Source: Thermoguttaceae bacterium
Lineage (GTDB): Bacteria > Planctomycetota > Planctomycetia > Pirellulales > Thermoguttaceae
Assembly: GCA_017405595.1 (NCBI GenBank)
Contig: JAFRAC010000019.1
Span: forward strand, 1 to 64,000
Reading direction: 5' to 3'
DNA length: 64,000 nt
In this document: piece by piece, positions 1-64,000 of the stretch
How positions within the stretch are numbered: the stretch's first letter is position 1
Layout of the letters: each line of letters opens with the position of its first letter
Translations under genes and position numbers: made by a program
The notes under the pieces: generated by a model
Database searches by the model: none
What the model saw: the letters and a program-made list of their open reading frames with translations, nothing else
What the model was told of the DNA's origin: nothing

Positions 1-3
1 ACG

Positions 4-330
4 ATGGCCGACAACCTGGGAACTGCCGGTGATCCCATTTACAACCGACCAACCATCGCCAACATACTAGCCAGAACGGATAAAAGAGGGTTCACGGGAA
101 AAGGTCCCCACCAATTTATCTTCACCACCGACTGGAATGTTGAAGGAACGGAATGTACCAACGGCTACGTGATCTGCCTCAACAGTGTCGGAACTGTAGG
201 CAAGCCCACGAACAGCGCCAACATCGAACAGGACGAGGGATTTGATCCTGTTTCGGGTGATACGTTCAGTGGTCGGGTAAGTTGGTGTACGGGGTATACA
301 AACGACCAATACAACTTCACGATTTCTTGA
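4..330 (+). CDS. Hypothetical protein, probably 3' part of a longer gene
   Basis: The 108 codons read as a soluble, Asn/Thr/Gly-rich polypeptide with two widely spaced Cys residues and no recognisable domain. The frame is open to the left edge of the window, so the first ATG may be internal and the true start may lie outside. The base composition is AT-richer than the housekeeping block further right. I do not recognise the family. It could be the tail of a secreted or pilin-like protein, but nothing visible proves that. Confidence 0.35.
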   Translation: MADNLGTAGDPIYNRPTIANILARTDKRGFTGKGPHQFIFTTDWNVEGTECTNGYVICLNSVGTVGKPTNSANIEQDEGFDPVSGDTFSGRVSWCTGYTNDQYNFTIS

Positions 331-661
331 TCTGAGATCTGATGGCGACTTCTGCTTCTTACACAAACTGGGCACAAGCGACTAGCTTTAACGGGTATCT
401 GGCTTTTTCCAAAGATACTCCATGTGATGACCGTCTCGTTTATGAAACCCGTACGGAGGCGATTCAAAAGACAGGTTTCCCACTAAAATTTGCCCATAGA
501 TTTTGGCGAGGAACCGAAAAGGTTTTATTATGGATCCCCAAAATAATGGCATCTTTTTCTTGAGACTAACTCAAAAAGGTATCGATGGATTGTATAAATG
601 ATATTGTGTGTTTTTGTTGCAGATTCGACAATAAGTTCCGTAATGAGAGGTGTTTGGTATA
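331..661. other. AT-rich stretch without a convincing gene
   Basis: The only open frame here, 342-563 (+), has no good ribosome binding site, no domain and a composition I do not trust as coding. The rest looks like leader sequence of the following small gene, whose GAGAGG ribosome binding site lies at 645-650. Confidence 0.4.
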
Positions 662-937
662 ATGTTGAATAAAACAGAAAAGATTAAAAAGGAACTTCTT
701 GAATACATTGAACAGCACCCTGAAGAAAAACCGCCTTATCGCCCCTGGCGAGAGCTGATCAAGTGCGGCAATGAGGTAACCGAAAGTGAGATCTGGGAAT
801 GTTGCAAAGACCTAGTCAATGATGGTTATGCGCTACAACAGCCAATAGCGACATCTGCCTTTGCGCCGATTCGATTTAAACGACTCACAGAAAAGGGGAT
901 TGAATACCTTACCCAGCTAAGACTTTTAGATTCGTGA
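662..937 (+). CDS. Small winged-helix-like hypothetical protein
   Basis: This encodes a 91-residue charged protein. The ATG at 662 is preferred over the GTG at 650 because GAGAGG (645-650) sits 11 bases ahead of it. Helical segments at the N-terminus and a C-terminal stretch ending in RLTEKGIEYL resemble the end of a winged-helix DNA-binding domain, where a phrase of the type LT.KG..YL is common. That resemblance is only suggestive. It may be an accessory transcription regulator. The neighbour on the opposite strand is a HigA-type antitoxin, so the region has an accessory, mobile-gene flavour. Confidence 0.5.
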   Translation: MLNKTEKIKKELLEYIEQHPEEKPPYRPWRELIKCGNEVTESEIWECCKDLVNDGYALQQPIATSAFAPIRFKRLTEKGIEYLTQLRLLDS

Positions 938-982
938 GAACCTCACTTTCGGAGTGATGCTCCGAGTTGCTGAATTTGGAGA

Positions 983-1234
983 TTATTCGTCCACTAACGC
1001 CGCTTCCTCATTTTTCTGAAGATTCATCCAAAACTCCGCGCTTGTTCCGAAAAAGTTCCCCAGTTTGCGGGCGAGCTCTTCGGTAAGGGGGGAACGGCCC
1101 TCTGTCAGCGCGTTCAAGTCTTCTTCTGAAATATTCAGTTTTGCCGCCAGCGCCCATGCCGAAAGGCCGAGCGGCTGCATAAACTCTGCGAGCAAAATTT
1201 CGCCGGGCGGGATTCTTTGGATTTGTTCGTTCAT
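983..1234 (-). CDS. higA: HigA-family antitoxin-like HTH protein (solitary)
   Basis: This 83-residue protein opens with the phrase IPPGEILLAEFMQPLGLS, followed by a compact XRE-type helix-turn-helix (ALAAKLNISEEDLNALTEG), then TEELARKLGNFFGTSAEFWMNLQ. This is the standard HigA (VapI-like) antidote pattern. An AAGGAG ribosome binding site lies 7 bases before the ATG on the minus strand. HigA normally binds and neutralises the mRNA interferase HigB, and represses a higBA operon in which the toxin gene comes first. No HigB-like frame is present upstream (1235-1540) or downstream, so it is an orphan. It could be a relic, a regulator in its own right, or a protector against toxins encoded elsewhere. 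Confidence 0.85.
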   Translation of the reverse strand: MNEQIQRIPPGEILLAEFMQPLGLSAWALAAKLNISEEDLNALTEGRSPLTEELARKLGNFFGTSAEFWMNLQKNEEAALVDE

Positions 1235-1413
1235 CGGCGGGCTCCTTCTTCATTCCAACAAAACGCGGAACAACACCATTGTAAAGAAAAGACCGTTTAA
1301 GGGAGGCCGCGGCGGGGTAAAGAAACGTGAAATTCAGAAAAAACGGGTGCGGACCGCCGCTTCACCGCCGCCGACAGTGACTTTTCCCGCGTTTTAAGGA
1401 ACGGGTATTTTGC

Positions 1414-1419
1414 TATAAT
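1414..1419 (+). promoter_or_regulatory. Candidate -10 box in the 1235-1540 gap
   Basis: TATAAT lies about 120 bases ahead of the chosen start of the LEPR-XLL protein. The upstream -35 region is poor (TTTTAA-like). The rest of the 1235-1540 gap shows only GC-rich sequence and no HigB-like gene. Confidence 0.35.
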
Positions 1420-1540
1420 GACAATGAACCGCGGGTCCCCTTTTGTCCGTGCCGTTGGTGCGGAAAACGGCTTCCCGCGGGACAGACAATCGGATTTTCC
1501 TCTGAACCATTGTCCGCAACCAGAAAGAAACCGAAATTCA

Positions 1541-3202
1541 ATGAATCACCGTCAACTGAGATTTGAGTCGCTTGAAGAACGTCAGCTCCTGGCCGTGTGG
1601 GCCGGAGGCGTGCCGGACGCGGCATGCGCCGCTGCTGCCGGCGGGGATGCCGTGTCGGAAATTCCGGCCGTTGTTCCCGCACCAACCGAAGCTGTTCCGG
1701 CAGGGTACGCGGTCGGGGACGTTTATATTGCCTCCGCCTTCGATGTTGACGGTGACGGGTTTATCGGGCCTGCCGAGCTTTCGTATATGAGTTACGGCTG
1801 GTTCTCTGCCAGGGGAAATCAAAAATATCTCGCTTCCTGCGACCTTGACGGCGACGGGTTTATCGGGCCCGGCGACTATTCCGTTCTCTCGAAATACTGG
1901 TTTAAAACCTGCGATCAGTTGCCGGACGAGACGAAGTCTTATGCGATTTACCCTTCTCATCCCTCGAACTGGACTTTTTCGGGCGATGATCCGTCAAAAA
2001 TATCTGTTCAAAACGGAGAACTAGCCTTTACCGAGGCAGACTGCTCTCTGGAGGCGGTCTGTGCTTACAGCGCTTTTGCCGATCATCTCCGCGTGACGTT
2101 TGATTTTACCGCAGCCGGAACGTCCCCCGATTTTTCGGCGGGAATCGAATTGGCGGTTCAGGATTCCGGGGGAAGCTGCTATTTCGAAATCAAATCTCAT
2201 CAGCTCTTTCTTTATTCCGTCGGCGCCGAGGGTTCGATGACCCTGCTGCGTTCCGTGTCCTTTCAGACCGACGCGGGGGAGGTCTATACATTCTGGGCGC
2301 AGAATTCCGACGGCCAGCTGGCTTTCGGTTTAGACGACCGAACATTGCTCACCTATGACGCCGATGCCTGCGGGGGGAAAATCGGGTTTCGCGCGGAAAT
2401 CGGAACAACGGCCTTTTCGAATATTTCCGTCGGATTTAATCCTCAGCCGGTCGAAGATGTTCCGGATGAAACACCGGACCAAATCCGTATTGCCACCTAC
2501 AATATTCATTCCTGCGGCGGTTTCGAGGATTCAAACGAATCGCACCCGGAATGGGCCGGCGGGGTCATTGCCGGTATTCAGCCGAACGTCATCGGGCTTC
2601 AGGAAGTCGATAGGAATACAAGCCGTTCGGGCTGGAAAGATCAAACTGTTCAGCTGGCCCAAATGACCGGACTCGACCCGTTTTTTGCCAAAGCCGCCAG
2701 CTATTACGGCGGCGATTACGGAATCGGCGCGCTTGCCGGCCTTCCATCGGTTTCGGTTCGAAACGTTCCGCTGCCGGGCGAAGAGGAGGTTCGTGTTCTT
2801 CTTGAAATCGAATTCAACGATTTCGTTTTCTTTAACACACACCTTTCCTTAACAAAGGATTCCCGCAGGGAATCGGCGGAAATCATCAACAGCGAACTGG
2901 GTTTGTATCAGAAGCCCGTGATTTTGGTCGGCGATATGAATGTGAATTCTGTCCGGGAACTCACTCGCCTTTTCGGTGAGTCCTGGACGATTCTCAGTCC
3001 GGAGCTGCCGACCTACCCTTCCGACGAGCCGACGATGCGCCTTGATTTCATCCTGATCGCGGATCCGACGGGAACAATCCCTGTCAATTCGAGCGTATGG
3101 ACGGACGCGGTTGTCCGCAGTGAGGTCATACAGGATCTTTCTTCCGACCACTGTCCCGTTTACGTTGATCTTGACTGGGCGTGGATTGAGGCGAATTTAT
3201 AA
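1541..3202 (+). CDS. Exported LEPR-XLL protein with EF-hand pair and endonuclease/exonuclease/phosphatase domain
   Basis: This is a 553-residue protein with three parts. Residues 6-18 (RFESLEERQLLAV) are a LEPR-XLL motif, a planctomycete export/sorting signal. Two EF-hand-type loops follow at about 68-79 and 101-112 (D.DGDGFIGP), then a beta-rich domain at about 125-300 that is shared with the sialidase at 50140-52014. Residues 315-545 form an endonuclease/exonuclease/phosphatase (EEP) domain. Its active-site residues are visible: N321 in TYNIH, E355 in LQEVD, H433 in NTHL, D465/N467 in GDMN, D502 in LDFI and D536-H537 in SDHCP. The EEP family hydrolyses phosphodiesters or inositol/sphingolipid phosphates; the substrate here is unknown. 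ATG 1541 was chosen because LEPR-XLL motifs lie at the extreme N-terminus; an upstream in-frame start at 1418 would add 41 residues lacking such character. Confidence 0.85.
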   Translation: MNHRQLRFESLEERQLLAVWAGGVPDAACAAAAGGDAVSEIPAVVPAPTEAVPAGYAVGDVYIASAFDVDGDGFIGPAELSYMSYGWFSARGNQKYLASCDLDGDGFIGPGDYSVLSKYWFKTCDQLPDETKSYAIYPSHPSNWTFSGDDPSKISVQNGELAFTEADCSLEAVCAYSAFADHLRVTFDFTAAGTSPDFSAGIELAVQDSGGSCYFEIKSHQLFLYSVGAEGSMTLLRSVSFQTDAGEVYTFWAQNSDGQLAFGLDDRTLLTYDADACGGKIGFRAEIGTTAFSNISVGFNPQPVEDVPDETPDQIRIATYNIHSCGGFEDSNESHPEWAGGVIAGIQPNVIGLQEVDRNTSRSGWKDQTVQLAQMTGLDPFFAKAASYYGGDYGIGALAGLPSVSVRNVPLPGEEEVRVLLEIEFNDFVFFNTHLSLTKDSRRESAEIINSELGLYQKPVILVGDMNVNSVRELTRLFGESWTILSPELPTYPSDEPTMRLDFILIADPTGTIPVNSSVWTDAVVRSEVIQDLSSDHCPVYVDLDWAWIEANL

Positions 3203-3355
3203 GCGGCTTTGCTTCTTCGGTTTACCGGCGGTTTTTCAGAATTTGTGATGAGACTGCGCCGGCCTCCCGCCCCGTGCGGGATTCGTTTCTTCTTTGAGTT
3301 TCAGTGAAACCGTTTGCACACAATCCTTTGCGCTGAAAATACAGCCGCAAAAAAA

Positions 3356-3406
3356 CCGAGTGCCGAACGCTGGCAGGAGAAGAATCCCTGGCGAATCGGC
3401 ACTCGG
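3356..3406 (-). terminator. Intrinsic terminator of the pgk operon
   Basis: A perfect 11-bp inverted repeat (CCGAGTGCCGA at 3356-3366, TCGGCACTCGG at 3396-3406) has partly self-complementary sequence between its arms. On the minus strand a run of seven T follows the hairpin directly. It lies about 55 bases after the pgk stop codon. Confidence 0.7.
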
Positions 3407-3459
3407 TCGGAGAACGGGGTGCGGCCGTTGGAGCCGGTTTAGAACCGGCGCGGAAAATC

Positions 3460-4644
3460 TTATTCGTCGAGCAGATCGACCGCCGCGAATTTCTTCCCCT
3501 CGAGCATGGCCAGCGAAGCGCCGCCGCCGGTCGAGACGTGGGTCACTTTGTCGGCGAAACCGAGCTTCTGGATCGCCGCGGCGCTGTCGCCGCCGCCGAT
3601 GATGCTGACCGCGTCGCTTTCGGCAATCGCCTGGGCCACGGCTTTGGTCCCTTCGTCGAACGGGGGCATTTCGCAAACGCCCATCGGGCCGTTCCAGACG
3701 ACCGTCTTGGCGCCCTTGACGATCGAGCAGTAGAGTTCGGCGGTTTTCGGGCCGATATCGAGCCCTTCGTAGTCGTCGGCGATTTCGCCCGCCGCGACAA
3801 TCTGCTTGTTGCAGTCGGCACTGAACGCGTCGCCGGCATGGGTGTCGATCGGCAGAACCAGTTTGTCGCCCCCTTCGGCGAGGAGTTCTTTCGCCAGGTC
3901 GACCTTGTCGGGTTCGACGAGCGATTTGCCGACTTTGCCCCCCTGCGCCAGCGAGAAGGTGTACGCCATCGCGCCGCCGATCAGGACTTTGTCGCAGATT
4001 CCCAGAAGGTTCTTGATGACCATGATCTTATCCGAGACTTTCGCGCCGCCGAGAATCGCGACGAACGGACGGGCCGGATTGCTGATCGTGTCGGTCAGGT
4101 ACTTGATCTCCTTTTCGACGAGGAAACCGCAGACCTTCGGTTTGCCGGCCATCGCTTCGGGAACGGCGACCATCGAGGCGTCGGTGCGGTGGCAGGTGCC
4201 GAACGCGTCGTTGACATACACATCGGCGAACGCGGCGAGCTGCTTGGCGAATTCGGGATCGCCCTTCTTTTCGCCCGGCTGAAACCGGAGGTTTTCGAGC
4301 ACGACGACTTCGCCTTCACCCAGAGCGGCCACTTTGGCTTTCGCATCGTCGCCGACGGTGTCGGCCGCGAAGGTGACCTTGTTGTTCGGGAGGAGTTCGG
4401 CCAGACGGTCCGCCGCCGGTTTGAGCGTGAACTTGGCGTCGGGAGCGTCTTTCGGACGGCCGAGGTGACTCATCAGGATCACTTTCCCGCCCCGTTCGAG
4501 AACCGAGGTAATCGTCGGCAGCGCCATTCGGATACGGCGGTCGTCGGTCACGTTTCCGTTTTCGTCGAGCGGCACATTGAAGTCGACACGGATCAGGACG
4601 GCTTTTCCTTTGACATCCACATTTGCAATCGTTTTCTTAGCCAT
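3460..4644 (-). CDS. pgk: Phosphoglycerate kinase
   Basis: This 394-residue protein has the family's usual length. It transfers phosphate between 1,3-bisphosphoglycerate and ADP in lower glycolysis. Visible signatures are the N-terminal substrate loop RVDFNVPLD, the LMSHLGRPK motif, the hinge/ATP-site phrase [11 protein letters not shown], and the C-terminal GGGDSAAAI nucleotide loop. The ATG is preceded by a strong AGGAGG. It is the last gene of a minus-strand run that begins at tpiA, and a terminator follows it. Confidence 0.97.
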
Positions 4645-4720
4645 TTCGTTGTTCCTCCTAAGTTCTAAAACGGTGTTGAAATGTTCCGGTTATTTGTGTT
4701 GCTGTTCCGCGGGCGTTCGC

Positions 4721-6358
4721 CTATTTGGAATTCTTTTTGAAATAATTCACCAGCGCGTTGGTCGAGGCGTCGTGGGAAGTGATTTCCCCCTTGCCGGCGA
4801 GCTCGGGCAGAATCACCTTGGCGAGCTGTTTGCCGAGCTCGACCCCCATCTGGTCGAACGAGTTGATGTTCCAGAGGATCCCCTGCGTGAAGATCTTCAT
4901 CTCGTAGAGGGCGATCAGGTTCCCCAGCACGCGCGGGGTGAGCTTCCGGAAGAAGATCGTGTTCGTCGGCCGGTTTCCGGGAAAGACCTTGGCGGGCGCC
5001 AGACGCGCAGCTTCGGCATCGTCGAGCCCCGAGGCTTTCAGTTCGGCGTACGCTTCGGCCTGGGTTTTCCCCCGCATGAGCGCTTCGGTCTGCGCGATAA
5101 AGTTCGCAATCAGTTTGGCGTGGTGGTCGCCGACGGGGTTCTGGGTTTCGACCGGCGCGAGGAAATCGCACGGAATCAGTTTCGTGCCCTGATGGATCAG
5201 CTGGTAGAACGCGTGCTGGCCGTTGGTGCCCGGTTCGCCCCAGATGATCGGGCCGGTGGAATAATCGACGGCGCGGTTTTCGCGGTCAACCCGTTTGCCG
5301 TTGCTTTCCATATCCCCCTGCTGGAGATACGCGGCGAACCGGTGCAGGTACTGGTCGTACGGCAGAATCGCCTGGGTCTCGGCGTTGAAGAAGTTGTTAT
5401 ACCAAATCCCCAGAAGCGCCATCAGTACCGGAATGTTTTCGGCAAAGGGCGCGGTGCGGAAGTGGACGTCGGTTTCGTGACCGCCGATGAGGAGCTCTTC
5501 GAAGTTGTCGAACCCGACCGCCAGCGCGATCGAAAGGCCGATGGCGGACCAGAGCGAGTAGCGGCCGCCGACCCAGTTCCAGAACTCAAACATATTTTCG
5601 GGATCGATCCCGAACTTTTCGACTTCGGCGCGGTTGGTCGAAAGCGCCGCAAAATGTTTGGCAATCGCGCTTTCGTCTTTCGCCGCGGCAAGGAACCATT
5701 CCCGCGCCGAGTTGGCGTTGGTCATTGTTTCCAAGGTGGTGAACGTTTTCGAGGCGACGATGAAAAGGGTCGTTTCGGGATCCAGCTTTTTGAGCGTTTC
5801 CGCGATATGCGTGCCGTCGACGTTCGAGACGAAGTGCAGGTTGAGCCGTGTCCGATACGGCTTCAGCGCTTCGGTAACCATGTAGGGACCCAGGTCGGAA
5901 CCGCCGATCCCGATGTTGACCGCGTCGGTGATCGGCTTGCCGGTATAGCCTTTCCATTGGCCGGAGATCACCTTTTCGCTGAACGCTTTCATCTTCGCCA
6001 GAACCGCGTTGACTTCCGGCATCACGTCTTCGCCGTCGACGTAGACCGGAGTGTTGCTCCGGTTCCGGAGCGCGGTGTGCAGCACGGCGCGCCGTTCGGT
6101 CACGTTGATCTTCTCGCCGGTGAACATGGCCTCGATCTTTTCGGCCAGATTCATCTCGACGGCGAGCGCCAGGAGCTTTTCAACGGTTTCGGCGGTGATC
6201 AGGTTTTTCGAGTAGTCGAAAAGGATGCCGTTCCATTCCAGGGAAAACTTTTCGAACCGGCCGGGATCGGCGGCGAACATTTCGCGCATCGAAAAGGTTC
6301 CGGCATTCTGTTTATGTTCGGCAAGCGCTTTCCAGGCGCTGGTTTCAGTCGGTTTCAT
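4721..6358 (-). CDS. pgi: Glucose-6-phosphate isomerase
   Basis: This 545-residue enzyme interconverts glucose 6-phosphate and fructose 6-phosphate in the cytosol. Signatures are the sugar-phosphate loop [16 protein letters not shown], the central [21 protein letters not shown] block (the PGI family pattern with catalytic Glu/Arg), and [24 protein letters not shown] with the catalytic His. The C-terminal block [10 protein letters not shown] ends in the usual lysine-rich tail. It corresponds to the long bacterial/eukaryotic PGI form. It sits 76 bases upstream of pgk in the same orientation. Confidence 0.97.
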
Positions 6359-6442
6359 GGGGATTTCTTGGAGCGTAAGGTTTTGTGTGAAACTGCCGCC
6401 GACGGACCGGCGGCACAGGAAGGAACGATTTGCTTTCCGGCG

Positions 6443-6988
6443 CTATCCGAGAATGTCGAGAATCGCCCGGAGAATCTCGTCGGGTTCCGCCATCCGGCCG
6501 GGGCCTTCCTGCCCGCACGCCAGGCGGCCCTCGTCGGGACCGACAAAATGGAACCCGCCGTCCGCTTTCAGCTGGGCAATGTTCCGCTGTGTTGCGGGTT
6601 TCGCCCACATGACGCTGTTCATGGCGGGCGCCATCAGAACAGGCCCGTCAAAGGCCAGGATGCTCGACGAAACGGCGTCGTCGGCGATGCCGTGCGCCGC
6701 CTTGGCAATGATGTCGGCGGAGGCCGGTGCAACACAGAAGAGGCGCGTTTCGCGGCTAAGGCTGACGTGCGGATAGGGGGATTCGGGATTGTTCCAGAGC
6801 GACGTGTAAACCGGATTGCCCGAAAGAGCGTAAAACGTCTGCGGGGCGACGAGTTTCGTCGCGGCTTTGGTCATCACCACCGAAACCCGCGCTCCTTCGG
6901 CAACGAGGCGGCTGACCAGCGCGGCGGCTTTGTAAGCCGCAATTCCGCCCGTCACGCCGACCAGGATGGGAACATCTTGCAGTGTCAT
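6443..6988 (-). CDS. coaC: Phosphopantothenoylcysteine decarboxylase (CoaC-type flavoprotein, no CoaB half)
   Basis: This 181-residue protein corresponds to the N-terminal flavoprotein half of Dfp/CoaBC. It decarboxylates 4'-phosphopantothenoylcysteine in coenzyme A synthesis, using FMN. Visible are the flavin-binding GVTGGIAAYKAAALV start, the PASADIIAKAAHGIADD block equivalent to the PASANT motif, the active-site MAPAMNSVMW, and the substrate-clamp phrase GRLACGQEGPGRM. The ATG at 6988 was chosen because the family starts just before VGVTGGIAA; the frame extends upstream only through the antisense of rpoZ. The CoaB synthetase domain is not attached and is not elsewhere in the window. Confidence 0.9.
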   Translation of the reverse strand: MTLQDVPILVGVTGGIAAYKAAALVSRLVAEGARVSVVMTKAATKLVAPQTFYALSGNPVYTSLWNNPESPYPHVSLSRETRLFCVAPASADIIAKAAHGIADDAVSSSILAFDGPVLMAPAMNSVMWAKPATQRNIAQLKADGGFHFVGPDEGRLACGQEGPGRMAEPDEILRAILDILG

Positions 6989-7001
6989 CGCCGTCTTTCC
7001 G

Positions 7002-7307
7002 TCAGTCCCCTTCGGGGGTGAAATCGGGCGCCGCTTCGGTGTCGAACCGGAACGCGGCGGTGCTGCCGATCGGGTTTTCGGCGGGGAGCTCGCTGCGGTA
7101 ACGGAGTTCCCCGTTGGTGTCGAGATAGATCTTGTCTTCGACAATTTCCTGGATGACCAGTTCAAGTTTGCTCTTGGTTCCGTCGGTTTCGACGAACGAG
7201 GCGGCGCCCTTGTTCAGATAAACCAGGCGTTTTTGGATCAACGCGGACAGCTGAAAACGCCCCCCGACCTTTTCAATCAGTTTCTCATCACGCAATTCGT
7301 CGATCAT
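7002..7307 (-). CDS. rpoZ: RNA polymerase omega subunit
   Basis: This is a 101-residue protein. The N-terminal part, IEKVGGRFQLSALIQKRLVYLNKGA, matches the conserved omega core, in which the FQLS.L..KR..YL.KGA segment contacts the beta-prime C-terminus. Omega aids polymerase assembly and in many bacteria helps form a (p)ppGpp site. The C-terminal half is a less conserved extension, as seen in planctomycete forms. Placement between gmk and coaBC genes is a common bacterial arrangement and supports the call. It ends 13 bases before coaC. Confidence 0.85.
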   Translation of the reverse strand: MIDELRDEKLIEKVGGRFQLSALIQKRLVYLNKGAASFVETDGTKSKLELVIQEIVEDKIYLDTNGELRYRSELPAENPIGSTAAFRFDTEAAPDFTPEGD

Positions 7308-7371
7308 AATCTGCTCCGAAATTAAAGGATTTCGTCAAGCCGCAAGCGTTCCGCTACACAGGCGGGCGCTT

Positions 7372-7965
7372 TCAGCCTTTTCTGAGGATTGCCGTCAGAT
7401 CGGCCACGGCTTGTTCGAGCCGATCGTTGACGACACGGTATTTGTATTGCCCGGCTTTTTCGATTTCGCTCTGCGCCTGGGCAAGGCGTTTGGCGAGCGA
7501 CTCTTCGGTTTCGGTTCCCCGGCCGCGCAGCCGCGCTTCTAACACATCGAGCCCGGGCGGTTCAATGAAAACCGTCAGGGCATCGGGAAATGATTTCAGG
7601 GCTTCTTCGGCGCCTTTGACGTCGATTTCGAGGATGACCCAGTTCCCCTTTTCGAGTTCGGCGAGCACCGGCGCTTTCAGGGTGCCGTAAAGCGCGCCGC
7701 CGGGATAGACCTCGAACGATTCGAGAAACTCCCCCCGGTTCTGACGGGCGAGGAACTCGTCCCGGGAAAGGAAATGGTAATCGACGCCGTCCTGTTCGCC
7801 GGGCCGCTTTTCGCGCGTGGTGGCCGAAATGCTCATCGCCAGCGGAAATTCCCCGGACTGCCGGACCCGGGAAACGAGCGTTCCCTTGCCGACGCCGGAA
7901 GGACCGGAAATGATGATCAGTTTCCCGCGGGGGGGAATCCCGGCCGAAGGGGCGGGTGAACTCAT
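7372..7965 (-). CDS. gmk: Guanylate kinase
   Basis: This 197-residue enzyme phosphorylates GMP to GDP. The P-loop GPSGVGKGTL, the GMP-binding block SATTREKRPGEQDGVDYHFLSRDEF, and VILEIDVKGAEE are all present and the length is normal. The ATG at 7965 has an AGGGG box 7 bases ahead. A TTG at 7983 in the same frame is possible but would sit inside the stop of yicC. It is followed by rpoZ. Confidence 0.95.
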   Translation of the reverse strand: MSSPAPSAGIPPRGKLIIISGPSGVGKGTLVSRVRQSGEFPLAMSISATTREKRPGEQDGVDYHFLSRDEFLARQNRGEFLESFEVYPGGALYGTLKAPVLAELEKGNWVILEIDVKGAEEALKSFPDALTVFIEPPGLDVLEARLRGRGTETEESLAKRLAQAQSEIEKAGQYKYRVVNDRLEQAVADLTAILRKG

Positions 7966-7975
7966 GGCCGCGCCC

Positions 7976-8857
7976 CTATTCAATGTTTTGAACCATTTCG
8001 CGGATCTTTTCGACGATCGTTTTCATATCGACCACCCAGTAGGTGATCTCCGAAAAGTTGGCCTTCGAGCCGATCGTGTTCACTTCGCGAAACATCTCTT
8101 GGGTCAGGAAATCGAGCCGTTTGCCGCAGGGACCGGCGCTCTTCAGGGTTTCGCCGAACTGCTCCAGGTGGGAACGGAACCGGACGATCTCTTCGGAGAT
8201 GTCGGACTTGTCGACAAACAGGGCGATTTCGCGGATAAAATCGCTTTCGCCGGCGGTCAGGTTATGCGCCTGCATAATGGCCGAGACACGTTCGAGGAGC
8301 TTTTCGCGGTACCGCTCGGAAACCATCGGCACGAGCGATTCGATTTTCGAGATCCGCCCGGCAAGGGCGTCGCAATTTTCCCGGACCGCTTTGGCCATTT
8401 CGTTCCCCTCGCGCGCGCGCATCCGGGTAAGGGCCTCGAGCGCTTCGGCAAGGTTTTCCTGCACCGCCTCCCACGCCGCGTCGGCGTCTTCGGACTCGCC
8501 AGCTTCTTCGATGACGCCGGGCAGGCGGAAATAGTCGGCGATTGCGCCCAACGGAACGCCTTCCCCTTCGCCGGCGGCGGCGCTGCGGGCGCGGTTCAGG
8601 TAATACGAAAGCGCCGTCTCGTTGATGCGGAAACGCGAGTCTTCGGAATCACGGCGGATCTTGAGCTGAACGCTGATCGTACCGCGATCGATCTTCGTGC
8701 GGAGAAGCGATTCCACCTTCGGCTCTAAGGACGAAAAACCGTCAGAAATCCGTAAGGCGGCCTTAAAGTAACGATTGTTGACCGTCTTGATTTCTGACGC
8801 GACCAGATAACCGTTTCGGCGGGTGTTCGCCCCGCCGAAGCCTGTCATACTAAGCAA
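7976..8857 (-). CDS. yicC: YicC/YloC family endoribonuclease
   Basis: This 293-residue protein begins MLSMTGFG and continues with SEIKTVNNRYFKAALRI, both diagnostic of the YicC N-terminal domain. It ends with the conserved block KRLDFLTQEMFREVNTIGSKAN. Members are Mg/Mn-dependent endoribonucleases linked to small-RNA turnover and stationary-phase survival. The yicC-gmk-rpoZ order is widely conserved. The C-terminus stops 10 bases before the gmk ATG, indicating co-transcription. Confidence 0.95.
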   Translation of the reverse strand: MLSMTGFGGANTRRNGYLVASEIKTVNNRYFKAALRISDGFSSLEPKVESLLRTKIDRGTISVQLKIRRDSEDSRFRINETALSYYLNRARSAAAGEGEGVPLGAIADYFRLPGVIEEAGESEDADAAWEAVQENLAEALEALTRMRAREGNEMAKAVRENCDALAGRISKIESLVPMVSERYREKLLERVSAIMQAHNLTAGESDFIREIALFVDKSDISEEIVRFRSHLEQFGETLKSAGPCGKRLDFLTQEMFREVNTIGSKANFSEITYWVVDMKTIVEKIREMVQNIE

Positions 8858-8886
8858 AGCTGTGTGTCCTTTCCGGGATGTTCCGA

Positions 8887-9312
8887 TTACTCGGCCGGTG
8901 CGGTATCGCCTGCCGGGGCGGCGTCGCCAGCGGGAGCAGCGTCGCCAGCGGGGGCGGCGTCAGCAACCGGAGCCGCGTCGGCCGGAACCGCTTCCTGGGC
9001 AACAGGGGCGCCCGCCGCGGGATTCTCGGTAGCGGTAATGGGGGCTTCCCCCACGAGGGTGCTGCCGTGACGCGTCTTTTTGAAGACATAACCGCCGGCG
9101 ATGCACAGGACGAACCAGATGATCGTCGTCCAGATGGTGATCCGCATGAAAACATCGCTCGACTTGGCGCCGAACGCGCTGTTTCCGCCCATGCCGCCGA
9201 ACGCGCCGACCAGCCCCCCGCCTTTTCCGCGCTGCAGGAGGATGATCAAGAGCATAAAGAGCATCAGGACGACCATGACGACGAACAGAAGCGCTTGCAA
9301 AACAGCAATCAT
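8887..9312 (-). CDS. secG: SecG subunit of the preprotein translocase, with alanine/proline-rich tail
   Basis: This 141-residue inner-membrane protein has a first membrane span at about residues 3-26, the conserved [16 protein letters not shown] cytoplasmic loop with SAFGAKSSD, and a second span at about 55-78. These are the SecG hallmarks. SecG assists SecYE/SecA protein export. The C-terminal 55 residues form a low-complexity extension that ends in four copies of an AP(A/V)GDA-type repeat; most SecG proteins end soon after the second span. Translocation function should not depend on that tail. Confidence 0.92.
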
Positions 9313-9392
9313 ACTTTCACTTTTCCTCGGGTGAAGAATTGATTCTTTGGGATGTTTTCAATACGAACGGCATCTTGACCGTAAACGGCAGA

Positions 9393-10160
9393 CTACTTCC
9401 GGATCGAACGGCAGGCGCTGATGATTCCCATAAAGGCGTCGACCTTTAAGGAAGCTCCGCCGACCAGGGCGCCGTCGATATCCGGCTTCGAAAGGAGTTC
9501 CTGGGCGTTGTTCGCCTTGACGCTTCCGCCGTACTGGATGCGGACGACATCGGCAACCTCTTTGCCGTAGCGTTCGGTCATCAGGGCGCGGAGATCGGCA
9601 TGGACTTCCTGCGCCTGGTCGGGGGTGGCGACTTTACCGGTTCCGATGGCCCAGACCGGTTCGTAAGCGATCACGCACTTTTTCATATCTTCGGCGGAAA
9701 CGCCCGAGAAGGAACCGTCGAACTGGCGGCGGTTGACCTGGCTGGTGACGCCGGCTTCCCGTTCCGAAAGGAGTTCGCCGACGCAGACGATCGGGGTCAG
9801 ACCGGCGGCAAGCGCGGCATGAACCTTTTTATTGACCAGTTCGCTCGATTCGCCCATGATGTGGCGGCGTTCGCTGTGCCCCAGAATCACGTACCGGCAG
9901 CCGAAATCGGTGAGCATGGCGGTTTCGATTTCACCGGTGAACGCGCCGGCCTTCTCGAAATAGACGTTCTGAGCGCCGTAGCCGATGTTCGAGCCTTTCA
10001 GAATTTCGGCGACTGCCGGGATGTAGAGGTAGGGGGGGCAGACGGCGATATCGACTTCACTGACCGCGGCCGCTTCCTGCTTCAGGCCTTCGGCAAGCGC
10101 CTTGGCGGAGTCGAGTTTCATATTCATCTTCCAGTTACCGGCGATAAAAAGACGGCGCAT
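9393..10160 (-). CDS. tpiA: Triosephosphate isomerase
   Basis: This 255-residue TIM-barrel enzyme interconverts dihydroxyacetone phosphate and glyceraldehyde 3-phosphate. Catalytic Lys lies in FIAGNWKMN, His in ILGHSERR, and Glu in AYEPVWAIGTG; the phosphate loop QYGGSVK follows. It is the first gene of the tpiA-secG-yicC-gmk-rpoZ-coaC-pgi-pgk run, placing three glycolytic genes with translation, export and nucleotide genes in one orientation. Confidence 0.97.
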   Translation of the reverse strand: MRRLFIAGNWKMNMKLDSAKALAEGLKQEAAAVSEVDIAVCPPYLYIPAVAEILKGSNIGYGAQNVYFEKAGAFTGEIETAMLTDFGCRYVILGHSERRHIMGESSELVNKKVHAALAAGLTPIVCVGELLSEREAGVTSQVNRRQFDGSFSGVSAEDMKKCVIAYEPVWAIGTGKVATPDQAQEVHADLRALMTERYGKEVADVVRIQYGGSVKANNAQELLSKPDIDGALVGGASLKVDAFMGIISACRSIRK

Positions 10161-10232
10161 GTTTCTCCTCTTGTCAATTCTTGAAGGATGGTGGTTAGCC
10201 GCAGGGCCTGACTTTTCAAGGCAAAGTGCGGC

Positions 10233-10260
10233 AGTATAGAAATACTCTCTAATATCATAA
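10233..10260 (-). promoter_or_regulatory. Candidate promoter of the tpiA run
   Basis: On the minus strand a TATACT -10 box lies 16 bases after a weak TTATGA -35 box. It is about 75 bases ahead of tpiA. The -35 is poor, so this is a moderate guess. Confidence 0.4.
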
Positions 10261-10357
10261 GGGAAAACCGGCTACTAGGCAAGGGGGGAGGCGCTCTAGG
10301 GGGGCCGCATCCGGGGGCGGAAAAAGGGGGGAAAAGGCTCTTTTTCCGGCGGTTTAA

Positions 10358-10386
10358 TTGACGGATCGGCGCGGTTGCGGTACAAT
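10358..10386 (+). promoter_or_regulatory. Sigma-70-type promoter of the yacG operon
   Basis: TTGACG (10358-10363) and TACAAT (10381-10386) are separated by an ideal 17 bases, 74 bases ahead of the yacG ATG. The GC-rich remainder of the 10161-10459 gap holds no gene. Confidence 0.7.
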
Positions 10387-10459
10387 AGCGGCGGCCCGGA
10401 GCCCCCGCCGCGCTTTTTCGGGGGGCCGTTCTTCAACGCGGAATGATGCGGAGTTTACG

Positions 10460-10648
10460 ATGAAATGTCCGATCTGCGGGCGCGAGTTCGACCTTAACGC
10501 CCCCGACACGGCAATGCCGTTCTGTTCGATCCGCTGCAAACAGATCGATTTAAAGCGCTGGCTCGACGAAGAATACACCTATTTTTCGGACAAGCCCGAA
10601 GAAGACCAACAGACAGCCGAAGGGTTCAAGACCGATGAAAACCATTGA
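10460..10648 (+). CDS. yacG: DNA gyrase inhibitor YacG-type zinc protein
   Basis: This is a 62-residue protein with four zinc-ligand cysteines: C3 and C6 in CPICG, and C22 and C26 in FCSIRCK. The helix DLKRWLDEEY follows, which is the YacG pattern. In E. coli YacG binds GyrB and blocks gyrase DNA binding. The ATG at 10460 was chosen because the zinc motif begins immediately after it; upstream in-frame codons overlap the promoter. The 3' end overlaps the next gene by 14 bases. Confidence 0.92.
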   Translation: MKCPICGREFDLNAPDTAMPFCSIRCKQIDLKRWLDEEYTYFSDKPEEDQQTAEGFKTDENH

Positions 10649-11705
10649 AGATTTGGATCAGGGAACCATTCGCCGGATCGACTGGCAGGAGCTTTTTCCG
10701 GGCGTCCTGCTGTTTCGCGCGCTGACACAGGCGTTTCGGGTCTTTCCGATCCTTTTCGGTTCGCTTCTGCTCGTTTGCATGATCGCTTTAACGGGGAAAT
10801 CCCCCTGCACCCGCGATTCTGCGGTGATCCTGTTCCGGTCGCTGGTCTGCCCCTTTTACTGCCGGTCCCCCCTGAGTTCGGCCGGACTGATCCTCTTCTG
10901 TCTCGTTTTCCTTTATTTCTGGCTCTTTCTGGCGCGGCGCGGCGCCATGCGGCTTGTTTCGACCGAGCGGGTCCCCCTCGGCCAGGCGTTCCGGTTTGCG
11001 TCCGCCCGGTTCGTCCCGTTTCTGATCGCGGCGGGGATTCCGCTTGCCGGAATCGTCCTCTGCCTCGCGATCCTGATAACGGGCGGGCAGCACCCCTCCT
11101 TCTACACGGCGGCAACGCCGGTCCTTCTGGCGGCGGCGGCTTTCATGCTCCTTATCGGAATCGGGCTGGCGGCCGGACTCCCGATGATGGCCGCTTCGGT
11201 GGCGGTCGACGACTGCGACGGGTTCGACGCTTTCTCGCGCGCCTTCTCCTTCATGGTTCAGCGCCCGTTCCATACGCTCGGCTACCTGGTTTTGGCGCTC
11301 CTTTTCGGCACGGCGGGGTTTGCCCTCCTTAAAGGAGGGGTCATCGCGGTATCGCGGATCATCGCTTTTTTCAACTTTACCGAAGAGGATTGCGGCTATC
11401 TGCTTTCGAACAACCTCTGGTCCCTCTTTTGGTGGACGCTGGCGGTTCTGATGCCGTACGGGTTCCTGGTCGGCTACTTCTGCAACGCAGGAGTCGCCCT
11501 CTACCTGATTCTGCGGAAGAATCTTTACGGTGTGGCGTTCGACCGCATTATACACGAGTCGGAAGAGGATGTCCGCCGTCTGCGCCCGATCCTCAAGGAC
11601 GAACTCGGCGCGCCGGTACCCGCCGACGCCGGCCAGCCCCTCAAGCCCGCCGCCGAGCCTTCCGCCGAACCGGCAGACCGGTCCGGTCAAACCGAGGAGA
11701 GCTGA
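10635..11705 (+). CDS. Polytopic membrane protein of unknown function
   Basis: This is a 356-residue protein with about six hydrophobic spans between residues 22 and 300. Examples are LFGSLLLVCMIAL, GLILFCLVFLYFWLFLA, LIAAGIPLAGIVLCLAILI, VLLAAAAFMLLIGIGLAAG and LGYLVLALLFGTAGFALL. A soluble, Pro/Ala-rich tail of about 40 residues follows. No transporter or enzyme motif is visible. It is translated from an ATG inside the end of yacG and followed after 4 bases by the GTPase gene, so all three are one transcription unit. I cannot assign a function. Confidence 0.8.
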   Translation: MKTIEDLDQGTIRRIDWQELFPGVLLFRALTQAFRVFPILFGSLLLVCMIALTGKSPCTRDSAVILFRSLVCPFYCRSPLSSAGLILFCLVFLYFWLFLARRGAMRLVSTERVPLGQAFRFASARFVPFLIAAGIPLAGIVLCLAILITGGQHPSFYTAATPVLLAAAAFMLLIGIGLAAGLPMMAASVAVDDCDGFDAFSRAFSFMVQRPFHTLGYLVLALLFGTAGFALLKGGVIAVSRIIAFFNFTEEDCGYLLSNNLWSLFWWTLAVLMPYGFLVGYFCNAGVALYLILRKNLYGVAFDRIIHESEEDVRRLRPILKDELGAPVPADAGQPLKPAAEPSAEPADRSGQTEES

Positions 11706-11709
11706 ACCC

Positions 11710-12873
11710 GTGCCGAAACCGTTTTCGATACTCCGCCTGACCGCCGAAGGGCGCGGGGCGATCGGAAGCCTTCTTTTGAGCGGGGAAGGGGCCGAAGAGG
11801 CCTTTTGCGCGCTCTTTACTTTCAAGAACGGCCGCCCCTGCACTCCCGCCGACCTGGCGGCGCGGCGCAATGTGCCGATTTTCGGACATTTGGTCCTTTC
11901 CGATAAAGCCTGCGAAGAGGTGCTCGTCCATGCCGTCTCGCCGGAAGAGATCGAAATCCATTCGCACGGCGGCAGCGCGGTTCGCCGCGCGATTCTCCGA
12001 AAGCTCGAAAGTCTCGGGGGGAAAGAGGTTATCGAGCCTGCCCCCCTCTGGGAAGACGCCGCCGAGGGGAAACCCGACTTTTCCCGGGAAGCCGAACGGA
12101 TTCTCCCCTACACCCGGACCGAACTGCAGGCGCGCTTTGTTTTAACACAGTTTGTCGGCGCCCCGGCCCGTTTTTTCGAGCAGGTTTCCCGCCTGACCCC
12201 TTCGGAGCGCGCCGGGCGGCTGCGCCGCGCCGAGCAGCTCGCCAAGGTCGCCCGCACGCTTTACACGCCCCCCCGGGTCCTGATTCTCGGGCCGGTCAAC
12301 GCCGGAAAAAGTTCTCTTCTGAACGCGATTTTGGGGTTCGACCGGACGCTGGTCGATTCGGCGGCCGGAACGACCCGCGACGCCGTTTCGGCCGAAACGG
12401 TGATCGGCGGTCTGCCGATCTGCCTGAGCGATACCGCCGGGGTGCGCCGCGGCGCCGGCTGCCTGGAACAGCAGGGAATCGAACGGATTGTCCCTCTGCT
12501 GGCCGACGCGCTTCTTCGGCTGACGGTGTTCGATATCACGGCCCCCGGCGAAAATCCGCCCGCCGAATTCGCCGCCGAGCTCCAGAGGGCCGCCGCGCGG
12601 CCGATTGTCCCGAACAAAGACCAGTCGGAACTGATTCTCCTGAACAAGTGCGATCTGCCCGCCGGGGCGCGGAACCCGTTTTGGAAGAACGGGCTTCCCG
12701 AAACCGCCGCGGTCATCGAAACGAGTGTTTTCGAGCCGGAAACAATCGGGCGGCTTCAAAAGCGGATTCAGCAGACCCTCTTTCCCGTCCTTCCCGAACC
12801 GGGCGAATTCGTCCCGCTCAACGCCGGTCAGCTCGAGTACTGCCGTGCGGTCTGCGCCGGTGAAAGCCGCTGA
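11710..12873 (+). CDS. MnmE/TrmE-like GTPase, shortened and divergent
   Basis: This 387-residue protein combines a TrmE-like N-terminal region (EIEIHSHGGSAVRRAILRKLESLG, matching the tetrahydrofolate-binding domain) with a GTPase domain. The G1 loop is GPVNAGKSS, the G3 is DTAG and the G4 is NKCD. Canonical MnmE is about 450 residues and ends in a C-x-G-K catalytic motif. Here the helical domain is reduced and the tail ends in YCRAVCAGESR, so tRNA wobble-uridine modification cannot be assumed. The GTG at 11710 is chosen because GAGGAG lies 9 bases before it, just after the stop of the upstream gene. An ATG at 11530 would overlap that gene. Confidence 0.8.
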   Translation: MPKPFSILRLTAEGRGAIGSLLLSGEGAEEAFCALFTFKNGRPCTPADLAARRNVPIFGHLVLSDKACEEVLVHAVSPEEIEIHSHGGSAVRRAILRKLESLGGKEVIEPAPLWEDAAEGKPDFSREAERILPYTRTELQARFVLTQFVGAPARFFEQVSRLTPSERAGRLRRAEQLAKVARTLYTPPRVLILGPVNAGKSSLLNAILGFDRTLVDSAAGTTRDAVSAETVIGGLPICLSDTAGVRRGAGCLEQQGIERIVPLLADALLRLTVFDITAPGENPPAEFAAELQRAAARPIVPNKDQSELILLNKCDLPAGARNPFWKNGLPETAAVIETSVFEPETIGRLQKRIQQTLFPVLPEPGEFVPLNAGQLEYCRAVCAGESR

Positions 12874-12878
12874 TCGGC

Positions 12879-13340
12879 TCAGAACGCGTTTTTCACGTGG
12901 TTCATGCACGGCTTTCCCGCCTCGGGCATCACAACCACCGCGATATCGAACCGGCAGGGGGTTTCGCGGCCGAGCCCCTGCCAGCGGAGATACTCATTTT
13001 TGGCACGCCGCATCCGGTCCCGCCTGGTTTCGGGCACCTCTTCATACGGGTCGGCATACCCTTCGTCGCGGCGGGTTTTGACTTCAATAAAGACGAGTGT
13101 GTCGCGGTCGCGGGCGATGATGTCGATTTCACACGAAGGGAGCGCCAGGTTCCGTTCGAGGATTTTCCACCCCGCGCGCTCCAGTTCCGCCGCCGCGTGC
13201 TTTTCCCCCTCGATGCCGAGCCGGTCCTTGGCGCGGGGCGCGCGCCACTGGCGGTCTTTGCGGGGGATCACCGTCGGGTCCTCTTTGCCGTTCCACGCCA
13301 GTTCACTGGCAAGGGCGCGCAAAAATTCCAGAAACCGCAT
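12879..13340 (-). CDS. yraN: YraN/UPF0102 family nuclease-like protein
   Basis: This 153-residue protein carries the UPF0102 pattern: RLGIEGEKHAAAELERAGWKILERN, then EIDIIARDRDTLVFIEVKTRR with the PD-(D/E)xK-type residues E-I-D and E-V-K, then RRAKNEYLRW. These proteins resemble Holliday-junction resolvases of the restriction-endonuclease fold, but their cellular role is unsettled. An N-terminal extension of about 40 residues precedes the core. Its 3' end abuts the 3' end of the convergent GTPase gene. It lies downstream of rsgA. Confidence 0.9.
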   Translation of the reverse strand: MRFLEFLRALASELAWNGKEDPTVIPRKDRQWRAPRAKDRLGIEGEKHAAAELERAGWKILERNLALPSCEIDIIARDRDTLVFIEVKTRRDEGYADPYEEVPETRRDRMRRAKNEYLRWQGLGRETPCRFDIAVVVMPEAGKPCMNHVKNAF

Positions 13341-13352
13341 CAGATTCCCCTT

Positions 13353-14543
13353 TCAGTTTTCGACCATTTCGCCCGACCGAATCGAAAGGTAACTGGCGTA
13401 ACGCCGGGAATCGACCCGGCCGTCGGCGACCGCGTCTTTGACCGCGCAGCCGTTCTCGTGTGTATGCGTGCAGTCCGAAAACCGGCAGAGATTTTCATAC
13501 GGGCAGAGGTCGCGGAAATACGCGATCACCTCTTCGGGAATGATGTCCCAGAGCATAAACTGGCGGATGCCGGGCGTATCGACCACATACCCGCCGAACG
13601 AAAGGCGGATCAGCTCCCCGGTCGTGGTTGTATGACGCCCTTTCTGGTTTTCGCGGCTGACCTCGGCGGTGCGCAGCCCCAAATCGGGCTCGATTCCGTT
13701 GAGGAGAGAGGATTTGCCGACCCCGCTCTGCCCGACCACCACGCTTTCGCGTCCGGCGAGAAGCTTCCGCACGCGCGCGATGCCGTAACCCGTTTTCACG
13801 CTGGTCGGAATGACCTTGTATCCCATCTGGGCATACACGCCGATGAGCGGAAGGAGTTCGAGCGGATCGGCAAGGTCGAATTTGTTGATCAGAATGACCG
13901 GTGTAATACCGGCGCGGCCGCAGGTGACAAGAAGCCGGTCGATCAGGTTCGGCTTGATCGACGGTTCGGCGGCGCTGGCCACGATAAACGCCTGATCGAC
14001 ATTCGTCACAATCACGTGTTTCCGTCCGCGGCTCGTCCGGCTGAGCGAACCGAACCGGGGCTCGATCCGTTCGATGATTCCCTCGTTTTCGGAAGCGGCG
14101 CGGAACCGCACCCGGTCGCCGACAATCACCACCTGGCGCTGATCGGTCGAAAGCGTTTTCAGGACACGGCGTGTTGCACAAGAGTAGACGGTTCCGGTTT
14201 CTTCGTGCTCGACGCGGGAATAGAGCCCGTGTACACTGATGACCCGCCCCGGAAGAGTCTCTTTCCCGCTCACGTCGGGAAGGATGCTGAAATCGCCCCG
14301 TTCGCCGGAAGCGTTTTCGGCGGGAAGAACCGAACCGATCACGGTCCGTTTCCGGACAAGGGACCCTTTGCCGCTGACCCGTTCCCCCGAAAGGGCGTCT
14401 TCGCTTTCCTGCTCCTCAGCCGGCTTTTCCGCTTCGGCGCGGTACCGTTCGGTCCAGTCCTTTTCGCGCGTTCGGTCGGTGCGGTTCCGCTTGAACTCGA
14501 CCCGCAGCTTTTGAGAATGCCCTTTTTTCCCTTTTCTGCTCAT
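13353..14543 (-). CDS. rsgA: Ribosome small-subunit-dependent GTPase A
   Basis: This 396-residue circularly permuted GTPase acts in late 30S subunit maturation. Domain order is as expected: a charged N-terminal extension, an OB-like domain (RGLY motif written as VHGLYSRVEHE), G4 NKFD, G1 GQSGVGKSSLLN, and G3 DTPGIRQF. The zinc-binding C-terminal block is CPYENLCRFSDCTHTHENGC. The long acidic insert between the extension and OB domain (about residues 35-90) is unusual but not disruptive. The ATG follows the TPR gene by 6 bases. Confidence 0.93.
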   Translation of the reverse strand: MSRKGKKGHSQKLRVEFKRNRTDRTREKDWTERYRAEAEKPAEEQESEDALSGERVSGKGSLVRKRTVIGSVLPAENASGERGDFSILPDVSGKETLPGRVISVHGLYSRVEHEETGTVYSCATRRVLKTLSTDQRQVVIVGDRVRFRAASENEGIIERIEPRFGSLSRTSRGRKHVIVTNVDQAFIVASAAEPSIKPNLIDRLLVTCGRAGITPVILINKFDLADPLELLPLIGVYAQMGYKVIPTSVKTGYGIARVRKLLAGRESVVVGQSGVGKSSLLNGIEPDLGLRTAEVSRENQKGRHTTTTGELIRLSFGGYVVDTPGIRQFMLWDIIPEEVIAYFRDLCPYENLCRFSDCTHTHENGCAVKDAVADGRVDSRRYASYLSIRSGEMVEN

Positions 14544-14549
14544 CCGCGT

Positions 14550-15578
14550 CTACTTCGAGCTTTCCGAAGGTGATGCGCCGTTTCCGCCGCCGGAACAATG
14601 GCCGCAACGGCAGTCCCCGTCGTGCGGGGTCTGCTGGCTGTCGAGCTTTTCGAGGTCGGCGACATCGTTGATTTTGACATCCTCGGCCGGTTCTTCGGCA
14701 TCGGTTGCGGCCGCGCCGAACGTCTCGGCTTTTTTCCGGTCTTCGGCGGCCTCGGTTTCTTTTCCGAGTGCGGCGTAGGCGCCGGCGCGGAGTTCATAAG
14801 CGGCCGCGCTCATCGGCGCAAGCTGAATCAGCTGTGAAAAGTCGCTGACCGCATCTTCGTAGTTTTCCTGTTCCAGATGGAGCCGGCCGCGGTTCGCGTA
14901 CGTGCCGCCGTCTTCGGGGTCCTGTTCCAGGGCTTTGGCGTAGTCGGCCAGCGCCTCGTCGAACCGGCCGAGCCGCTGCAGCACATAACCGCGGTTCCCG
15001 TACGCTTTATCCCGCTGGGGATTGAGCCGGATCACCTCGTTAAAGTCGGCCAGCGCGTTTTCGAACTCTCCCATATCGACCCAGTCGTTCCCGCGGTTGT
15101 TCCACGCGGCGGTCATTTCGGGGTTCAGCTCGATCGCTTTGGTGTAGTCCTCCATCGCGGTCATATACATTTTCATCTCGTCGTAGATGACGCCGCGGTT
15201 GTAATACGCATCGGCATACTGGGGATTCAGCTCGATCGCGCGGGTATAGCATTTGAGGGCGGTTTCGGGCCCGTTCATCAGAAAGGTGACGAGCCCCAGC
15301 GAATAGAAGGTCTCGGCGCTGTTCGGTTCCAGTTTCACGGCGATGGTGTAATCGCGGCAGGCGAAGCGCCAGTTCCTCTCGCAAAAGAAGGCGTTCCCCC
15401 GCGCAATGTAGAGCCGGGCGCTGGCGGGATGCTTTTCGATTTCCGCGTCGTAGAGGGTGATCGCGTCGGCGGCTTTCCCCTCGCGCAGAAATGCTTCCCC
15501 CTTCAGGATGATTTCGTCAACCTTCTGCTCTTCGTTCATCGTTTTCCGTGCCCGTTTCGGCTTTCCCGCGTCTTTCAT
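14550..15578 (-). CDS. Tetratricopeptide-repeat protein
   Basis: This 342-residue protein has at least seven consecutive 34-residue TPR units from about residue 20 to 285. They show the typical A-x-x-x-Y-x-x-A-[IL]-x-[LI]-x-P spacing, for example AYYNRGVIYDEMKMYMTAMEDY and AWNNRGNDWVDMGEFENALADF. The C-terminal 55 residues are acidic and end in a His/Cys-rich patch (HDGDCRCGHCSGGG), a possible metal site. TPR arrays mediate protein-protein contacts. The partner is unknown; neighbours are rsgA and accD. Confidence 0.88.
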   Translation of the reverse strand: MKDAGKPKRARKTMNEEQKVDEIILKGEAFLREGKAADAITLYDAEIEKHPASARLYIARGNAFFCERNWRFACRDYTIAVKLEPNSAETFYSLGLVTFLMNGPETALKCYTRAIELNPQYADAYYNRGVIYDEMKMYMTAMEDYTKAIELNPEMTAAWNNRGNDWVDMGEFENALADFNEVIRLNPQRDKAYGNRGYVLQRLGRFDEALADYAKALEQDPEDGGTYANRGRLHLEQENYEDAVSDFSQLIQLAPMSAAAYELRAGAYAALGKETEAAEDRKKAETFGAAATDAEEPAEDVKINDVADLEKLDSQQTPHDGDCRCGHCSGGGNGASPSESSK

Positions 15579-15605
15579 GGAATCTGACCTGTCGTGATTG
15601 GTCTC

Positions 15606-16499
15606 TTATTTGTTGCAGTAGTCGATGGCCCGCGCCAGTTCGCTTTTCAGGTCGCCCCGTTTGACGATACGGTCGATAAACCCGTGTTCCAAAAGGAACT
15701 CGCTGGTCTGGAACCCCTTCGGCAGCTCGATTTTAATGGTCGCCTTGATGGTGCGCGGCCCGGCGAACCCGATGAGCGCTTTCGGTTCGGCGAAGATCAA
15801 ATCGCCCAGCGAGGCGAAACTCGCCGCCACGCCCCCCATCGTCGGGTTGGTCATGACCGAGATAAAAAGCCCCCCCGCCTGATGCAGCCGCGCCAGCGCC
15901 GCGCTGACCTTCGCCATCTGCATCAGCGAAAGGATTCCCTCGTGCATCCGCGCCCCCCCGCCGGAACCGGAAATGATAATGAGCGGCAGGCCCGTTTCGG
16001 CGGCCTTTTCGGCGGCGCGGGTGAGCTTTTCGCCGACCACCGACCCCATGCTTCCCATGATGAACCGGGAATCGGTTACGCCGATCACCGTCTTTCGGGC
16101 GCGGATACGGCCGGTACCGGTGATCACGGCGTCTTTCAGGCCGGTCGAGGCCTGGTCGCTTTTCACGCGGTCGATGTAGGGGCGCCGGTCGACGAACGAA
16201 AGGGGATCGCCCGGAACCAGGTCGGCGTCCATCTCTTCAAACGTTCCTTCGTCGATGATTTGGGCGATCCGCTGCTGTGCGGGAACCGGCCAGTGATAGC
16301 CGCATTCGGGACAGACATCGAGCCTTTTGAGCGCTTCGTTGCGGAAAATCGTGGCAAGACAGCCGGGACACTTGATCCAGAGCCCTTCGGGCACACCTTT
16401 GCGCAGGTCGGGGGTTTTATCCGAGGGGGAATGGGGGCGCGGGGGGCTGGGAGGATTTACCGGTTTGGCCGCGGCGGTTTCCGTTTTCTTGAGCGACAT
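15606..16499 (-). CDS. accD: Acetyl-CoA carboxylase carboxyltransferase subunit beta
   Basis: This 297-residue subunit has the N-terminal Cys4 zinc ribbon [17 protein letters not shown]....VCPECGYH. The crotonase-fold carboxyltransferase domain follows, with [14 protein letters not shown], the oxyanion block [22 protein letters not shown], and [17 protein letters not shown]. With AccA it transfers carboxyl from biotin to acetyl-CoA for fatty acid synthesis. It is followed by the TPR gene and preceded by rpe. Confidence 0.95.
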
Positions 16500-16514
16500 G
16501 ACACTTCTCTTTTT

Positions 16515-17234
16515 CTATTTCGATTCCTCCGGTTCCCGCTGCGGTTTGAGCGCGAGGGAACGGAGGAGATTGATTCGCTGGGCGTAATTGACCGCGTCGA
16601 AGACGCTCGTCCCGGCCACAAACATATCGACTCCGGCGCGGGCGGCCTCTTCGATGGTCCATTTGCCGATCCCCCCGTCGATGGAAAGGAGGGTATCGGG
16701 CCGGACCGCCTTCTTAAAGGCGCGGACCTTCTCGAGAACTTCCGGCTTGAACTTCTGCCCTCCGAATCCGGGCTGAACGCTCATGGTCAGCAGAATATCG
16801 ATCTGGCGGGCGTACGGAAGAACCGCGCCGGCGGGAGTGCCGGGGTTCAGAACCAGACCGGGCGCCGCGCCGAGCGCGCGGATCTTTTCGATCAGCGCCG
16901 CCGGTTCCGGAACCGCCTCGATATGGAACAGGAGCGAGTCGGCGCCCGCCTTCACGAACGCCTCGGCGTACCGGTCCGGGTCGGAGATCATCAGGTGAAC
17001 GTCGAGGGGGAGCCGGGTGATTTTGCGGATCGACGCGACGACCGGTACCCCGATACTGATGTTCGGCACAAAATGGCCGTCCATGACATCGACGTGCAGA
17101 ACGCGGGCGCCCCCCTCTTCGGCAAGCCGGATCTCGCGCTCCAGATTGGCGAAGTCGGCGGCAAGCAGCGAGGGGCTGATGATCGGTTTATGCCGAACGA
17201 GTTCCCGAACCCAGGGGAATGAGGTTCTTTCCAT
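16515..17234 (-). CDS. rpe: Ribulose-phosphate 3-epimerase
   Basis: This 239-residue TIM barrel interconverts ribulose 5-phosphate and xylulose 5-phosphate in the pentose phosphate pathway. Signatures are SPSLLAADFANL, HVDVMDGHFVPNISIG with metal-ligand His and Asp, MSVQPGFGGQKF, and the phosphate-binding SIDGGIGKW. It is the first gene of the rpe-accD-TPR-rsgA-yraN run. The N-terminal 12 residues before KPIISPSLLA are slightly longer than usual. Confidence 0.95.
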   Translation of the reverse strand: MERTSFPWVRELVRHKPIISPSLLAADFANLEREIRLAEEGGARVLHVDVMDGHFVPNISIGVPVVASIRKITRLPLDVHLMISDPDRYAEAFVKAGADSLLFHIEAVPEPAALIEKIRALGAAPGLVLNPGTPAGAVLPYARQIDILLTMSVQPGFGGQKFKPEVLEKVRAFKKAVRPDTLLSIDGGIGKWTIEEAARAGVDMFVAGTSVFDAVNYAQRINLLRSLALKPQREPEESK

Positions 17235-17425
17235 AAAACGTGACAGACCGCGGCAAGGACCGGCCAGAGCCGTATTTCCGGGTGGATCCGAACCGGCGGA
17301 GCGCCCCGGAAAGCGCGCCCTCGGTACAGGAAATATCGGCTATAATATACCGCAGAACGCTCCCTTTTAAAAAGGGGGAAGGGGGAAAATGCCCGATTTT
17401 TTTCGGAAAAGGGGGAAAGTTGCCG

Positions 17426-17453
17426 TTGACGAAAGCCGAAAGAATGGTATACT
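17426..17453 (+). promoter_or_regulatory. Promoter of the tRNA-Ala gene
   Basis: TTGACG (17426-17431) and TATACT (17448-17453) are 16 bases apart and end 13 bases before the mature tRNA 5' end. Confidence 0.7.
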
Positions 17454-17466
17454 CCTTTCATCCAAC

Positions 17467-17539
17467 GGGGGATTAGCTCAGTTGGGAGAGCGTTTGGCTG
17501 GCAGCCAAAAGGTCATCGGTTCGAACCCGTTATCCTCCA
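17467..17539 (+). tRNA. tRNA-Ala (anticodon GGC)
   Basis: The cloverleaf is legible. A 7-bp acceptor stem GGGGGAT/ATCCTCC has one G-T pair. The D arm starts TAGCTCAGTTGG, the anticodon stem TTTGG/CCAAA encloses loop CTGGCAG (anticodon GGC), and the T loop is TTCGAAC. The T stem shows one U-U mismatch. The discriminator is A and no CCA is encoded. Confidence 0.93.
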
Positions 17540-17666
17540 CTTTCCCTAAGTATGCCCGGCAAGCCGAAGCGGTTTGCCGGGCTTTTTTCACAGGCCGGGT
17601 TCGCGGTTTTCCCACCCCTTTCCGCAGGGCCGGGGCGGTTTCATTTTCTGGCTCTTCAGACCCCCC

Positions 17667-17720
17667 TTTAACTCTCCCCTTAACTCTCCCCTTAACTCTC
17701 CCCTTAACTCTCCCCTTAAC
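17667..17720 (+). repeat. Tandem 12-bp repeat, about 4.5 copies
   Basis: The unit TTAACTCTCCCC is repeated head to tail with almost no variation in the gap between the tRNA and the phosphoesterase gene. The rest of the 17540-17925 gap holds no gene. The array is too short and lacks spacers, so it is not a CRISPR. Confidence 0.85.
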
Positions 17721-17829
17721 CAGGGCGGAAACTTCTCAAAAACAAGCCGATTCCGATCTTTTTCAAGAGACGAACCTCTTTCCCCCGGCATCTTTCGCGT
17801 CTGTTCAGGCGGCGGCACTGCGGCAAAAC

Positions 17830-17857
17830 TTGACAGGCGGTTCGGGAAACGTACACT
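17830..17857 (+). promoter_or_regulatory. Strong sigma-70-type promoter before the phosphoesterase gene
   Basis: TTGACA (17830-17835) and TACACT (17852-17857) are separated by 16 bases, about 70 bases ahead of the start codon at 17926. Confidence 0.65.
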
Positions 17858-17925
17858 TGAAGAGAGCGCAGCCGCGGCCGAGCCGCGCGGTTCTGCTTTC
17901 CCCCGAACACCAGAAAGGAAGACCG

Positions 17926-19053
17926 ATGAAACGTTTCGCCATTTTCATTCTTTTGGCATTCTCCCTTTTCATTCCGGCGCCCTCTGCCCGGTCTCAGGAA
18001 ACCGATTACCAGCCTCCCGCGCTCGTCGAGCCGGACGGCTGGACGATGGTCATTATTCCCGATCCGCAGACCTATGCCCGTTTTACGCGGAATCAGGGAA
18101 TCTTCGATCTCATGACCTCGTGGATTGCCGAGAATCGCGGACAGCTTAACATTCAGCAAGTCGTCTGTGTCGGCGACCTGGTCGAGATGAACGGTTTAAA
18201 GGAAGCCGACGGAACGTTCGCGAACCAGAACGGAAGGCAGATGTGGAGTGCGACCTCGCGCGGCTTCGAGCGGCTCGACGGGATTTATCCTTACATTCTC
18301 TGTACCGGAAACCACGATTACGGGCCGGAGATGAACCTGGATGAACCGACGGGGAGGGTTCGTTCTTCGGAAACGCGCGAAACCCACTTCGCCGAATATT
18401 TCCCGATCGGCCGGAACCCCGCGCTCGAGGGCGTGCTTGTCGAAACGGCGCCGAACGCGTTCGGTGTTCACACGCTGGAGAACGCCGCCTACGAGTGGAC
18501 CGCGCCCGGCGGCAAAAAGATTCTGGCGGTTGCCCTGGAATTCGTTCCCCGTGACGAGGTCATCGAATGGGCGAAAGAGCTTTTCGCCCGTCCGGAATAC
18601 CGGGACCATTTTGGAATTGTGGCGACGCACTCGTACCTGCTCGGTTACAACAGAGATCTTGAACACACCCCGCGCGAGGCCTACATTCTCAGCGATACCG
18701 GCAATTCCGGGCAGCAGATCTGGGAGAAGCTGGTCAAGCCCGCGGCGAACATCCGCATGGTTCTTTGCGGCCACATTGCCGAACCCGACAATATGGACGC
18801 GAGCACCGGATTCCGGGTCGATTTGAACGACTCGGGCAAACCGGTCTACCAGATTCTTTTCGACACACAGGCGATGGGGGGCGGCTGGCACGGGAACGGC
18901 GGGGACGGCTGGCTGCAGCTGCTCGAATTCGATCCCGATCTGACCCGCGTCCATGTGCGCACGTTTTCTCCCCTGATGGCGATTTCTCCTTCGACGCGCG
19001 GCAAGGCGTGGTACCGCGACGAGCGCCGCCAGTTCGATTTCGAGATCGAGTAA
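17926..19053 (+). CDS. Secreted metallophosphoesterase
   Basis: This is a 375-residue protein. A signal peptide at residues 1-24 (basic start, hydrophobic core, PSARSQ) is followed by a calcineurin-like phosphoesterase domain. The metal-site motifs are IIPDPQ (in place of the usual D-x-H), VCVGDLVE (GDxxD/E type), CTGNHDYG (GNHD), VATHSYL and LCGHIAE (GH). The first motif has a Gln where His is typical. The domain probably cleaves phosphomonoesters or diesters outside the cytoplasm; the substrate is unknown. The ATG at 17926 follows AAAGGAAG and opens the signal peptide. Upstream in-frame codons run through the tRNA. Confidence 0.85.
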   Translation: MKRFAIFILLAFSLFIPAPSARSQETDYQPPALVEPDGWTMVIIPDPQTYARFTRNQGIFDLMTSWIAENRGQLNIQQVVCVGDLVEMNGLKEADGTFANQNGRQMWSATSRGFERLDGIYPYILCTGNHDYGPEMNLDEPTGRVRSSETRETHFAEYFPIGRNPALEGVLVETAPNAFGVHTLENAAYEWTAPGGKKILAVALEFVPRDEVIEWAKELFARPEYRDHFGIVATHSYLLGYNRDLEHTPREAYILSDTGNSGQQIWEKLVKPAANIRMVLCGHIAEPDNMDASTGFRVDLNDSGKPVYQILFDTQAMGGGWHGNGGDGWLQLLEFDPDLTRVHVRTFSPLMAISPSTRGKAWYRDERRQFDFEIE

Positions 19054-19139
19054 AGGTTCAGACGAAAAACAGCGCGGCGGAAAGGCGTTCGGCCTTTCCG
19101 CCGCGGCAGCTAAACCTCTTTACCGGCGGGACCCCGGTC

Positions 19140-19772
19140 TTATTCCCCTTTGCCGACCCGGTACGCCAGATCGAGCACGGCAGGGAACTCCTTTTCGTAC
19201 AGCTCCTTTTTATGGCCGCCGTCGAAGACGCGCATATCGTACTTCGAGTAATCGTTTACCTGTAATGTGTCGCAGACCGGATAGAGATCGAGTTTGCCGT
19301 TGAGGAACCGGAACGGCATAAAATAATCGGCCATCTTTTCGGCGTAATTCCGGTCGTAAAACTCGCGGTTCACGTTCATTGTCAGAAAGACGGCGATATC
19401 CAGACTGCCGGTGTACTGCGAGGTCAGATAATTGTCGTACGAGAGCGCGGGAAAGGCGAGCCGTTCCAGGAAGGCGCGGAACCCCGCCGTCGGTTCCCCG
19501 AAATAGACCGGCGACGCGGCGATCAGCCGATCGGCTTCGCAGACACGTTCCAGAATGGGCGAAAGGCCGTCTTTCCAGTAACACCGGCACGGGTTCGCGA
19601 TTCCGTGCCGTTTACACGCCAGACAGCTTCGGCACCCCGAATAGGCGAGATCGTAAAGATCAACATATTCGGTTTCGGCGCCCGCCTCCTGCGCCCCTTT
19701 CAGCGCCGATTTGAGGATTTGTGCCGAACTCCAGATTTTGCGGGGACTTGCGTTAACAATGACCGTTTTCAT
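19140..19772 (-). CDS. Flavodoxin-fold NAD(P)H-dependent oxidoreductase with cysteine cluster
   Basis: This 210-residue protein starts MKTVIVNASPRKIWSSAQ, the FMN-phosphate loop of the FMN reductase/flavodoxin_2 group. The run C47-x2-C50-x2-C53, with C62 and C64 close by, resembles the compact Cys motif of iron-sulfur flavoproteins. ASPVYFGEPTAGFRAFLERL is the second flavin-contact block. It probably carries FMN and perhaps a 4Fe-4S cluster for electron transfer to an unknown acceptor. It follows the large secreted gene by 35 bases on the same strand. Confidence 0.8.
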   Translation of the reverse strand: MKTVIVNASPRKIWSSAQILKSALKGAQEAGAETEYVDLYDLAYSGCRSCLACKRHGIANPCRCYWKDGLSPILERVCEADRLIAASPVYFGEPTAGFRAFLERLAFPALSYDNYLTSQYTGSLDIAVFLTMNVNREFYDRNYAEKMADYFMPFRFLNGKLDLYPVCDTLQVNDYSKYDMRVFDGGHKKELYEKEFPAVLDLAYRVGKGE

Positions 19773-19807
19773 TCTTGTTTTCCCTTTGCTCTCTTTGCGT
19801 TCTCCGT

Positions 19808-22651
19808 CTATTCGATCAGGGGAATTTCGGGAAACTCTTCCAATACCTGCCGCGCGGCATCCCGGTTTTCCGACTCTTCGAGCGGAAGATCGCTTGTCCA
19901 GAACTGGTCATTGACCGGGTCATAAAGATTTCCGGAACTGAATATCATTCCGATCCGCCCGCGCAGCTCTTTCCCCTTTTCGATTTGGCTGACCAGGAGC
20001 GGAAGGCGTACCGCCAGCTTGAAATCCGGGTGATTGATCTCGTTCAGGTAATCGGCGCCCTCGCCGATATCCTCGAGGGGCTGGTTCAGATCGACACGCA
20101 GCAGTGCGGCCATCCCCTTTCCGGCCGCGTATTCGGCCAATTCCCGCAGTGTGCCGACGGTATCGGCGCGCGCCTGCTGAGCCGAATAGTTGTTTTCCGG
20201 CACACGGTGTGTTGAAAAAAGAACGGTTTCCGCACCCAGAAGCGCGGCCTTGTCGATCACCTCTTTCATGACCGCGATCGAGCGGGCGTATTCTTCGGGA
20301 TCGTTATGGATCAGACGAAGGTCGGGATAGAGGTTGATTCCCGACGAGAAATCGACGGCGATATGGATGCCGTGCCGGCGAAGCCAGCCCGCTTCGTATG
20401 CCGCGGCCTTTTCGCTGCGGATATCGAGATACCGCCAATCGAGGCAGATTCCGTCGTAATGCTCAAAGAAGGTCGGCCGCGCCATCACCTCTTCTTTCGC
20501 CGATTTCGGGTCGCGCAGATCAAGATACCGCCCTTTCGGCGCGGGAGGAATCGGCAGATCCTCGATCAGTTCGGTTTTTTCCTCAGCGAGCGTGACCTCA
20601 AAAATCCGCACGTCCGCTCCGGCAATCGTTTTTTCCGTATGCGTTCCCAGTTCGCTCGCCTCGAACCCTTTCGGCAGGAATCCGGCGGCGCTTCGCTCCT
20701 GCGTCGAGATCGGCAGTTCGCGGACCGAAGCGATTTCGCCGATCCGGGACCGGATCTCAAACGGTTTTTCGGAAAGCGTGTTATTAAACACGCCGACCGT
20801 CCAAACGCCGTCTCCCTTGCGGCAGACAACCGAGCCGAGCCCTTCCCCCACATCGAACAGGACGGTTTTATCGAGTTCGCTGCGATACAGCTTTTCGGCA
20901 TACGCCAAAAGCGGGAACGGATTGGGAAGAGGTTCGTCGATCCGGTTTCGGACAGGGCCTTCCGCCGCCGGTTCGGCCGAAAGGCCGAAGGGAGTGTTCA
21001 GGACAAGTACCGAGCCTTTCCCGAAGGAAAACTCAAACGCGGCGCTCTGCCCGTTACACGAAGCGGCGATCCGGGCATTTTCCGGAGGGGTGACCGAAAG
21101 AAGCTCGAACGGCCGCGTCTCGATCACTTCATTTCCGTCGGCAAACCGTACCGCCGCGCCTGATTCGACGCGGGTTCTGCCGGCAATACGCATGCCGAAC
21201 AGTCCGTCGAGCGCTTCCAGATTGCCCGCGGTCAGTACGAGCCGTCCTCCGTTTTCGACGTAAAGTTTCAGCTTTTCAATCAATTCCGGATTCCGTTCCG
21301 TCGGGCCGCCTTCGGTGTTTCGGCGCGGATCCCCGCCGGTGAACCGGTCGGCGGCCATCAGAAGCGGGTACCGGTTCAGCAGCCAAAGCGGCGCGTCCGA
21401 AAGGAGCGAATCGGCGCCGTCGCCGTAAGGAGTCGGAGTCAGAAATCCCGTCTCGTCGTGGTAATACGACGAATCCTGATAGCCGGGATAAATCAGGCCG
21501 AGCAGATCGTTGTTCAGGTAATCCCCCTCGTCGTACGGGACATTTCCCCACACACGGTATGTTTTCAGGGTATACAGATGCTGCGGGAACGACCAGCCGC
21601 AATAGAAATCCGAAAGGAGGGCAACCGGCGTGATCATCGTTCCGGGATCTCCGTTTTCGCCGAGCCACTTTGCCGCGTCGCTCTGAATCCGGCCCAGCGG
21701 GGTGATTCCGTTTCCGTCAAACCAGAACGCCTCGAAGCCGACCCCGGCGGAATTATACAGAATATGCGAATACATCAGCCGTTTCAGCAGGTTCAGGCTC
21801 GTCCCTTCTTCGACCATGTCGGGATACTTTTTCGCCCCCCACCTGTTCCAGACCGACGCGTTCCCGAACCAAAGCACGCCGTATTGCTTTCCCGCCCCGC
21901 GGATCCAGGAGTAGTAAACCTGGCTGTTCGGAAGCGCCTGGGCGGTTTCCGCGCCGATCAGCGTGTACGTTCCTTCTTTCAGGAAATAATGCCCGAAGTT
22001 CAGCGAGACGAGCGTCGAGAGAATCTGTCCCTGATCGTCGCCCAGCCGTTCAAAATGCCGCTGAAAGTTCAGGTACTGGTCGAACCGCGACCGTGTAATC
22101 GGAATCATGTTCGGCGCGTAACCGCCGATATACCGTCCGTCCTGTTCGCCGTTGTCCATTCCGAGCCACAGGGGCCCGAGGATCGATTCAAGAATATCGA
22201 ATTTTTCGCGGCCCGGCCGGCTTTGCACCCAGTCTCCGCTTCCGTACGGGCCGCTTCCCGGCACGTATCCGGAGACGTCGAAGACGAAAAGATTGTTTTC
22301 TTTCGCCCACCGTGCGAACTCGTCCAGATTTTCGATATAGATGCTCGACTGGTGCGGCCAGAGGATGATCCCAAGCCCGGCATCGGCGAACTGCCGGTAC
22401 GTCTTATCGAAATCGACCCCTTTGCGGAGCCCGGTTTGCGGATCGGTCACCGACGGGAATCCGCGGCAGCAGATGAACTGCGTCTTTCCGCCGAACGAGT
22501 TCCAGTCGGGGGGCGTTACGGCATACCGGCCATGGTCCGGGTGATCGGCCGGGTCGAACCGTTTCGGATAAATCCGCATCGGCCCTTCGGCCGCAAAAAG
22601 CGACGAAAAACCGAGCAGCAGAAGAGCGGCGGTGATTTTCAAAAGTGACAT
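19808..22651 (-). CDS. Large secreted two-barrel protein (glycosidase-like N-terminus, sugar-isomerase-like C-terminus)
   Basis: This 947-residue protein has a signal peptide at about 1-20. Residues 40-420 look like a glycoside-hydrolase-type TIM barrel (YIENLDEFARWAKENNLFVFDVSGY, LWLGMDNGEQDGRY, YYSWIRGAGKQYGVLWFG, GVGFEAFWFDG). Residues about 430-570 resemble a glutamine-amidotransferase-like, beta-galactosidase trimerisation type fold (LKLYVENGGRLVLTAGNLEAL), then a beta-rich linker. Residues 703-947 read like a xylose-isomerase-type sugar epimerase barrel (ARSIAVMKEVIDKAALLGAETVLFSTH, TVGTLRELAEYAAGKGMAALLRVDLNQP). I cannot name a GH family. Lentisphaera/planctomycete lambda-carrageenase-like proteins are one possibility. 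Fusion of an extracellular glycosidase barrel to an isomerase-like barrel is odd, since the latter is usually cytosolic. Confidence 0.65.
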   Translation of the reverse strand: MSLLKITAALLLLGFSSLFAAEGPMRIYPKRFDPADHPDHGRYAVTPPDWNSFGGKTQFICCRGFPSVTDPQTGLRKGVDFDKTYRQFADAGLGIILWPHQSSIYIENLDEFARWAKENNLFVFDVSGYVPGSGPYGSGDWVQSRPGREKFDILESILGPLWLGMDNGEQDGRYIGGYAPNMIPITRSRFDQYLNFQRHFERLGDDQGQILSTLVSLNFGHYFLKEGTYTLIGAETAQALPNSQVYYSWIRGAGKQYGVLWFGNASVWNRWGAKKYPDMVEEGTSLNLLKRLMYSHILYNSAGVGFEAFWFDGNGITPLGRIQSDAAKWLGENGDPGTMITPVALLSDFYCGWSFPQHLYTLKTYRVWGNVPYDEGDYLNNDLLGLIYPGYQDSSYYHDETGFLTPTPYGDGADSLLSDAPLWLLNRYPLLMAADRFTGGDPRRNTEGGPTERNPELIEKLKLYVENGGRLVLTAGNLEALDGLFGMRIAGRTRVESGAAVRFADGNEVIETRPFELLSVTPPENARIAASCNGQSAAFEFSFGKGSVLVLNTPFGLSAEPAAEGPVRNRIDEPLPNPFPLLAYAEKLYRSELDKTVLFDVGEGLGSVVCRKGDGVWTVGVFNNTLSEKPFEIRSRIGEIASVRELPISTQERSAAGFLPKGFEASELGTHTEKTIAGADVRIFEVTLAEEKTELIEDLPIPPAPKGRYLDLRDPKSAKEEVMARPTFFEHYDGICLDWRYLDIRSEKAAAYEAGWLRRHGIHIAVDFSSGINLYPDLRLIHNDPEEYARSIAVMKEVIDKAALLGAETVLFSTHRVPENNYSAQQARADTVGTLRELAEYAAGKGMAALLRVDLNQPLEDIGEGADYLNEINHPDFKLAVRLPLLVSQIEKGKELRGRIGMIFSSGNLYDPVNDQFWTSDLPLEESENRDAARQVLEEFPEIPLIE

Positions 22652-22704
22652 GAGAACCTCGTTTCAGAATCGGATCGCTGCGGAGTCCGGCAGCGGATTG
22701 CAGT

Positions 22705-23508
22705 TCAGATTTCGGCTTTGCCGGGATACCGCGCCTCGAAATCGCGCAGGATTTTCAGCTGGCGTTCGTCCAAAAACGATTCCGCCTTCCCGCGGATGGC
22801 GGCGGGCACGCCGTAATACGCTTCGGCGACCGCGCCGGTAATCGCGGCGAGGGTGTCGCTGTCGCCGCCGACCGAAATCGCGCACCGGATCGCATCTTCA
22901 AAAGAGGTCGATTCAAAGAACGCTTCGAGCGCCTGCGGAACGGTCTCCTGGCACGTTTCGTTGAACCGGTAGGAGGAACGGATTTCATCGAGGGTGAAAT
23001 CGAGCGGGTAATACTCCCGCGTGACCGCCTCGCGGATTTCGGCGAGACTCTTTCCCGAAATCGCCAGAAACTGGGCAACGGCGGTCGCTTCGGCGCCTTT
23101 GATTCCTTCCGGATGATTGTGGGTAACCGCCGTAACCGCGGCGGAAAGCGCCTTGACCTCATCGAGCGTCTTTCCGGCATACGCGCACCCGCCGACCCGC
23201 ATTGCCGACCCGTTCCCGAAACTGTTATACGGCTGGGGATCCGGCTGAACCAGCCATTCCGCAAACCGGCCGCCGTATCCCGCTCCGGGATAGAGATTTC
23301 CCAGCTCGCGCATCCGGCGGACAGTCTGCCGGGCAAGCGTATCGGGATCCCCCTCCGACTCCAGGAGCGCCTGGCAGACCGCCAGCGACATGATCGAGTC
23401 GTCGGTCGCGAAACACTCGCCGGTAAAAAGCTCAAACTCTTTCGACCGGCAATTATTCCATTCGAACCGGGACCCCGCAATATCGCCGATAATCGGACCG
23501 ATCATCAC
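22705..23508 (-). CDS. ADP-ribosylglycohydrolase
   Basis: This 267-residue DraG/ARH-family protein removes ADP-ribose from proteins or other acceptors. Two metal-binding motifs are intact: the N-terminal G-D-I-A-G-S-R start followed by FATDDSIMS (the T-D-D ligands), and the C-terminal ISVGGDSDTLAAITGAVAEAYYG. The size and spacing are normal. It starts at MMIG; either Met could initiate. It is followed downstream by the large secreted gene after 53 bases. A second ADP-ribose-acting protein (a macrodomain) lies about 4 kb away. Confidence 0.92.
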   Translation of the reverse strand: MMIGPIIGDIAGSRFEWNNCRSKEFELFTGECFATDDSIMSLAVCQALLESEGDPDTLARQTVRRMRELGNLYPGAGYGGRFAEWLVQPDPQPYNSFGNGSAMRVGGCAYAGKTLDEVKALSAAVTAVTHNHPEGIKGAEATAVAQFLAISGKSLAEIREAVTREYYPLDFTLDEIRSSYRFNETCQETVPQALEAFFESTSFEDAIRCAISVGGDSDTLAAITGAVAEAYYGVPAAIRGKAESFLDERQLKILRDFEARYPGKAEI

Positions 23509-23581
23509 ACACTCCTTTTATACAGGAACAAGACACTCCGGGCTTCAGCGGAAACAGCGGGAGCGCTTTCCCGCCCCCGCT

Positions 23582-24097
23582 TCAGATGAACTTCACAAAC
23601 TCTTCGGCGCTCTTACTGGCGGCATGATTGGCCGAAGGGGCGGCATCCGGCGCGGGATAGCCGATCGGCAGCAGGAGCACGGCCTTTTCGTTTTTCGGAA
23701 GCCCGAACGCCTTTTCGAGCTGGCTGTTCGGGAAATAATTGACCCAGCAGGAGCCGAGCCCGAGATCTTCGGCTTCGAGCATCATGTGGGTGGCGACGAT
23801 GCTGACATCCTCGACTCCGGCGCGCACACCCGCTTCGAGCGGATTCTGCCATTCCTCTTCGGTGTTGTAGGTGAAGATGAGAACGGTGCCGGCGCCGAAC
23901 CGGCACGGGGTGAGCGCGTCGATTTTCGCCAGCCCTTCGGAACTCTGTACCACATAGATCCGCTGCGGCTGCAGGTTCTTCGCGGTCGGCGCCACGCGTC
24001 CCGCTTCGATGATCAGATCGAGTTTTTCCTTTTCGATCGGAGCCGCGGCGAACTTCCGTACCGAAAACCGTTTTTTTGCGAGTTCAATAAATTCCAT
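23582..24097 (-). CDS. Nitroreductase-family FMN oxidoreductase
   Basis: This 171-residue protein begins FIELAKKRFSVRKFAAAPIEKEKLDLIIEAGRVAPTAKNLQPQRIYVV, the classic nitroreductase FMN-binding opening (R-x-S-x-R..F). It continues with AEDLGLGSCWVNYF and LLPIGYPA. Members reduce nitro groups, quinones or other electron sinks with NAD(P)H. A GGAGG site precedes the ATG by about 9 bases. It is shorter than the 200-residue average but contains the expected motifs. Confidence 0.9.
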   Translation of the reverse strand: MEFIELAKKRFSVRKFAAAPIEKEKLDLIIEAGRVAPTAKNLQPQRIYVVQSSEGLAKIDALTPCRFGAGTVLIFTYNTEEEWQNPLEAGVRAGVEDVSIVATHMMLEAEDLGLGSCWVNYFPNSQLEKAFGLPKNEKAVLLLPIGYPAPDAAPSANHAASKSAEEFVKFI

Positions 24098-24674
24098 TGC
24101 AGTTTCCTCCCGTTGCTTTTATGTTACGTTTGGGTGATTACGTTTGTTTTTGTTTACCCGATTCCCTTATCTCGCAAAACCGCTTCTATGATGCCATTTT
24201 ACAGATAATTTTATCCTCTATCTTCATTGAAATGCAGTAACGAGACCAACTCAGTTCGGCACACACTGTGTGCCGAATTGGAAAACAGCATTAAAATTGG
24301 CGCATTGCCCTTAAATTTCGTTCGGTATACCCCTTACCGAAGTCGGCTGTTTTCAGTCATGTTATGGTCACAGATATAATTCCGCAAGCAGAAAGGAACG
24401 CCGGAGGAACCCATGGGAACCGATTGTGCCCCAGCGAATCTGTGAACTCATTCTAACCCTAAAATCTGGCTCTTTCAAGAGATCAACGTGAATCTCCCGG
24501 AGGATAGGAGCCAACAGCAAGACCACCGATGTTATGTACCGTCCTTCGTCCATGTTGGTCCGGACGTTTTGCGCTGCGGCCAGCGTTTTGGGAGCTTTCG
24601 TGACGTTTCTGTTTCTTTTCCGTTTTTCCGGAAAGCCCCCGCCGTTTCCCGGCCGGGTTTCGTGTTGATCTTTC
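24098..24674. other. Intergenic region with a 23-bp perfect palindrome
   Basis: No convincing gene is present; the open frames here are out-of-phase shadows. A perfect inverted repeat occupies 24255-24277 (arms TTCGGCACACA and TGTGTGCCGAA around one C). It lacks a T tract on either strand, so it is more likely an operator or RNA stem than a simple terminator. It lies between the nitroreductase start and the end of the HTH-array gene. Confidence 0.6.
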
Positions 24675-26819
24675 TCATTTCGGGGGAAGCAGCGAGCTGC
24701 GGATTCCCAGTTCTTTGCAGATTTCGTAGACCTGGCCGATTCCGCACAGGATTCCCTGTTCGCCGAGCGCCTTCCAGATCTGCTGCGCGTTCGCTTTCCC
24801 CCCCATGTTTGCATTGATCTCTTTAACCTTTTCGGCGAGGGAATCGCGGCCGACCGCCAGATTTTTCGCCGGTGTGTTATTCCACTGCTCGTACGTCGAT
24901 TCGTCGACACCGAGCAGCCGGCACATCATCGGAACCGCGTACGTTTCGCTTTTCTCTTTGATGAACCCGAACTTCGTTTTGATATCCGCTTCGAGAACTC
25001 CCTGGGATTCCCGCAGAAACGCCTTTTCTTCGGGAAGAACCGTTTTCGTCCTTTTCGATACCGTCTTTTTCGGTTTCGGCTGCCAGGTGATTCGTTCGAA
25101 CTTCCGGGGGTGCGCTTCGCGAAGATACCGGTACTCTTCGAGAACCCAGCGGCGCATCCGGGCGGCCGGGCAGCCGAGTTTCTCCGCCGCCTTTTTGAGC
25201 GGATACTGTTCGAAGAGAATCTTATAAACCGCCGAACGGCGGTACCGGTCTGTCCGCCGGTTCCGGCCGGCGCTGTCCGCCGGCTTTTTGCGGATCTTGC
25301 CGCCGAGCTGCTGAACCCACGCGTTCACATCGCCGGTCCTGGCGCTGATTCGTTCGGCGACATCTTCCGGCGTGAGCCCCCCAACCACGACCGCACGCAC
25401 GGCTTTGAGGCGGGCCGCCTTGTCGAACTCCGGCTCCTGGAACAGCGCGCTGATCCCGGTAAGCGTCTCATTTTTCACGCGTTTCGGACGGGCCGCGGCA
25501 GTGGCGCGTTCGAGGAAAAGCCGTTCTCTGCGGCGTGCTTCCTTTCCCCGCCCGTCGTTGACCTGAAGATCGGGATATTTCTCTTTGAGGGCCGCTTCGT
25601 ATTTATGCACCCAAAGGAGAACCGACTGCACCGACCGTCCGACTTCGGCGGCCGCGCGGGCGGGCGTACACCCTTCGAAGAGAACGCGTTTCGCCGTCTG
25701 CATACGCACTTCGGCGGTGACCGAAGGTTTCCGCTGCGGTTTGGCCATCCTGCGCGAACCGGCGTTTTTTTCCTGAGAAGTGCGCGCTTTGCGGGGAACG
25801 GTATTCCGGACTTTTTTGTATCGTTTCAGTTCTCGGCCCGGATTGGCGGCCGTCACCTGTTCGCGGTAAGCTCGGAGCCAGTTAAAGACCGTCGCCTGGG
25901 AACAGCCGAATCGGTTCGCGGCCTCTCCGTAAGAGAGGCCCTCGTAGAGAATCATTTCGACGGCCCGTATCCGCTGCTGAACGGGATGACTGCCGCGCGG
26001 CTCTTGCGGAACAGCGAGGGGGATGCCGGGATTTTCGGCTTTCACCTGTTCGGCGTATCGGGCGATCCAGTTTTTCACCGTGGTAAAAGCGACGCCGAGC
26101 TCTTGGGAGACCCGGTAAGGGACAGCCCCTTCAAAGAGGACCCGTTTTACGGCCTCCTTCTTCTTTTCTTCGGTATTCTTTACGTGCGGCTTTTCGGGGA
26201 GCGGGTTCGCGAGTTGCGAATTCTCGGCTTTGAGCTGGTCTGTGTAACGCTCGGCCCACCCTTTAACCGCACCAAAAGAAACACCGGTTTCATGGGCGAC
26301 CTGATAAAGGGAAGCCCCTTCAAAGAGGGTTCGCCTGACAGCCTCTTTCTTTTCCTCTTCGGTAAGCCGCGCGCGGGTCTTTCCCGTGCGCGGACCCGGC
26401 TGTTTCTGTTTTCGGGCTTTGACCCGGGGACCGAGTTCCTCGATCCATTCCGAGAGTTCGGCGGCGGAACAGCCGACCTTTTGCGCGACACGGCCGCGGG
26501 GATATCCTTTCAGGAGATGGAGTTTTACCGCCTTGATACGGGTCTTTTCGGAAAAGAGCGTCTCTTCACGGTTCAGCCAATCCGAAATCGAGAGATTGGT
26601 CCGAAGAGGCCGGGCACCCTGACGGCGGTTCCTGTAGCTTTTTACCCAGCGTTCGACCGACTCGGCCGGACAGCCGATTTTTTGAGCGGCCTGCTGCGGG
26701 GTATATCCCTTCTTCAGAACCAGCTTTACCCCTCGTAACTTCTCTTTCTTCGAAAAGGAGGCATGCCGGGATGTTCCCTCTTCCGAAAAGATACTGTTTA
26801 AGGTCTTTTTGGGTTTCAT
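24675..26819 (-). CDS. Giant tandem-HTH protein derived from IS3-type transposase DNA-binding modules
   Basis: This 714-residue, very basic protein contains about eight repeated helix-turn-helix units, near residues 24-63, 90-132, 152-197, 217-262, 279-324, 368-413, 466-507 and 525-566. Each follows the pattern K-x-x-AV-x-x-x-L-F-E-G...A-x-x-x-G-x-x...V-x-x-W-x-x-x-Y, as in IS3-family OrfA/HTH_28-type domains. Basic linkers separate them. Residues 622-707 (YAVPMMCRLLGVDESTYEQW ... AQQIWKALGEQGI) resemble the HTH_21 segment that opens IS3 OrfB. The DDE integrase core that should follow is absent, so it cannot transpose by that chemistry. It looks like a domesticated, internally amplified DNA-binding protein. 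Units 3 and 4 are closest to each other, indicating recent duplication. Candidate promoter and direct repeats lie upstream. Confidence 0.75.
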   Translation of the reverse strand: MKPKKTLNSIFSEEGTSRHASFSKKEKLRGVKLVLKKGYTPQQAAQKIGCPAESVERWVKSYRNRRQGARPLRTNLSISDWLNREETLFSEKTRIKAVKLHLLKGYPRGRVAQKVGCSAAELSEWIEELGPRVKARKQKQPGPRTGKTRARLTEEEKKEAVRRTLFEGASLYQVAHETGVSFGAVKGWAERYTDQLKAENSQLANPLPEKPHVKNTEEKKKEAVKRVLFEGAVPYRVSQELGVAFTTVKNWIARYAEQVKAENPGIPLAVPQEPRGSHPVQQRIRAVEMILYEGLSYGEAANRFGCSQATVFNWLRAYREQVTAANPGRELKRYKKVRNTVPRKARTSQEKNAGSRRMAKPQRKPSVTAEVRMQTAKRVLFEGCTPARAAAEVGRSVQSVLLWVHKYEAALKEKYPDLQVNDGRGKEARRRERLFLERATAAARPKRVKNETLTGISALFQEPEFDKAARLKAVRAVVVGGLTPEDVAERISARTGDVNAWVQQLGGKIRKKPADSAGRNRRTDRYRRSAVYKILFEQYPLKKAAEKLGCPAARMRRWVLEEYRYLREAHPRKFERITWQPKPKKTVSKRTKTVLPEEKAFLRESQGVLEADIKTKFGFIKEKSETYAVPMMCRLLGVDESTYEQWNNTPAKNLAVGRDSLAEKVKEINANMGGKANAQQIWKALGEQGILCGIGQVYEICKELGIRSSLLPPK

Positions 26820-26976
26820 TGCGGATATGTCAGTTACTCAAATTGCGCCTTTGGCGTTTTGCTTATCCGTTTTTGCCGTGCGGGGACGCGCTTTTTCAGG
26901 AAAATGGAACCGAAAGAATGACAGGCTGTTTCGGCTGGAGGAAACATTCATACGGTTGAAATGTAAAGTCACAAAA

Positions 26977-26993
26977 CCGGCAGAATCTGCCGG
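26977..26993. promoter_or_regulatory. 17-bp perfect palindrome in the leader of the HTH-array gene
   Basis: Arms CCGGCAGA and TCTGCCGG meet around one base, between the candidate promoter (27027-27054) and the start codon (26819). On the minus strand TTTT follows it, so it could be an attenuator as well as an operator. Confidence 0.45.
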
Positions 26994-27026
26994 CGGGAAG
27001 AAACTTCACTATTTGTATCTATTATA

Positions 27027-27054
27027 ATTATACCATCTATACTTGGTTGTGCAA
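27027..27054 (-). promoter_or_regulatory. Candidate promoter of the HTH-array gene
   Basis: On the minus strand TTGCAC and a perfect TATAAT are separated by 16 bases, in an AT-rich pocket about 200 bases ahead of the start codon. An ACTTGGTT motif inside the spacer on the plus strand echoes the core of the nearby 21-bp repeats. Confidence 0.55.
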
Positions 27055-27124
27055 TCATTTTTAGAGGGTAAAACTCGATTTTTTTGACAGCAGACGGATA
27101 TCCTCAAAAAGGTAAAGTTATTGC

Positions 27125-27208
27125 GGGAGCTTGGTTTTTATAGCCGCGAGCTTGGTTATTATGGCGGTTAGCTTGGTTATTATGGCCGGGTACTTGGTTT
27201 TTATGGCT
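27125..27208 (+). repeat. Four tandem 21-bp direct repeats (iteron-like)
   Basis: Four head-to-tail units start at 27125, 27146, 27167 and 27188. The shared core is CTTGGTT(T/A)TTAT(A/G)GC; the first bases of each unit vary. A period of 21 bp is two helical turns, which would place four identical sites on one face of the DNA. The array sits 300 bases upstream of the HTH-array start and about 70 bases past the candidate promoter. A stop codon in the second-to-third unit argues against translation. No gene is present in the 26820-27312 gap. Confidence 0.85.
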
Positions 27209-27312
27209 TTAGCCGGGAACCGGCACGCCTCAAATCGGGCAGAACCTCAGATTTTCTCTGGAAAAACGCCCTGTAAAACCTGAGTTTTTCTCAGATTTCA
27301 CGCACCGGACAT

Positions 27313-27885
27313 TCAGGCTTCTTCCCCCTCATACTCCATCGGCCCGTTCAGCTCTTCGTCGAGCCGGGCGAGCGCCTGGTCGTAGACCGCTTTGGTGATC
27401 GGGTCGAACAGGACCCAGACGATCAGGTCGAAATCTTTCGGTTTTTTCTGGACATATTCGCACACCGCGCGGACCGCGGTTTCGGCGGCCTGGCTGAGCG
27501 GGTAAGAGTAGACGCCGGTCGAAATCGAGGGGAACGCGATCGAGCGAACCTTCTTTTTCGCCGCCGCGGCGAGGGAGTTCCGATAGCAGCCGGCCAGCAG
27601 TTCGGCTTCCCCGTATTTGCCGCCGTGCCAGACCGGGCCGGGTGTATGAACCACATATTTACAGGGCAGATCGTACGCTTTGGTCACTTTCGCTTCGCCC
27701 GTTTCGCACCCGCCGAGTTTTTTGCATTCGGCAAGGAGTTTCGGCCCGGCGGCGCGATGAATGGCCCCGTCGACGCCGCCCCCGCCTAACAGTGTCTTAT
27801 TTGCGGCGTTCACGATGGCGTCGACCGATTCGATTTTCGTAATATCGCCGAGTTCGGTTCGGACAACGGTGGTAACAATGTTCAT
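27313..27885 (-). CDS. Macrodomain protein (O-acetyl-ADP-ribose deacetylase type)
   Basis: This 190-residue protein shows the MacroD/YmdB-type signatures: [35 protein letters not shown] (the N-A-A-N and G-G-G-V-D loop), [22 protein letters not shown], and [15 protein letters not shown]. The catalytic-type Asn and Asp are in place. It probably hydrolyses O-acetyl-ADP-ribose or mono-ADP-ribosyl ester bonds. It follows the HAD gene by 21 bases and was probably made from the same transcript. The acidic C-terminal tail is short. Confidence 0.92.
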
Positions 27886-27906
27886 GAGAAAGTCTCCTGC
27901 GGCGTT

Positions 27907-28809
27907 TCAGATCAAATGGTGCGGTGCGGGGGTGGCGGACGAAATGATCTTTTCCTTTTCACGGTTCCGAACCGTATCGGCGAGTTCTTCGATTTTCGCG
28001 GTAATCCACATAAACGCGGTCGTTCCTTCCCGGTAATCGGCTTCGGCATACATATCGACCCGGCCGTCGGCGCGCATCTGTTCGACCTGTTTCATGGCTT
28101 CCATATCCCCTTTCGGGTAGATGGCGAAGGTCGAACCGCCGTTCTGCCCGATGAGGGAAAACGCGGGGATATCGCTCGGCCCGTCGGCGATATAGATCAT
28201 ATTCTCGAACTGGACGCGGCGCAGTTCGTTGGGAATTTTCGAGTTGACGTTGATCCCTTCGAGTTTCCCGATCCCCTTATTGATCTCGAAAATCGCGCGC
28301 GTCTTTGTGGTGTTGTCGATCGTATAGACGATTTCGTTAATGACGCCCCCTTCCCACGGTTCGTCGAGCAGCTCGCACCCCCAGACGCCGTCGACCAGCG
28401 GCATCAGTTCCGACCCGCGGATCGTTTCGGCGAACCCGGTACTGACGATATAATGTTCAACCTGGATTCCGTATTCCGAATACGACTCGTCGTTGAGCAG
28501 CTCTTTGGTCCGCCGCAGGATTTCGGGCACGCCGGGATAGAACTTCTGCTGTGCCCCGAACGCGCGGAGCCGCGCATTGTTCAGCCCGGGAAACATGCCG
28601 TTATGCGCGCAGCGGATAAAGTGGTTCAGATAATAGGTATCGGCGTTCACGCGGACCCCCCGCGTACGGGCGATTTCGTCGGGCGCGGCGTTCACTTCAT
28701 GCCAGAACGCGCGGGCGTCGACCCCATATTCCTGAAAGATCGGATCCTGCATATGCCCGTCAACGAGCGTTTTATCGAAATCCCAGATAACAGCGATAAT
28801 GTTCGACAT
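27907..28809 (-). CDS. HAD-superfamily phosphatase
   Basis: This 300-residue protein opens with the nucleophile motif IWDFDKTLVDG (D10, D12, T14). A large helical cap follows, then VSTGFAE (Ser/Thr motif II), a Lys-containing segment, and YIADGPSDIPAF (motif IV). It is a phosphohydrolase of unassigned substrate, larger than phosphoserine phosphatases. It shares a transcript with the macrodomain gene, suggesting a role in ADP-ribose or nucleotide phosphate clean-up; that link is inference. Confidence 0.85.
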   Translation of the reverse strand: MSNIIAVIWDFDKTLVDGHMQDPIFQEYGVDARAFWHEVNAAPDEIARTRGVRVNADTYYLNHFIRCAHNGMFPGLNNARLRAFGAQQKFYPGVPEILRRTKELLNDESYSEYGIQVEHYIVSTGFAETIRGSELMPLVDGVWGCELLDEPWEGGVINEIVYTIDNTTKTRAIFEINKGIGKLEGINVNSKIPNELRRVQFENMIYIADGPSDIPAFSLIGQNGGSTFAIYPKGDMEAMKQVEQMRADGRVDMYAEADYREGTTAFMWITAKIEELADTVRNREKEKIISSATPAPHHLI

Positions 28810-28839
28810 CGGGTCCTTTCTGAACTCACCTTTCTAGAA

Positions 28840-28867
28840 ATTATAGAATCCAAACTGAAAAAAGCAA
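28840..28867 (-). promoter_or_regulatory. Promoter of the HAD-macrodomain pair
   Basis: On the minus strand TTGCTT and TATAAT are spaced by 16 bases, ending about 30 bases ahead of the HAD start codon. Confidence 0.55.
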
Positions 28868-28915
28868 GCTCCGCCGCGCACCGGCAGATCAGTGCGGTCA
28901 GCGGGCAAGGGAGCC

Positions 28916-28931
28916 TCCGACTTTAGTCGGA
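28916..28931. repeat. Short palindrome TCCGACTTTAGTCGGA
   Basis: The GACTTTAGTC core occurs here and again at 28980-28999, each time inside extended GC arms. Both lie in the 28810-29115 gap between the HAD gene and the end of the sigma-factor gene. Confidence 0.7.
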
Positions 28932-28954
28932 CGGGGGTTCCCTCCCGCGCTCGA

Positions 28955-29062
28955 AAAGCTGAAACACTCCAGCATATCGCCCCCGACTTTAGTCGGGGGA
29001 TTAGATTCGATAACCCCGGAAAGCTTCGCAACTTCCTCCCCGAACTCCCGGCCCGCCGAAAT
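28955..29062 (-). repeat. Dispersed intergenic repeat, copy A
   Basis: About 110 bases read on the minus strand share ordered blocks with 39140-39249 on the plus strand: ATTTCGGCGGGCCG, GTTCGGG, a TCGAATC.AAT.CCCCCG block leading into a GC-rich hairpin, and GTGTTTCAGCTT. The hairpin here is CCCCCGACTTTAGTCGGGGG (28980-28999). The palindromic centre has a different sequence in the two copies while its pairing is kept, as expected for a structured RNA or a REP-like element. Confidence 0.7.
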
Positions 29063-29115
29063 ACTTCGCCGGGAACAGCGAAACGCTTTCCCGCCCCCGC
29101 CCCCGCGCCTTCCCC

Positions 29116-30948
29116 CTACAGATAATCCTCCACCCGAATCCCGGCCTCTTCGACAAACCTGCGCAGCTTTTTCATCGCCCGGCATTCGATCTGCCGCACC
29201 CTTTCGCGGGTAATCCCGAAGACCTTCCCGATTTCTTCGAGTGTATAGGCGCGCCCGTCGGCGATCCCGTACCTCAGCCGGAGAATCTTCCGTTCCCGCC
29301 GGTCGAGCCGATGCAGAAGCAGACGGGCGAACCGGTATTTTTCCCGTTCCGCCATCTGGTCAGCCGGCTCGTCGTCGCGGCTCGGAACCACGGAATCATC
29401 GAACTCAACATATCCTGTGTTATCAGTATCTTCCGGGATCTCTTTCAGCCGCGGCACCAGCGATTCGACCCTTCTGACCGGTTTCAGCCGTTCGAGCAAG
29501 TAGGCTGTCCGGTTTTTGCCGCCGCCGGTATGCCCGGGCAATATTCGGGAGATCCTCTCCCAATCCGCGTTGGTTTTCGCGCTCAGACAGTTGTTTTGTT
29601 TCAGGAGAGGCAGCAGCTTGCAATACAGATCGTTCAGCTGGACCGGAAACCGTATTCCCGTACGGCACTTCGAATTCGTTCGGAGAATCGCGGAATCCAT
29701 CCGCCACACAACGCCGCTGAAAGAGCGTTTTCCCGGTTTGAGCCGAAACCGGTCAATTTCGGTCAGCAGTCCGAGACAGGCGTCGCCGATCGAGTCGTCC
29801 AGATCGAAATCATACTTTTTCGCGCTGCGGTATGCCGTCCGAACCGCAACACGCAGATACATTTCCGCGGCACGGTTCCGCGCCTTTTGATCCCCCGACC
29901 GTGCCTGGCGGATTACCTTCATAAACTCGCCGTACTGGGGCGGCATAATCGACTGGATTTCATCAACGAACGCCTCGAGTGTTCCGTCGCGTCTCTTAAC
30001 ACTTTCGAACAGCTGTTTGTAGTTCGAATGGGCGTAATCGAAACAGGCCCGATCCCTGTCATTGATTTCAGTCCGCGCGGCAGCCAGATCCGCCGCGGTT
30101 TTCCCTTCGGCTTTTTCCGGCTCATTTTTCGGCTCTGTTTCCGATACCGCGCCCGCCGGCGTCTCGCCTTCGGGCGCCGCGTCCTTCGCCAAAGGCCGCG
30201 GCTTCCGCCTTCGCCGCCGGAACCGGTAATCGCCGAACACCGCGCCGGTCAGATACTCTTCCGGCGAGAGATTCGCGGCCCGGGCGGCGGCGCAAACCCG
30301 TTCGATATCGACCGCCCCGCAAACCACATCGACCAGTTTGTCCGGAAACAGGCTACGCGGAACCCTGGACATCGGCGGCAGGCCCGCCAGGCGCCGTGCG
30401 GCAGCTTCGGCGACATACTCATCGAACGGCAGAGTCCAAAACCGGGCCGCCCGTTCGATCCGTCTCTTTTCGCCGGCGCCGATCCGGATTGTGCCGGGCG
30501 GCTGCTGTTTCGGCGGTTCCGGTTTCAGGGCAGGCGGCTTCAGAACTTCCGCCGCCGGCGCGTATTCCCCGAAAATCGCGCCGCGCAGAAATTCATGTAC
30601 CGTAATACCCAGTGCGCGGGCGGCACTGACGATTTTCATCTTTTCCGACTGCGTAAAACTGCAGCCGATCGACGAATCCGCCGCCGCGCCCGCAGCCCGT
30701 TCGATTCTGACGACCGGCGGACGGCCGACCAGGCGCCGCCGGATCGCGCCGATCACAAATTCCTGAAACGAGAGCCGCGCGCCGGCCGCCGCCAGCCGGA
30801 TCTGTTCCTTATCCGCGGCCGAGACAGGCACACTGGCAAGAACCGGCCAATCGATGGCCGGCCTTTTTGCCGTTCGGTTCGGCAGGCCGGAAAGCAGCTT
30901 ACCGACGCGCTCCATAACCGCTTTGCGATCCTGCTCTTGTGTTAACAT
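29116..30948 (-). CDS. Sigma-70-type factor with duplicated N-terminal RHH-like units
   Basis: This is a 610-residue protein. Residues 356-424 match sigma region 2 (MYLRVAVRTAYRSAKKYDFDLDDSIGDACLGLL) and 540-597 match region 4 (LDRRERKILRLRYGI...TLEEIGKVFGITRERVRQIECRAMKKLRR). The first 245 residues hold four short helical units at about 42-82, 95-133, 153-197 and 208-243. They resemble ribbon-helix-helix/DUF1778-type segments. Units 1 and 3 end in RRL.G.PP..R and units 2 and 4 in GA.FG.Y, so the order is A-B-A-B. A charged linker (245-300) joins the halves. Region 2 aromatic melting residues look degenerate, and region 1.1 is absent. It is probably an alternative sigma factor with an added DNA- or protein-binding array. 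Its final stop lies at 29116. Confidence 0.8.
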   Translation of the reverse strand: MLTQEQDRKAVMERVGKLLSGLPNRTAKRPAIDWPVLASVPVSAADKEQIRLAAAGARLSFQEFVIGAIRRRLVGRPPVVRIERAAGAAADSSIGCSFTQSEKMKIVSAARALGITVHEFLRGAIFGEYAPAAEVLKPPALKPEPPKQQPPGTIRIGAGEKRRIERAARFWTLPFDEYVAEAAARRLAGLPPMSRVPRSLFPDKLVDVVCGAVDIERVCAAARAANLSPEEYLTGAVFGDYRFRRRRRKPRPLAKDAAPEGETPAGAVSETEPKNEPEKAEGKTAADLAAARTEINDRDRACFDYAHSNYKQLFESVKRRDGTLEAFVDEIQSIMPPQYGEFMKVIRQARSGDQKARNRAAEMYLRVAVRTAYRSAKKYDFDLDDSIGDACLGLLTEIDRFRLKPGKRSFSGVVWRMDSAILRTNSKCRTGIRFPVQLNDLYCKLLPLLKQNNCLSAKTNADWERISRILPGHTGGGKNRTAYLLERLKPVRRVESLVPRLKEIPEDTDNTGYVEFDDSVVPSRDDEPADQMAEREKYRFARLLLHRLDRRERKILRLRYGIADGRAYTLEEIGKVFGITRERVRQIECRAMKKLRRFVEEAGIRVEDYL

Positions 30949-30990
30949 TGACGGAACCTAAATCACTTGTTGTTTAGCGGAACTCTCCCC

Positions 30991-31013
30991 CGGACCGCTT
31001 CGGTGGCGGTCCG
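30991..31013. terminator. Hairpin between the RM operon and the sigma-factor gene
   Basis: An 8-bp stem (CGGACCGC/GCGGTCCG) with a 7-base loop lies about 90 bases past the hsdR stop on the minus strand. No T tract follows, so termination is only possible. Confidence 0.35.
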
Positions 31014-31101
31014 CATTTCCAGTTCAGGGGTGATCGGATTTAGAACGTTCGGCATGCTTACGATCCTGTATTTCACGGTTACGTTGCCGGGTGATACTCG
31101 T

Positions 31102-34100
31102 TTATGCGGCTCCGTCTTGCCTTTCATAGAAATAATCGAACAGCTTGTCCCTGCATTCCGTTATATTGATTTCCTCATAGACTTTCGGCAAGTTTTTCCA
31201 AAGGGTATCTCTAATGAGATTCCGAAGGCTCTCTCTTGTTTCCTGTTTGTCTCTCCAGTGGTCGGTTTTTGCGAGCATCGCGTTAACCTGTTGCAAAATG
31301 TCAACGGCCACTTCCTTAATCTTTTTGATCTCTTGACGGTTAAGGTCCTCTTTTAAAAGCAAATCAAAGATCGAAAGCTCTTCATCATTACTGAAACCCT
31401 CTCGGACATAGCGCTGTTGTTCTTCATCTAGCTCACCCGCAATACGCATGAGCTCGATAAAGGTCTTTTCAATCATTGCGCTGTCCTGTTCATTGTTATA
31501 GTCGTCTATGATTTTCTGATAGCGTTCGAGGAAATTCACACGGGAATGATTCAGCATGACCATACTTTCCAACTTCTGTTCGATAATATCACTTAGGTCT
31601 TTTAAGATCAGGTGTCTTGTCTTTGCCTGTTTAAACTCTTCATGCAAATGATCGAAGTCGATACTGCTGATGTTAAACCGCTTTTCGGAATTATCTCTCT
31701 TATCGGTTCCTACGACTGAAACGTAATTGTTGAGAATCGCATTGATCTGTACCATAAGTTCGGTATTATCGGCATGCTTTTTCTTTTTTTGTAATCGTGC
31801 GTAAATCTCACAAACGGCATCGTATTCTCTCCGTCTTTCTGTGTTAATATCATCTTTATTCAGGTATTTTTTTAACCGTTTGGCTTCTTTGACAATCGCG
31901 CAAAACATTTTTCTTTCTTCAAGAGTCCGGCAGACAGCATCCGCGCCCTCTTTTACGAGCCCAGCCTTCTGAAACCCGTTCGCACTGATTAGCAGCTTCA
32001 GTTCAAAGCCATGCGAAGCAAGTACACCTTTTGCATTTTCAATACAATCTATAAAATGACTGATAAGCTCCGATTTATCTATAGTGGGGTCAACACCTCC
32101 AGTTTTAGCCCTGTTAACCGTATAGTCTGCGAGTGCTTTTCGCAGGGCTTTAACGATACCGATATAATCGACGATAAGGCCGTTGGTCTTTCCTTCGGCA
32201 ACCCTGTTAGCTCTTGCGATTGTCTGCATAAGGTTGTGGGCTCTTAGCAGCTTGTCAAGATAGAGACACGAGAGGCATTTAACATCGAACCCCGTCAGCC
32301 ACATCGCGCAGACGAAAACGATACGGAACGGGTTATTCTCATCTTTAAACTCTTTGTCGAGTTCACGGCGATCCATCTTTAACCGATGCGGAATAATGTC
32401 CAACCCCCATTTCTGAAACGTCTGTTCTTCATTTTGTTCTTGGCTGATAACAACGGCCATTTCCGTTTCTTCCATCCATACCAGTTTTCTTTCCAGTTCT
32501 TGTGCGGCCTGCTGGTCTTTTGATTGTTTAATCTTTTTCTTTAAAGCCCCGATCTCTTCTTTCCAGTATTCTTGAACGTAGTTATACATTCGTACGCAAG
32601 TGACCTTGTTCAAGCATACGAACATGGCTTTCCCGCTGGTCCAAATTTCCTCGTCCGTATAATGATGAACAAAATCTTTGGCGATCGATCGAAGGCGCGG
32701 TTCCGCCTGTAAAAGGTGAATGGCTTTGGCAATTTGGGCTTCAAGCTTATCGGTTTGGTCCTGATCAAGATCCGCATTCTCGATTGCCTCGATAATCTGG
32801 TCGTTAATTACCGGACTGAATATATCACGGATCTTTTCTCCGCGGTTTTCATAATAGAGAGGAACCGTTGCTCCGTCTTCGACCGCGCGGTTAAAATCGT
32901 AAATAGAGAGATAATCGCCGAAAGTTACCGCGGTAAGATCCCCTTTAAGAAGGGGCGTGCCGGTAAACCCGATACGTGAGGCGGTGGGCAAAAGTTTTTC
33001 CAAGTTAGCGGCAAAAACACCATACTGACTGCGATGGGCTTCATCCGACATGATGATAATATCATGGTCGGGATAAATCGGTTTTTCGTTCGGCAGATTA
33101 AATTTCTGGATCAGAGTAAAGATAAAACTCGGGTTCCCGTTAAGTTTATGAATAAGGTCTTTTCCGCTGGTAGCGATGAACTGTGAACCTTTGGCTTTAC
33201 CCATTAAACCGCAGCCTAAAAAAGTCTCGCAGATCTGTTTGTTCAGTTCATCACGGTCGGTTAAAATTACAATCGTTGGGGAACCGGAGAATTTCCGTCT
33301 GATCTTTTGTGAAAGGAAAATCATCGAGTAACTTTTTCCGGATCCTTGCGTATGCCAGAAGACGCCTAAACGGCCTTTTCGCGCCTTTCGCTGCGTGTAG
33401 GCTTTAACCGCTTCGTTGACGCCGAGGTACTGGTGGTTCCGAGCAAGGATCTTAACGGTCTTTCCGCCGGAATGGTCAAAGAGAATAAAGTTTTCAAGGA
33501 GGTCGAGAAAGTTTTCTTTCTTACAGATACCCTTTAGCATGGTTTCAAGGTCGACACTTCCGCGGTCATCTTCCCTGAGTCGTTTCCATTCATGGAAAAA
33601 AGCATATTTGCTTCCGAGGGTCCCGATTTTGGCTTCATCACCGTTTGATAACATAACAAAAGCGTTATAGTAGAAAAGCTGAGGTATTGAATGTTGATAA
33701 TGTGTATAATTATCGGTATAGGCATTTTGGACATCGACGCTTAGCTTTTTTAATTCGATGAAAAGAAGGGGGATCCCATTGATGAAACCGACGATGTCGG
33801 TACGGCAGTTGTAAACGGCCCCGTGAATTATTAGCTCTTTAATGGCGAGGAAATGGTTATTTTCAGGGTTATCAAAATCGACAATCGTGGCCCGCTTCGT
33901 CTCAGTTTTTCCGTCATTAAGCTTAACTGTTACGGGGATGCCGTCACGGATAAAGAAATACTTTTCTTCGTTGATTTCTAAAAGCGAAGCTGCGGAACTA
34001 TGACTTTGAAATTTTTCGATGGCTTCGTTAATTTGTGTTTCTGTGATCCAGCTGTTGAATTGTTTTAGAGCGGCACGGAAATAACGGAGTAAGAGTACTT

Positions 34101-34245
34101 CCTTATAACTCGTTCTGCCGAACGTTCCGTTAACGCCAAGAATTTCATCATTGAACGCCCATTGGACTTCCCAACCAAGCTGATCTTGGAGCAGATTAGC
34201 TGCGCTTTCTTGAACGAGTTGGTTTTCGGAGTATTCGTAGCTCAT
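31102..34245 (-). CDS. hsdR: Type I restriction enzyme subunit R
   Basis: This 1047-residue protein has a normal length for HsdR. The N-terminal nuclease domain shows D150 in RTDIVGF and the E164-L-K166 triad in LLFIELKK, the PD-(D/E)xK site. A superfamily 2 translocase follows: Walker A VFWHTQGSGKSYS (residues about 296-308), SDEAHRSQYG near residue 405, and SRIGFTGTPL. It ends with the helical, charged domain that docks on the methyltransferase. HsdR cleaves unmodified DNA after ATP-driven translocation. The ATG at 34245 overlaps the stop of the RelA/SpoT-type gene by 4 bases, so its translation is coupled to that gene rather than to hsdS. Confidence 0.96.
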   Translation of the reverse strand: MSYEYSENQLVQESAANLLQDQLGWEVQWAFNDEILGVNGTFGRTSYKEVLLLRYFRAALKQFNSWITETQINEAIEKFQSHSSAASLLEINEEKYFFIRDGIPVTVKLNDGKTETKRATIVDFDNPENNHFLAIKELIIHGAVYNCRTDIVGFINGIPLLFIELKKLSVDVQNAYTDNYTHYQHSIPQLFYYNAFVMLSNGDEAKIGTLGSKYAFFHEWKRLREDDRGSVDLETMLKGICKKENFLDLLENFILFDHSGGKTVKILARNHQYLGVNEAVKAYTQRKARKGRLGVFWHTQGSGKSYSMIFLSQKIRRKFSGSPTIVILTDRDELNKQICETFLGCGLMGKAKGSQFIATSGKDLIHKLNGNPSFIFTLIQKFNLPNEKPIYPDHDIIIMSDEAHRSQYGVFAANLEKLLPTASRIGFTGTPLLKGDLTAVTFGDYLSIYDFNRAVEDGATVPLYYENRGEKIRDIFSPVINDQIIEAIENADLDQDQTDKLEAQIAKAIHLLQAEPRLRSIAKDFVHHYTDEEIWTSGKAMFVCLNKVTCVRMYNYVQEYWKEEIGALKKKIKQSKDQQAAQELERKLVWMEETEMAVVISQEQNEEQTFQKWGLDIIPHRLKMDRRELDKEFKDENNPFRIVFVCAMWLTGFDVKCLSCLYLDKLLRAHNLMQTIARANRVAEGKTNGLIVDYIGIVKALRKALADYTVNRAKTGGVDPTIDKSELISHFIDCIENAKGVLASHGFELKLLISANGFQKAGLVKEGADAVCRTLEERKMFCAIVKEAKRLKKYLNKDDINTERRREYDAVCEIYARLQKKKKHADNTELMVQINAILNNYVSVVGTDKRDNSEKRFNISSIDFDHLHEEFKQAKTRHLILKDLSDIIEQKLESMVMLNHSRVNFLERYQKIIDDYNNEQDSAMIEKTFIELMRIAGELDEEQQRYVREGFSNDEELSIFDLLLKEDLNRQEIKKIKEVAVDILQQVNAMLAKTDHWRDKQETRESLRNLIRDTLWKNLPKVYEEINITECRDKLFDYFYERQDGAA

Positions 34246-35303
34246 GGAATCGTGTCTCCATTAATGTAGGATCTAACGATATTAGTAAATGTTGTAATAT
34301 CATTAAAGTAGTTCGGGTATGCTTTTCTCAGATCACTAAATTTTGAGACTCGCACAAGGACAACGTCAAGGTTGCCACACCATTTTTGTTCTTCAAGTTC
34401 ATTATATTTCTGATTAGCTTCTTCAAATTCACTCGACTTGAAGGTGAATACCGATAATTTACGACTAACATAATTCAATAGTAAAACGAAATATGTTGAT
34501 TTTCTGGATAACTTATTTTGTTCATATGCTACGATCTCCTTTATTCCGTCAAGTTGGGCTAGGTAATTGTTTTTTACATTTAACTCCATTATTTCCTGAA
34601 TAATTTTTACCGGGTTATTAGGTGTACAAGGTACTGTTGTCGTTTTTTCTTTTATTGCAAAGAGGGAAGATACTAATGCAAAGAATCGTTTAACGTCATC
34701 TGAACCTTGGCCTGACTTAAGAGATTGGTTCGTAAGAAGTCCCATTGTTTCCACTGCGGTCGCCCAAAGATGTTGAAGTTGAGTTCTAAACTGCAACTCA
34801 ATTAACATGTTATTATTGTAGGCATCATTACTATCACTATGATATTCATATACTACATGGTAACTTCTATACCCGGATTCTTTTGGTGTTTCCATGTAGT
34901 CATAAATTTTTTTACGATGGTGGCGTTTTCGTGAAGTTTCATAGATTTTTGAATATTTGTAGACGTCATCTATAGAAGGAACTATAATGCGACACCCCCC
35001 AAGATCTTGCATTGTCCACAGGCTCATATTTGGTTCTCTCTTGAGCTTGCTAATAATAGAGTTCATTCTTTTCAAACGCTCTGCAACAATAATATTGTTA
35101 TTCCCCTTGGCAAATCTGCGTAGATGTGTATAAATGATATGCAAAGGAAATGCGTGTGCGGCACGCCAATTATCTATTATTTTTCTCGTTTCCTCTCTCT
35201 CTTGTTCGTCTCGAAAAAGATCTTTTTTAATGGTTTTCCCTGCACGGATGATTTGTGTTCGGGAATATTCAACTGTTTTCCATTTGGGTTGTCTTAATTT
35301 CAT
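34242..35303 (-). CDS. RelA/SpoT-domain (p)ppGpp-type synthetase embedded in the RM operon
   Basis: This is a 353-residue protein. Residues about 70-190 carry the synthetase core: RLKRMNSIISKLKRE (the R..S...K nucleotide-binding helix, K86), MQDLGGCRIIVPS (D100, G103, R105), YMETPKESGYRSYHVVYEY (the GYRS.H loop), and IELQFRTQLQHLWATAVE (E169, Q171, catalytic acid region). All residues needed for pyrophosphate transfer appear present. There is no HD hydrolase domain and no TGS/ACT regulatory region, so it is a small alarmone synthetase-like protein with its own 150-residue C-terminal helical/beta domain. It overlaps hsdS and hsdR by 4 bases on each side. It is markedly AT-rich. Possible products are (p)ppGpp, (p)ppApp or pyrophosphorylated tRNA, as in the toxSAS and CapRel families. 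Confidence 0.88.
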   Translation of the reverse strand: MKLRQPKWKTVEYSRTQIIRAGKTIKKDLFRDEQEREETRKIIDNWRAAHAFPLHIIYTHLRRFAKGNNNIIVAERLKRMNSIISKLKREPNMSLWTMQDLGGCRIIVPSIDDVYKYSKIYETSRKRHHRKKIYDYMETPKESGYRSYHVVYEYHSDSNDAYNNNMLIELQFRTQLQHLWATAVETMGLLTNQSLKSGQGSDDVKRFFALVSSLFAIKEKTTTVPCTPNNPVKIIQEIMELNVKNNYLAQLDGIKEIVAYEQNKLSRKSTYFVLLLNYVSRKLSVFTFKSSEFEEANQKYNELEEQKWCGNLDVVLVRVSKFSDLRKAYPNYFNDITTFTNIVRSYINGDTIP

Positions 35304-36418
35304 TTAGCACCCTTCGTCCCTGTTATTAATTTTGTTAAAAGTTGATTTCTAGACTTCACAGAACACTCCGTCATAGTTCGTAAGACATGAATCTTCCTAA
35401 GGATAGGATTTGTGATTCTCAAGAAATTTTTTGAAATGTCTATTGTGGGAACAATTATAGTTTCAGCCTTTAGAAATTTAAAATGGCGTGCATAGTGATA
35501 ATTTGACAGGTCGAGTTTGACAATACTAAAATAAAGAAGAGGAACAGGCATCTCTGGAAGCCTAGATGTTATTAACTGTGTCCCATCAGCACCACAAGCG
35601 AAAGGAAACTGAATATATTTAATGCTTCGCGTATGATCCCCAAATACGATTACAGGTGGTTTAACATTTACAATTGTGTCTTGGTCATTAGTATAACCGG
35701 CAATGAAGTCTTTTCCCTGGTCGATAATTGGAATAGAACCCTCGGGAAGATAGTCCTTCTTTTTTACTGTTGGTGGCCTTTTGATCTTGCATAGAATGGA
35801 ATCAATAGTCATCCTGTGCCACCCTGATGGCAAACCGTCAACAAAAGCTGTGTTCTCATGGCCCGGAAAACGGAAATCCACAAACCATTCTTTGTAGAGC
35901 AGTTGAGCTGCTTCCTCGAGGAGTTTTATTTGCTTGTGGTTGTTTTCGACGAGGTCATCATAGGAGGAGAGAATCTTACCAATTTTTCGTTGAGTTCTAG
36001 TATCGGGAAAGTCTACCGTAATATTTTCGAAGACCTTATTATTTACACGCTGTCGTCCTGTTGCTCCTGTCATGGAGTTAATCATACGTGATCTGATGAA
36101 ATCAGTCTGCATAAAGTAGTATAAGTACTTATTGTCAGTAAACACGTCTTTGGGGCGAAAAACAAGGAATTCGGTAGAACCAAATCCCTTGCCAATGTTA
36201 TCGCAATAAAACCTTTTGCCATTTTGAAGACATGGTGTTATCCTTGCAATAACGGTATCGCCATCTTGAAACCGAACCCCGGAATTAAAGGGCTTCATCT
36301 CAGTTCTTATTGGTTGCCGATAAGATGAACTAACATTTCCCATCTCAATAAATGGATATACTTCCCCTTTAGTCATGCTAACACAGGGGTTTAACAATAT
36401 ACGGTCCAGAAACTTCAT
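35300..36418 (-). CDS. hsdS: Type I restriction enzyme specificity subunit
   Basis: This 372-residue subunit has two target-recognition domains (about 10-150 and 185-335), each followed by a conserved helix. The first helix is TQRKIGKILSSYDDLVENNHKQIKLLEEAAQLLYKEWFVDFRFPGHE, a nearly standard HsdS central spacer. The second at the C-terminus is shorter. The two recognition domains determine the two halves of the bipartite DNA target. The N-terminal region begins close to TRD1 without the usual leading helix, so a slightly truncated N-terminus is possible. The ATG overlaps the hsdM stop by 4 bases. Confidence 0.92.
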   Translation of the reverse strand: MKFLDRILLNPCVSMTKGEVYPFIEMGNVSSSYRQPIRTEMKPFNSGVRFQDGDTVIARITPCLQNGKRFYCDNIGKGFGSTEFLVFRPKDVFTDNKYLYYFMQTDFIRSRMINSMTGATGRQRVNNKVFENITVDFPDTRTQRKIGKILSSYDDLVENNHKQIKLLEEAAQLLYKEWFVDFRFPGHENTAFVDGLPSGWHRMTIDSILCKIKRPPTVKKKDYLPEGSIPIIDQGKDFIAGYTNDQDTIVNVKPPVIVFGDHTRSIKYIQFPFACGADGTQLITSRLPEMPVPLLYFSIVKLDLSNYHYARHFKFLKAETIIVPTIDISKNFLRITNPILRKIHVLRTMTECSVKSRNQLLTKLITGTKGAK

Positions 36419-38235
36419 AGACCCATCTCCTTCATGTTTTCAGAGATGGTTTTCAACAATTCATCAGATTCTGCCTGGAGCACCTGTAGTTCTGAGTGGA
36501 TCTCCCGAATACGTTGTCCAAAATCTACTCCGTCATCTTGAACCTCTATTACCCCGACGTAAGCTCCCGGGGTTAACGACCAGCTTTTCTCTTCGATTTC
36601 CGAAATTAGGGCTACTTTACAGAGTCCCGGAATGTCTTTGTATTTTCCGGTGCCGAATTTCGTCGTAAGCCACACGGCTTCCTCGGCTATTTTTCTTCGT
36701 TCCTCCCGCTCCGTGATCTTGTCGTCATATTCCACCTCGATTCGCTTCTTGTCCTTCCTATCGGCTTCTTCCACGGCTTTTTTACCTTCGGCTTTAAGTT
36801 TTTTAATTTCCTTTTCAAGCCGGGTTAAGATTGTCTTGAATTGGCTACCGCCGAGTGTTTCTTTGTATTCATCGATAAGAGATATGTATTTTTCTTTCTC
36901 TCCTCTGTAAAGCCATACTATTGCGTTAAGGTTTTTCAGCTGCCACTCGGTCCAAATATTGAGTGTGCGGTCGACAACAGTGTAGTAGTTTCGTGCGTCA
37001 ATAAAGAGGACTTTATCCTGGATCTTCTTTGCCTTTCCCTTATCGAAGAACCATAGCGTGCAAGGCAGCGATTTTGTATAGAAAAAGTTGGTGCCGACAG
37101 ATAGCATGACATCAACATGCCCTGTTTTAACCAGCTTTTCACGGATACCCTTGTCTTTGCTCTGGCTGTCGGTCGCCGACGAGGCCATTACGAATCCAGC
37201 CCGGCCCCGTTCATTGAGGTAGGAGTAGAAATAGGAGATCCAAAGATAGTTGGCGTTGCTGACCTCCTTGTTTTTATTAACCGCCGGCATGCCGAACGGG
37301 AGCCGGCCGGCGTTTTCGCACGTGTCGGCTTTGACCATATCGACGTTAAACGGCGGATTTGCCATAACGTAATCGCATTTACCGTTCAGATTGTGTGCAT
37401 CGTAGTAGAAAGTGTTGGCTTCGTTTCCTGTTTTGATGAGACCTGTAAGCCCATGAACAGCGATGTTCATCAGGCAGAGCTGCGCGTTATATTCAACCTT
37501 TTCTTGACCGTAAAAGGTCATTGTCCGATTGGCGTTCATGCCGGCGGCGTTGACAAAATCACCGCTTTGAATAAACATTCCGCCGCTACCGCAGGCGGGG
37601 TCGAGAAGTACGCCCCCGCTTGGTTCGAGCACATTGACGATCATTTTAACAAGCGATTTCGGGGTGAAGAAAACCCCATCGTCGGAGGCGATATTCTTGG
37701 CGAACTTGTTAAGGAAATATTCGTAAATACGGCCGATAACATCGCCGTCTTCGATATCGAGCGCGCTGTTGTTAAAAATGCGGAGCAGGCTCGATAACAG
37801 TTCATCGGTGAAGTCGGTATAGGTTTTTGGGAGTACGCCGACGAGCTGTTCCGATTGATCTTCGATGAGCCGCATTGCGTTATTAACGACTTCCCCGAGC
37901 GAGTTCATCGGGTGTCCGTCTTTGTTGACTAACTTGACCGAAGTGATGTTTTCGGGCAGATTGACGAGGTATTCGTATTGGGCTTCTTTGGGTAGAAAAA
38001 GCGCGCTTTTGGCGCTAAAATCACTCTGTTCCACCGGCAGAACCTTACCGCCGCGTTTGGGACGGTTTTTCAGAATTTCAGCTTCAACCTTCTTAAACCG
38101 GGAGTATGCGTATTTGAGGAAGATAAGGCCAAGAACCGGCATGCAGTACTGGTTGGAAGTCAGTTTTGATCCTTCACGTAAAGAATCCGCGGCTTTCCAC
38201 AGATCGTTCTCTAAAATCCTAATATTGGTCATCAT
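36415..38235 (-). CDS. hsdM: Type I restriction enzyme methyltransferase subunit
   Basis: This is an adenine-N6 methyltransferase of 606 residues from the ATG at 38235 (an in-frame TTG at 38280 would add 15). The N-terminal helical HsdM domain (NDLWKAADSLREGSKLTSNQYCMPVLGLIFLKY) leads to the SAM-binding motif LLDPACGSGGMFIQ at residues 210-223 and the catalytic NPPF at 293-296. A coiled-coil region near residues 465-510 (KEIKKLKAEGKKAVEEADRKD) and a C-terminal specificity-binding tail follow. Together with HsdS it methylates, and with HsdR it restricts. GAGGA precedes the ATG at a rather long distance. It is the first gene of the four-gene operon. Confidence 0.96.
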   Translation of the reverse strand: MMTNIRILENDLWKAADSLREGSKLTSNQYCMPVLGLIFLKYAYSRFKKVEAEILKNRPKRGGKVLPVEQSDFSAKSALFLPKEAQYEYLVNLPENITSVKLVNKDGHPMNSLGEVVNNAMRLIEDQSEQLVGVLPKTYTDFTDELLSSLLRIFNNSALDIEDGDVIGRIYEYFLNKFAKNIASDDGVFFTPKSLVKMIVNVLEPSGGVLLDPACGSGGMFIQSGDFVNAAGMNANRTMTFYGQEKVEYNAQLCLMNIAVHGLTGLIKTGNEANTFYYDAHNLNGKCDYVMANPPFNVDMVKADTCENAGRLPFGMPAVNKNKEVSNANYLWISYFYSYLNERGRAGFVMASSATDSQSKDKGIREKLVKTGHVDVMLSVGTNFFYTKSLPCTLWFFDKGKAKKIQDKVLFIDARNYYTVVDRTLNIWTEWQLKNLNAIVWLYRGEKEKYISLIDEYKETLGGSQFKTILTRLEKEIKKLKAEGKKAVEEADRKDKKRIEVEYDDKITEREERRKIAEEAVWLTTKFGTGKYKDIPGLCKVALISEIEEKSWSLTPGAYVGVIEVQDDGVDFGQRIREIHSELQVLQAESDELLKTISENMKEMGL

Positions 38236-38288
38236 ATGAGTTTTCCGGTCCTCAAATCTGAGTGCAATTTGTTTGCCCAATAAACAGC

Positions 38289-38394
38289 AAGGGGTTTTTC
38301 GACATTGCCTATAATAAAGTCGACAAAGAAAAACTCCTACAAAAATTTACAATATCTTTAGCGAGAAGGCAAGGGGCTGACAGTGAAAACCCCT
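38289..38394. repeat. 10-bp inverted repeat upstream of the RM operon
   Basis: AAGGGGTTTT (38289-38298) and AAAACCCCTT (38385-38394) enclose about 86 AT-rich bases immediately ahead of hsdM. No clear promoter was recognised there, although a TATTAT box lies at the expected side on the minus strand. The pair could mark a structured leader. No gene is present between 38236 and 38530. Confidence 0.45.
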
Positions 38395-38530
38395 TATTTT
38401 AAGCGGAAATACTGTTTGTTTTATCGATTGTTACCACGTGTCCCGTTACCACGGTTCCGCACAATCGGCTGAGGGAGTGCCGCCCGTCCCCGCCGCGTTT
38501 CTGTTCGCGGCGGGGGGGCGCCGGGCGGGG

Positions 38531-38869
38531 CTATTTCAGGTATTCCCCGCTGAACGTGCCCACCAGCAGGCCGCCGAACGGCTCGCTCATGAGCAGGCCC
38601 ATGAAGTCCCCCGAAACCTTGCCGGTTTCCGGGTCGACGACGGCGTCACGGAGCTCGCCGTCAAAGCCGTAGACCGCCTCGGCGGGGCCGGGTTCCCCCT
38701 CGGCGACGATCATGCCGGCGGTAATCCGGCCGGTGACGGTACCGGACGGCTCGTCCGTGAAATCGGCGGTCAGGGTCCCGTCCAGCTCGAACGAGAACAT
38801 CTCGTCCTCGACGGGGCGGAACGCCGCCTCGATTTTGCCGTTCCGCAGGTTGTTCAGAACTTCCATCAT
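38531..38869 (-). CDS. Small hypothetical protein, beta-rich
   Basis: This 112-residue protein has an excellent AGGAGG 4 bases before the first and 7 before the second ATG, so MEVLNN (38866) may be the true start. The sequence is acidic, rich in Gly/Asp/Thr and alternates hydrophobic residues, as in a small beta-barrel or immunity-type fold (FELDGTLTADFTDEPSGTVTGRI ... GTFSGEYLK). No family is recognised. It lies between the RM operon and a repeat region and has the GC content of the surrounding chromosome. Confidence 0.65.
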   Translation of the reverse strand: MMEVLNNLRNGKIEAAFRPVEDEMFSFELDGTLTADFTDEPSGTVTGRITAGMIVAEGEPGPAEAVYGFDGELRDAVVDPETGKVSGDFMGLLMSEPFGGLLVGTFSGEYLK

Positions 38870-39139
38870 AAATCCTCCTGGTATAAATGGAGTACGACCA
38901 CAGAATCCCCCGGCACCGCGCCGGGGAATGTTCAGCGGTGAAAAAAAACTGGAGGATTAAATTGAACTGCTTTGGGGTTAGAAAAAGCCGCGTTTGCGGG
39001 GGAAAGGATTCATAGCTCTTCGTGGGTAGAAGTGACTGTTGCCGGGAAATCCGGCGGCGAGGGGGTATTCTATATCAAACTTTGGGGGCGGCAAGGGGGG
39101 GGTAGAGGGCGGGGAAAATTTGTTTTTTTGGGGGGGAGG

Positions 39140-39249
39140 ATTTCGGCGGGCCGAAGGTTCGGGAAGCCTGTATTTTAGGCTGCCGGGATTGTCGAATCCA
39201 ATATCCCCCGTCCGGAGGACGGGGGTGAAAAGAGGGTGTGTTTCAGCTT
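39140..39249 (+). repeat. Dispersed intergenic repeat, copy B
   Basis: This partner of copy A (28955-29062) lies in the opposite orientation. Its central hairpin is CCCCCGTCCGGAGGACGGGG (39205-39224), different in sequence from that of copy A although the flanking blocks agree. The rest of the 38870-39279 gap is G-rich with no gene. Confidence 0.7.
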
Positions 39250-39259
39250 GCCGGGGGCG

Positions 39260-39275
39260 GCGGGGGCTGCCCCGC
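39260..39275 (-). terminator. GCGGGG/CCCCGC hairpin after the phosphoesterase gene
   Basis: A 6-bp GC stem with a four-base loop lies just past the stop codon of the minus-strand phosphoesterase gene. The identical 16-mer recurs at 42146-42161 after the heparinase gene. Confidence 0.5.
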
Positions 39276-39279
39276 TGTA

Positions 39280-40419
39280 CTAGAACGTGAACGCGCGGTC
39301 GCGGCCGGCGCCGCCGGCACCGATCCGGAACATTTTCAGTTCCCGTGTCTTCGGCTTGATCGCCGCGATATCGATGAGCGTCTGGCTCTTCTTGTCGAAA
39401 ACCGTTTTAACCACGCCGTCGGGCATATCGTTCGGGTGTATCCCCCCGAACCCCTGCGTAATCACATGAAGAATTTCGCCGACGACTCCCTGGTTGTCGT
39501 AGTGGCTGTCTCCTGTAATGCAGCCGACCAGGCGGCAATCCTCGTTTTTCGTGAAATCCCAGGTCACGCCGTCGGTCTCGCCGGCCTGGTTATGAAGGAA
39601 TCCGCGCAGAATGTCGGCCCAGACCTCGTCGCGTTTCGCGCGGGTGTCCTCGTAACCCTTCCAGACTCCGAGCGGATGGCCGACACAAAAATGCTGGAAA
39701 ATGACAACGGTCCATCCGGCGGGAAGCTGAAGATGGTCGGCCAGGAACTGGAGCTGTTCCCGCGAATAGCCGTAATACGCCCCGTCGCTGGTGTTCAGGA
39801 AAAAGGCGCGGACCTTCTTTTCCGGAAGATCGTAATAGCCGTAATCGAAGTCGGGCCCGGTTTTGACCGGAACGCCCCGGCGGAGCGTCGGCAGATTGAA
39901 GATTTCGCCGAACAGCCGGCTCGATACCATGGGGGCATGGTCCGGCCCGTGATCGTGGTTCCCGATACAGAAGAAGACCGGAACCGCGGTGAAATCCTGA
40001 TAGACCCGCATCTGCGCCGCAATCCGCCAGTAGACACTGTCGGGTTTGCCGCTGTTCATCCCGATGTCGCCGAGATCGACCATGAAATCGGCCCCGAACT
40101 GCGCCGCGGCCTGCTGAGCGATATAGATGTGGTTTTTCGCGTCGGACCAGTCGGGTTCCGCAGGGTCGCCGTTAATGGTGGGGTCGGGATGCGGCTCGGA
40201 ATGGACGTCGCTGATCAGCGGGACGGCGACCACTTCATCGTCCCCTTTCCACTGGCGGAACCGTTCCAGGGTACTGTCGATTTCAGACTGCGCCCAGTCG
40301 GGAATCGGTTTGAGCCCCCCCTCTTCCGCCTCCTGCGCCGAAATCGAAACGGCGAAAAGGAACGCGGGAATCAGGAGCGAAAAGAGCGGGAAAACGAAAC
40401 GTCTCGAAATCATGGGCAT
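39280..40419 (-). CDS. Secreted metallophosphoesterase, second family
   Basis: This is a 379-residue protein. A signal peptide (about residues 1-29, SRRFVFPLFSLLIPAFLFAVSISAQ) precedes a calcineurin-type domain. Motifs are VPLISDVHSEPH (D-x-H), MVDLGDIGMN (GD), FFCIGNHDHGPDH (GNHD), FQHFCVGH and GCITGDSHYD. The first motif is canonical here, unlike the other phosphoesterase at 17926-19053. It probably acts in the periplasm or outside on phosphodiesters or nucleotides. The start may be at M1 or M3. No partner gene is adjacent. Confidence 0.85.
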   Translation of the reverse strand: MPMISRRFVFPLFSLLIPAFLFAVSISAQEAEEGGLKPIPDWAQSEIDSTLERFRQWKGDDEVVAVPLISDVHSEPHPDPTINGDPAEPDWSDAKNHIYIAQQAAAQFGADFMVDLGDIGMNSGKPDSVYWRIAAQMRVYQDFTAVPVFFCIGNHDHGPDHAPMVSSRLFGEIFNLPTLRRGVPVKTGPDFDYGYYDLPEKKVRAFFLNTSDGAYYGYSREQLQFLADHLQLPAGWTVVIFQHFCVGHPLGVWKGYEDTRAKRDEVWADILRGFLHNQAGETDGVTWDFTKNEDCRLVGCITGDSHYDNQGVVGEILHVITQGFGGIHPNDMPDGVVKTVFDKKSQTLIDIAAIKPKTRELKMFRIGAGGAGRDRAFTF

Positions 40420-40638
40420 CAGCGGCCGCCTTTCTTGGGAACCGGAGTTCCGGCATCGGGGGAAACGGAGAGTGGTTTGAACGGGCAGGGGTTCGGCACC
40501 GGTCTGCCCTTTTCCCCTTCCGACGCCCCGATTTTAGCAGAAAGGGGGACGGCGTGCCAGATACCGGGGGCGGGAGCCGGATTTAAAGCGCCCAGGGGGG
40601 GCTTCGTGGGGTTGAAAAATCGGTTTTTGAGCCTATAA

Positions 40639-40707
40639 TGGCGATTATTCATATGAAAAATAACCATTTTTGGCGATTATTCATATGAACAATCGCCAAA
40701 AATGGTT
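40639..40707. repeat. Compound direct and 17-bp inverted repeat upstream of the ATPase gene
   Basis: A 19-bp direct repeat, TGGCGATTATTCATATGAA, occurs at 40639-40657 and 40671-40689. The second copy sits inside a perfect 17-bp inverted repeat (40662-40678 and 40691-40707), whose 12-base loop contains the palindrome TTCATATGAA. This overlaps the leader of the gene starting at 40733. It is suited to autoregulation or to being the footprint of a transposition event. The remaining 40420-40660 gap is GC-rich without a gene. Confidence 0.85.
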
Positions 40708-40732
40708 TTGCTGGAAGGGAAAGAGGTCCGTT

Positions 40733-42067
40733 ATGGAACGTTCGGCGATGAAGGTTCTGGAAGCCTGGAAAGAGAAGGTTCACCGCAAACCGCTTCTCAT
40801 AACCGGCTGCCGCCAGTGCGGGAAGACATGGCTCATGACCGAGTTCGGGAAACGCCATTTCGAAAAGACGCTCCTGTTCAATTTCGAGAAGGAGCCGGCA
40901 CTGGCGGATATTTTCAAACACGATCTCGATCCGGTGCGTATCCTTCATGAACTCGGCATGTTTCGGGAAGGGAAACCGATCGACCTGCGCCGGACCCTCG
41001 TCATTTTCGACGAAGTTCAGCAGTGTGCCGAAGCGGTGACCTCGATCAAGTATTTCGAGGAGAATTGCCCGGACCTCTGCCTCTTATGCGCCGGTTCGCT
41101 GCTGGGAGTCGAGCTGAAACGGAAAAAAGTTTCGTTTCCGGTCGGAAAGAACGATCAGCTCAAACTCTATCCGCTCAATTTCGAGGAGTTTACCCGTGCC
41201 CTGGGGGGCGGGAAATATCTCGATTCGCTCCGCGAATTCGATCTGTTTCGGGAAATTCCCGCCTACATAACAGAACCGATGCTGAAGTATCTTAAACTGT
41301 ACTACATCATCGGCGGTATGCCGGAAGCCGTGCAGACCTATCTCGATACCAAGGATATGGCGGAAGTCGACCATGTCCTCGACCGAATCATCCAGGATCT
41401 GCGCAACGATTTTTCGCACCATGCCGAGCCGCGCGACGTTGTCCGGATCAGCTCGATCTGGGATTCGATCCCGAAACAGCTTGCGAAAGAGAATAACAAG
41501 TTCGTCTTTTCCCAAGTAAAATCGGGTGTGCGTGCCCGTGATCTGGAAGACGCGCTCCAGTGGCTGGTTGATGCCGGTCTGGTCTATCGGCTCGAGAAAG
41601 TCGCTGCGCCGCGTATCCCCCTTTCGGCCTGTTCCGACGCTTCGTTCTTTAAGATTTACCTTTATGATGTCGGTGTCCTCCGGCGCGGCGCGGGTGTCGC
41701 TTACCGAACCGTTCTCACAGAACCGGAAGGGTACGCGGCCTTTAAGGGGGCGTTTACCGAAAACTACTGTATGACCGAACTGGTCGCGCTGGGGATAAAA
41801 CCCCGCTATTGGCGGAGCGGGAACAGTGCCGAAGTCGATTTTCTGTTCGAGGACGGGCTAAACCGTATTATCCCGATGGAAACGAAATCGGCAGAAAACA
41901 CGAGGGCGAAAAGTTTCGAAGTCTATCGAAAGCTGTACGATCCGCCGCTCGGGTTTAGGGTTTCCGCGAAAAATATCGGCGATAACCGGAAAGGAAACAC
42001 GCACGAAATAAGTCTGCCGCTTTACCTTCTCTGGAAATTGCCGGAATATATCGGCGCGGAGAGGTGA
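40733..42067 (+). CDS. AAA-type ATPase with DUF4143 nuclease-like C-terminus
   Basis: This is a 444-residue protein. Walker A is ITGCRQCGKTWL (near residue 21), Walker B LVIFDEVQQC, then sensor-like LLCAGSLLGVELK and YPLNFEEFTRALGG. A winged-helix segment precedes the C-terminal domain. In that domain YWRSGNSAEVDFLFEDGLNRIIPMETKSAEN shows the E-V-D ... E-T-K arrangement of a PD-(D/E)xK-like fold, as in DUF4143 proteins. The family is abundant and mobile in bacteria and archaea with no settled function. ATG 40733 follows AAGAGG; upstream in-frame Met codons lie in the inverted repeat. Its promoter region is unusual. Confidence 0.85.
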   Translation: MERSAMKVLEAWKEKVHRKPLLITGCRQCGKTWLMTEFGKRHFEKTLLFNFEKEPALADIFKHDLDPVRILHELGMFREGKPIDLRRTLVIFDEVQQCAEAVTSIKYFEENCPDLCLLCAGSLLGVELKRKKVSFPVGKNDQLKLYPLNFEEFTRALGGGKYLDSLREFDLFREIPAYITEPMLKYLKLYYIIGGMPEAVQTYLDTKDMAEVDHVLDRIIQDLRNDFSHHAEPRDVVRISSIWDSIPKQLAKENNKFVFSQVKSGVRARDLEDALQWLVDAGLVYRLEKVAAPRIPLSACSDASFFKIYLYDVGVLRRGAGVAYRTVLTEPEGYAAFKGAFTENYCMTELVALGIKPRYWRSGNSAEVDFLFEDGLNRIIPMETKSAENTRAKSFEVYRKLYDPPLGFRVSAKNIGDNRKGNTHEISLPLYLLWKLPEYIGAER

Positions 42068-42145
42068 AGGGGCGTGTCCGTTTCCGCCGGCAGAGCGCCA
42101 ACGGGCGCGAACGGCAGGGGCGGAATGAGCGGAAATAAATCGCCT

Positions 42146-42161
42146 GCGGGGGCTGCCCCGC
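42146..42161 (-). terminator. Second copy of the GCGGGG/CCCCGC hairpin
   Basis: Identical 16-mer to 39260-39275, about 20 bases past the stop of the heparinase gene at 42182. Its repeated position after minus-strand stops suggests a 3'-end element. Confidence 0.5.
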
Positions 42162-42181
42162 CGCGTTGCGGTTCCCGCGGG

Positions 42182-44164
42182 TTACTCGATCGTCATGGAA
42201 ACGGTCAGCATGCGTCCTTCGGCCAGTTCGGTTTCCCAGGCGATCCGTTTCGGTTTTTTGGGTGTGAGCGGATCGTCTTTGCCGACGATCTGTTCGGTGA
42301 ATCTTCCCGGAACAGGCGAACCGTTCTCGTCATATGCCGAAACGGCAACACGGATTCCGGGACCCGTTGAACCGTCTTTGGCGGGACGCGGGGTGATCTC
42401 AATCGTCTGTCCGCCGGTTTGAGTCCAGTTCTCGAACGTGATCAGCGGAAAGTCGGCGGTGCGGGGCGCGCCGGGCGCGAAGGTGACCGTATCGGTTACG
42501 GTAAGGCGGTTCGGGGTTTCCTGCCCGGCCCGTGTGTATTCGTACCGGCGGACCACCCGTTCGGCGCCGGAACCGGCATAAGCGGCTGAAAGGTCGAGCG
42601 TGTATGATACCGAATCGCCGGCCGGCTCGAATTCAAGAACCTGGGCCTGAACCTCGGCACCGGGCTTTTGCAGTGTGCCGTTGATGCGCGGTACCGGATG
42701 CCCGAACGAGTTGAGGAGTTCGCCTTCGTAGCGGTGTTCCGAGAAGGTCCGTTTGGAATAGGTTTCTTTACCGGGGTCGATGACGAGCCAGACGCCGCCG
42801 CGCAGAACACAGAATGTGCCGAGATCGTTGTGGTTGTGCATCTCGCCGTTGTTTCCCCCTTTAAAGACCGCGGCGATCTGCGAAGGGTCGCCGCCGTCGG
42901 GCCGGCAGATGACGACGCCCGCGTCGGGAAACCGGCTGACCGGTTCGGTGAGAAAATCGGCGGGTTTTTCGTCCGGGGAAGACGCAAGGGGAGGAAGTTC
43001 GCCGCCCGCTTCATACGAGGGGAAGAAATACGCCGCCGCGGCGGTCGGTGTCTTGACTTTGCAGTGGGGATAGCCGAAATCGCGTTCGGTTTCGTCAAGG
43101 CCGAGATTGAGCCGCCGGCTCAGGAGCGCGAAAAGCTGTTTGTCGAGTTTGACCGCGGGGGAACAGTCGGCGAACGCGGCGTAGCGGCCGGGCGCGACTT
43201 CCATCTTCAGCGCGAATTCGGCGAGCGGACGCACTTTCGGGCATGTATAGAGGTTGACCGCGCCGCCCGACCCGCGCTGTGCGAGTTCGGCAAGTATGAC
43301 GAAATGGCCGAATCCGTAATTCCAGTAGCTGACCCCTTCGGAGCAGTAACCATCGTCGGTAATGCCGAGAAAGAAGCGGGTCGAGACGAAATGTTCGGCC
43401 GCCGCCAGGTACCACGCGCGCTCTTCGGCGGACGCGCAGACCGAAAGGGCCGCCGCCGTTGTTCCGCAGAAGCAGACGGGGTTCCAGTTGTTCGTGCCGA
43501 TAATCCAGCCTATCATGGGATACCCGCCCTTTTCGATCTTGTTCCGGACCGGTGCCAGAACGCGGCGGCGGATGTTTTCCCGCGCCATTTGCACGACCTC
43601 GGGGGAAAGGACCGGTTCCATCGCCTGAACCGCGATTCCGAGATCACCGCCGAACTCGGTGGCGGCCAGGTCGGGCCCTTCGTCTTTCCCGTCGTAGACC
43701 GTGGCAAGAAGGTCGTGCGCCGGAAGAAGCCAGCTCGGGTACTCGCAGAATCTGCGGATGATCTCTTCAAGCGCGGGAACGAAACGCCCCTTGTTTTCAG
43801 CCAGTTCGGCCATCACCAATGTTGAAAAACGGTCGACCCAGACTTTCCGCCGATTCTGGTAGTGTGTCCGGTTTCCGCTGGCGAAGAATTCTTTATAGAG
43901 GTCTTCCGAAAGTTCGGGAATCGGTTCGGTAAGGTATTTTTCGGCTTTTTTGATGGTTTGGGCCGACTCGGTGCAGGAGGCGTAGTACTCCCACTTTTCG
44001 CGGTCGGTGATCAGGGGGACCAGCGGGACCGGTTCGGGAGAGAGAAGGGGAGCGAGTTCGGCGGCGCGCTTTTCGACCTCCTGAAGGTCGGCCTGCGGAA
44101 CCTGGGCAAAGAGCGCCGGGACGGCGCCGAAAATGAGGGCGGCGGCAAGAAGGAGCTTTTCCAT
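42182..44164 (-). CDS. Heparinase II/III-like secreted polysaccharide lyase, paralogue 1
   Basis: This is a 660-residue protein with a signal peptide at about 1-20. A helical toroid occupies about 60-360 (NNWNPVCFCGTTAAALSVCASAEERAWYLAAAEHF, DGYCSEGVSYWNYGFGHFVILAELA). The heparinase II/III-like beta domain follows, with GNNGEMHNHNDLGTFCVLRGGVWLVIDPGKE. In that family the Tyr in SYWNYG and the His of HNHND act in glycosaminoglycan cleavage, and both are present. It degrades acidic polysaccharides by beta-elimination; the exact substrate is not knowable here. It is co-oriented with, and 26 bases downstream of, its paralogue. Confidence 0.88.
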   Translation of the reverse strand: MEKLLLAAALIFGAVPALFAQVPQADLQEVEKRAAELAPLLSPEPVPLVPLITDREKWEYYASCTESAQTIKKAEKYLTEPIPELSEDLYKEFFASGNRTHYQNRRKVWVDRFSTLVMAELAENKGRFVPALEEIIRRFCEYPSWLLPAHDLLATVYDGKDEGPDLAATEFGGDLGIAVQAMEPVLSPEVVQMARENIRRRVLAPVRNKIEKGGYPMIGWIIGTNNWNPVCFCGTTAAALSVCASAEERAWYLAAAEHFVSTRFFLGITDDGYCSEGVSYWNYGFGHFVILAELAQRGSGGAVNLYTCPKVRPLAEFALKMEVAPGRYAAFADCSPAVKLDKQLFALLSRRLNLGLDETERDFGYPHCKVKTPTAAAAYFFPSYEAGGELPPLASSPDEKPADFLTEPVSRFPDAGVVICRPDGGDPSQIAAVFKGGNNGEMHNHNDLGTFCVLRGGVWLVIDPGKETYSKRTFSEHRYEGELLNSFGHPVPRINGTLQKPGAEVQAQVLEFEPAGDSVSYTLDLSAAYAGSGAERVVRRYEYTRAGQETPNRLTVTDTVTFAPGAPRTADFPLITFENWTQTGGQTIEITPRPAKDGSTGPGIRVAVSAYDENGSPVPGRFTEQIVGKDDPLTPKKPKRIAWETELAEGRMLTVSMTIE

Positions 44165-44190
44165 CGGTGGTCTTTCGCGGTGTTCGGATT

Positions 44191-46188
44191 TTACTCGATC
44201 GTTGTGACGACGGTCAGTGTGCGCCCTTCGGCCAGTTCGGTTTCCCAGGCGATCCGTTTCGGCTTGTTCGGGGTGAGCGGATCGTCCTTGCCGACGATCT
44301 GTTCGGTGAATGTGCCCGGAACAGGCGATCCGTTCTCGTCGTGTGCCGAAACGGTCACACGGATTCCGGGGCCCGTCGACCCGTCTTTGGCAGGACGCGG
44401 GGTGATTTCGATCGTCTGTCCGTCGATTTGAGTCCAGTCCTCAAACGTGATCAGCGGAAAATCGGCCGCCAGGGCCGCGTCGGACTCAAAGGTGACCGTG
44501 TCGGTTACGGTGAGGCGGTTCGGGGTTTCCTGCCCGGCCCTTGTGTATTCATACCGGCGGATCACCTTCTCGGCGCCGGAACCGGCATAGGCGCTGGAGA
44601 TATCGAGCGTGTAAACCGCGGTATTGCCGTTCTGTTCGAATTCGAGAACATCTGCCCGAGCCTCACTGCCGGTCTTTTGGAGAGTGCCGTTAATGCGTGG
44701 TACCGGATGCCCGAACGAGTTGAGAAGTTCGCCCTCGTAGCGCTGGGGGGAAAATGTCCGTTTGGTATAGGGTTCGCTGCCCGGATCGACGACGAGCCAG
44801 ACCCCGGCGCGCAGAACGCAGAAGGTGCCGATATCGTTGTGGTTGTGCATCTCATTGTTGTTTCCCCCCTTAAAGACCGCCGCGAATTGCGAATCGTCCC
44901 CTTTCGGCGGGCGGCAGACGACCACTCCGGCGTCGGGGAACCGGCTGACCGGTTCGGCAAGAAAATCGGCCGGCTTTTCGTCGGGCGACGGGGCCAGTGC
45001 GGGAAGATTGCCGCCCGCTTCATACGCGGGGAAGAAATAGACTGCCGCGGAGATCGGCGAGTCGGGTCTGCAGTTGGGATAACCGAAATCGTGTTCGATA
45101 CCGGAGAGGTCAAGTTTCAGCCGGCGGCTTAAAAGCGCGAGAAGGGTTTTGTCGGGCTTGGCAGTGAGGGAACAGTCGGCAAACGCGGCGTAACAGCCGG
45201 GGGTGACTTCCATTTTCAACGCAAACTCGGTAAGCGGACGGACCTTCGGGCATGTGTAGAGATTGACCGCGCCGTCCGAGCCGCGCCAGGCGAGTTCGGC
45301 GAGCATGACGAAATGTCCGAAACCGTAGTTCCAGTAGCCGATCCCTTCGCTGCAATAGCCGTCGTCGGTAATGCCGAGAAAGAAACGGGACGAGACGAAA
45401 TGTTCGGCCGCCGCCAGGAACCATGCCCGCTCTTCGGCGGACGGGCAGACCGAAAGGGCCGCGGCCGTCGTTCCGCAGTAGCAGACGGGGTTCCAGTTGT
45501 TCGTGCAGTTGACCCACCACATCATGGCGAATCCCCCTTTTTCGATTTTGTCCCGAACGGGGGTCAGAACGCGGCGGCGGATGTTTTCGCGGGCCAGTTG
45601 TGTGACTTCATGGGAAAGGACCGGCTCCAGCGCCTGAACGCCGATTCCGAGAGCTCCCGCAAAGGCGGTCGCGGCCAGATCGGGGCCTTCATCCTTGCCG
45701 TCGTAGACCGTCGCGTTGCGGTCGTGCGCCGGAAGAACCCAGCTCGGATAGGCGCACCACATCCGGATCATCTCTTCGAGCGCCGGGATGAACCGTCCCT
45801 TATTTTCGATCAGTTCGGCCATGGCCAGAGTTGTATAGCGGCTCGACCAGACCGCGCTTTTGTTCTGGAAATTGGACCGGTTTCCGTTGACGAAGAATTC
45901 CTTGTAGAGGTCTTCGGGGAGTTCGGGGATCGGTTCGGCAAGGTATTTTTCGGCCCTTTCCACAACCTTCGAAGCGCCGGTCTGAGACGCGAACGCCTCC
46001 CACTTTTCGCGGTCGGTGATCGGGGGAATCAGCGGGACCGGGTCGGCGGGAATGACCGCCGCCAGTTCCGCTGCACGCACGCTGACCGCGTCAACATCTT
46101 CCGCCGGGACATCGGCGGCCAGCGCGGTCGCCGCGAAACAGAGAAGCAGGCTCAGAATGAAAATAAGCTTAGGATGGTTTGCCGTCAT
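44191..46188 (-). CDS. Heparinase II/III-like secreted polysaccharide lyase, paralogue 2
   Basis: This is a 665-residue protein with the same architecture as its downstream neighbour: signal peptide, helical toroid with NNWNPVCYCGTTAAALSVCPSAEERAWFLAAAEHF, and a beta domain with HNHNDIGTFCVLRAGVWLVVDPG. The two are similar throughout but most alike over the C-terminal 100 residues, where nucleotide similarity is also very high. The first 60 residues differ most. It lies upstream in the same transcription unit. Tandem copies may differ in substrate or increase dose. Confidence 0.88.
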   Translation of the reverse strand: MTANHPKLIFILSLLLCFAATALAADVPAEDVDAVSVRAAELAAVIPADPVPLIPPITDREKWEAFASQTGASKVVERAEKYLAEPIPELPEDLYKEFFVNGNRSNFQNKSAVWSSRYTTLAMAELIENKGRFIPALEEMIRMWCAYPSWVLPAHDRNATVYDGKDEGPDLAATAFAGALGIGVQALEPVLSHEVTQLARENIRRRVLTPVRDKIEKGGFAMMWWVNCTNNWNPVCYCGTTAAALSVCPSAEERAWFLAAAEHFVSSRFFLGITDDGYCSEGIGYWNYGFGHFVMLAELAWRGSDGAVNLYTCPKVRPLTEFALKMEVTPGCYAAFADCSLTAKPDKTLLALLSRRLKLDLSGIEHDFGYPNCRPDSPISAAVYFFPAYEAGGNLPALAPSPDEKPADFLAEPVSRFPDAGVVVCRPPKGDDSQFAAVFKGGNNNEMHNHNDIGTFCVLRAGVWLVVDPGSEPYTKRTFSPQRYEGELLNSFGHPVPRINGTLQKTGSEARADVLEFEQNGNTAVYTLDISSAYAGSGAEKVIRRYEYTRAGQETPNRLTVTDTVTFESDAALAADFPLITFEDWTQIDGQTIEITPRPAKDGSTGPGIRVTVSAHDENGSPVPGTFTEQIVGKDDPLTPNKPKRIAWETELAEGRTLTVVTTIE

Positions 46189-46288
46189 TGTCGGTCTCCT
46201 TCGGGTATGTTCGGAAAAATCCGGCTGCGGGCCCCGCCTTTGATTGATGCGCCCGCCGGGCTCTTTCCCGTTCAGTCATAACTGACCG

Positions 46289-46317
46289 ATTATACTGTCA
46301 GGAGTGTCGGAGATAAA
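46289..46317 (-). promoter_or_regulatory. Candidate promoter of the heparinase pair
   Basis: On the minus strand a weak TTTATC -35 and a perfect TATAAT are separated by 17 bases, about 100 bases ahead of the 46188 start. Confidence 0.4.
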
Positions 46318-46391
46318 GTACATGCCGCCCCCGGCCGGAGATCGGGCCTGCCGGGGGCGGGGGAGAAGCGCGCCGGGCGTCGCAGAAAAGC

Positions 46392-46730
46392 CTAGCCGCC
46401 GAGGAACTCGCCATAATCCTCTTCGTCGGCGTCGTACGGAGGATTCAGCGCGTTCCAGTCGATGAGCCGTTCGATCTTCTCGGTCAGTTCACGGACCCTG
46501 CCGCGCTGAAGCCCTTTCGGGAGCTGGTCCGAGACCGCTTTGATCGATTCCAGAATGAAGGTGCCGATCGGCTCATCGGCGATCTGTTCGATTCCAAGCC
46601 CTTCCATCAGTGTGAACGCCTTTAAGAGCGCATGAGCTTTGAGCAGTCTCTGTTCGAGCGGGGAAAGGGTTACGGTCCCTTCTTCCGGACCGGTTTGACC
46701 GGAATCGCGGGGGACGAGCGGGGTTACCAT
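46392..46730 (-). CDS. Small helical hypothetical protein
   Basis: This is a 112-residue protein beginning MVTPLVPRDSG, chosen because AAAGGAG lies 8 bases before this ATG; a longer frame to 46841 lacks such a site. The central part is helical and leucine-rich (LSPLEQRLLKAHALLKAFTLMEGLGIEQIADE), and the C-terminus is acidic (DADEEDYGEFLGG). No family is recognised. Soluble and probably cytoplasmic; it could be a small regulatory or scaffold protein. Confidence 0.65.
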   Translation of the reverse strand: MVTPLVPRDSGQTGPEEGTVTLSPLEQRLLKAHALLKAFTLMEGLGIEQIADEPIGTFILESIKAVSDQLPKGLQRGRVRELTEKIERLIDWNALNPPYDADEEDYGEFLGG

Positions 46731-47030
46731 CAGAGCTGCTCCTTTCAGGATGGACGCGGGAAAGAACCGGACGGGTCGCGCTGTTTCGGCCGGAAAGTCC
46801 GGGCCGGGCGTTTTTCGAGAAGCGCCTTCCCCTACATTCACTTATCGGCCCGTTTTTTCCCGTTTGGGCCGCGGGGCCGAAAAAAGTCTGAAAATTCCAC
46901 TCCGCTGTTTCCGAGAGTCAATCCTTTCAGAGGCGTTTTCATGGGCTTTGCCGGTTTCCCGGCAAGTTAAAATATGCTTTAAAACAAGGCATATCCGCGA
47001 AAAATGCCCCGCCGGCGGGCGCCTTCTGCA

Positions 47031-47055
47031 AGTTAGCGAAAGTTAGCGAAAGTTA
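47031..47055. repeat. 10-bp direct repeat AGTTAGCGAA
   Basis: Two and a half copies lie in the 46731-47187 gap. A complementary pair TGCCCCGC / GCGGGGCA brackets it at about 47004 and 47086, so a small structured transcript is conceivable. Nothing else recognisable is in this gap apart from the promoter at 47104. Confidence 0.5.
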
Positions 47056-47103
47056 AATTGATTTCTTGGGGAATTTCTGCGGGGCAGACGGCGCGGAAGC
47101 CGG

Positions 47104-47132
47104 TTGACCTGTGAAACGGCGGCACCTACAAT
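47104..47132 (+). promoter_or_regulatory. Sigma-70-type promoter
   Basis: TTGACC and TACAAT are separated by exactly 17 bases, about 55 bases before the start of the small helical protein and the alkylation-repair genes. Confidence 0.7.
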
Positions 47133-47187
47133 AAGTCTGTCGGTGTTATTCTTCAAGTTAAACCCACCGGACGAAAGGATGGCGGCA

Positions 47188-47691
47188 ATGGAATCAAATC
47201 AGAACAACGCGAATCAGAGCGGAACGAACACGCCGCAAAGCGGGCCGATCGATCTCGAAAAGGTGAAGCAGTTCGCCGGAATGATTCAGCAGTGGTGCGC
47301 CGACCCGAAACGGAGAGAGGATCTTCTTAACCGGCTCGGCGAAGCCAAAGGGCTGGTCAAATACGTAACCGACAACGCCAAAAACTTCTTCGACGAAACG
47401 AAGGCCGGGTTCATGGCGAAGGCGGGGGAAGGGCACGATGAAAAGATCGACGATGCCGATTACGAGTCGATGCTCTCGAAGACGGTCGCCCAGTGTATGG
47501 ATTTTGTGAAAGCCGCGGCGCCGAAACTCAAGGAGATGGAACAGCAGGCGGTCGAAAAGCTCAAGAGCGAAGAGACCGCCGAAAAGGTCAAGGGAATGAC
47601 CGAAGGGATCCGCCGCCGGCTTGCCGACCTGCTCATGACCGGACTCGACCCGAAACAGGAGAGCGAAAAGAAAGACGGCGGCGAAGCGTAA
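47188..47691 (+). CDS. Small charged helical hypothetical protein
   Basis: This is a 167-residue protein. The ATG at 47188 is preferred to 47179 because AAGGA lies 8 bases before it. After a Asn/Gln-rich N-terminus the sequence is almost wholly helical with heptad-like hydrophobics (LEKVKQFAGMIQQWC..., CMDFVKAAAPKLKEMEQQAVEKLKSEETAEKVKGMTEGIRRRLADLL). It ends in a charged tail. It might be a coiled-coil scaffold. It precedes the repair glycosylase by 45 bases and may share its promoter. Confidence 0.7.
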   Translation: MESNQNNANQSGTNTPQSGPIDLEKVKQFAGMIQQWCADPKRREDLLNRLGEAKGLVKYVTDNAKNFFDETKAGFMAKAGEGHDEKIDDADYESMLSKTVAQCMDFVKAAAPKLKEMEQQAVEKLKSEETAEKVKGMTEGIRRRLADLLMTGLDPKQESEKKDGGEA

Positions 47692-47736
47692 CACTCTTTG
47701 CGCGCGGCGCCGTTTCGGCGGCGGAAAGGGTTCCTC

Positions 47737-48687
47737 TTGTATTTTCGATACGGCAGAACCGAAACCGATTACCTGAAATCGAAAGACCCGCGGTTAGGGG
47801 AAGTGCTCGACCGGATCGGCCATCTCCGCCGGCCGGTCGAGCCGGATCTCTTTTCGTCGGTGGTCCGTTCGATCGTGGCGCAGCAGATTTCGGGAAAAGC
47901 TTTCGAAACGGTCTGGAACCGGTTCCTGAACCGGTTTTCGGCCGTGACGCCCGAAACGATCGACGCGGCCGAAATCGGCGCGCTGCAGTCGCTCGGCATC
48001 TCGTTTAAGAAAGCGGAGTATATCAAGGATTTTGCCCGCCGGGTTGCCGGCGGCGCGCTCGACCTGCGCGCGCTGAAAAAAATGAGCGATGCCGAGGCGG
48101 TTGCGGTTCTTTCCCGCCTGAAAGGGATCGGGGTCTGGACCGCCGAAATGCTCCTTCTTTTCAGTTTGCGGCGGCCCGACATTTTGAGTTTCGGCGATTT
48201 CGGGATTCAGCGCGGGATGAGAATGGTCTACCGCCACCGGAAGATCACCCGTCCCCTTTTTGAGAAATACCGGAAACGCCTTTCCCCCTATGGGTCGGTT
48301 GCCAGCCTCTATTTCTGGGCGGTTGCCGGAGGCGCGGTTCCGGAACTGACCGATCCGGCGCCGAAGAAGAAACCGCTCACCGCGCCTTTAAGCCCCCTTT
48401 TTGTCCGGTGTGTTCTTTCGGCGGTTGCGGCGATTCCCCCCGGCTGTGTGGCAACCTACGGTCAGATCGCGCGGCTTGCCGGCCGCGAAAAGAACGCCCG
48501 TCAGGTCGGGAAAATCCTGAGTGTTTCCGAAAAGTACGGCGATTACCCCTGTCATCGGGTGGTCAGCAGCACCGGCCGGACCGCGCCCGGTTTCGAGGCG
48601 CAGCGGCGGCTTCTCCTCGCCGAAGGGGTCGCGTTTAAGCCGAACGGCTGTGTTGATCTTAAAAAACACGTTTGGGTTTGCCGATAG
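47737..48687 (+). CDS. AlkA-like DNA glycosylase fused to an MGMT/ATL-type domain
   Basis: This 316-residue protein has two repair modules. The first 200 residues are an HhH-GPD glycosylase of the AlkA/3-methyladenine type: SSVVRSIVAQQISGKAFETVWNRF, then the hairpin LSRLKGIGVWTAEMLLLFSLRRPDILSFGDFGIQRGM, with the catalytic Asp of SFGDFGI. The last 90 residues match the methylguanine methyltransferase C-terminal domain: AIPPGCVATYGQIARLAGREKNARQVGKIL, then YPCHRVVSSTGR with the acceptor Cys intact. One polypeptide would excise N-alkyl bases and take O6-alkyl groups directly. The TTG at 47737 has GGAAAGGG 7 bases before it; the open frame upstream is longer but lacks one. Confidence 0.88.
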   Translation: MYFRYGRTETDYLKSKDPRLGEVLDRIGHLRRPVEPDLFSSVVRSIVAQQISGKAFETVWNRFLNRFSAVTPETIDAAEIGALQSLGISFKKAEYIKDFARRVAGGALDLRALKKMSDAEAVAVLSRLKGIGVWTAEMLLLFSLRRPDILSFGDFGIQRGMRMVYRHRKITRPLFEKYRKRLSPYGSVASLYFWAVAGGAVPELTDPAPKKKPLTAPLSPLFVRCVLSAVAAIPPGCVATYGQIARLAGREKNARQVGKILSVSEKYGDYPCHRVVSSTGRTAPGFEAQRRLLLAEGVAFKPNGCVDLKKHVWVCR

Positions 48688-48719
48688 CCGGTCCGGCTTG
48701 TTTGGGAAAGAAGCTGCTT

Positions 48720-49214
48720 ATGGAGTTTACTTACGGTTACCCGTCCCCGCTCGGCAAAATGATGATGGCGTCCGACGGCTATTCGCTGACCGGCCTGTGG
48801 TTCGAGGGGCAGAAACATTTCGCCGCCGGGCTCGATGACGATCATACCGAAAAATCATTGCCGGTCTTCGACGAGACCGCCCGCTGGCTCGATCTCTATT
48901 TCCGCGGGACGGCGCCTCCGTTTACCCCGCCCCTCCTTTTCAGAACGTCGCTGTTCCGCGAAACGGTCTGGCAGATTCTTCTCGGGATTCCTTATGGAGA
49001 AATCATGACTTACGGCGCGATCGCCCAGCAGGCGGCCATCGAACTGCTCGTTCCCCGAATGTCGGCGCGGGCGGTCGGCGGAGCGGTTGCCCATAACCCG
49101 ATCAGCATCATCGTTCCCTGCCACCGGGTACTCGGCGCCCGATACGAACTGGGCGACTACGCCGGAGGAATCGAACGAAAGGTTGCCCTTCTCCAGCTGG
49201 AAGGGGCGTTCTGA
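48720..49214 (+). CDS. ogt: Methylated-DNA--protein-cysteine methyltransferase
   Basis: This is a 164-residue enzyme with the full MGMT layout: the N-terminal domain (FTYGYPSPLGKMMMASDGYSLTGLWFEGQKH), the arginine-containing helix SARAVGGAVAHNPISIIVPCHRVLG with the acceptor Cys in PCHRV, and AGGIERKVALLQLEG. It directly reverses O6-alkylguanine. It lies 33 bases past the glycosylase-MGMT fusion in the same direction, giving a compact alkylation-repair unit. Confidence 0.95.
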   Translation: MEFTYGYPSPLGKMMMASDGYSLTGLWFEGQKHFAAGLDDDHTEKSLPVFDETARWLDLYFRGTAPPFTPPLLFRTSLFRETVWQILLGIPYGEIMTYGAIAQQAAIELLVPRMSARAVGGAVAHNPISIIVPCHRVLGARYELGDYAGGIERKVALLQLEGAF

Positions 49215-49237
49215 AGCGCGTCAACCGCGGGGATTGT

Positions 49238-49278
49238 TCACTTTCAAAACTTCAAAATTTTTGAAGTTTTGAAAGTGA
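49238..49278. terminator. 41-base perfect inverted repeat between convergent genes
   Basis: Twenty-base arms beginning TCACTTTCAAAACTTCAAAA meet around one central base. On the plus strand the centre is T-rich. The stem lies between the plus-strand ogt and the minus-strand DUF5131 gene, so it would serve as a bidirectional terminator. Confidence 0.75.
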
Positions 49279-49290
49279 GCGCGAAAAGGG

Positions 49291-50100
49291 TCAGGCTTCA
49301 TCGTCATCTTCAACATTGAAAAGTGTGGCGGGAAAAGAGGCCTGTGTGCCGGCGAGATTGTAGACGGCCGACCGCCCCTCGTAACTGAGCCCCGAGCGGC
49401 GCGCCTGCTCGTGGGCCTGGCCCGGCTTTTCGATCTTGTAAAGCCGCCCGTCCTTGACGAACCGCCAGCCGGTCCCGCCGAAGAGGAACGTGACGTCCGC
49501 CCGGACGCACTCGCCGCGGAGCGACTCGACCCATTCGTAACGGCAGGGGCGCGCGCCGGGATAATTTTCGCCGTCGCAGATGACCTGCTCGATTCGGCCC
49601 GAATCGAGATAGGTTCGGAGCGAAACCGCGCCGATCAGCGGCGCGCACATGATTCCCTTGTGTTTGAACGGCAAAGAGAGGAGGATCGGAACCCGTTCGT
49701 CGGCGCGCCGCTGATTTTCGACCGAAACGTTCAGCATGACGTTCTCCCACCCGCCGTTCCAGTCGGGGGGCAGGCTCTGCCGGACCCGCTGCGGCCGCTT
49801 GGTGAGCAGGAAAAACATCACGTCGGGCCGTTGGCGAATAATCTCCCATGCTTCGCCGCGCCAGGCGTCGGCGTCCTCTAAAAAGAAATCGGACGTCAGA
49901 CAGACATGGAGCGTCGAGCCGCTTGGCACCTTGTAACGCCCCTCTTTATCCTTCGACAGCGGGTACCGGAACGCCGACTTAACGCGGTAGATCTCCCCGC
50001 CGTCCTTCTCGTGCAGACGGTCGAGAAAGAACATGTAGCAGTTTTGGCACCCCTCGCTGCATTTCCGGCAACCGTGCCACGGGTTCCAGATATTACGCAC
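49291..50100 (-). CDS. DUF5131-family (phage Gp37/Gp68-type) protein with radical-SAM-like cysteine motif
   Basis: This 269-residue protein begins IWNPWHGCRKCSEGCQNCYMFFLDRL, the DUF5131 opening, with C11, C14, C18 and C21 as possible iron-sulfur ligands. WENVMLNVSVENQRRADERVPILLSLPFKHKGI and FGGTGWRFVKDGRLY are further family blocks. DUF5131 proteins occur in phages and in bacterial accessory regions, and resemble radical-SAM enzymes; their substrate is not established. The usual three-Cys cluster motif is C-x3-C-x2-C, so this four-Cys spacing is family specific. The 3' end carries an acidic tail. No partner is adjacent except the Shango operon further downstream. Confidence 0.8.
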   Translation of the reverse strand: MRNIWNPWHGCRKCSEGCQNCYMFFLDRLHEKDGGEIYRVKSAFRYPLSKDKEGRYKVPSGSTLHVCLTSDFFLEDADAWRGEAWEIIRQRPDVMFFLLTKRPQRVRQSLPPDWNGGWENVMLNVSVENQRRADERVPILLSLPFKHKGIMCAPLIGAVSLRTYLDSGRIEQVICDGENYPGARPCRYEWVESLRGECVRADVTFLFGGTGWRFVKDGRLYKIEKPGQAHEQARRSGLSYEGRSAVYNLAGTQASFPATLFNVEDDDEA

Positions 50101-50139
50101 GGTCGGCCCTTTCGCGCGGGGAAGGGGAGCTGTCCGGCC

Positions 50140-52014
50140 TTAAAGCAGTTTCCATTCCACGTTCCCGAAATCATCGACCGTAAAACACCGGGCCAGGATA
50201 TTGGAACCGCTTCCGTCCTCGTAGTAGAGAATCAGAAGAGAACCGTCGAGCCGGCCGGCGATCGAGGCGTAGGCGCCGGGAACATCGTCGACGATAATCG
50301 GTTTGCTCCACGTTTTGCAGTCGTCGAGCGAAACGCGGATCGTCGTCTGCGTTGTCGAAAGCTCTTCCCGCAGCGCCATGACCACAACGCCGTTCGGTGC
50401 GCGGTAGAGATACGGGCATTGCCCGTGAAACCCGACGCTCCGCGAAGACGACCACGTTTTCCCGCCGTCGTTCGAGACGGAATACGCCATCTCGTACCGC
50501 TGGATCGCGTAGAGCGAACCGTCCTGCCGTTCAATGACATCGGTCTCGGCGTCCAGCCGAAACCCGTTGCGCGGTATTGCCGCCGGTTTTTCCCAGGTCA
50601 CCCCCTGGTCGTAGCTGAGCCCGACCGCGCCCCAGGCCGTGTCGTTCGCCTGCCGGTAAAGCGGCATCAGAAGCGTTCCGTTCGAAAGGACGCGGATCGG
50701 CGAGGAAACGGCGTATCCCTCATAGACGGTGACCGGTTCCGACCAGGTCTGTCCGCCGTCGCTCGACTCGGTCACCTTGGTGACAAGCCGTTCCCCGCTG
50801 ACGCCGTCCGGCGTCAGGGCGAAGAAATTGCAGAGGATCCGTCCGTCGGCGAGCTGGACAACCGAAGGGTCCCGGTCATCGTAACCGGTATCGGCGATGG
50901 TTTTCGGCGCCGTCCACGTTCTCCCGTCATCGCGCGAATAGACCATGCAGATCCGCCCCCCGTTCGGATAATCGGTGTTCGGGTGCGACACATGCCCGTA
51001 TCCCGCGTAGAAGACCGCCATCAACCGCCCGTCGTCCAGCCGGCAGACATCGGGAAACGCGGCGTAGCCGAAACTCCCCTGTCCGTAGGTGACCGTGACA
51101 TACTCATGAGTCGGAGTCACCTCCGTCGGTTCGGGATTCCTCTCAATCCGAATATCAGTGAACGTGTCAACGCCGCTGACCGCGCGGAACCCGATTTTGC
51201 CGCCGGAAAGCCTGCTGTCATACGCCGAAACCAGTGTGTTCTCCCCGATCCCGCACGCGATCTGGCCGCCGGTGATCTGCGCCCAGATGCTGTAGGTCTT
51301 CAGATAATCCAGGGAAATCGTGTCGCTGGCGAGTTCCGTCATCTGTCCGTCGCTTCCAACGTAATAGAGTACGGCCTCACTGCTCTGGAACGACGCGTAA
51401 TAGCACTCTCCGGAATCCTGCACCGCCAGTTCAATCCCGGCGCTGAGTCCGACATAACGTTTTGTCGCCTTGAATTCGGCGGAAACGCGGATATTGCCGC
51501 CGAACCCCCCGTAGGGGCAGACCGCTTCAAGGCCCCCCTTCCGGGCGTCGAAAGTCAAAGTCCCGTTTTCCGCGCCGATCTTGGAGGTGTCGTCTTCGGA
51601 CAGATCCCAATTCGAAAGGTCGTCCGGGTAAATCCCGTATGACTTGGTCCCGTCGGGCAGCCCCTCGCACCCCTGAAACCAGTAGGCCGAAATGACCGCG
51701 TAATCCCCCGGACCGATGAACCCGTCCCCGTCCAAATCACATGCGGGGTTCCACCCCTCGCCGCCGGCGGACGCGAACCAGCCGCCGCTCAGAAGCGCGC
51801 TGTCTCCCGGCCCGATGAATCCGTCCCCGTCGATGTCATACGTCGAGCTGATATAGAGGTCGCCGATCCTCTGGCCCGCGGGAGGCGAAGCCGAGCCCGG
51901 CATCGCCTCCCCCGCCGCGGCCGCGGCTTCTCCGCCGGACCAGACCGCCAAAAGCGCGCGCGCTTCCAGCGGCTCGAATCGCAGTGTCCGCCCTTTCCGA
52001 TGTGTCTGTTTCAT
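50140..52014 (-). CDS. Exported LEPR-XLL sialidase-like protein
   Basis: This is a 624-residue protein. The LEPR-XLL motif is RFEPLEARALLAV (residues 12-24), nearly canonical. Two EF-hand loops, D.DGDGFIGPGD, lie at about 60-71 and 93-104. A beta-rich domain (about 118-305) is homologous to that of the EEP protein at 1541-3202. The C-terminal 310 residues are a six-bladed-propeller sialidase domain with five Asp-box copies: YSRDDGRTW, ESSDGGQTW, LSYDQGVTW, VSNDGGKTW and VSLDDCKTW. FPDVCRLDDGRLMAVFYAGYGH resembles the Arg-containing first strand, although the classic R-I-P motif is replaced. It may release sialic acids or related sugars outside the cell. Confidence 0.85.
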   Translation of the reverse strand: MKQTHRKGRTLRFEPLEARALLAVWSGGEAAAAAGEAMPGSASPPAGQRIGDLYISSTYDIDGDGFIGPGDSALLSGGWFASAGGEGWNPACDLDGDGFIGPGDYAVISAYWFQGCEGLPDGTKSYGIYPDDLSNWDLSEDDTSKIGAENGTLTFDARKGGLEAVCPYGGFGGNIRVSAEFKATKRYVGLSAGIELAVQDSGECYYASFQSSEAVLYYVGSDGQMTELASDTISLDYLKTYSIWAQITGGQIACGIGENTLVSAYDSRLSGGKIGFRAVSGVDTFTDIRIERNPEPTEVTPTHEYVTVTYGQGSFGYAAFPDVCRLDDGRLMAVFYAGYGHVSHPNTDYPNGGRICMVYSRDDGRTWTAPKTIADTGYDDRDPSVVQLADGRILCNFFALTPDGVSGERLVTKVTESSDGGQTWSEPVTVYEGYAVSSPIRVLSNGTLLMPLYRQANDTAWGAVGLSYDQGVTWEKPAAIPRNGFRLDAETDVIERQDGSLYAIQRYEMAYSVSNDGGKTWSSSRSVGFHGQCPYLYRAPNGVVVMALREELSTTQTTIRVSLDDCKTWSKPIIVDDVPGAYASIAGRLDGSLLILYYEDGSGSNILARCFTVDDFGNVEWKLL

Positions 52015-52224
52015 TTCGGTTCTCGAATCACGGGAGATCTGTCAAACTGAAAACCGGGGACACCGTTCCCCTCACGGCGTTCTCCCGCCGGACTCCGCGC
52101 GTCCGGCTTCCGCGGCGCGTCCCCGGCCGCCGTCGAAAAAATGACTTTCCGCAGGCAAATTTTAATAATTGCCTGTTAAAAGTAAAGTTTCGGGGGAAAG
52201 GCCTCTGTACGGCTCCCGCTCCGC

Positions 52225-54450
52225 CTACCCCCACTCCTTCACCCGCTTCTTCATTCCTTCGGTGTCCAGAACGCCGAGCGCGAACCCTTTTCGGACGAGT
52301 TCTTCCGGCACGTATTCATCGTATTTCTCGAACGCGGGAATCTCGCCGGGGTAAACCAGCTCGAGCGGGTCGAACTCCTGCGCCGCTTCTTCGGCGACGA
52401 TCTGGAAAAACTCTTCTGGGCTTTTTTCCATCGTAAACTGAAGGTAGTAGGGGCGCGCCGAAGAGAGTCCCCGCAAGCCGAGCCGGGACGCGCACTTGAT
52501 TTTCAGGAACCGTTCGAGCGCCAGAAACGCGTAACTGCCGAGCCAGGGGAAGAGCGCCCACATTTTGCCGCCCAGGCAGATGAGCGGTTTGGCGCCCATC
52601 CCCGATTTGCCGAACCAATCTCGCGCGTCGGCCAGCCGCGCGGCGGCGTGCCGCATCAGGTAGGGATATCGTTTCTGTTCGGAAAGCACCCCGCGCATCC
52701 GCTCTAAAACACGCGTGTGAATGTCGCCCGGGCAGTCGCCGAAATAGGCGGGAATGTTCCCTTTCACCAGATTGCAGTAGACTTCGTGCTTTTGGCGGTC
52801 AACCTCTTCGACCACCCAAACGCGGCCGGCGATGGCGATCTTTTCGCCGATCGGCGGCGGCTGGACGATGGTGCCGAGCTCTTCGGAGCCGGACCGGACC
52901 GAGTACTCGATGTTCTCCTGAAAGACGGCGTAGAACTTGTAGTTGTTCGTGATCCGTTCCCCCGTAATTCCGACGATCAGGCCGCCGTGTTCGGTGCGGT
53001 TGATGTGGTCGATGTTCAGGAGATGCCGAAGGAGTGTCCGGTAGTCGTCCTGGGTGATCCGGCGGAAGCAGGAAAGGGATAAAACGCGGCTGGCCAGTTC
53101 GGCGGGGGTCATTTCGCCGCACGAGGCGAGCGTGCTCATCGTCTGGTGGTACAGCAGACTGAACGGCAGCCGGTCGGTGCGCGGCGGTTCCACAAACCGT
53201 TCCTCCAAATAGAGCTGTACCAGCGCGATTCCCTGGATCAAGTACCACGGAATCATGTCGGGGAGCATGGCGCGCGGTTCGGGGTGCGCTTCGCGCATGA
53301 CGAACCACATTTCGGACGGCGTGCCGCGCCGGCCGGTCCGCCCCATCCGCTGGAGGAAACCCGAAACGGTAAAGGGCGCGTCCACATGAAACGCGCGTTC
53401 GAGCCGGCCGATGTCGATTCCCAATTCGAGGGTGGCGGTGGCGCAGACCGACATGAGCGAATCGTCGTCGCGCATTTCGTCTTCGGCGCTTTCGCGGTAC
53501 GAAACCGACAGGTTGCCGTGATGGATCAGAAACCGTTCCGGCTCGTGTTTTGCCTCGCAGTATTGGCGGAGGATCTGGCAGACCGACTCACACTCTTCCC
53601 GCGAGTTGGTGAAGACAAGGCACTTCTTCCCGCGTGTGTGTTCGAAGATGTAGCCGAGTCCCGGGTCGGCGGCGGCCGGCGCTTTGTCGGTTGCCGGTTC
53701 GAGCGCCGGGGTGCCGGCGGGCGCCGGTTTCCCTTCCCCGGCCTGCGGCGGCGTGTTAAAGAAGTGCTCCATCGAAAGGCGCCAGACCTCGTTCCCCCCC
53801 TCGCAGCGGGGAACGGCGGTGCCGCGCCCGCTTCCGGCGGCGAGAAATTCCCCCGCCGCCTGCGGGTTGCCGATCGTCGCCGAAAGGCCGACCCGGCGCG
53901 GAGTGCAGCCGGCGAGTTTCGTGAGCCGTTCGATGAGGCAGAAGGTCTGCATTCCGCGGTCGCCGCGCAGCAGGGAATGGATTTCGTCGATCACAATGAA
54001 CCGCAGGTCGCCGAACAGGGAAGGGATCTCCATGTGCTTGTTGATCATGAGCGATTCCAGCGATTCGGGTGTGATCTGCAGAATGCCGCCCGGCTTTTTC
54101 AAGAGTTTGCGTTTGCGCGTCTGCGCCACGTCGCCGTGCCAGCGGTGGACCGGAATGTGTGCCTCCTCGCAAAGTTCGTTGAGCCGGCCGAACTGGTCGT
54201 TGATGAGCGCTTTGAGCGGCGCGATATACAGTACGCCGATGCTCGACGAGGGGGATTCGTCGAGCAGGGTGAGAATCGGGAAGAACGCCGCTTCGGTTTT
54301 GCCCGAGGCGGTCGAGGCGGTGAGGAGCAGATTCTGGTCGGTGTTGAAAATCGCTTCCCCTGCGGCGTTCTGCACCCCGCGCAGCGACTGCCAGCCGCTG
54401 CGGTAGATGTAGTCCTGAATGAAAGGGGCGTACCGCTCGAAAACGTTCAT
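52225..54450 (-). CDS. sngC: Shango-type helicase (Lhr/BrxHI-like, SngC)
   Basis: This is a 741-residue superfamily 2 helicase. Walker A TASTASGKTEAA (residues 44-54), IAPLKALINDQ, RWHGDVAQTRK, DEIH in VIDEIHSLLRGDRG, SATIGNP, and motif VI QRMGRTGRRGTPSE are all visible. This block order is that of Lhr-type and BREX BrxHI helicases. After the motor comes a 350-residue C-terminal region specific to the family. The protein is short relative to full-length Lhr. Its start overlaps the BrxD-like gene by 4 bases. In Shango the helicase is one of three essential proteins. Confidence 0.87.
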   Translation of the reverse strand: MNVFERYAPFIQDYIYRSGWQSLRGVQNAAGEAIFNTDQNLLLTASTASGKTEAAFFPILTLLDESPSSSIGVLYIAPLKALINDQFGRLNELCEEAHIPVHRWHGDVAQTRKRKLLKKPGGILQITPESLESLMINKHMEIPSLFGDLRFIVIDEIHSLLRGDRGMQTFCLIERLTKLAGCTPRRVGLSATIGNPQAAGEFLAAGSGRGTAVPRCEGGNEVWRLSMEHFFNTPPQAGEGKPAPAGTPALEPATDKAPAAADPGLGYIFEHTRGKKCLVFTNSREECESVCQILRQYCEAKHEPERFLIHHGNLSVSYRESAEDEMRDDDSLMSVCATATLELGIDIGRLERAFHVDAPFTVSGFLQRMGRTGRRGTPSEMWFVMREAHPEPRAMLPDMIPWYLIQGIALVQLYLEERFVEPPRTDRLPFSLLYHQTMSTLASCGEMTPAELASRVLSLSCFRRITQDDYRTLLRHLLNIDHINRTEHGGLIVGITGERITNNYKFYAVFQENIEYSVRSGSEELGTIVQPPPIGEKIAIAGRVWVVEEVDRQKHEVYCNLVKGNIPAYFGDCPGDIHTRVLERMRGVLSEQKRYPYLMRHAAARLADARDWFGKSGMGAKPLICLGGKMWALFPWLGSYAFLALERFLKIKCASRLGLRGLSSARPYYLQFTMEKSPEEFFQIVAEEAAQEFDPLELVYPGEIPAFEKYDEYVPEELVRKGFALGVLDTEGMKKRVKEWG

Positions 54451-55778
54451 AGGGTGAACTCCGCGAAACCTTCGTCCGGCTTGTTCGAGACGGCGTCCGA
54501 TTCGGCGTAGGTGAACTCGCCGCTTTCGATCAGTTCCTGCAGGCCGAGGTTCGGGTTCTGGTACATCAGGTTGAGCAGCTCGATAAAGTCGCGGATCACC
54601 TCGCGCGGGGTGATGTTCTGGTCGGCGCCGATCCGGCCGTATTCGAGCCGGATGAAATCGGTCAGTTCACGGTCGGCGAGCCGGCGCTCGTAACCGTGGA
54701 GACCGGCGTGCATGGAGGTGAGTTTTTCGCAGAGAACGAGCATCTCTTCGGCGGTGAGCGGTTCGAGCCGGATAACCGGCGACAGCAGGTCGCGCGCGCC
54801 CGGACGCGAAAATTTTCCTTCGGCCAGACGCGAGCGGAGCGCCTCGTAACTGTAGACGCCGCGGCGTTTGTCTTCGACCGCCTGCGGGGTCGCGCCCATG
54901 ATGATGCCCAGGTATTTCGCTTTCCCCTGGAGGGTGTCGTTGTACATGGTCAGCATCTTCTCGTAATTGTACTGGCGGGTGATCGAGTTCGGAATTTTGA
55001 AGATGTTGACCAGCTCGTCGATCATGATCATCATTCCGGCGTATCCCGCCAGGCGGAAAAAGACCGCGAAAAGCTTGAGGTAATCGTACCAGTCGTCGTC
55101 GGTAATGATGATGCTGACGCCGAGTTCCTCTTTCGCTTCCCGTTTCTGGGCGTATTCGCCGCGGAACCAGCGGATCACCTTCATTTTGGTCTCGTCGTCC
55201 CCCTCGATGTAGGCGTGGTAATACGCCGAAAGGAGTTTGCCGAATTCGTAGCCGTGTACCAGTTCGCTGACCGCCTGGGTGACCGCGAAAATTTTCTGGT
55301 CGACCGCCTGGATGAGCGCCGCATCGCCCGGAGCCAGGCCGGTCTCCTGCGCGGCGGCGGCCTGCGCCGAGCTGATCCACCGGTCGAGAAGAAGGGTGAG
55401 CGCTCCCCCTTCCGGTTTGGTTTTCGTCGAAAGGTTGCCGATCAGCTCGCGGTAGGTCGCCAGCCCCTGCCCGCGTGTGCCGTGCAGGCGGCGTTCAGGG
55501 GAAAGGTCGGCGTCGGCGACGATGAACCCCTTGTCCATCACGTAGTTGCGAATCGTCTGGATCAGAAAGCTTTTTCCCGATCCGTAACGGCCGACGATGA
55601 ACCGGAACGAAGCGCCCCCTTCGGCGATGATCTCCACATCGTGCAGGAGCGCCTCGATTTCGCTTTTTCGGCCGACGGTGATATACGGCAGTCCCACACG
55701 CGGCACAACCCCTCCCTTAAGCGAGTTGAGGATGGTCTGCGCAATTCGGCGCGGAACGTTTTGATTCGGTTCGGTCAC
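54447..55778 (-). CDS. sngB: BrxD-like ATPase (DUF2791; SngB)
   Basis: This is a 443-residue P-loop ATPase of the BREX-type BrxD/DUF2791 family. Walker A is FIVGRYGSGKSFLIQ (residues 61-74), Walker B is YAGMMIMIDELVNIFK, and sensor-like KYLGIIMGATPQAVEDKRRGVYSYEALRSRLAE follows. The C-terminal ITPREVIRDFIELLNLM is another family block. Overlaps of 4 bases on both sides show coupled translation with the TerB and helicase genes. BrxD also occurs in BREX type 2, but none of the other BREX genes (pglX, pglZ, brxC) are present. The set therefore fits Shango. Confidence 0.9.
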   Translation of the reverse strand: MTEPNQNVPRRIAQTILNSLKGGVVPRVGLPYITVGRKSEIEALLHDVEIIAEGGASFRFIVGRYGSGKSFLIQTIRNYVMDKGFIVADADLSPERRLHGTRGQGLATYRELIGNLSTKTKPEGGALTLLLDRWISSAQAAAAQETGLAPGDAALIQAVDQKIFAVTQAVSELVHGYEFGKLLSAYYHAYIEGDDETKMKVIRWFRGEYAQKREAKEELGVSIIITDDDWYDYLKLFAVFFRLAGYAGMMIMIDELVNIFKIPNSITRQYNYEKMLTMYNDTLQGKAKYLGIIMGATPQAVEDKRRGVYSYEALRSRLAEGKFSRPGARDLLSPVIRLEPLTAEEMLVLCEKLTSMHAGLHGYERRLADRELTDFIRLEYGRIGADQNITPREVIRDFIELLNLMYQNPNLGLQELIESGEFTYAESDAVSNKPDEGFAEFTL

Positions 55779-57697
55779 GGTTTGACTCCTTTCACAATCT
55801 GTTCGAGTTCATCACGGTAATCTTCGACGACGGTGATTCCGGTGTCGTTCCATTCGAGAATGTTGTCGCCGATTCGGTCGAAAAACGCCTCGTTGATTGC
55901 ATCGGCAACCACCGAAACGATGAGCCGGTGCGATTGAATGAGCCCCTCGATCGGTTTCCCCGCGAGAAGGGCGGTAAGGATTTCGGCGTAAGCCGGATCG
56001 AGTCCGGCGGGAAAACGGCCGGCGCCGGACCCGGTGGGCGGCGGCGGAATTTCGGTTTCGGCCGGCGTTTTCGTTACTGTTTCGGGTGTCCGGCCCGGCG
56101 CCTTTTCGGATGGGGCGGAGGGTTCGGCGGAAAGTTCCGCCTCCCGCTCCTCGTCGGTCATGAGCCGGTCCTGGGTCACGAGCGCATCCTGCCGGATCCG
56201 GTCAAGGTCGCCGAAGCGGAGTTCGACCGGCGGGGCGGCCGCGCGCCGGAGCGCTTTCTTTTCGGCCTCGATAACCGGCAGCACGAACGGCGTAACCCAC
56301 GATTCGCCGGTGCGTTCGCGGAGAGGATTCCCGGTTTTGAACTCTTTGCGGAAAAGCCGGTCGGCGGCATGGAGAACGGCGTGAAGGTTCTGGAGCCGGA
56401 AAAAACGCCTTTCGTAACGGGTCTCCTGCCACTGGCCGGCCCGGCGCGTGTAGCAGCGGCATTCGGTCAGCCGGTATTCGGTGCTTTCCGTCCGGGGCTC
56501 CTCCCAATAGACCGCGTTCGAAAACGGACGCCAGTTGTAGGAAACCGGCTGTCCGAAACAGAAGGTAAAAATATCGATTTCGCCGGCGGAATACGTTTCG
56601 GAAAGAAACCGCCAGACCCCCGCGAAAAGGCGTTTTCCGCGGGACGGGTCCCGGATGACCGCCGTCGAGGCGGCGAGCCCCTTTTCGCCGAAATAGCAGA
56701 GCGCGTCGAAGATTTCGCCGTCGCTGCGCGAGGCCGGCTCTTTGAGAACGGCCAGCATCCCGTCGAGTTCGAGCTTTTTCGGGTCGGCGTAGCGGCGGGC
56801 GATTTCGGCCGGAAGGCCGCGCACGATGGCGTAGTCCGAGAGCCAGGCATGCAGGTTTTTCCGCATCGGGGCGTTGCCGTAGCCGGCGTCGATGAACTTT
56901 GCCTCAAACTCGAGCATCTTTTCGACCCCCTCTTCAGGCGAATCGTAACCGATGCCGCAGAGGAGCTCGTAAATGTATATATACGCGAACGAAAGCGGGA
57001 TCGGCCGGTAGTCCCCTTTTCGAAGATGCTTGCGCCACGTGAAGTAGCCGCGCAGCTGTCGGATGTTCAGAATCTGATAGGTCGGAAAGTAGTACCTGAA
57101 CTCTCCGGTCCACTCGAGATCGTCTTCGTAGTCCCGCATAAAGCGCGCCTGCCGGACGAAATTGCGGCTTTTGCTGACATACGAGTCATCGAAATGATCG
57201 TACAGCTTCTTCATTTCGACGATCATTTCGGGGATTTCGATTCCGTGCGGCGGCTCGTCCGAACCGCCGCCGGGCAGGGGGGTCTCGGTAAAGACCGTAT
57301 CGGAACCGGCCGGGCCGGTTTCAATCGACCGGCTGTCGAGCGTGACCGTATAGCCGTACTGAACGACCGGATGAACGGCGCGGTCTAATATGCGGCGGAC
57401 GATTGCCGGATCGGTACTTTCGCCGAAAGTGATTCCGATCCAGTTTTTCCCCTTTAACCGGAACGGCGCGGAAAGGAACGGAACATGGAGATGCGAAAAG
57501 TCCTCTTCGCCGCATTGAATGTCGCACCGCTCCTGAACCGAGCCGTCGGCATTGCTGACAATGCGGGAAAGCAGCGCGATTTTTTCCCCTGTCCGGGGAT
57601 GAACCAAATACGCCAAACCGGGAAAACCGGACCAATCACGGACTTCCTTGACCTGATACTTTTCCTCGGCGTAAGAGACCAATTCCGAGAGTTTCAA
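55775..57697 (-). CDS. sngA: TerB_N/TerB_C protein (SngA)
   Basis: This is a 640-residue protein. The N-terminal 115 residues (DWSGFPGLAYLVHPRTGEKIALLSR...PFRLKGKNWIGITF) look like a small alpha/beta domain, perhaps YjbR-like. Residues about 160-330 are TerB_N, with YYFPTYQILNIRQLRGYFTWRKHLRKGDYRPIPLSFAYIYIYELLCGIG. The C-terminal 80 residues (AGLDPAYAEILTALLAGKPI... EAFFDRIGDNILEWNDTGITVVEDYRDEL) match TerB_C. A Pro/Glu/Thr-rich linker lies at about 520-560. The start codon is TTG at 57697 with AAGGGGGG ahead; no ATG fits nearer. In Shango, the TerB-like protein may sense membrane or phage status. It is the first gene of the operon. Confidence 0.87.
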   Translation of the reverse strand: MKLSELVSYAEEKYQVKEVRDWSGFPGLAYLVHPRTGEKIALLSRIVSNADGSVQERCDIQCGEEDFSHLHVPFLSAPFRLKGKNWIGITFGESTDPAIVRRILDRAVHPVVQYGYTVTLDSRSIETGPAGSDTVFTETPLPGGGSDEPPHGIEIPEMIVEMKKLYDHFDDSYVSKSRNFVRQARFMRDYEDDLEWTGEFRYYFPTYQILNIRQLRGYFTWRKHLRKGDYRPIPLSFAYIYIYELLCGIGYDSPEEGVEKMLEFEAKFIDAGYGNAPMRKNLHAWLSDYAIVRGLPAEIARRYADPKKLELDGMLAVLKEPASRSDGEIFDALCYFGEKGLAASTAVIRDPSRGKRLFAGVWRFLSETYSAGEIDIFTFCFGQPVSYNWRPFSNAVYWEEPRTESTEYRLTECRCYTRRAGQWQETRYERRFFRLQNLHAVLHAADRLFRKEFKTGNPLRERTGESWVTPFVLPVIEAEKKALRRAAAPPVELRFGDLDRIRQDALVTQDRLMTDEEREAELSAEPSAPSEKAPGRTPETVTKTPAETEIPPPPTGSGAGRFPAGLDPAYAEILTALLAGKPIEGLIQSHRLIVSVVADAINEAFFDRIGDNILEWNDTGITVVEDYRDELEQIVKGVKP

Positions 57698-57863
57698 ACG
57701 TTCCCCCCCTTGCTGAAACGAAATTTGAACTTTTCTATTTTGCTTATTTTGCCGTTCTTAAAGTCTGGAGATGAGCTTTTCACCATCCTTGCGGCCGGCT
57801 CCCGGCATTATAGCGCAAAACCGCCGAAAAGGGTAGTACCCGGAAGGCGAATAAATCATGCCG

Positions 57864-58002
57864 ATGATTTGAACCGTGATTTGAACCAGAATTTGAACCT
57901 CTTGTTATAACGGTTCCGATCTACGAAATAGGGCAAAATTTATAAATCTCATCTTGAATTAGAACCGGTATTAGAACCAAGATTAGCACCGTGATTTGAA
58001 CC
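57864..58002 (+). repeat. Seven copies of a 12-bp direct repeat between sngA and dcd
   Basis: Consensus is nnGATTTGAACC. Three tandem copies begin at 57864, 57876 and 57888, and four begin at 57955, 57967, 57979 and 57991 (the third of these diverges in two positions). Twelve-base spacing is close to one helical turn. The array lies upstream of a minus-strand -10 box (57807-57812) and about 50 bases ahead of the -10 of dcd. The rest of the 57698-58090 gap has no gene. Confidence 0.85.
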
Positions 58003-58052
58003 GCCGGTATGAGCCGTTTTTCCCGCTCCTTTTTAATTTGGCCTCTTTGCTT

Positions 58053-58058
58053 TATAAT
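58053..58058 (+). promoter_or_regulatory. -10 box of the dcd operon
   Basis: TATAAT lies 32 bases ahead of the dcd ATG. The -35 region is AT-rich (TTTTAA) at the correct distance. Confidence 0.5.
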
Positions 58059-58090
58059 GGCGGATGATCATTTAACGAAAGGAATTCCCA

Positions 58091-58612
58091 ATGATACTTT
58101 CAGGTCTGGCGATCCGCGACGAAATCGAAAAGGGGAATATCGAGATTACCCCTTACGACGAGTCGCGCCTTAATCCGAACAGCTATAATCTGCGGCTCCA
58201 CAACGAACTGCTCGTCTATACCGCCGACGTTCTCGATATCAAAAAACCGAACCCCTACGAAACGCTGGTGATCCCCCCCGAAGGGCTCGTCCTTTCTCCC
58301 GGACGCCTCTATCTGGGGCGGACGGTCGAGTATACCCGCACCCAAAACTTCGTGCCGATGCTCGAAGGGCGTTCGTCGATCGGCCGGCTCGGCCTGTGTG
58401 TTCATGTGACCGCCGGGTTCGGCGATATCGGCTTTTCAGGCTACTGGACGCTCGAAATTCATGCGATCTCCCCCCTGCGGATCTATCCTGATATCGAAAT
58501 CTGCCAGATCTACTACCATACCGTTGAAGGGGATTACGTTCCCTACCGCAGCGGGAAATATCAGAACAACCAGGGGATCCAGCCCAGCCTCTCGTGGCGC
58601 GATTTTGAATGA
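58091..58612 (+). CDS. dcd: dCTP deaminase
   Basis: This is a 173-residue enzyme that converts dCTP to dUTP. Key blocks are RLNPNSYNLRLHNELL, then PMLEGRSSIGRLGLCVHVTAGFGDIGFSGYWTLEI with the catalytic Glu in TLEI and the nucleotide-binding S-S-I-G-R loop, and the C-terminal QIYYHTVEGDYVPYRSGKYQNNQGIQPS. All are typical of the family. It has an AAAGGA site 7 bases before ATG. Its stop overlaps the next gene by 4 bases. Dcd-type enzymes can also deplete dNTPs against phage, but here it looks like the housekeeping form. Confidence 0.95.
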   Translation: MILSGLAIRDEIEKGNIEITPYDESRLNPNSYNLRLHNELLVYTADVLDIKKPNPYETLVIPPEGLVLSPGRLYLGRTVEYTRTQNFVPMLEGRSSIGRLGLCVHVTAGFGDIGFSGYWTLEIHAISPLRIYPDIEICQIYYHTVEGDYVPYRSGKYQNNQGIQPSLSWRDFE

Positions 58613-59577
58613 CGGAGTTTCCCAGGCGCGGTTTTCGGCGCGGGTTTTTTAGAGCCGCTCTCGCGCTGATTCTTTTCTTTCCTCTCCTTTGGACGGGGTG
58701 CCGGCGGCGCGCCGAAGAGAATGCCGCGGCCGGTTCCCCGCCGCTGCCGCAGCGGATCGTTTCGATGGTGCCGAGCGTGACCGAAACGCTCTTTGCCCTC
58801 GGTGTCGGCGGCCGGGTGGTCGGCGTTTCCGACTTTTGCCGGTATCCCCCCGAAGCTCAGAAACTGCCGAAACTCGGCGGACTCTATAATCCGAATACCG
58901 AACGGATTCTTGAACTGCGTCCCGATCTGGCGGTTCTCCTCCGCGAACATCGGGAGCTGAACGAAAAGCTCACCCAAGCCGGCATTCCCACGCTGGAAGT
59001 CGACCACGCTTCGGTTGAGGGAATTCTGAAATCGTTCGAGTCGATCGCCCAGCGGTGCGGCGTTCCCGATGCGGGACGCGAACTCCGCCGGCAGTCCGAA
59101 GCGCGCCTTGCCGCCCTTCGGGTGGTTCAGACCGGAAAACCGCTCTCGGTTCTGATGGTTCTGGACCGTGATTTGGGGGAACGTCAGATTACCCAGGTTT
59201 ACGCGGCGGGGAAGAACCGCTATTTCAACGACCTGCTCCGGCTTGCCGGGGCCGAAAATGTTTTGGCCGAGACTCCTTCTCCCGTTCCGACCGTCTCGCG
59301 CGAAGGGATTATCGATTCCAACCCTGACGCGATTGTCGATCTTTCTTCGCTCGGCGCGGCCGATTGGCAGAACGCCGATGAAATCGCCGAGATCTATCGC
59401 CGCGATTGGGAATCGCTCGGTTCGGGCGTTACGGCCGTGCGTGCCGGCCGGATCTACCCGGTCCTGGTCGACTACGCCACGATTCCCGGTCCGCGGTTCG
59501 TCGATTTCGCCGAACTGCTGGCCGAAATTCTTCATTCCCGCGATGGGGAGGAATCTGGTCAGAAGGGCGCTGATTGA
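58609..59577 (+). CDS. ABC-transporter substrate-binding lipoprotein (BtuF/FecB type)
   Basis: This is a 322-residue protein. An N-terminal basic/hydrophobic segment ends in a lipobox LLWTGC (Cys about residue 31), so it is probably membrane-anchored. The periplasmic-binding domain follows the PBP type 2 cobalamin/siderophore layout: RIVSMVPSVTETLFALGVGGRVVGVSDFC, YNPNTERILELRPDLAVLL, AQAGIPTLEVDHASVEGI and VDYATIPGPRFVDFAELLAEIL. It probably binds a corrinoid or iron chelate. No permease or ATPase gene is adjacent, so it would rely on a transporter encoded elsewhere. It is translationally coupled to dcd. Confidence 0.87.
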   Translation: MTEFPRRGFRRGFFRAALALILFFPLLWTGCRRRAEENAAAGSPPLPQRIVSMVPSVTETLFALGVGGRVVGVSDFCRYPPEAQKLPKLGGLYNPNTERILELRPDLAVLLREHRELNEKLTQAGIPTLEVDHASVEGILKSFESIAQRCGVPDAGRELRRQSEARLAALRVVQTGKPLSVLMVLDRDLGERQITQVYAAGKNRYFNDLLRLAGAENVLAETPSPVPTVSREGIIDSNPDAIVDLSSLGAADWQNADEIAEIYRRDWESLGSGVTAVRAGRIYPVLVDYATIPGPRFVDFAELLAEILHSRDGEESGQKGAD

Positions 59578-59583
59578 TATAAT
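59578..59583 (+). promoter_or_regulatory. Candidate -10 box of the acyl-CoA synthetase gene
   Basis: TATAAT lies immediately after the lipoprotein stop and about 45 bases ahead of the next start. The -35 is weak (TGGTCA-like). Confidence 0.4.
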
Positions 59584-59628
59584 ATAAGCGTCCGTACCTG
59601 GGAGAACGCTGCGCCTAAAGGAGCACCG

Positions 59629-61245
59629 ATGCTTTATAAACAATTTTGCCGAGAAGAATTTGACGCCGAGGGACGGCTTGTCCGGTTCGATCTTGACTAT
59701 CCCGAAAATTACAATTTCGGGTACGATGTGGTCGATCGGATTGCCGATGTCACCCCCGAAAAGCTCGCTCTTTTGTGGATTGACGCCGAAAAGAACGAGC
59801 GCCGCTTCACATTCGATCAGATCCGCCGGCTCAGCAACCAGACGGTTCATGCCCTCCAGGCCCGCGGGGTCAAACGGGGCGACCGCGTCATGCTGATCAT
59901 GAAGCGGAGTTACGCGTACTGGTTCATTGTTGTCGCTCTTCATAAAATCGGCGCGATCGCGGTCCCTGTCTCGCATATGCTCCGGCTCGAAGATATCATC
60001 TATCGTGTCCATAAGATCGGCGTCAGCCACATCATCGCTTATAATGACGGCGATATCGCCCGTCTGCTCGAAGAGGCGAAAGACGAGCTGCCCGAACTCA
60101 AATCGGTTTGGACTTACGGTCCCAACACACACGGATTGCGGAACCTCGAAGAGGAGATCGCCTATAAGCCCGAAACACTCGACCGCCTTCCGACGAGCGT
60201 TCACGATATTATGATCGTCTATTTCACTTCGGGCACGACCGATTACCCGAAGGCGGTGGCGCACGACCACACCTATTCCCTCTCCCACGTTCTGACCGCG
60301 AAATACTGGCAGCGGGTCGAAGAGGATGCCCTCCATATGACGGTGGCCGATACCGGTTGGGGGAAGGCGTCCTGGGGGAAGATCTACGGCCAGTGGCTGA
60401 TGGGGGCGGTGGTGATCGTCTACGATTTCGAGTCGTTCGACTCGCGCCAGCTTGTCACGATTCTGAACCGGTATAAAGTCGCCACGTTCTGCGCTCCGCC
60501 GACGGTCTACCGCTATATGGTGAAACGGGGAAATATCGATCTGCCCTGGCTCCATCACGCGGTTTCGGCGGGGGAATTCCTCTCTCCCGAAATTTCCGCC
60601 AAGTTCGAAGAGCAGACCGGTTTGGCGATCGCCGAAGGTTACGGCCAGACCGAAACCACCCTGCAGATCGCCAATATTGCCGGTTACGAGACCCGGCGCG
60701 GCTCGATGGGGCGGCCGACCCCGCTTTACGACGTCGAAGTCGTGAAAGAGGACGGCACACCCGTTTCACCCGGAGAACCGGGCGAAATCGTGATCCGCCT
60801 GCGCGAAAAGCAGTCGGGACTGATGATGGGCTACCTTCACAACCAAACCGTTCAGAACAGCTCGTTCAGCGACGGGGTTTATCATACCGGCGATTCGGCG
60901 TGGGTCGATGCCGACGGTTACTTCTGGTACAACGGCCGTAAAGACGACGTCATCAAAACCGGAGGGTTCCGGGTCGGGCCGGTCGAGATCGAGAACATCG
61001 TCATCGAGCATCCCCTCGTTCTGGAATGTTCCGTGGTTGGTGTTCCCGATCCGCTCCGCGGGCAGGCGATCAAGGCGGTGATCGTTCTTCTGCCGAAAGC
61101 GGTTCCTTCCGAAGACCTCAAAAAGGAGATCCGCCAGTTCGCCAACGCGCGGCTTGCCGTCTTTAAGCATATCCGCATCGTGGAATTTGTCGACGAGCTG
61201 CCGAAAACGAGCAACGGGAAGATCCGCAAAAGGGTCTTCAGTTAA
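59629..61245 (+). CDS. AMP-dependent acyl-CoA synthetase (medium-chain/ACSM type)
   Basis: This 538-residue adenylate-forming ligase activates a carboxylic acid as acyl-AMP and then acyl-CoA. The P-loop is YFTSGTTDYPKAVAHDHTY, the A5 motif is EGYGQTETT, the hinge/A8 motif is YFWYNGRKDDVIKTGGFRVGPVEIE, and the catalytic Lys is in PKTSNGKIRKRVF. The absence of membrane segments suggests a cytoplasmic enzyme for short- to medium-chain or aromatic acids. The P-loop carries D-Y-P in place of the usual F-P-K spacing, within normal variation. A bidirectional terminator follows. Confidence 0.92.
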   Translation: MLYKQFCREEFDAEGRLVRFDLDYPENYNFGYDVVDRIADVTPEKLALLWIDAEKNERRFTFDQIRRLSNQTVHALQARGVKRGDRVMLIMKRSYAYWFIVVALHKIGAIAVPVSHMLRLEDIIYRVHKIGVSHIIAYNDGDIARLLEEAKDELPELKSVWTYGPNTHGLRNLEEEIAYKPETLDRLPTSVHDIMIVYFTSGTTDYPKAVAHDHTYSLSHVLTAKYWQRVEEDALHMTVADTGWGKASWGKIYGQWLMGAVVIVYDFESFDSRQLVTILNRYKVATFCAPPTVYRYMVKRGNIDLPWLHHAVSAGEFLSPEISAKFEEQTGLAIAEGYGQTETTLQIANIAGYETRRGSMGRPTPLYDVEVVKEDGTPVSPGEPGEIVIRLREKQSGLMMGYLHNQTVQNSSFSDGVYHTGDSAWVDADGYFWYNGRKDDVIKTGGFRVGPVEIENIVIEHPLVLECSVVGVPDPLRGQAIKAVIVLLPKAVPSEDLKKEIRQFANARLAVFKHIRIVEFVDELPKTSNGKIRKRVFS

Positions 61246-61270
61246 AGAGAGCCCGGTCAAGGCGGTCCGT

Positions 61271-61301
61271 AAAAAAAGCCGGTTTCAAACCGGCTTTTTT
61301 T
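61271..61301. terminator. Bidirectional intrinsic terminator
   Basis: A 15-base perfect inverted repeat (AAAAAAAGCCGGTTT and its complement around one C) gives a GCCGG stem flanked by A and T runs. It lies between the convergent synthetase and exporter genes. Confidence 0.9.
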
Positions 61302-61320
61302 ACAGGGCGGTCGGATTCTG

Positions 61321-64000
61321 TTACGCCGCAGGCTGCGGGGTCTGGCCGGAATCCTTTTTGCGGTCTTTTTTCTTTTCAAAGAATTTGCCGAGCGGGCCGG
61401 TCAGGAGCGAGGCCAGGAAAATCAGGTCGCCGATTTCGGCCACGAAGAGGATCGTGAGCATCAAAAGACCGAAGCGCTGGGTCGGAACAAAGGTGCTGAA
61501 CATGAACGCCGAAAGGCCGAGACCGGCGATGATGGTCGATTCGGTCATGGCGGGCGCGCACCTCTTGTAGGCGTTGACCGCCGCCTCCTTTCGCGTGAGA
61601 CCGCTGTTCACGCCGTCCGAGAACCATGTGAGGTAATGCATGGTGTCGTCGACCGCAACGCCGAGCGCAACGCTGGCGGTCATCATGGTGCCGACATCGA
61701 CCACAATCCCCGCCCACGCCATGAAACCGAAAACAATGACGACGGGGAAGAGGTTCGGAATCATGGCGACACACGCCTTCGGAATGCTCCGCAGATAGAC
61801 GGCAAAGACAACCGCGATAATGAGGAACGCCGTGATAATGCTTCCGACCAGCCCGTTAATGAGCGCGTGCTGCGTCTTATAAACAAGCGGGACCATGCCG
61901 GTGAATTTTGCCGAAATGCCGGCGGGGAAGATGACGTCGTCGCTGTGCGCGCCCGCATCGCCGGTGATCTCTTCCCCGTCCGACTCTGCCTTAAAATCGG
62001 CACGGACCCGGGTAAGGAGCGGATCGTCGGTCTTGAGATACGAGTAGTCGGGCTTCTTTTCGAGAAGGCCGCCCAGCACGTTCTGCGGAGGAGCGATATC
62101 GCTCAGACCGGCATTGGCGAGGTAGTCGTATTTATCGGTTTCGGTATGGAAGATATCCGCCATGATCTCTTTGGACGTTTCGCCGAGCATCGGCTGAACA
62201 ACCTTTTTGACCTGGTTGATCAGGTCGGAATAGTCCACATCCTTTTTGAGGGACCAGACGCGGATACTCACACGCCACAGTTCGATTCCCCGTTTCTGCT
62301 GCCAGATCCGGCAGGCGCGGTGCAGCACGCCCGATTCGGCGGCGGTGATGATGGAGCGGAACGGTTTTCCCGCAGTGATTTTGTCAAAAATCCCGTCGAG
62401 ATCGGTGATCCCGGCATTTTCGAGTTCAGGCTGCTTCTTTTCGAGGAGGGCGCAGAGCCGCAGCGCATCGAGAAGCCGCTCCCGGGCTTTCCGGTAGTCT
62501 TCGATGTCGGCGCGGTTCGACGTGTCTTCGACCGTGCTGACATCAGGCTCGTCGATCGGCTGAGAAAGATCAAAGTCTTCCGCCGCCGCGTCGGGACCGA
62601 GGAAGATCTGTCGCTGCTCGTCGGAAAGCGTTCCCCTGAGCAGGTTCCGCTTTTGGCTGTAGGTCTCGCGCAGCGGGGGGATTTCCCCCCGGGCGACTTC
62701 AATGATCTCCGAAATCGGGGGATTCCCCTCAACGGTCAGGTAGTCTTTGAGCGCGTCGCGGTTTTCTTCAATGTTCTTCCCGATTGCCGAGCCGACAAAA
62801 CGCCCGGCGGTCGTGTTCGGCTCGCAAATCGACTCCAGGTCGGGCATGAATGTTGCAACCGAAAGGGCGCCGCCGATGATCGGTTCCCCGTCGTTTTTGT
62901 CGCGGATGTTGTCCTGCAGAGCGTGACAGATATCGTTGACCAGCGTCAGGCGGTCGGCGATGCTGTACTGTTCCGGCGAAAGGCGCGCGTTGTCGAAACA
63001 GAGGACCACTTCCATCGGCACGAGCGGACCGAGTTTTCCTTCGAGCCAGGTGTAGTGCGCGATGATATCGGCATCGGGCGAGAAGAAGTTCATCATCTTG
63101 ACCGACGGTTTTAATACGGGCAGATACGCGCCGAAAAAGAGCATCGCCGCCAGGCAGAGGAGCGCCAGCTGGTTATGGAAGCGGACGACGAACCGGCCGT
63201 ATTTCGTCCAGAAGTTGGCGAGAAAGCCGGAATGGTTTTCGAGCCCTTCAAAAGCGTATTTTTGGGCGAACTTCTTGCGCGGGAACGCCGTTAGAAGCGC
63301 CGGCAGATAGAGGAAAAGGAGCAGAAGCGTCATCAGAATGCCGACCGCCGAATAGAAACCGAACTTGATGATCGGAATCAGCTGGCTGGTAAAGAGGGAA
63401 CCGAGCCCGATGGCGGTTGTCAGCTGCGCGAAGAAGGAGGGGGGGAATGCGTGGCTGACCGCGCGTTCGACCGCGCCGTCCAGCCCTTTGTCGCGGATTG
63501 CGTCGTGGTAGTAGTTGATCAAGTGAATCGAGCCGGACATCGCCAGCACATAGACCAGCGCCGGCATGCTCAGGAGAATCGAATCGCATTTGCTCCCGGT
63601 AAAGGAGACCATTGCCATCGCCAGGCCCGCCGAGAGGATCGCGACCCAAAACGTGTACATCGTCAGCATAAAGTCGCGAAGGCAGATGAGCGCCAAGATG
63701 AGGCTCACCAGGGCACAGATTCCCGCCAGCCGGTAGAGCGTGCGGGTTCCTTCCTGGTCGAGCGCGGCGTTATCGACCGGCGGCCCCCCCATGATGATTC
63801 CGTCGGTGCGGGGCGTTCGGCCCGAGACGATTTCGTGAACGGTGTCGGCGACCGCCGACCACGCGCGGTAGGCCACGCTTCCTGTATGAATCTGCGCGGT
63901 GTCGGGAAGCCCGCACTCGACGGAGATTTCCCGAACGCGGTTGATCAGCTCCTGCATCTTTTTGCCGCCGCCCTTAAACCCGGTGTTGAGGGTAATGAGC
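61321..64000 (-). CDS. RND/MMPL-superfamily exporter, 5' end outside the window
   Basis: At least 892 residues are visible, and the frame stays open through the window edge, so this is the C-terminal part of a larger protein. Two groups of membrane spans can be read: one near LYRLAGICALVSLILALICL to LLLLFLYLPALLTAF, and one near INGLVGSIITAFLIIAVVFAVYL to LTILFVAEIGDLIFLASLL. Each has the patched/RND-type signature: ALVYVLAMSGSIHLINYYHD in the first, and DVGTMMTASVALGVAVDDTMHYLTW (a G-x-x-x-D-D/YD motif) in the second. A large soluble domain lies between them. The family moves lipids, hopanoids or drugs with the proton gradient. Confidence 0.87.
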   Translation of the reverse strand, partial: LITLNTGFKGGGKKMQELINRVREISVECGLPDTAQIHTGSVAYRAWSAVADTVHEIVSGRTPRTDGIIMGGPPVDNAALDQEGTRTLYRLAGICALVSLILALICLRDFMLTMYTFWVAILSAGLAMAMVSFTGSKCDSILLSMPALVYVLAMSGSIHLINYYHDAIRDKGLDGAVERAVSHAFPPSFFAQLTTAIGLGSLFTSQLIPIIKFGFYSAVGILMTLLLLFLYLPALLTAFPRKKFAQKYAFEGLENHSGFLANFWTKYGRFVVRFHNQLALLCLAAMLFFGAYLPVLKPSVKMMNFFSPDADIIAHYTWLEGKLGPLVPMEVVLCFDNARLSPEQYSIADRLTLVNDICHALQDNIRDKNDGEPIIGGALSVATFMPDLESICEPNTTAGRFVGSAIGKNIEENRDALKDYLTVEGNPPISEIIEVARGEIPPLRETYSQKRNLLRGTLSDEQRQIFLGPDAAAEDFDLSQPIDEPDVSTVEDTSNRADIEDYRKARERLLDALRLCALLEKKQPELENAGITDLDGIFDKITAGKPFRSIITAAESGVLHRACRIWQQKRGIELWRVSIRVWSLKKDVDYSDLINQVKKVVQPMLGETSKEIMADIFHTETDKYDYLANAGLSDIAPPQNVLGGLLEKKPDYSYLKTDDPLLTRVRADFKAESDGEEITGDAGAHSDDVIFPAGISAKFTGMVPLVYKTQHALINGLVGSIITAFLIIAVVFAVYLRSIPKACVAMIPNLFPVVIVFGFMAWAGIVVDVGTMMTASVALGVAVDDTMHYLTWFSDGVNSGLTRKEAAVNAYKRCAPAMTESTIIAGLGLSAFMFSTFVPTQRFGLLMLTILFVAEIGDLIFLASLLTGPLGKFFEKKKDRKKDSGQTPQPAA

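Follow-up and report, generated by a model that had tools for sequence, protein, structure and literature searches.

Eukaryotes offer well-known examples of hosts that captured the DNA-binding domains of transposases. In prokaryotes, the reuse of mobile-element regulators has been reviewed (PMC8987985), and the literature on bacterial tandem-HTH arrays yielded distant cases only. Transposases of the IS3 family (OrfA/OrfAB, IS150-like) contain HTH_Tnp_1/HTH_23 units and an OrfB N-terminal segment with HTH_21, and some OrfA proteins carry three HTHs. Cbp1 of the Sulfolobales has three HTHs that result from domain duplication and are arranged in order along the CRISPR repeat (PMC10883916), and TnsD-like target selectors of Tn7-type transposons comprise several HTH domains (PMC10293859). 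DUX4 and Pax, both eukaryotic, have two three-helix HTHs in tandem on linkers.

The window analyzed here (64,000 nucleotides of a metagenome-assembled genome, or MAG, of the Thermoguttaceae; 2.67 Mb assembled, 85% complete) contains, on a 124-kb contig, an ORF for an array of eight HTHs. Its parts are as follows.

24675..26819, minus strand: eight-HTH array protein with IS3-like tail (ORF, domain matches, and unit profiles)
26622..26759, minus strand: HTH unit 1, residues 21-66 (leave-one-out 56.0 bits)
26421..26558, minus strand: HTH unit 2, residues 88-133 (leave-one-out 49.6 bits)
26226..26369, minus strand: HTH unit 3, residues 151-198 (leave-one-out 49.1 bits)
26034..26177, minus strand: HTH unit 4, residues 215-262 (leave-one-out 54.3 bits)
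25848..25988, minus strand: HTH unit 5, residues 278-324 (leave-one-out 36.1 bits)
25584..25721, minus strand: HTH unit 6, residues 367-412 (leave-one-out 30.1 bits)
25296..25427, minus strand: HTH unit 7, residues 465-508, the most diverged (leave-one-out 18.1 bits, best shuffle 6.7)
25110..25253, minus strand: HTH unit 8, residues 523-570, which opens the IS3-like half (27.5 bits; NF033516 over 527-708)
24678..25004, minus strand: OrfB N-terminal-like tail with HTH_21, residues 606-714, with a stop before any rve (Pfam, NCBIfam, and tail comparison)

The ORF starts with ATG and encodes 714 amino acids (computed mass 81 kDa, computed pI 10.2), which the Pfam model HTH_Tnp_1 matches in eight stretches (E 3.3e-37), separated by linkers of 14-52 amino acids, several of them strongly basic. 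When a profile made from seven units was scored against the eighth, all eight were recovered (18.1 to 56.0 bits), and every unit outscored all 1,000 shuffles of itself (highest shuffled scores 6.5 to 13.3). Unit-versus-unit scores ranged from 26 to 156, whereas shuffled sequences averaged 20.8 (sd 4.0, maximum of 500 shuffles 42); a few pairs with U7 or U8 did not exceed this maximum, which makes U7 the weakest member. The eight-HTH, core-less ORF of the preliminary description is thus confirmed, and the tandem amplification it proposed is supported, because the units resemble each other. The motif it gave for them, AV...LFEG...A...G....V..W, is a fair description, of which the W alone is invariant. 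The recognition helices vary from unit to unit; most alike are U3 and U4, with 69% DNA identity.

The tail ties the array to the IS3 family. HTH_21 was found at residues 659-708 (E 8e-4; 20 bits, under the Pfam cut-off of 28.1), and the NCBIfam IS3 transposase model NF033516 spans residues 527-708, equivalent to model positions 3-182 of 369, at a whole-protein score of 143.3 bits, which is below its cut-off of 160. This match runs from the OrfA HTH through HTH_21 and leaves the second half of the model unmatched, as expected from the HTH_21-like segment and the stop before any DDE domain that had been read from the sequence; together with HTH_Tnp_1, it bears out the IS3 origin assigned to units and tail. 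Compared with IS3 transposases, the array has eight HTHs, occurs as a single copy (no second copy was found in the genome, in line with the free-standing gene described earlier), and is devoid of the DDE core, no rve/DDE domain being detected in the protein by Pfam. It also differs in being one in-frame ORF, with no frameshifted orfA/orfB pair at the locus. Among the best 25 of 75 inverted-repeat pairs (the longest), none encloses the ORF as element ends and none is convincing. A frameshifted rve downstream, which the preliminary description had named as evidence against itself, was not found, as the 2.67-Mb, 85%-complete genome, searched in all six frames, yielded no rve domain and a domain search with the overlapping 180-amino-acid frame (24368-24910) gave nothing of note. 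Outside the array ORF, HTH_Tnp_1 had no match in the genome. A PADLOC mad1 match, which covers 24 residues of one HTH, was disregarded.

AlphaFold, run on the single sequence (mean pLDDT 59.3, pTM 0.20), placed three helices at each unit, with pLDDT mostly 60-92 (∼50 for unit 7), and gave most linkers low confidence. A Foldseek search with this model returned nothing at E < 0.001; the DNA-binding regions of Cbp1, DUX4, Pax, and Tc3 were all listed at E > 0.001. The PDB sequence search gave one match, 2jn6, at E 0.082. Like the array, Cbp1 (PDB 2lvs) has tandem HTHs and no enzyme domain, but it is archaeal, has three HTHs rather than eight, and matched only at E 0.26. DUX4 and Pax share the tandem three-helix HTHs on linkers (Foldseek probability 0.60-0.85, E 0.3-1), but they are eukaryotic and have two units, and the similarity seen is one of predicted fold. 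TnsD-like selectors likewise combine several HTHs in one transposon-linked DNA-recognition protein, binding by the array being predicted, whereas their TniQ core and partner transposase are not seen in the array protein.

The array is known from one gene in one MAG. The unit profile had eight matches in this genome and at most two in each of the other 118 genomes of the family. Searching residues 1-520 against 397 genomes of the order and 392 of the phylum (overlapping draws) returned short matches only, of 43 to 92 residues each. No plasmid or phage record spans 80% of the protein (among the matches listed, up to 27%), and a scan of genome and viral contigs for close relatives found none. OrfA-type ORFs on Staphylococcus aureus and Enterococcus faecalis plasmids have three recognizable HTH units, the most seen among the multi-HTH transposase ORFs compared. 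A second array of this kind was thus not found in the 119 family genomes, the order and phylum samples, or the plasmid and phage records.

One relative of a different kind was found in a genome of the same genus (G006). This 213-amino-acid protein (P0002) comprises a single HTH that a linker joins to a similar tail, ends near the same point as the array protein (P0001), and has no rve core; nor does one follow, because the end of a convergent gene, judged from sequence to be ABC-type, lies 56 bp past its stop. The tails of P0001 and P0002 clustered apart from genuine IS3 transposases with support of 97/94 (97/96 after removal of three long rows), in a tree of ∼130 columns with very long branches; as that of P0002 is especially long, the grouping is support rather than proof. 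The P0002 gene is located at L055 (contig C41, 3640-4281), just downstream of a heparinase-like gene, and the contig has several genes in common with positions 39-50 kb of the window. G006 also carries an IS3 fragment (OrfA, 46 bits with the unit profile; OrfB N-terminus, E 1.7e-13).

The genes that flank the array locus, one for a macro-domain protein and one for a nitroreductase, are adjacent in three genomes of the same genus (G001, G004, and G006); in the window they are 3.2 kb apart, and both the array gene and a set of short repeats lie inside the extra stretch.

24098..27312, no strand: extra 3.2 kb between macro-domain and nitroreductase genes (synteny with three congeners; ends approximate)
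27127..27207, no strand: four 21-bp tandem repeats, candidate site, ∼310 bp upstream of the array start codon

"Insert" here denotes a length difference only, as gain in this genome and loss in the three congeners both fit. The repeats may serve as a putative operator of the array gene. As a dispersed target they were rejected: allowing two mismatches, their 17-bp core has no further match in the genome (and one in six congeners), so that the 21-bp repeat is not a site found throughout the genome. Noncoding sequence of the insert also holds, at 24252-24280, a 14-nt inverted repeat that is nearly perfect and has a single-base spacer.

A second rearrangement lies beside the array insert, at 28810-52224: the HAD gene (27907-28809) and the gene at 52225-54450, adjacent in the same three congeners, are 23 kb apart here. 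It includes type I restriction-modification genes (31102-38280, minus strand), which were probably acquired recently, since codon usage and GC content are unlike those of their surroundings (codon score −1.15 to −1.67). It also includes a sigma-70 factor (29116-30948, minus strand; region 4, E 2.3e-18) with a NikA-like ribbon-helix-helix match in its N-terminal stretch, where ∼4 related units are discernible by eye; as its best family matches span the C-terminal half only, this N-terminal array may also be lineage-specific.

The codon score of the array gene (−1.01) was like that of resident genes (−0.79 to −1.03) and unlike the scores of the type I restriction-modification genes, and those of the other five frames of the ORF were −1.26 or lower. 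Between U3 and U4, dN was 0.28 and dS 0.99 (Fisher P 5e-4 on rounded counts), an estimate from two units within one gene, the genomes searched containing no orthologue of the array. As judged from these substitutions, the two units have been under constraint since their duplication; part of that constraint may be older than the loss of the core. The excess of dS over dN and the host-like codon usage argue against a relic. With the intact ORF and the core-less relative in the genus, they lend indirect support to the domestication proposed in the preliminary description.

We therefore consider the array probably to be a domesticated, core-less, IS3-derived protein with predicted multivalent DNA binding and a predicted role, and weighed this explanation against three others. 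That the gene is instead a relic without function, left by an IS150-type element whose multi-HTH OrfA was unusually long and whose OrfB core has been lost, is unlikely: three-HTH OrfA-type ORFs do occur on the S. aureus and E. faecalis plasmids and the gene does lie within the insert, but a 2.1-kb frame has stayed open with all eight units recognizable, codons and substitutions speak against decay, convincing terminal inverted repeats were not found among the 25 longest pairs, and a core-less relative, P0002, is present in another species. Somewhat less likely still is a trans-acting IS3 repressor, which would occupy element ends in the manner of OrfA without cutting, more HTHs giving tighter silencing. 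It would agree with the failure to find an rve gene in this genome and with the IS3 fragment of G006 giving the best matches seen; however, without IS3 elements its target is missing from this assembly, which may lack ∼15% of the genome, and recognition helices that differ from unit to unit are unexpected if all units read one repeat. An assembly or gene-calling artefact is highly improbable. Although the array is a single example from a metagenome-assembled genome, the units are far apart in DNA (even U3 and U4 are only 69% identical), the coding frame scores above the other five, and on the 124-kb contig the flanks are syntenic with the congeners.

For the domesticated array, the course of events would have been as follows. 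The OrfA-type HTH of an IS3 transposase would have been kept and multiplied, and the N-terminal HTH segment of OrfB retained while the DDE core was lost, leaving a gene that is presumably expressed and under selection. Because the units belong to named HTH families, the array is expected to bind DNA. Its folded HTHs, on flexible and often basic linkers, could together contact one extended site, composite or repeated in structure, or else bind at several places simultaneously, and such multivalent binding might repress, organize, or bridge the bound DNA. Tandem-HTH proteins with this mode of action are known, Cbp1 being one (PMC10883916). As the recognition helices differ, a composite site is favored over the same site present eight times. 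A more specific version, which we hold only tentatively and regard as doubtful, is that of a bacterial analogue of the polydactyl zinc-finger proteins, in which amplified transposase HTHs with diverged recognition helices would read one long composite site. An eight-unit, core-less array would clearly exemplify, in bacteria, the amplification of a domain after its capture, and binding assays could read out its sites directly.

Follow-up and report, generated by a model that had tools for sequence, protein, structure and literature searches.

The 610-residue protein encoded at positions 29116..30948, minus strand, of the window (the whole stretch of 64,000 nucleotides that was analysed) joins a sigma-70 factor, in its C-terminal half, to an N-terminal array of four beta-alpha-alpha units of the ribbon-helix-helix (RHH) type. 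The units follow one another in the order A-B-A-B within residues 37-241 and make up two homologous cassettes, AB1 and AB2, the first of which is modelled as a single-chain RHH pseudo-dimer. Promoters are normally read by regions 2-4 of a sigma factor, with tuning left to separate activators or anti-sigma factors. We propose, with a confidence that we would put at about even, that this protein (referred to here as ABAB-sigma) is an accessory sigma-70 factor whose tandem RHH array would tether sigma and RNA polymerase to particular DNA. If true, this would be a natural fusion of activator and sigma factor, in which a genus-specific chromatin-like module has been reused to rewire transcription; coming from the sequence of a single genome, the proposal is offered as a lead.

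Domain make-up of ABAB-sigma

The ABAB-sigma gene of this Thermoguttaceae bacterium starts 3 codons past a stop (open frame 613) and runs through 610 codons without internal stop or frameshift. Its third-position GC, 0.69 overall, is host-like (host-type neighbours mostly fall between 0.65 and 0.80) and amounts to 0.72 in one half and 0.68 in the other. The preliminary description had allowed for the frame being an artefact of two joined genes; as far as sequence tells, this is ruled out by the single continuous frame and by the similar third-position GC of its halves. The array has its match in a protein family belonging to the same genus (see below), and so is not foreign DNA either. A scan of the 153 bp preceding the gene lists no consensus sigma-70 promoter on its coding strand. 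ABAB-sigma, an oddity of a gut planctomycete, is genuine, but only one genome is so far known to have it.

Residues ~340-608 are sigma-70, as had been read from the start: the RpoS/RpoD models of NCBIfam align over 338-608 with E-values of 1e-25 to 1e-28. Region 4 (29161..29319, minus strand, residues 544-596), which includes the -35-reading helix TLEEIG...TRERVRQIE, matches Pfam Sigma70_r4 at 2.3e-18, with 65.9 bits against a cut-off of 24.1. Region 2 (29629..29931, minus strand, residues 340-440) is diverged, such that its Pfam match at residues 362-406 (E 0.0035, 17.6 bits) stays under the cut-off of 24 bits, while alignments with full-length sigma models, at 1e-25, run across it. ABAB-sigma has region 4 after this diverged region 2, in the order of the group 1/2 sigma-70 factors (RpoD/RpoS/SigA), and differs from them in a longer region-3 segment and in the 245-residue RHH array that stands in place of the usual N-terminus. 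When it is aligned with SigA chains and with the sigma factors of its own genome, region 4.2 is conserved and the -35-reading helix is nearly identical, while in region 2.3/2.4 the equivalents of Y430, W434, Q437 and T440 (E. coli sigma-70 numbering) are changed and only that of W433, among these positions, is kept. This combination suggests a near-normal -35 preference together with an altered -10 contact.

The nearest sigma domain found in 119 genomes of the family (33% over 300 residues) belongs to a factor of genome G067 (loci L011/L051) which, unlike ABAB-sigma, is 380 aa long, acidic and without RHH units; its N-terminus has a marginal match to region 1.1 (E 2.6e-4; 21.3 bits, cut-off 22.5). 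The G067 gene lies 16 bp past a small uncharacterised gene, and SspA/DndA-like, PbeA and PbeC genes precede it in the same orientation (L051, 8226-15438). The inspected loci of the other top sigma matches in the family encode housekeeping or group-2 type factors. As to the plasmid matches of the G067 sigma, two are annotated and are ordinary rpoD genes beside dnaG; a third record carries no annotation.

In the array, the A units are unit 1 (30685..30840, minus strand, residues 37-88), with the tail RRLVGRPPVVR, and unit 3 (30340..30504, minus strand, residues 149-203), with RRLAGLPPMSR; the B units are unit 2 (30550..30684, minus strand, residues 89-133), with GAIFGEY, and unit 4 (30226..30339, minus strand, residues 204-241), with GAVFGDY. 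The motifs quoted in the preliminary description are therefore all present where it had placed them. Units 1 and 2 form AB1, and units 3 and 4 form AB2. A linker (30049..30225, minus strand, residues 242-300) follows, which has an RRRRRK stretch and then becomes P/E/K-rich; its start is predicted to be disordered (AlphaFold pLDDT <50 at residues 243-252).

Measured against shuffled sequence, the homology of AB1 and AB2 reaches Z 21.1; among single units, the pairs 1/3, 2/4 and 1/4 reach Z 11.5, 11.4 and 9.7 respectively, and the remaining pairs 2.2 to 3.7. The similarity of the two cassettes, and of units of the same type, is far above chance. In a tree of eight cassettes AB1 pairs with AB2 (support 91/94, with long branches), a pairing that favours tandem duplication; the alternative trees, in which AB1 or AB2 alone groups with the free-standing cassettes described below, are not rejected (p-AU 0.08). 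The earlier suggestion of a duplicated two-unit module is borne out to this extent, and the A-B cassette was probably duplicated in tandem.

The units had also been likened to DUF1778 proteins, and here only the RHH part of the assignment holds. The Pfam NikA-like RHH family (PF21983) matches the array at 8.2e-10, with 39.1 bits against a cut-off of 27, in two stretches, and the closest fold is TraY-like (see below); when the profile search is carried out unit by unit, single units fall below the NikA-like cut-off. At E-values of up to 1 the whole protein gives no match to DUF1778/TacA (PF08681), nor do the single units, and an array of DUF1778 antitoxin units was ruled out as lacking profile support. 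The antitoxin-like partner that had been envisaged for the array likewise finds no positive support, as the ABAB-sigma gene is flanked directly by hsdR and by a gene for a HAD protein, with no toxin gene adjacent.

Fold and source of the cassette

Structure prediction agrees with the RHH reading of the N-terminal units. The AlphaFold model of AB1, built with eight locus-derived alignment rows, is a single-chain RHH pseudo-dimer (pLDDT 85, pTM 0.74) in which a strand-helix-helix succession occurs twice (E10-16, H18-30, H35-47, E66-72, H74-87, H91-100). A 253-residue model of the complete ABAB array displays all four beta-alpha-alpha units in an arrangement that is unreliably modelled (pLDDT 66, pTM 0.38), and the fold searches left this model out. 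On the basis of its homology to AB1 and of the ABAB model, AB2 is predicted to have the same pseudo-dimer fold. The top solved match of the AB1 model is F-plasmid TraY (VIA Z 9.8, 2.6 A over 85 residues), for which Foldseek gives an E-value of only about 0.01 and a probability of 1.0; the F-plasmid relaxosome chains matched by the model we take to be TraY. The model also matches permuted single-chain Arc (Z 7.2), and RHH proteins of archaeal viruses are among the viral matches. DndE and some weak condensation-domain rows also appeared in the PDB fold comparison, and were taken to reflect a shared general arrangement.

A study of the relaxosome (PMC12117103) describes the TraY of the F plasmid as monomeric, with the complete RHH dimer fold in one molecule, and as binding DNA in a train of three modules that touch one another. 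Like the AB cassette, TraY completes this fold with two beta-alpha-alpha units in one chain, at a sequence identity to the cassette of only about 7%; whereas ABAB-sigma has two modules fused to a sigma factor, TraY has a single module in each chain and is a free component of the relaxosome.

A closer relative of the cassette is encoded in the same genome as ABAB-sigma (contig C7:50470-50751, L040), as the C-terminal half of a lysine-rich protein with an AKKAAPAKK tail; the tail resembles histone-H1-like proteins such as AlgP or Hc2. This protein is also present in three sister genomes (G079, G081 and G082; L041, L042 and L043), for a total of four carriers in the genus, and in G079 its gene has the same flanking genes as on contig C7. 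Named copies come from the planctomycete MAGs RUG14216 and RUG11210 and from Thermoguttaceae RGIG9609, and divergent versions occur in two genomes of another genus of the family. A cassette profile search of 396 order and 397 class genomes returned nothing convincing beyond these two genera, and a pattern search with the cassette alignment retrieved only free-standing proteins. The free-standing cassette (92 residues) is 33-40% identical to AB1 and AB2, with Z of 27 and 26, respectively, against shuffles; the lysine-rich protein differs from ABAB-sigma in having one cassette behind its tail, no sigma domain, and other strand residues. Because the same cassette is found in a genus-specific, chromatin-like RHH protein, the array was most likely derived from a protein of this kind and then duplicated. 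The lysine-rich single-chain RHH protein, whose neighbours are conserved in the genus, is in its own right a candidate nucleoid protein of gut planctomycetes.

How the array may act

In the mechanism that we propose, two single-chain RHH modules would stand in place of sigma region 1.1 or of an acidic tail, with a flexible linker of about 60 residues between them and the sigma core. Like F-plasmid TraY, each A-B cassette would fold alone into a unit equivalent to an RHH dimer, and the array would hold the sigma/RNA polymerase complex on particular DNA, probably at a pair of short neighbouring sites that the two modules would read as a 'train'. Through its conserved helix, region 4 would read a -35-type element, and the tether would compensate for the weakened -10 contact. 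Sequence and models show the domain make-up, the homology of the two cassettes and the pseudo-dimer fold of AB1; DNA binding, tethering and promoter choice are what we infer from the domain content, from the matches to TraY and single-chain Arc, from the free-standing cassette protein in four genomes, from an array that is basic, unlike the acidic region 1.1, from the retention of region 4.2 while the -10-reading positions are changed, and from the marginal region 1.1 match of the G067 sigma where ABAB-sigma has its array. Against a tether we count the strand residues lost in three of the four units, the lower charge of the cassettes, the pTM of 0.38 for ABAB, and the occurrence in one genome. 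A more specific version, in which activator and sigma are combined in one polypeptide through two linked RHH modules taken from a chromatin-like protein, and promoters are chosen by a tandem RHH site plus a -35 element, is possible, and we hold it only tentatively.

The residues expected to contact DNA bear directly on this proposal. The outward strand residues, as inferred from alignment, are S/P, G/S, T/R and D/V in units 1-4 respectively, and the free-standing cassettes of the genus carry N..R and T..R at these positions; by this assignment of outward positions, the typical base-reading pair appears to be kept only in unit 3. Most of the helix-cap S/T positions, which in RHH proteins contact the DNA backbone, are kept in the array, and the array is basic (pI 10.2), with a net charge of +3 and +4 for AB1 and AB2 versus +13 for the free-standing cassette. 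The extended DNA-binding surface proposed in the preliminary description is plausible, though weakened by the loss of base-contact residues in three of the four strands. Since only one unit in four has base-contacting strand residues, roles in autoinhibition or in protein binding have to be weighed as well.

Region 1.1 of sigma factors is an acidic DNA mimic. The array might replace it as an autoinhibitory or gate-keeping domain that blocks or slows promoter binding as long as the array is not pulled away by DNA or by a partner, and its N-terminal location, where the G067 relative has the marginal region 1.1 match, is what such a domain would have; however, with its basic pI and a fold unrelated to that of the acidic region 1.1, we regard this as the least probable of the explanations considered. 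Alternatively, the array may be mainly a protein-binding platform: by stacking on the free-standing lysine-rich protein, or on RHH proteins of other kinds, it would bring sigma and RNA polymerase to DNA already coated with such a protein. One cassette family is present in both proteins of the genome, TraY modules in the relaxosome are extensively in contact with each other and with partner proteins (PMC12117103), and the base-reading residues are largely gone from three of the four strands; but the array is still basic and has most of its helix-cap positions, and a platform is in our opinion unlikely, though not negligible. A tether to DNA is thus the reading that we carry forward.

Distribution and genomic surroundings

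Planctomycete sigma factors with the same N-terminus were sought in 119 family, 397 class and 392 phylum genomes (the class and phylum sets with the sigma part as query), and no second ABAB sigma was found; many of these genomes are incomplete, and for this reason the absence is not proof. None was found in the plasmid, phage, viral_contigs and genome_contigs collections, the whole protein as query also giving nothing in genome_contigs or viral_contigs, and no sigma-RHH fusion was found in the open-licence literature. A distribution of this kind is what would be left by a fusion that arose recently in one lineage, has little or no selected function and may be decaying, and a region 2 under the Pfam cut-off and drifted strand residues in the array could be seen in the same light; on the other hand, 610 codons are open with a host-like GC3, and the cores of the four units and region 4 are well kept, so that we consider such a fusion improbable.

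The sigma gene follows, on the same strand, hsdM, hsdS, a RelA/SpoT-domain gene and hsdR, from which it is separated by 153 bp; this type I restriction operon spans 31102-38280 of the window (minus strand), with the RelA/SpoT-domain gene (PDC-S33) between hsdS and hsdR. ABAB-sigma could accordingly be imagined as the regulatory part of a defence system, switching on the adjacent restriction/RelA-SpoT-like operon. Its nearest sigma relative, in G067, comes after PbeA/PbeC/SspA-like genes, and its best matches to named families include MzaA, which serves the MZA anti-phage system as sigma factor. Like ABAB-sigma, MzaA is a sigma-70 protein with a long N-terminus, found in defence loci, and the C-terminal parts of the two align; however, the N-terminal half of MzaA is unmatched in ABAB-sigma. 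Membership of the MzaA family (NF041931) was rejected, the match being limited to the generic C-terminal sigma part with 89 bits against an equivalog cut-off of 800, and no MZA genes are present among the annotated neighbours. Moreover, the restriction genes are alien in composition, of low GC relative to the host and with GC3 of 0.31-0.56 against 0.69 for the sigma gene, and were probably acquired separately; ABAB-sigma has no orthologue in the genomes searched with which synteny could be compared. With joint acquisition unlikely, a defence role stands only as a rival to the tether, and a rather unlikely one.

ABAB-sigma is the first gene, at the HAD edge, of a 23.4-kb block (28813..52242) that the sister genomes lack between HAD and sngC. 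The block interrupts a Shango-HAD-macro locus which in the sisters is intact. Downstream of the sigma gene lie the genes of the HAD protein (PDC-S34) and of a macro-domain protein. Three sister genomes have nitroreductase, macro and HAD directly beside a helicase gene orthologous to sngC of the window, and in G081 and G082 the contig also covers the next two operon genes, corresponding to sngB and sngA here (Shango). The sngA-sngB-sngC (Shango) operon of the window is complete (52225-57697, minus strand).

Between the nitroreductase and macro genes, which are neighbours in the sister genomes, the window has a gene for a 714-aa protein (24675-26819, minus strand); a search of the genus gave no other full-length copy. 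It is made of about eight tandem IS3-type HTH units (HTH_Tnp_1, 8 stretches, 3e-37) and ends in an IS3 transposase-like segment. Finally, the palindrome CCGACTAAAGTCGG occurs twice between the sigma and HAD genes (28917-28930 and 28983-28996), compared with 0.05 occurrences expected, and is REP-like.
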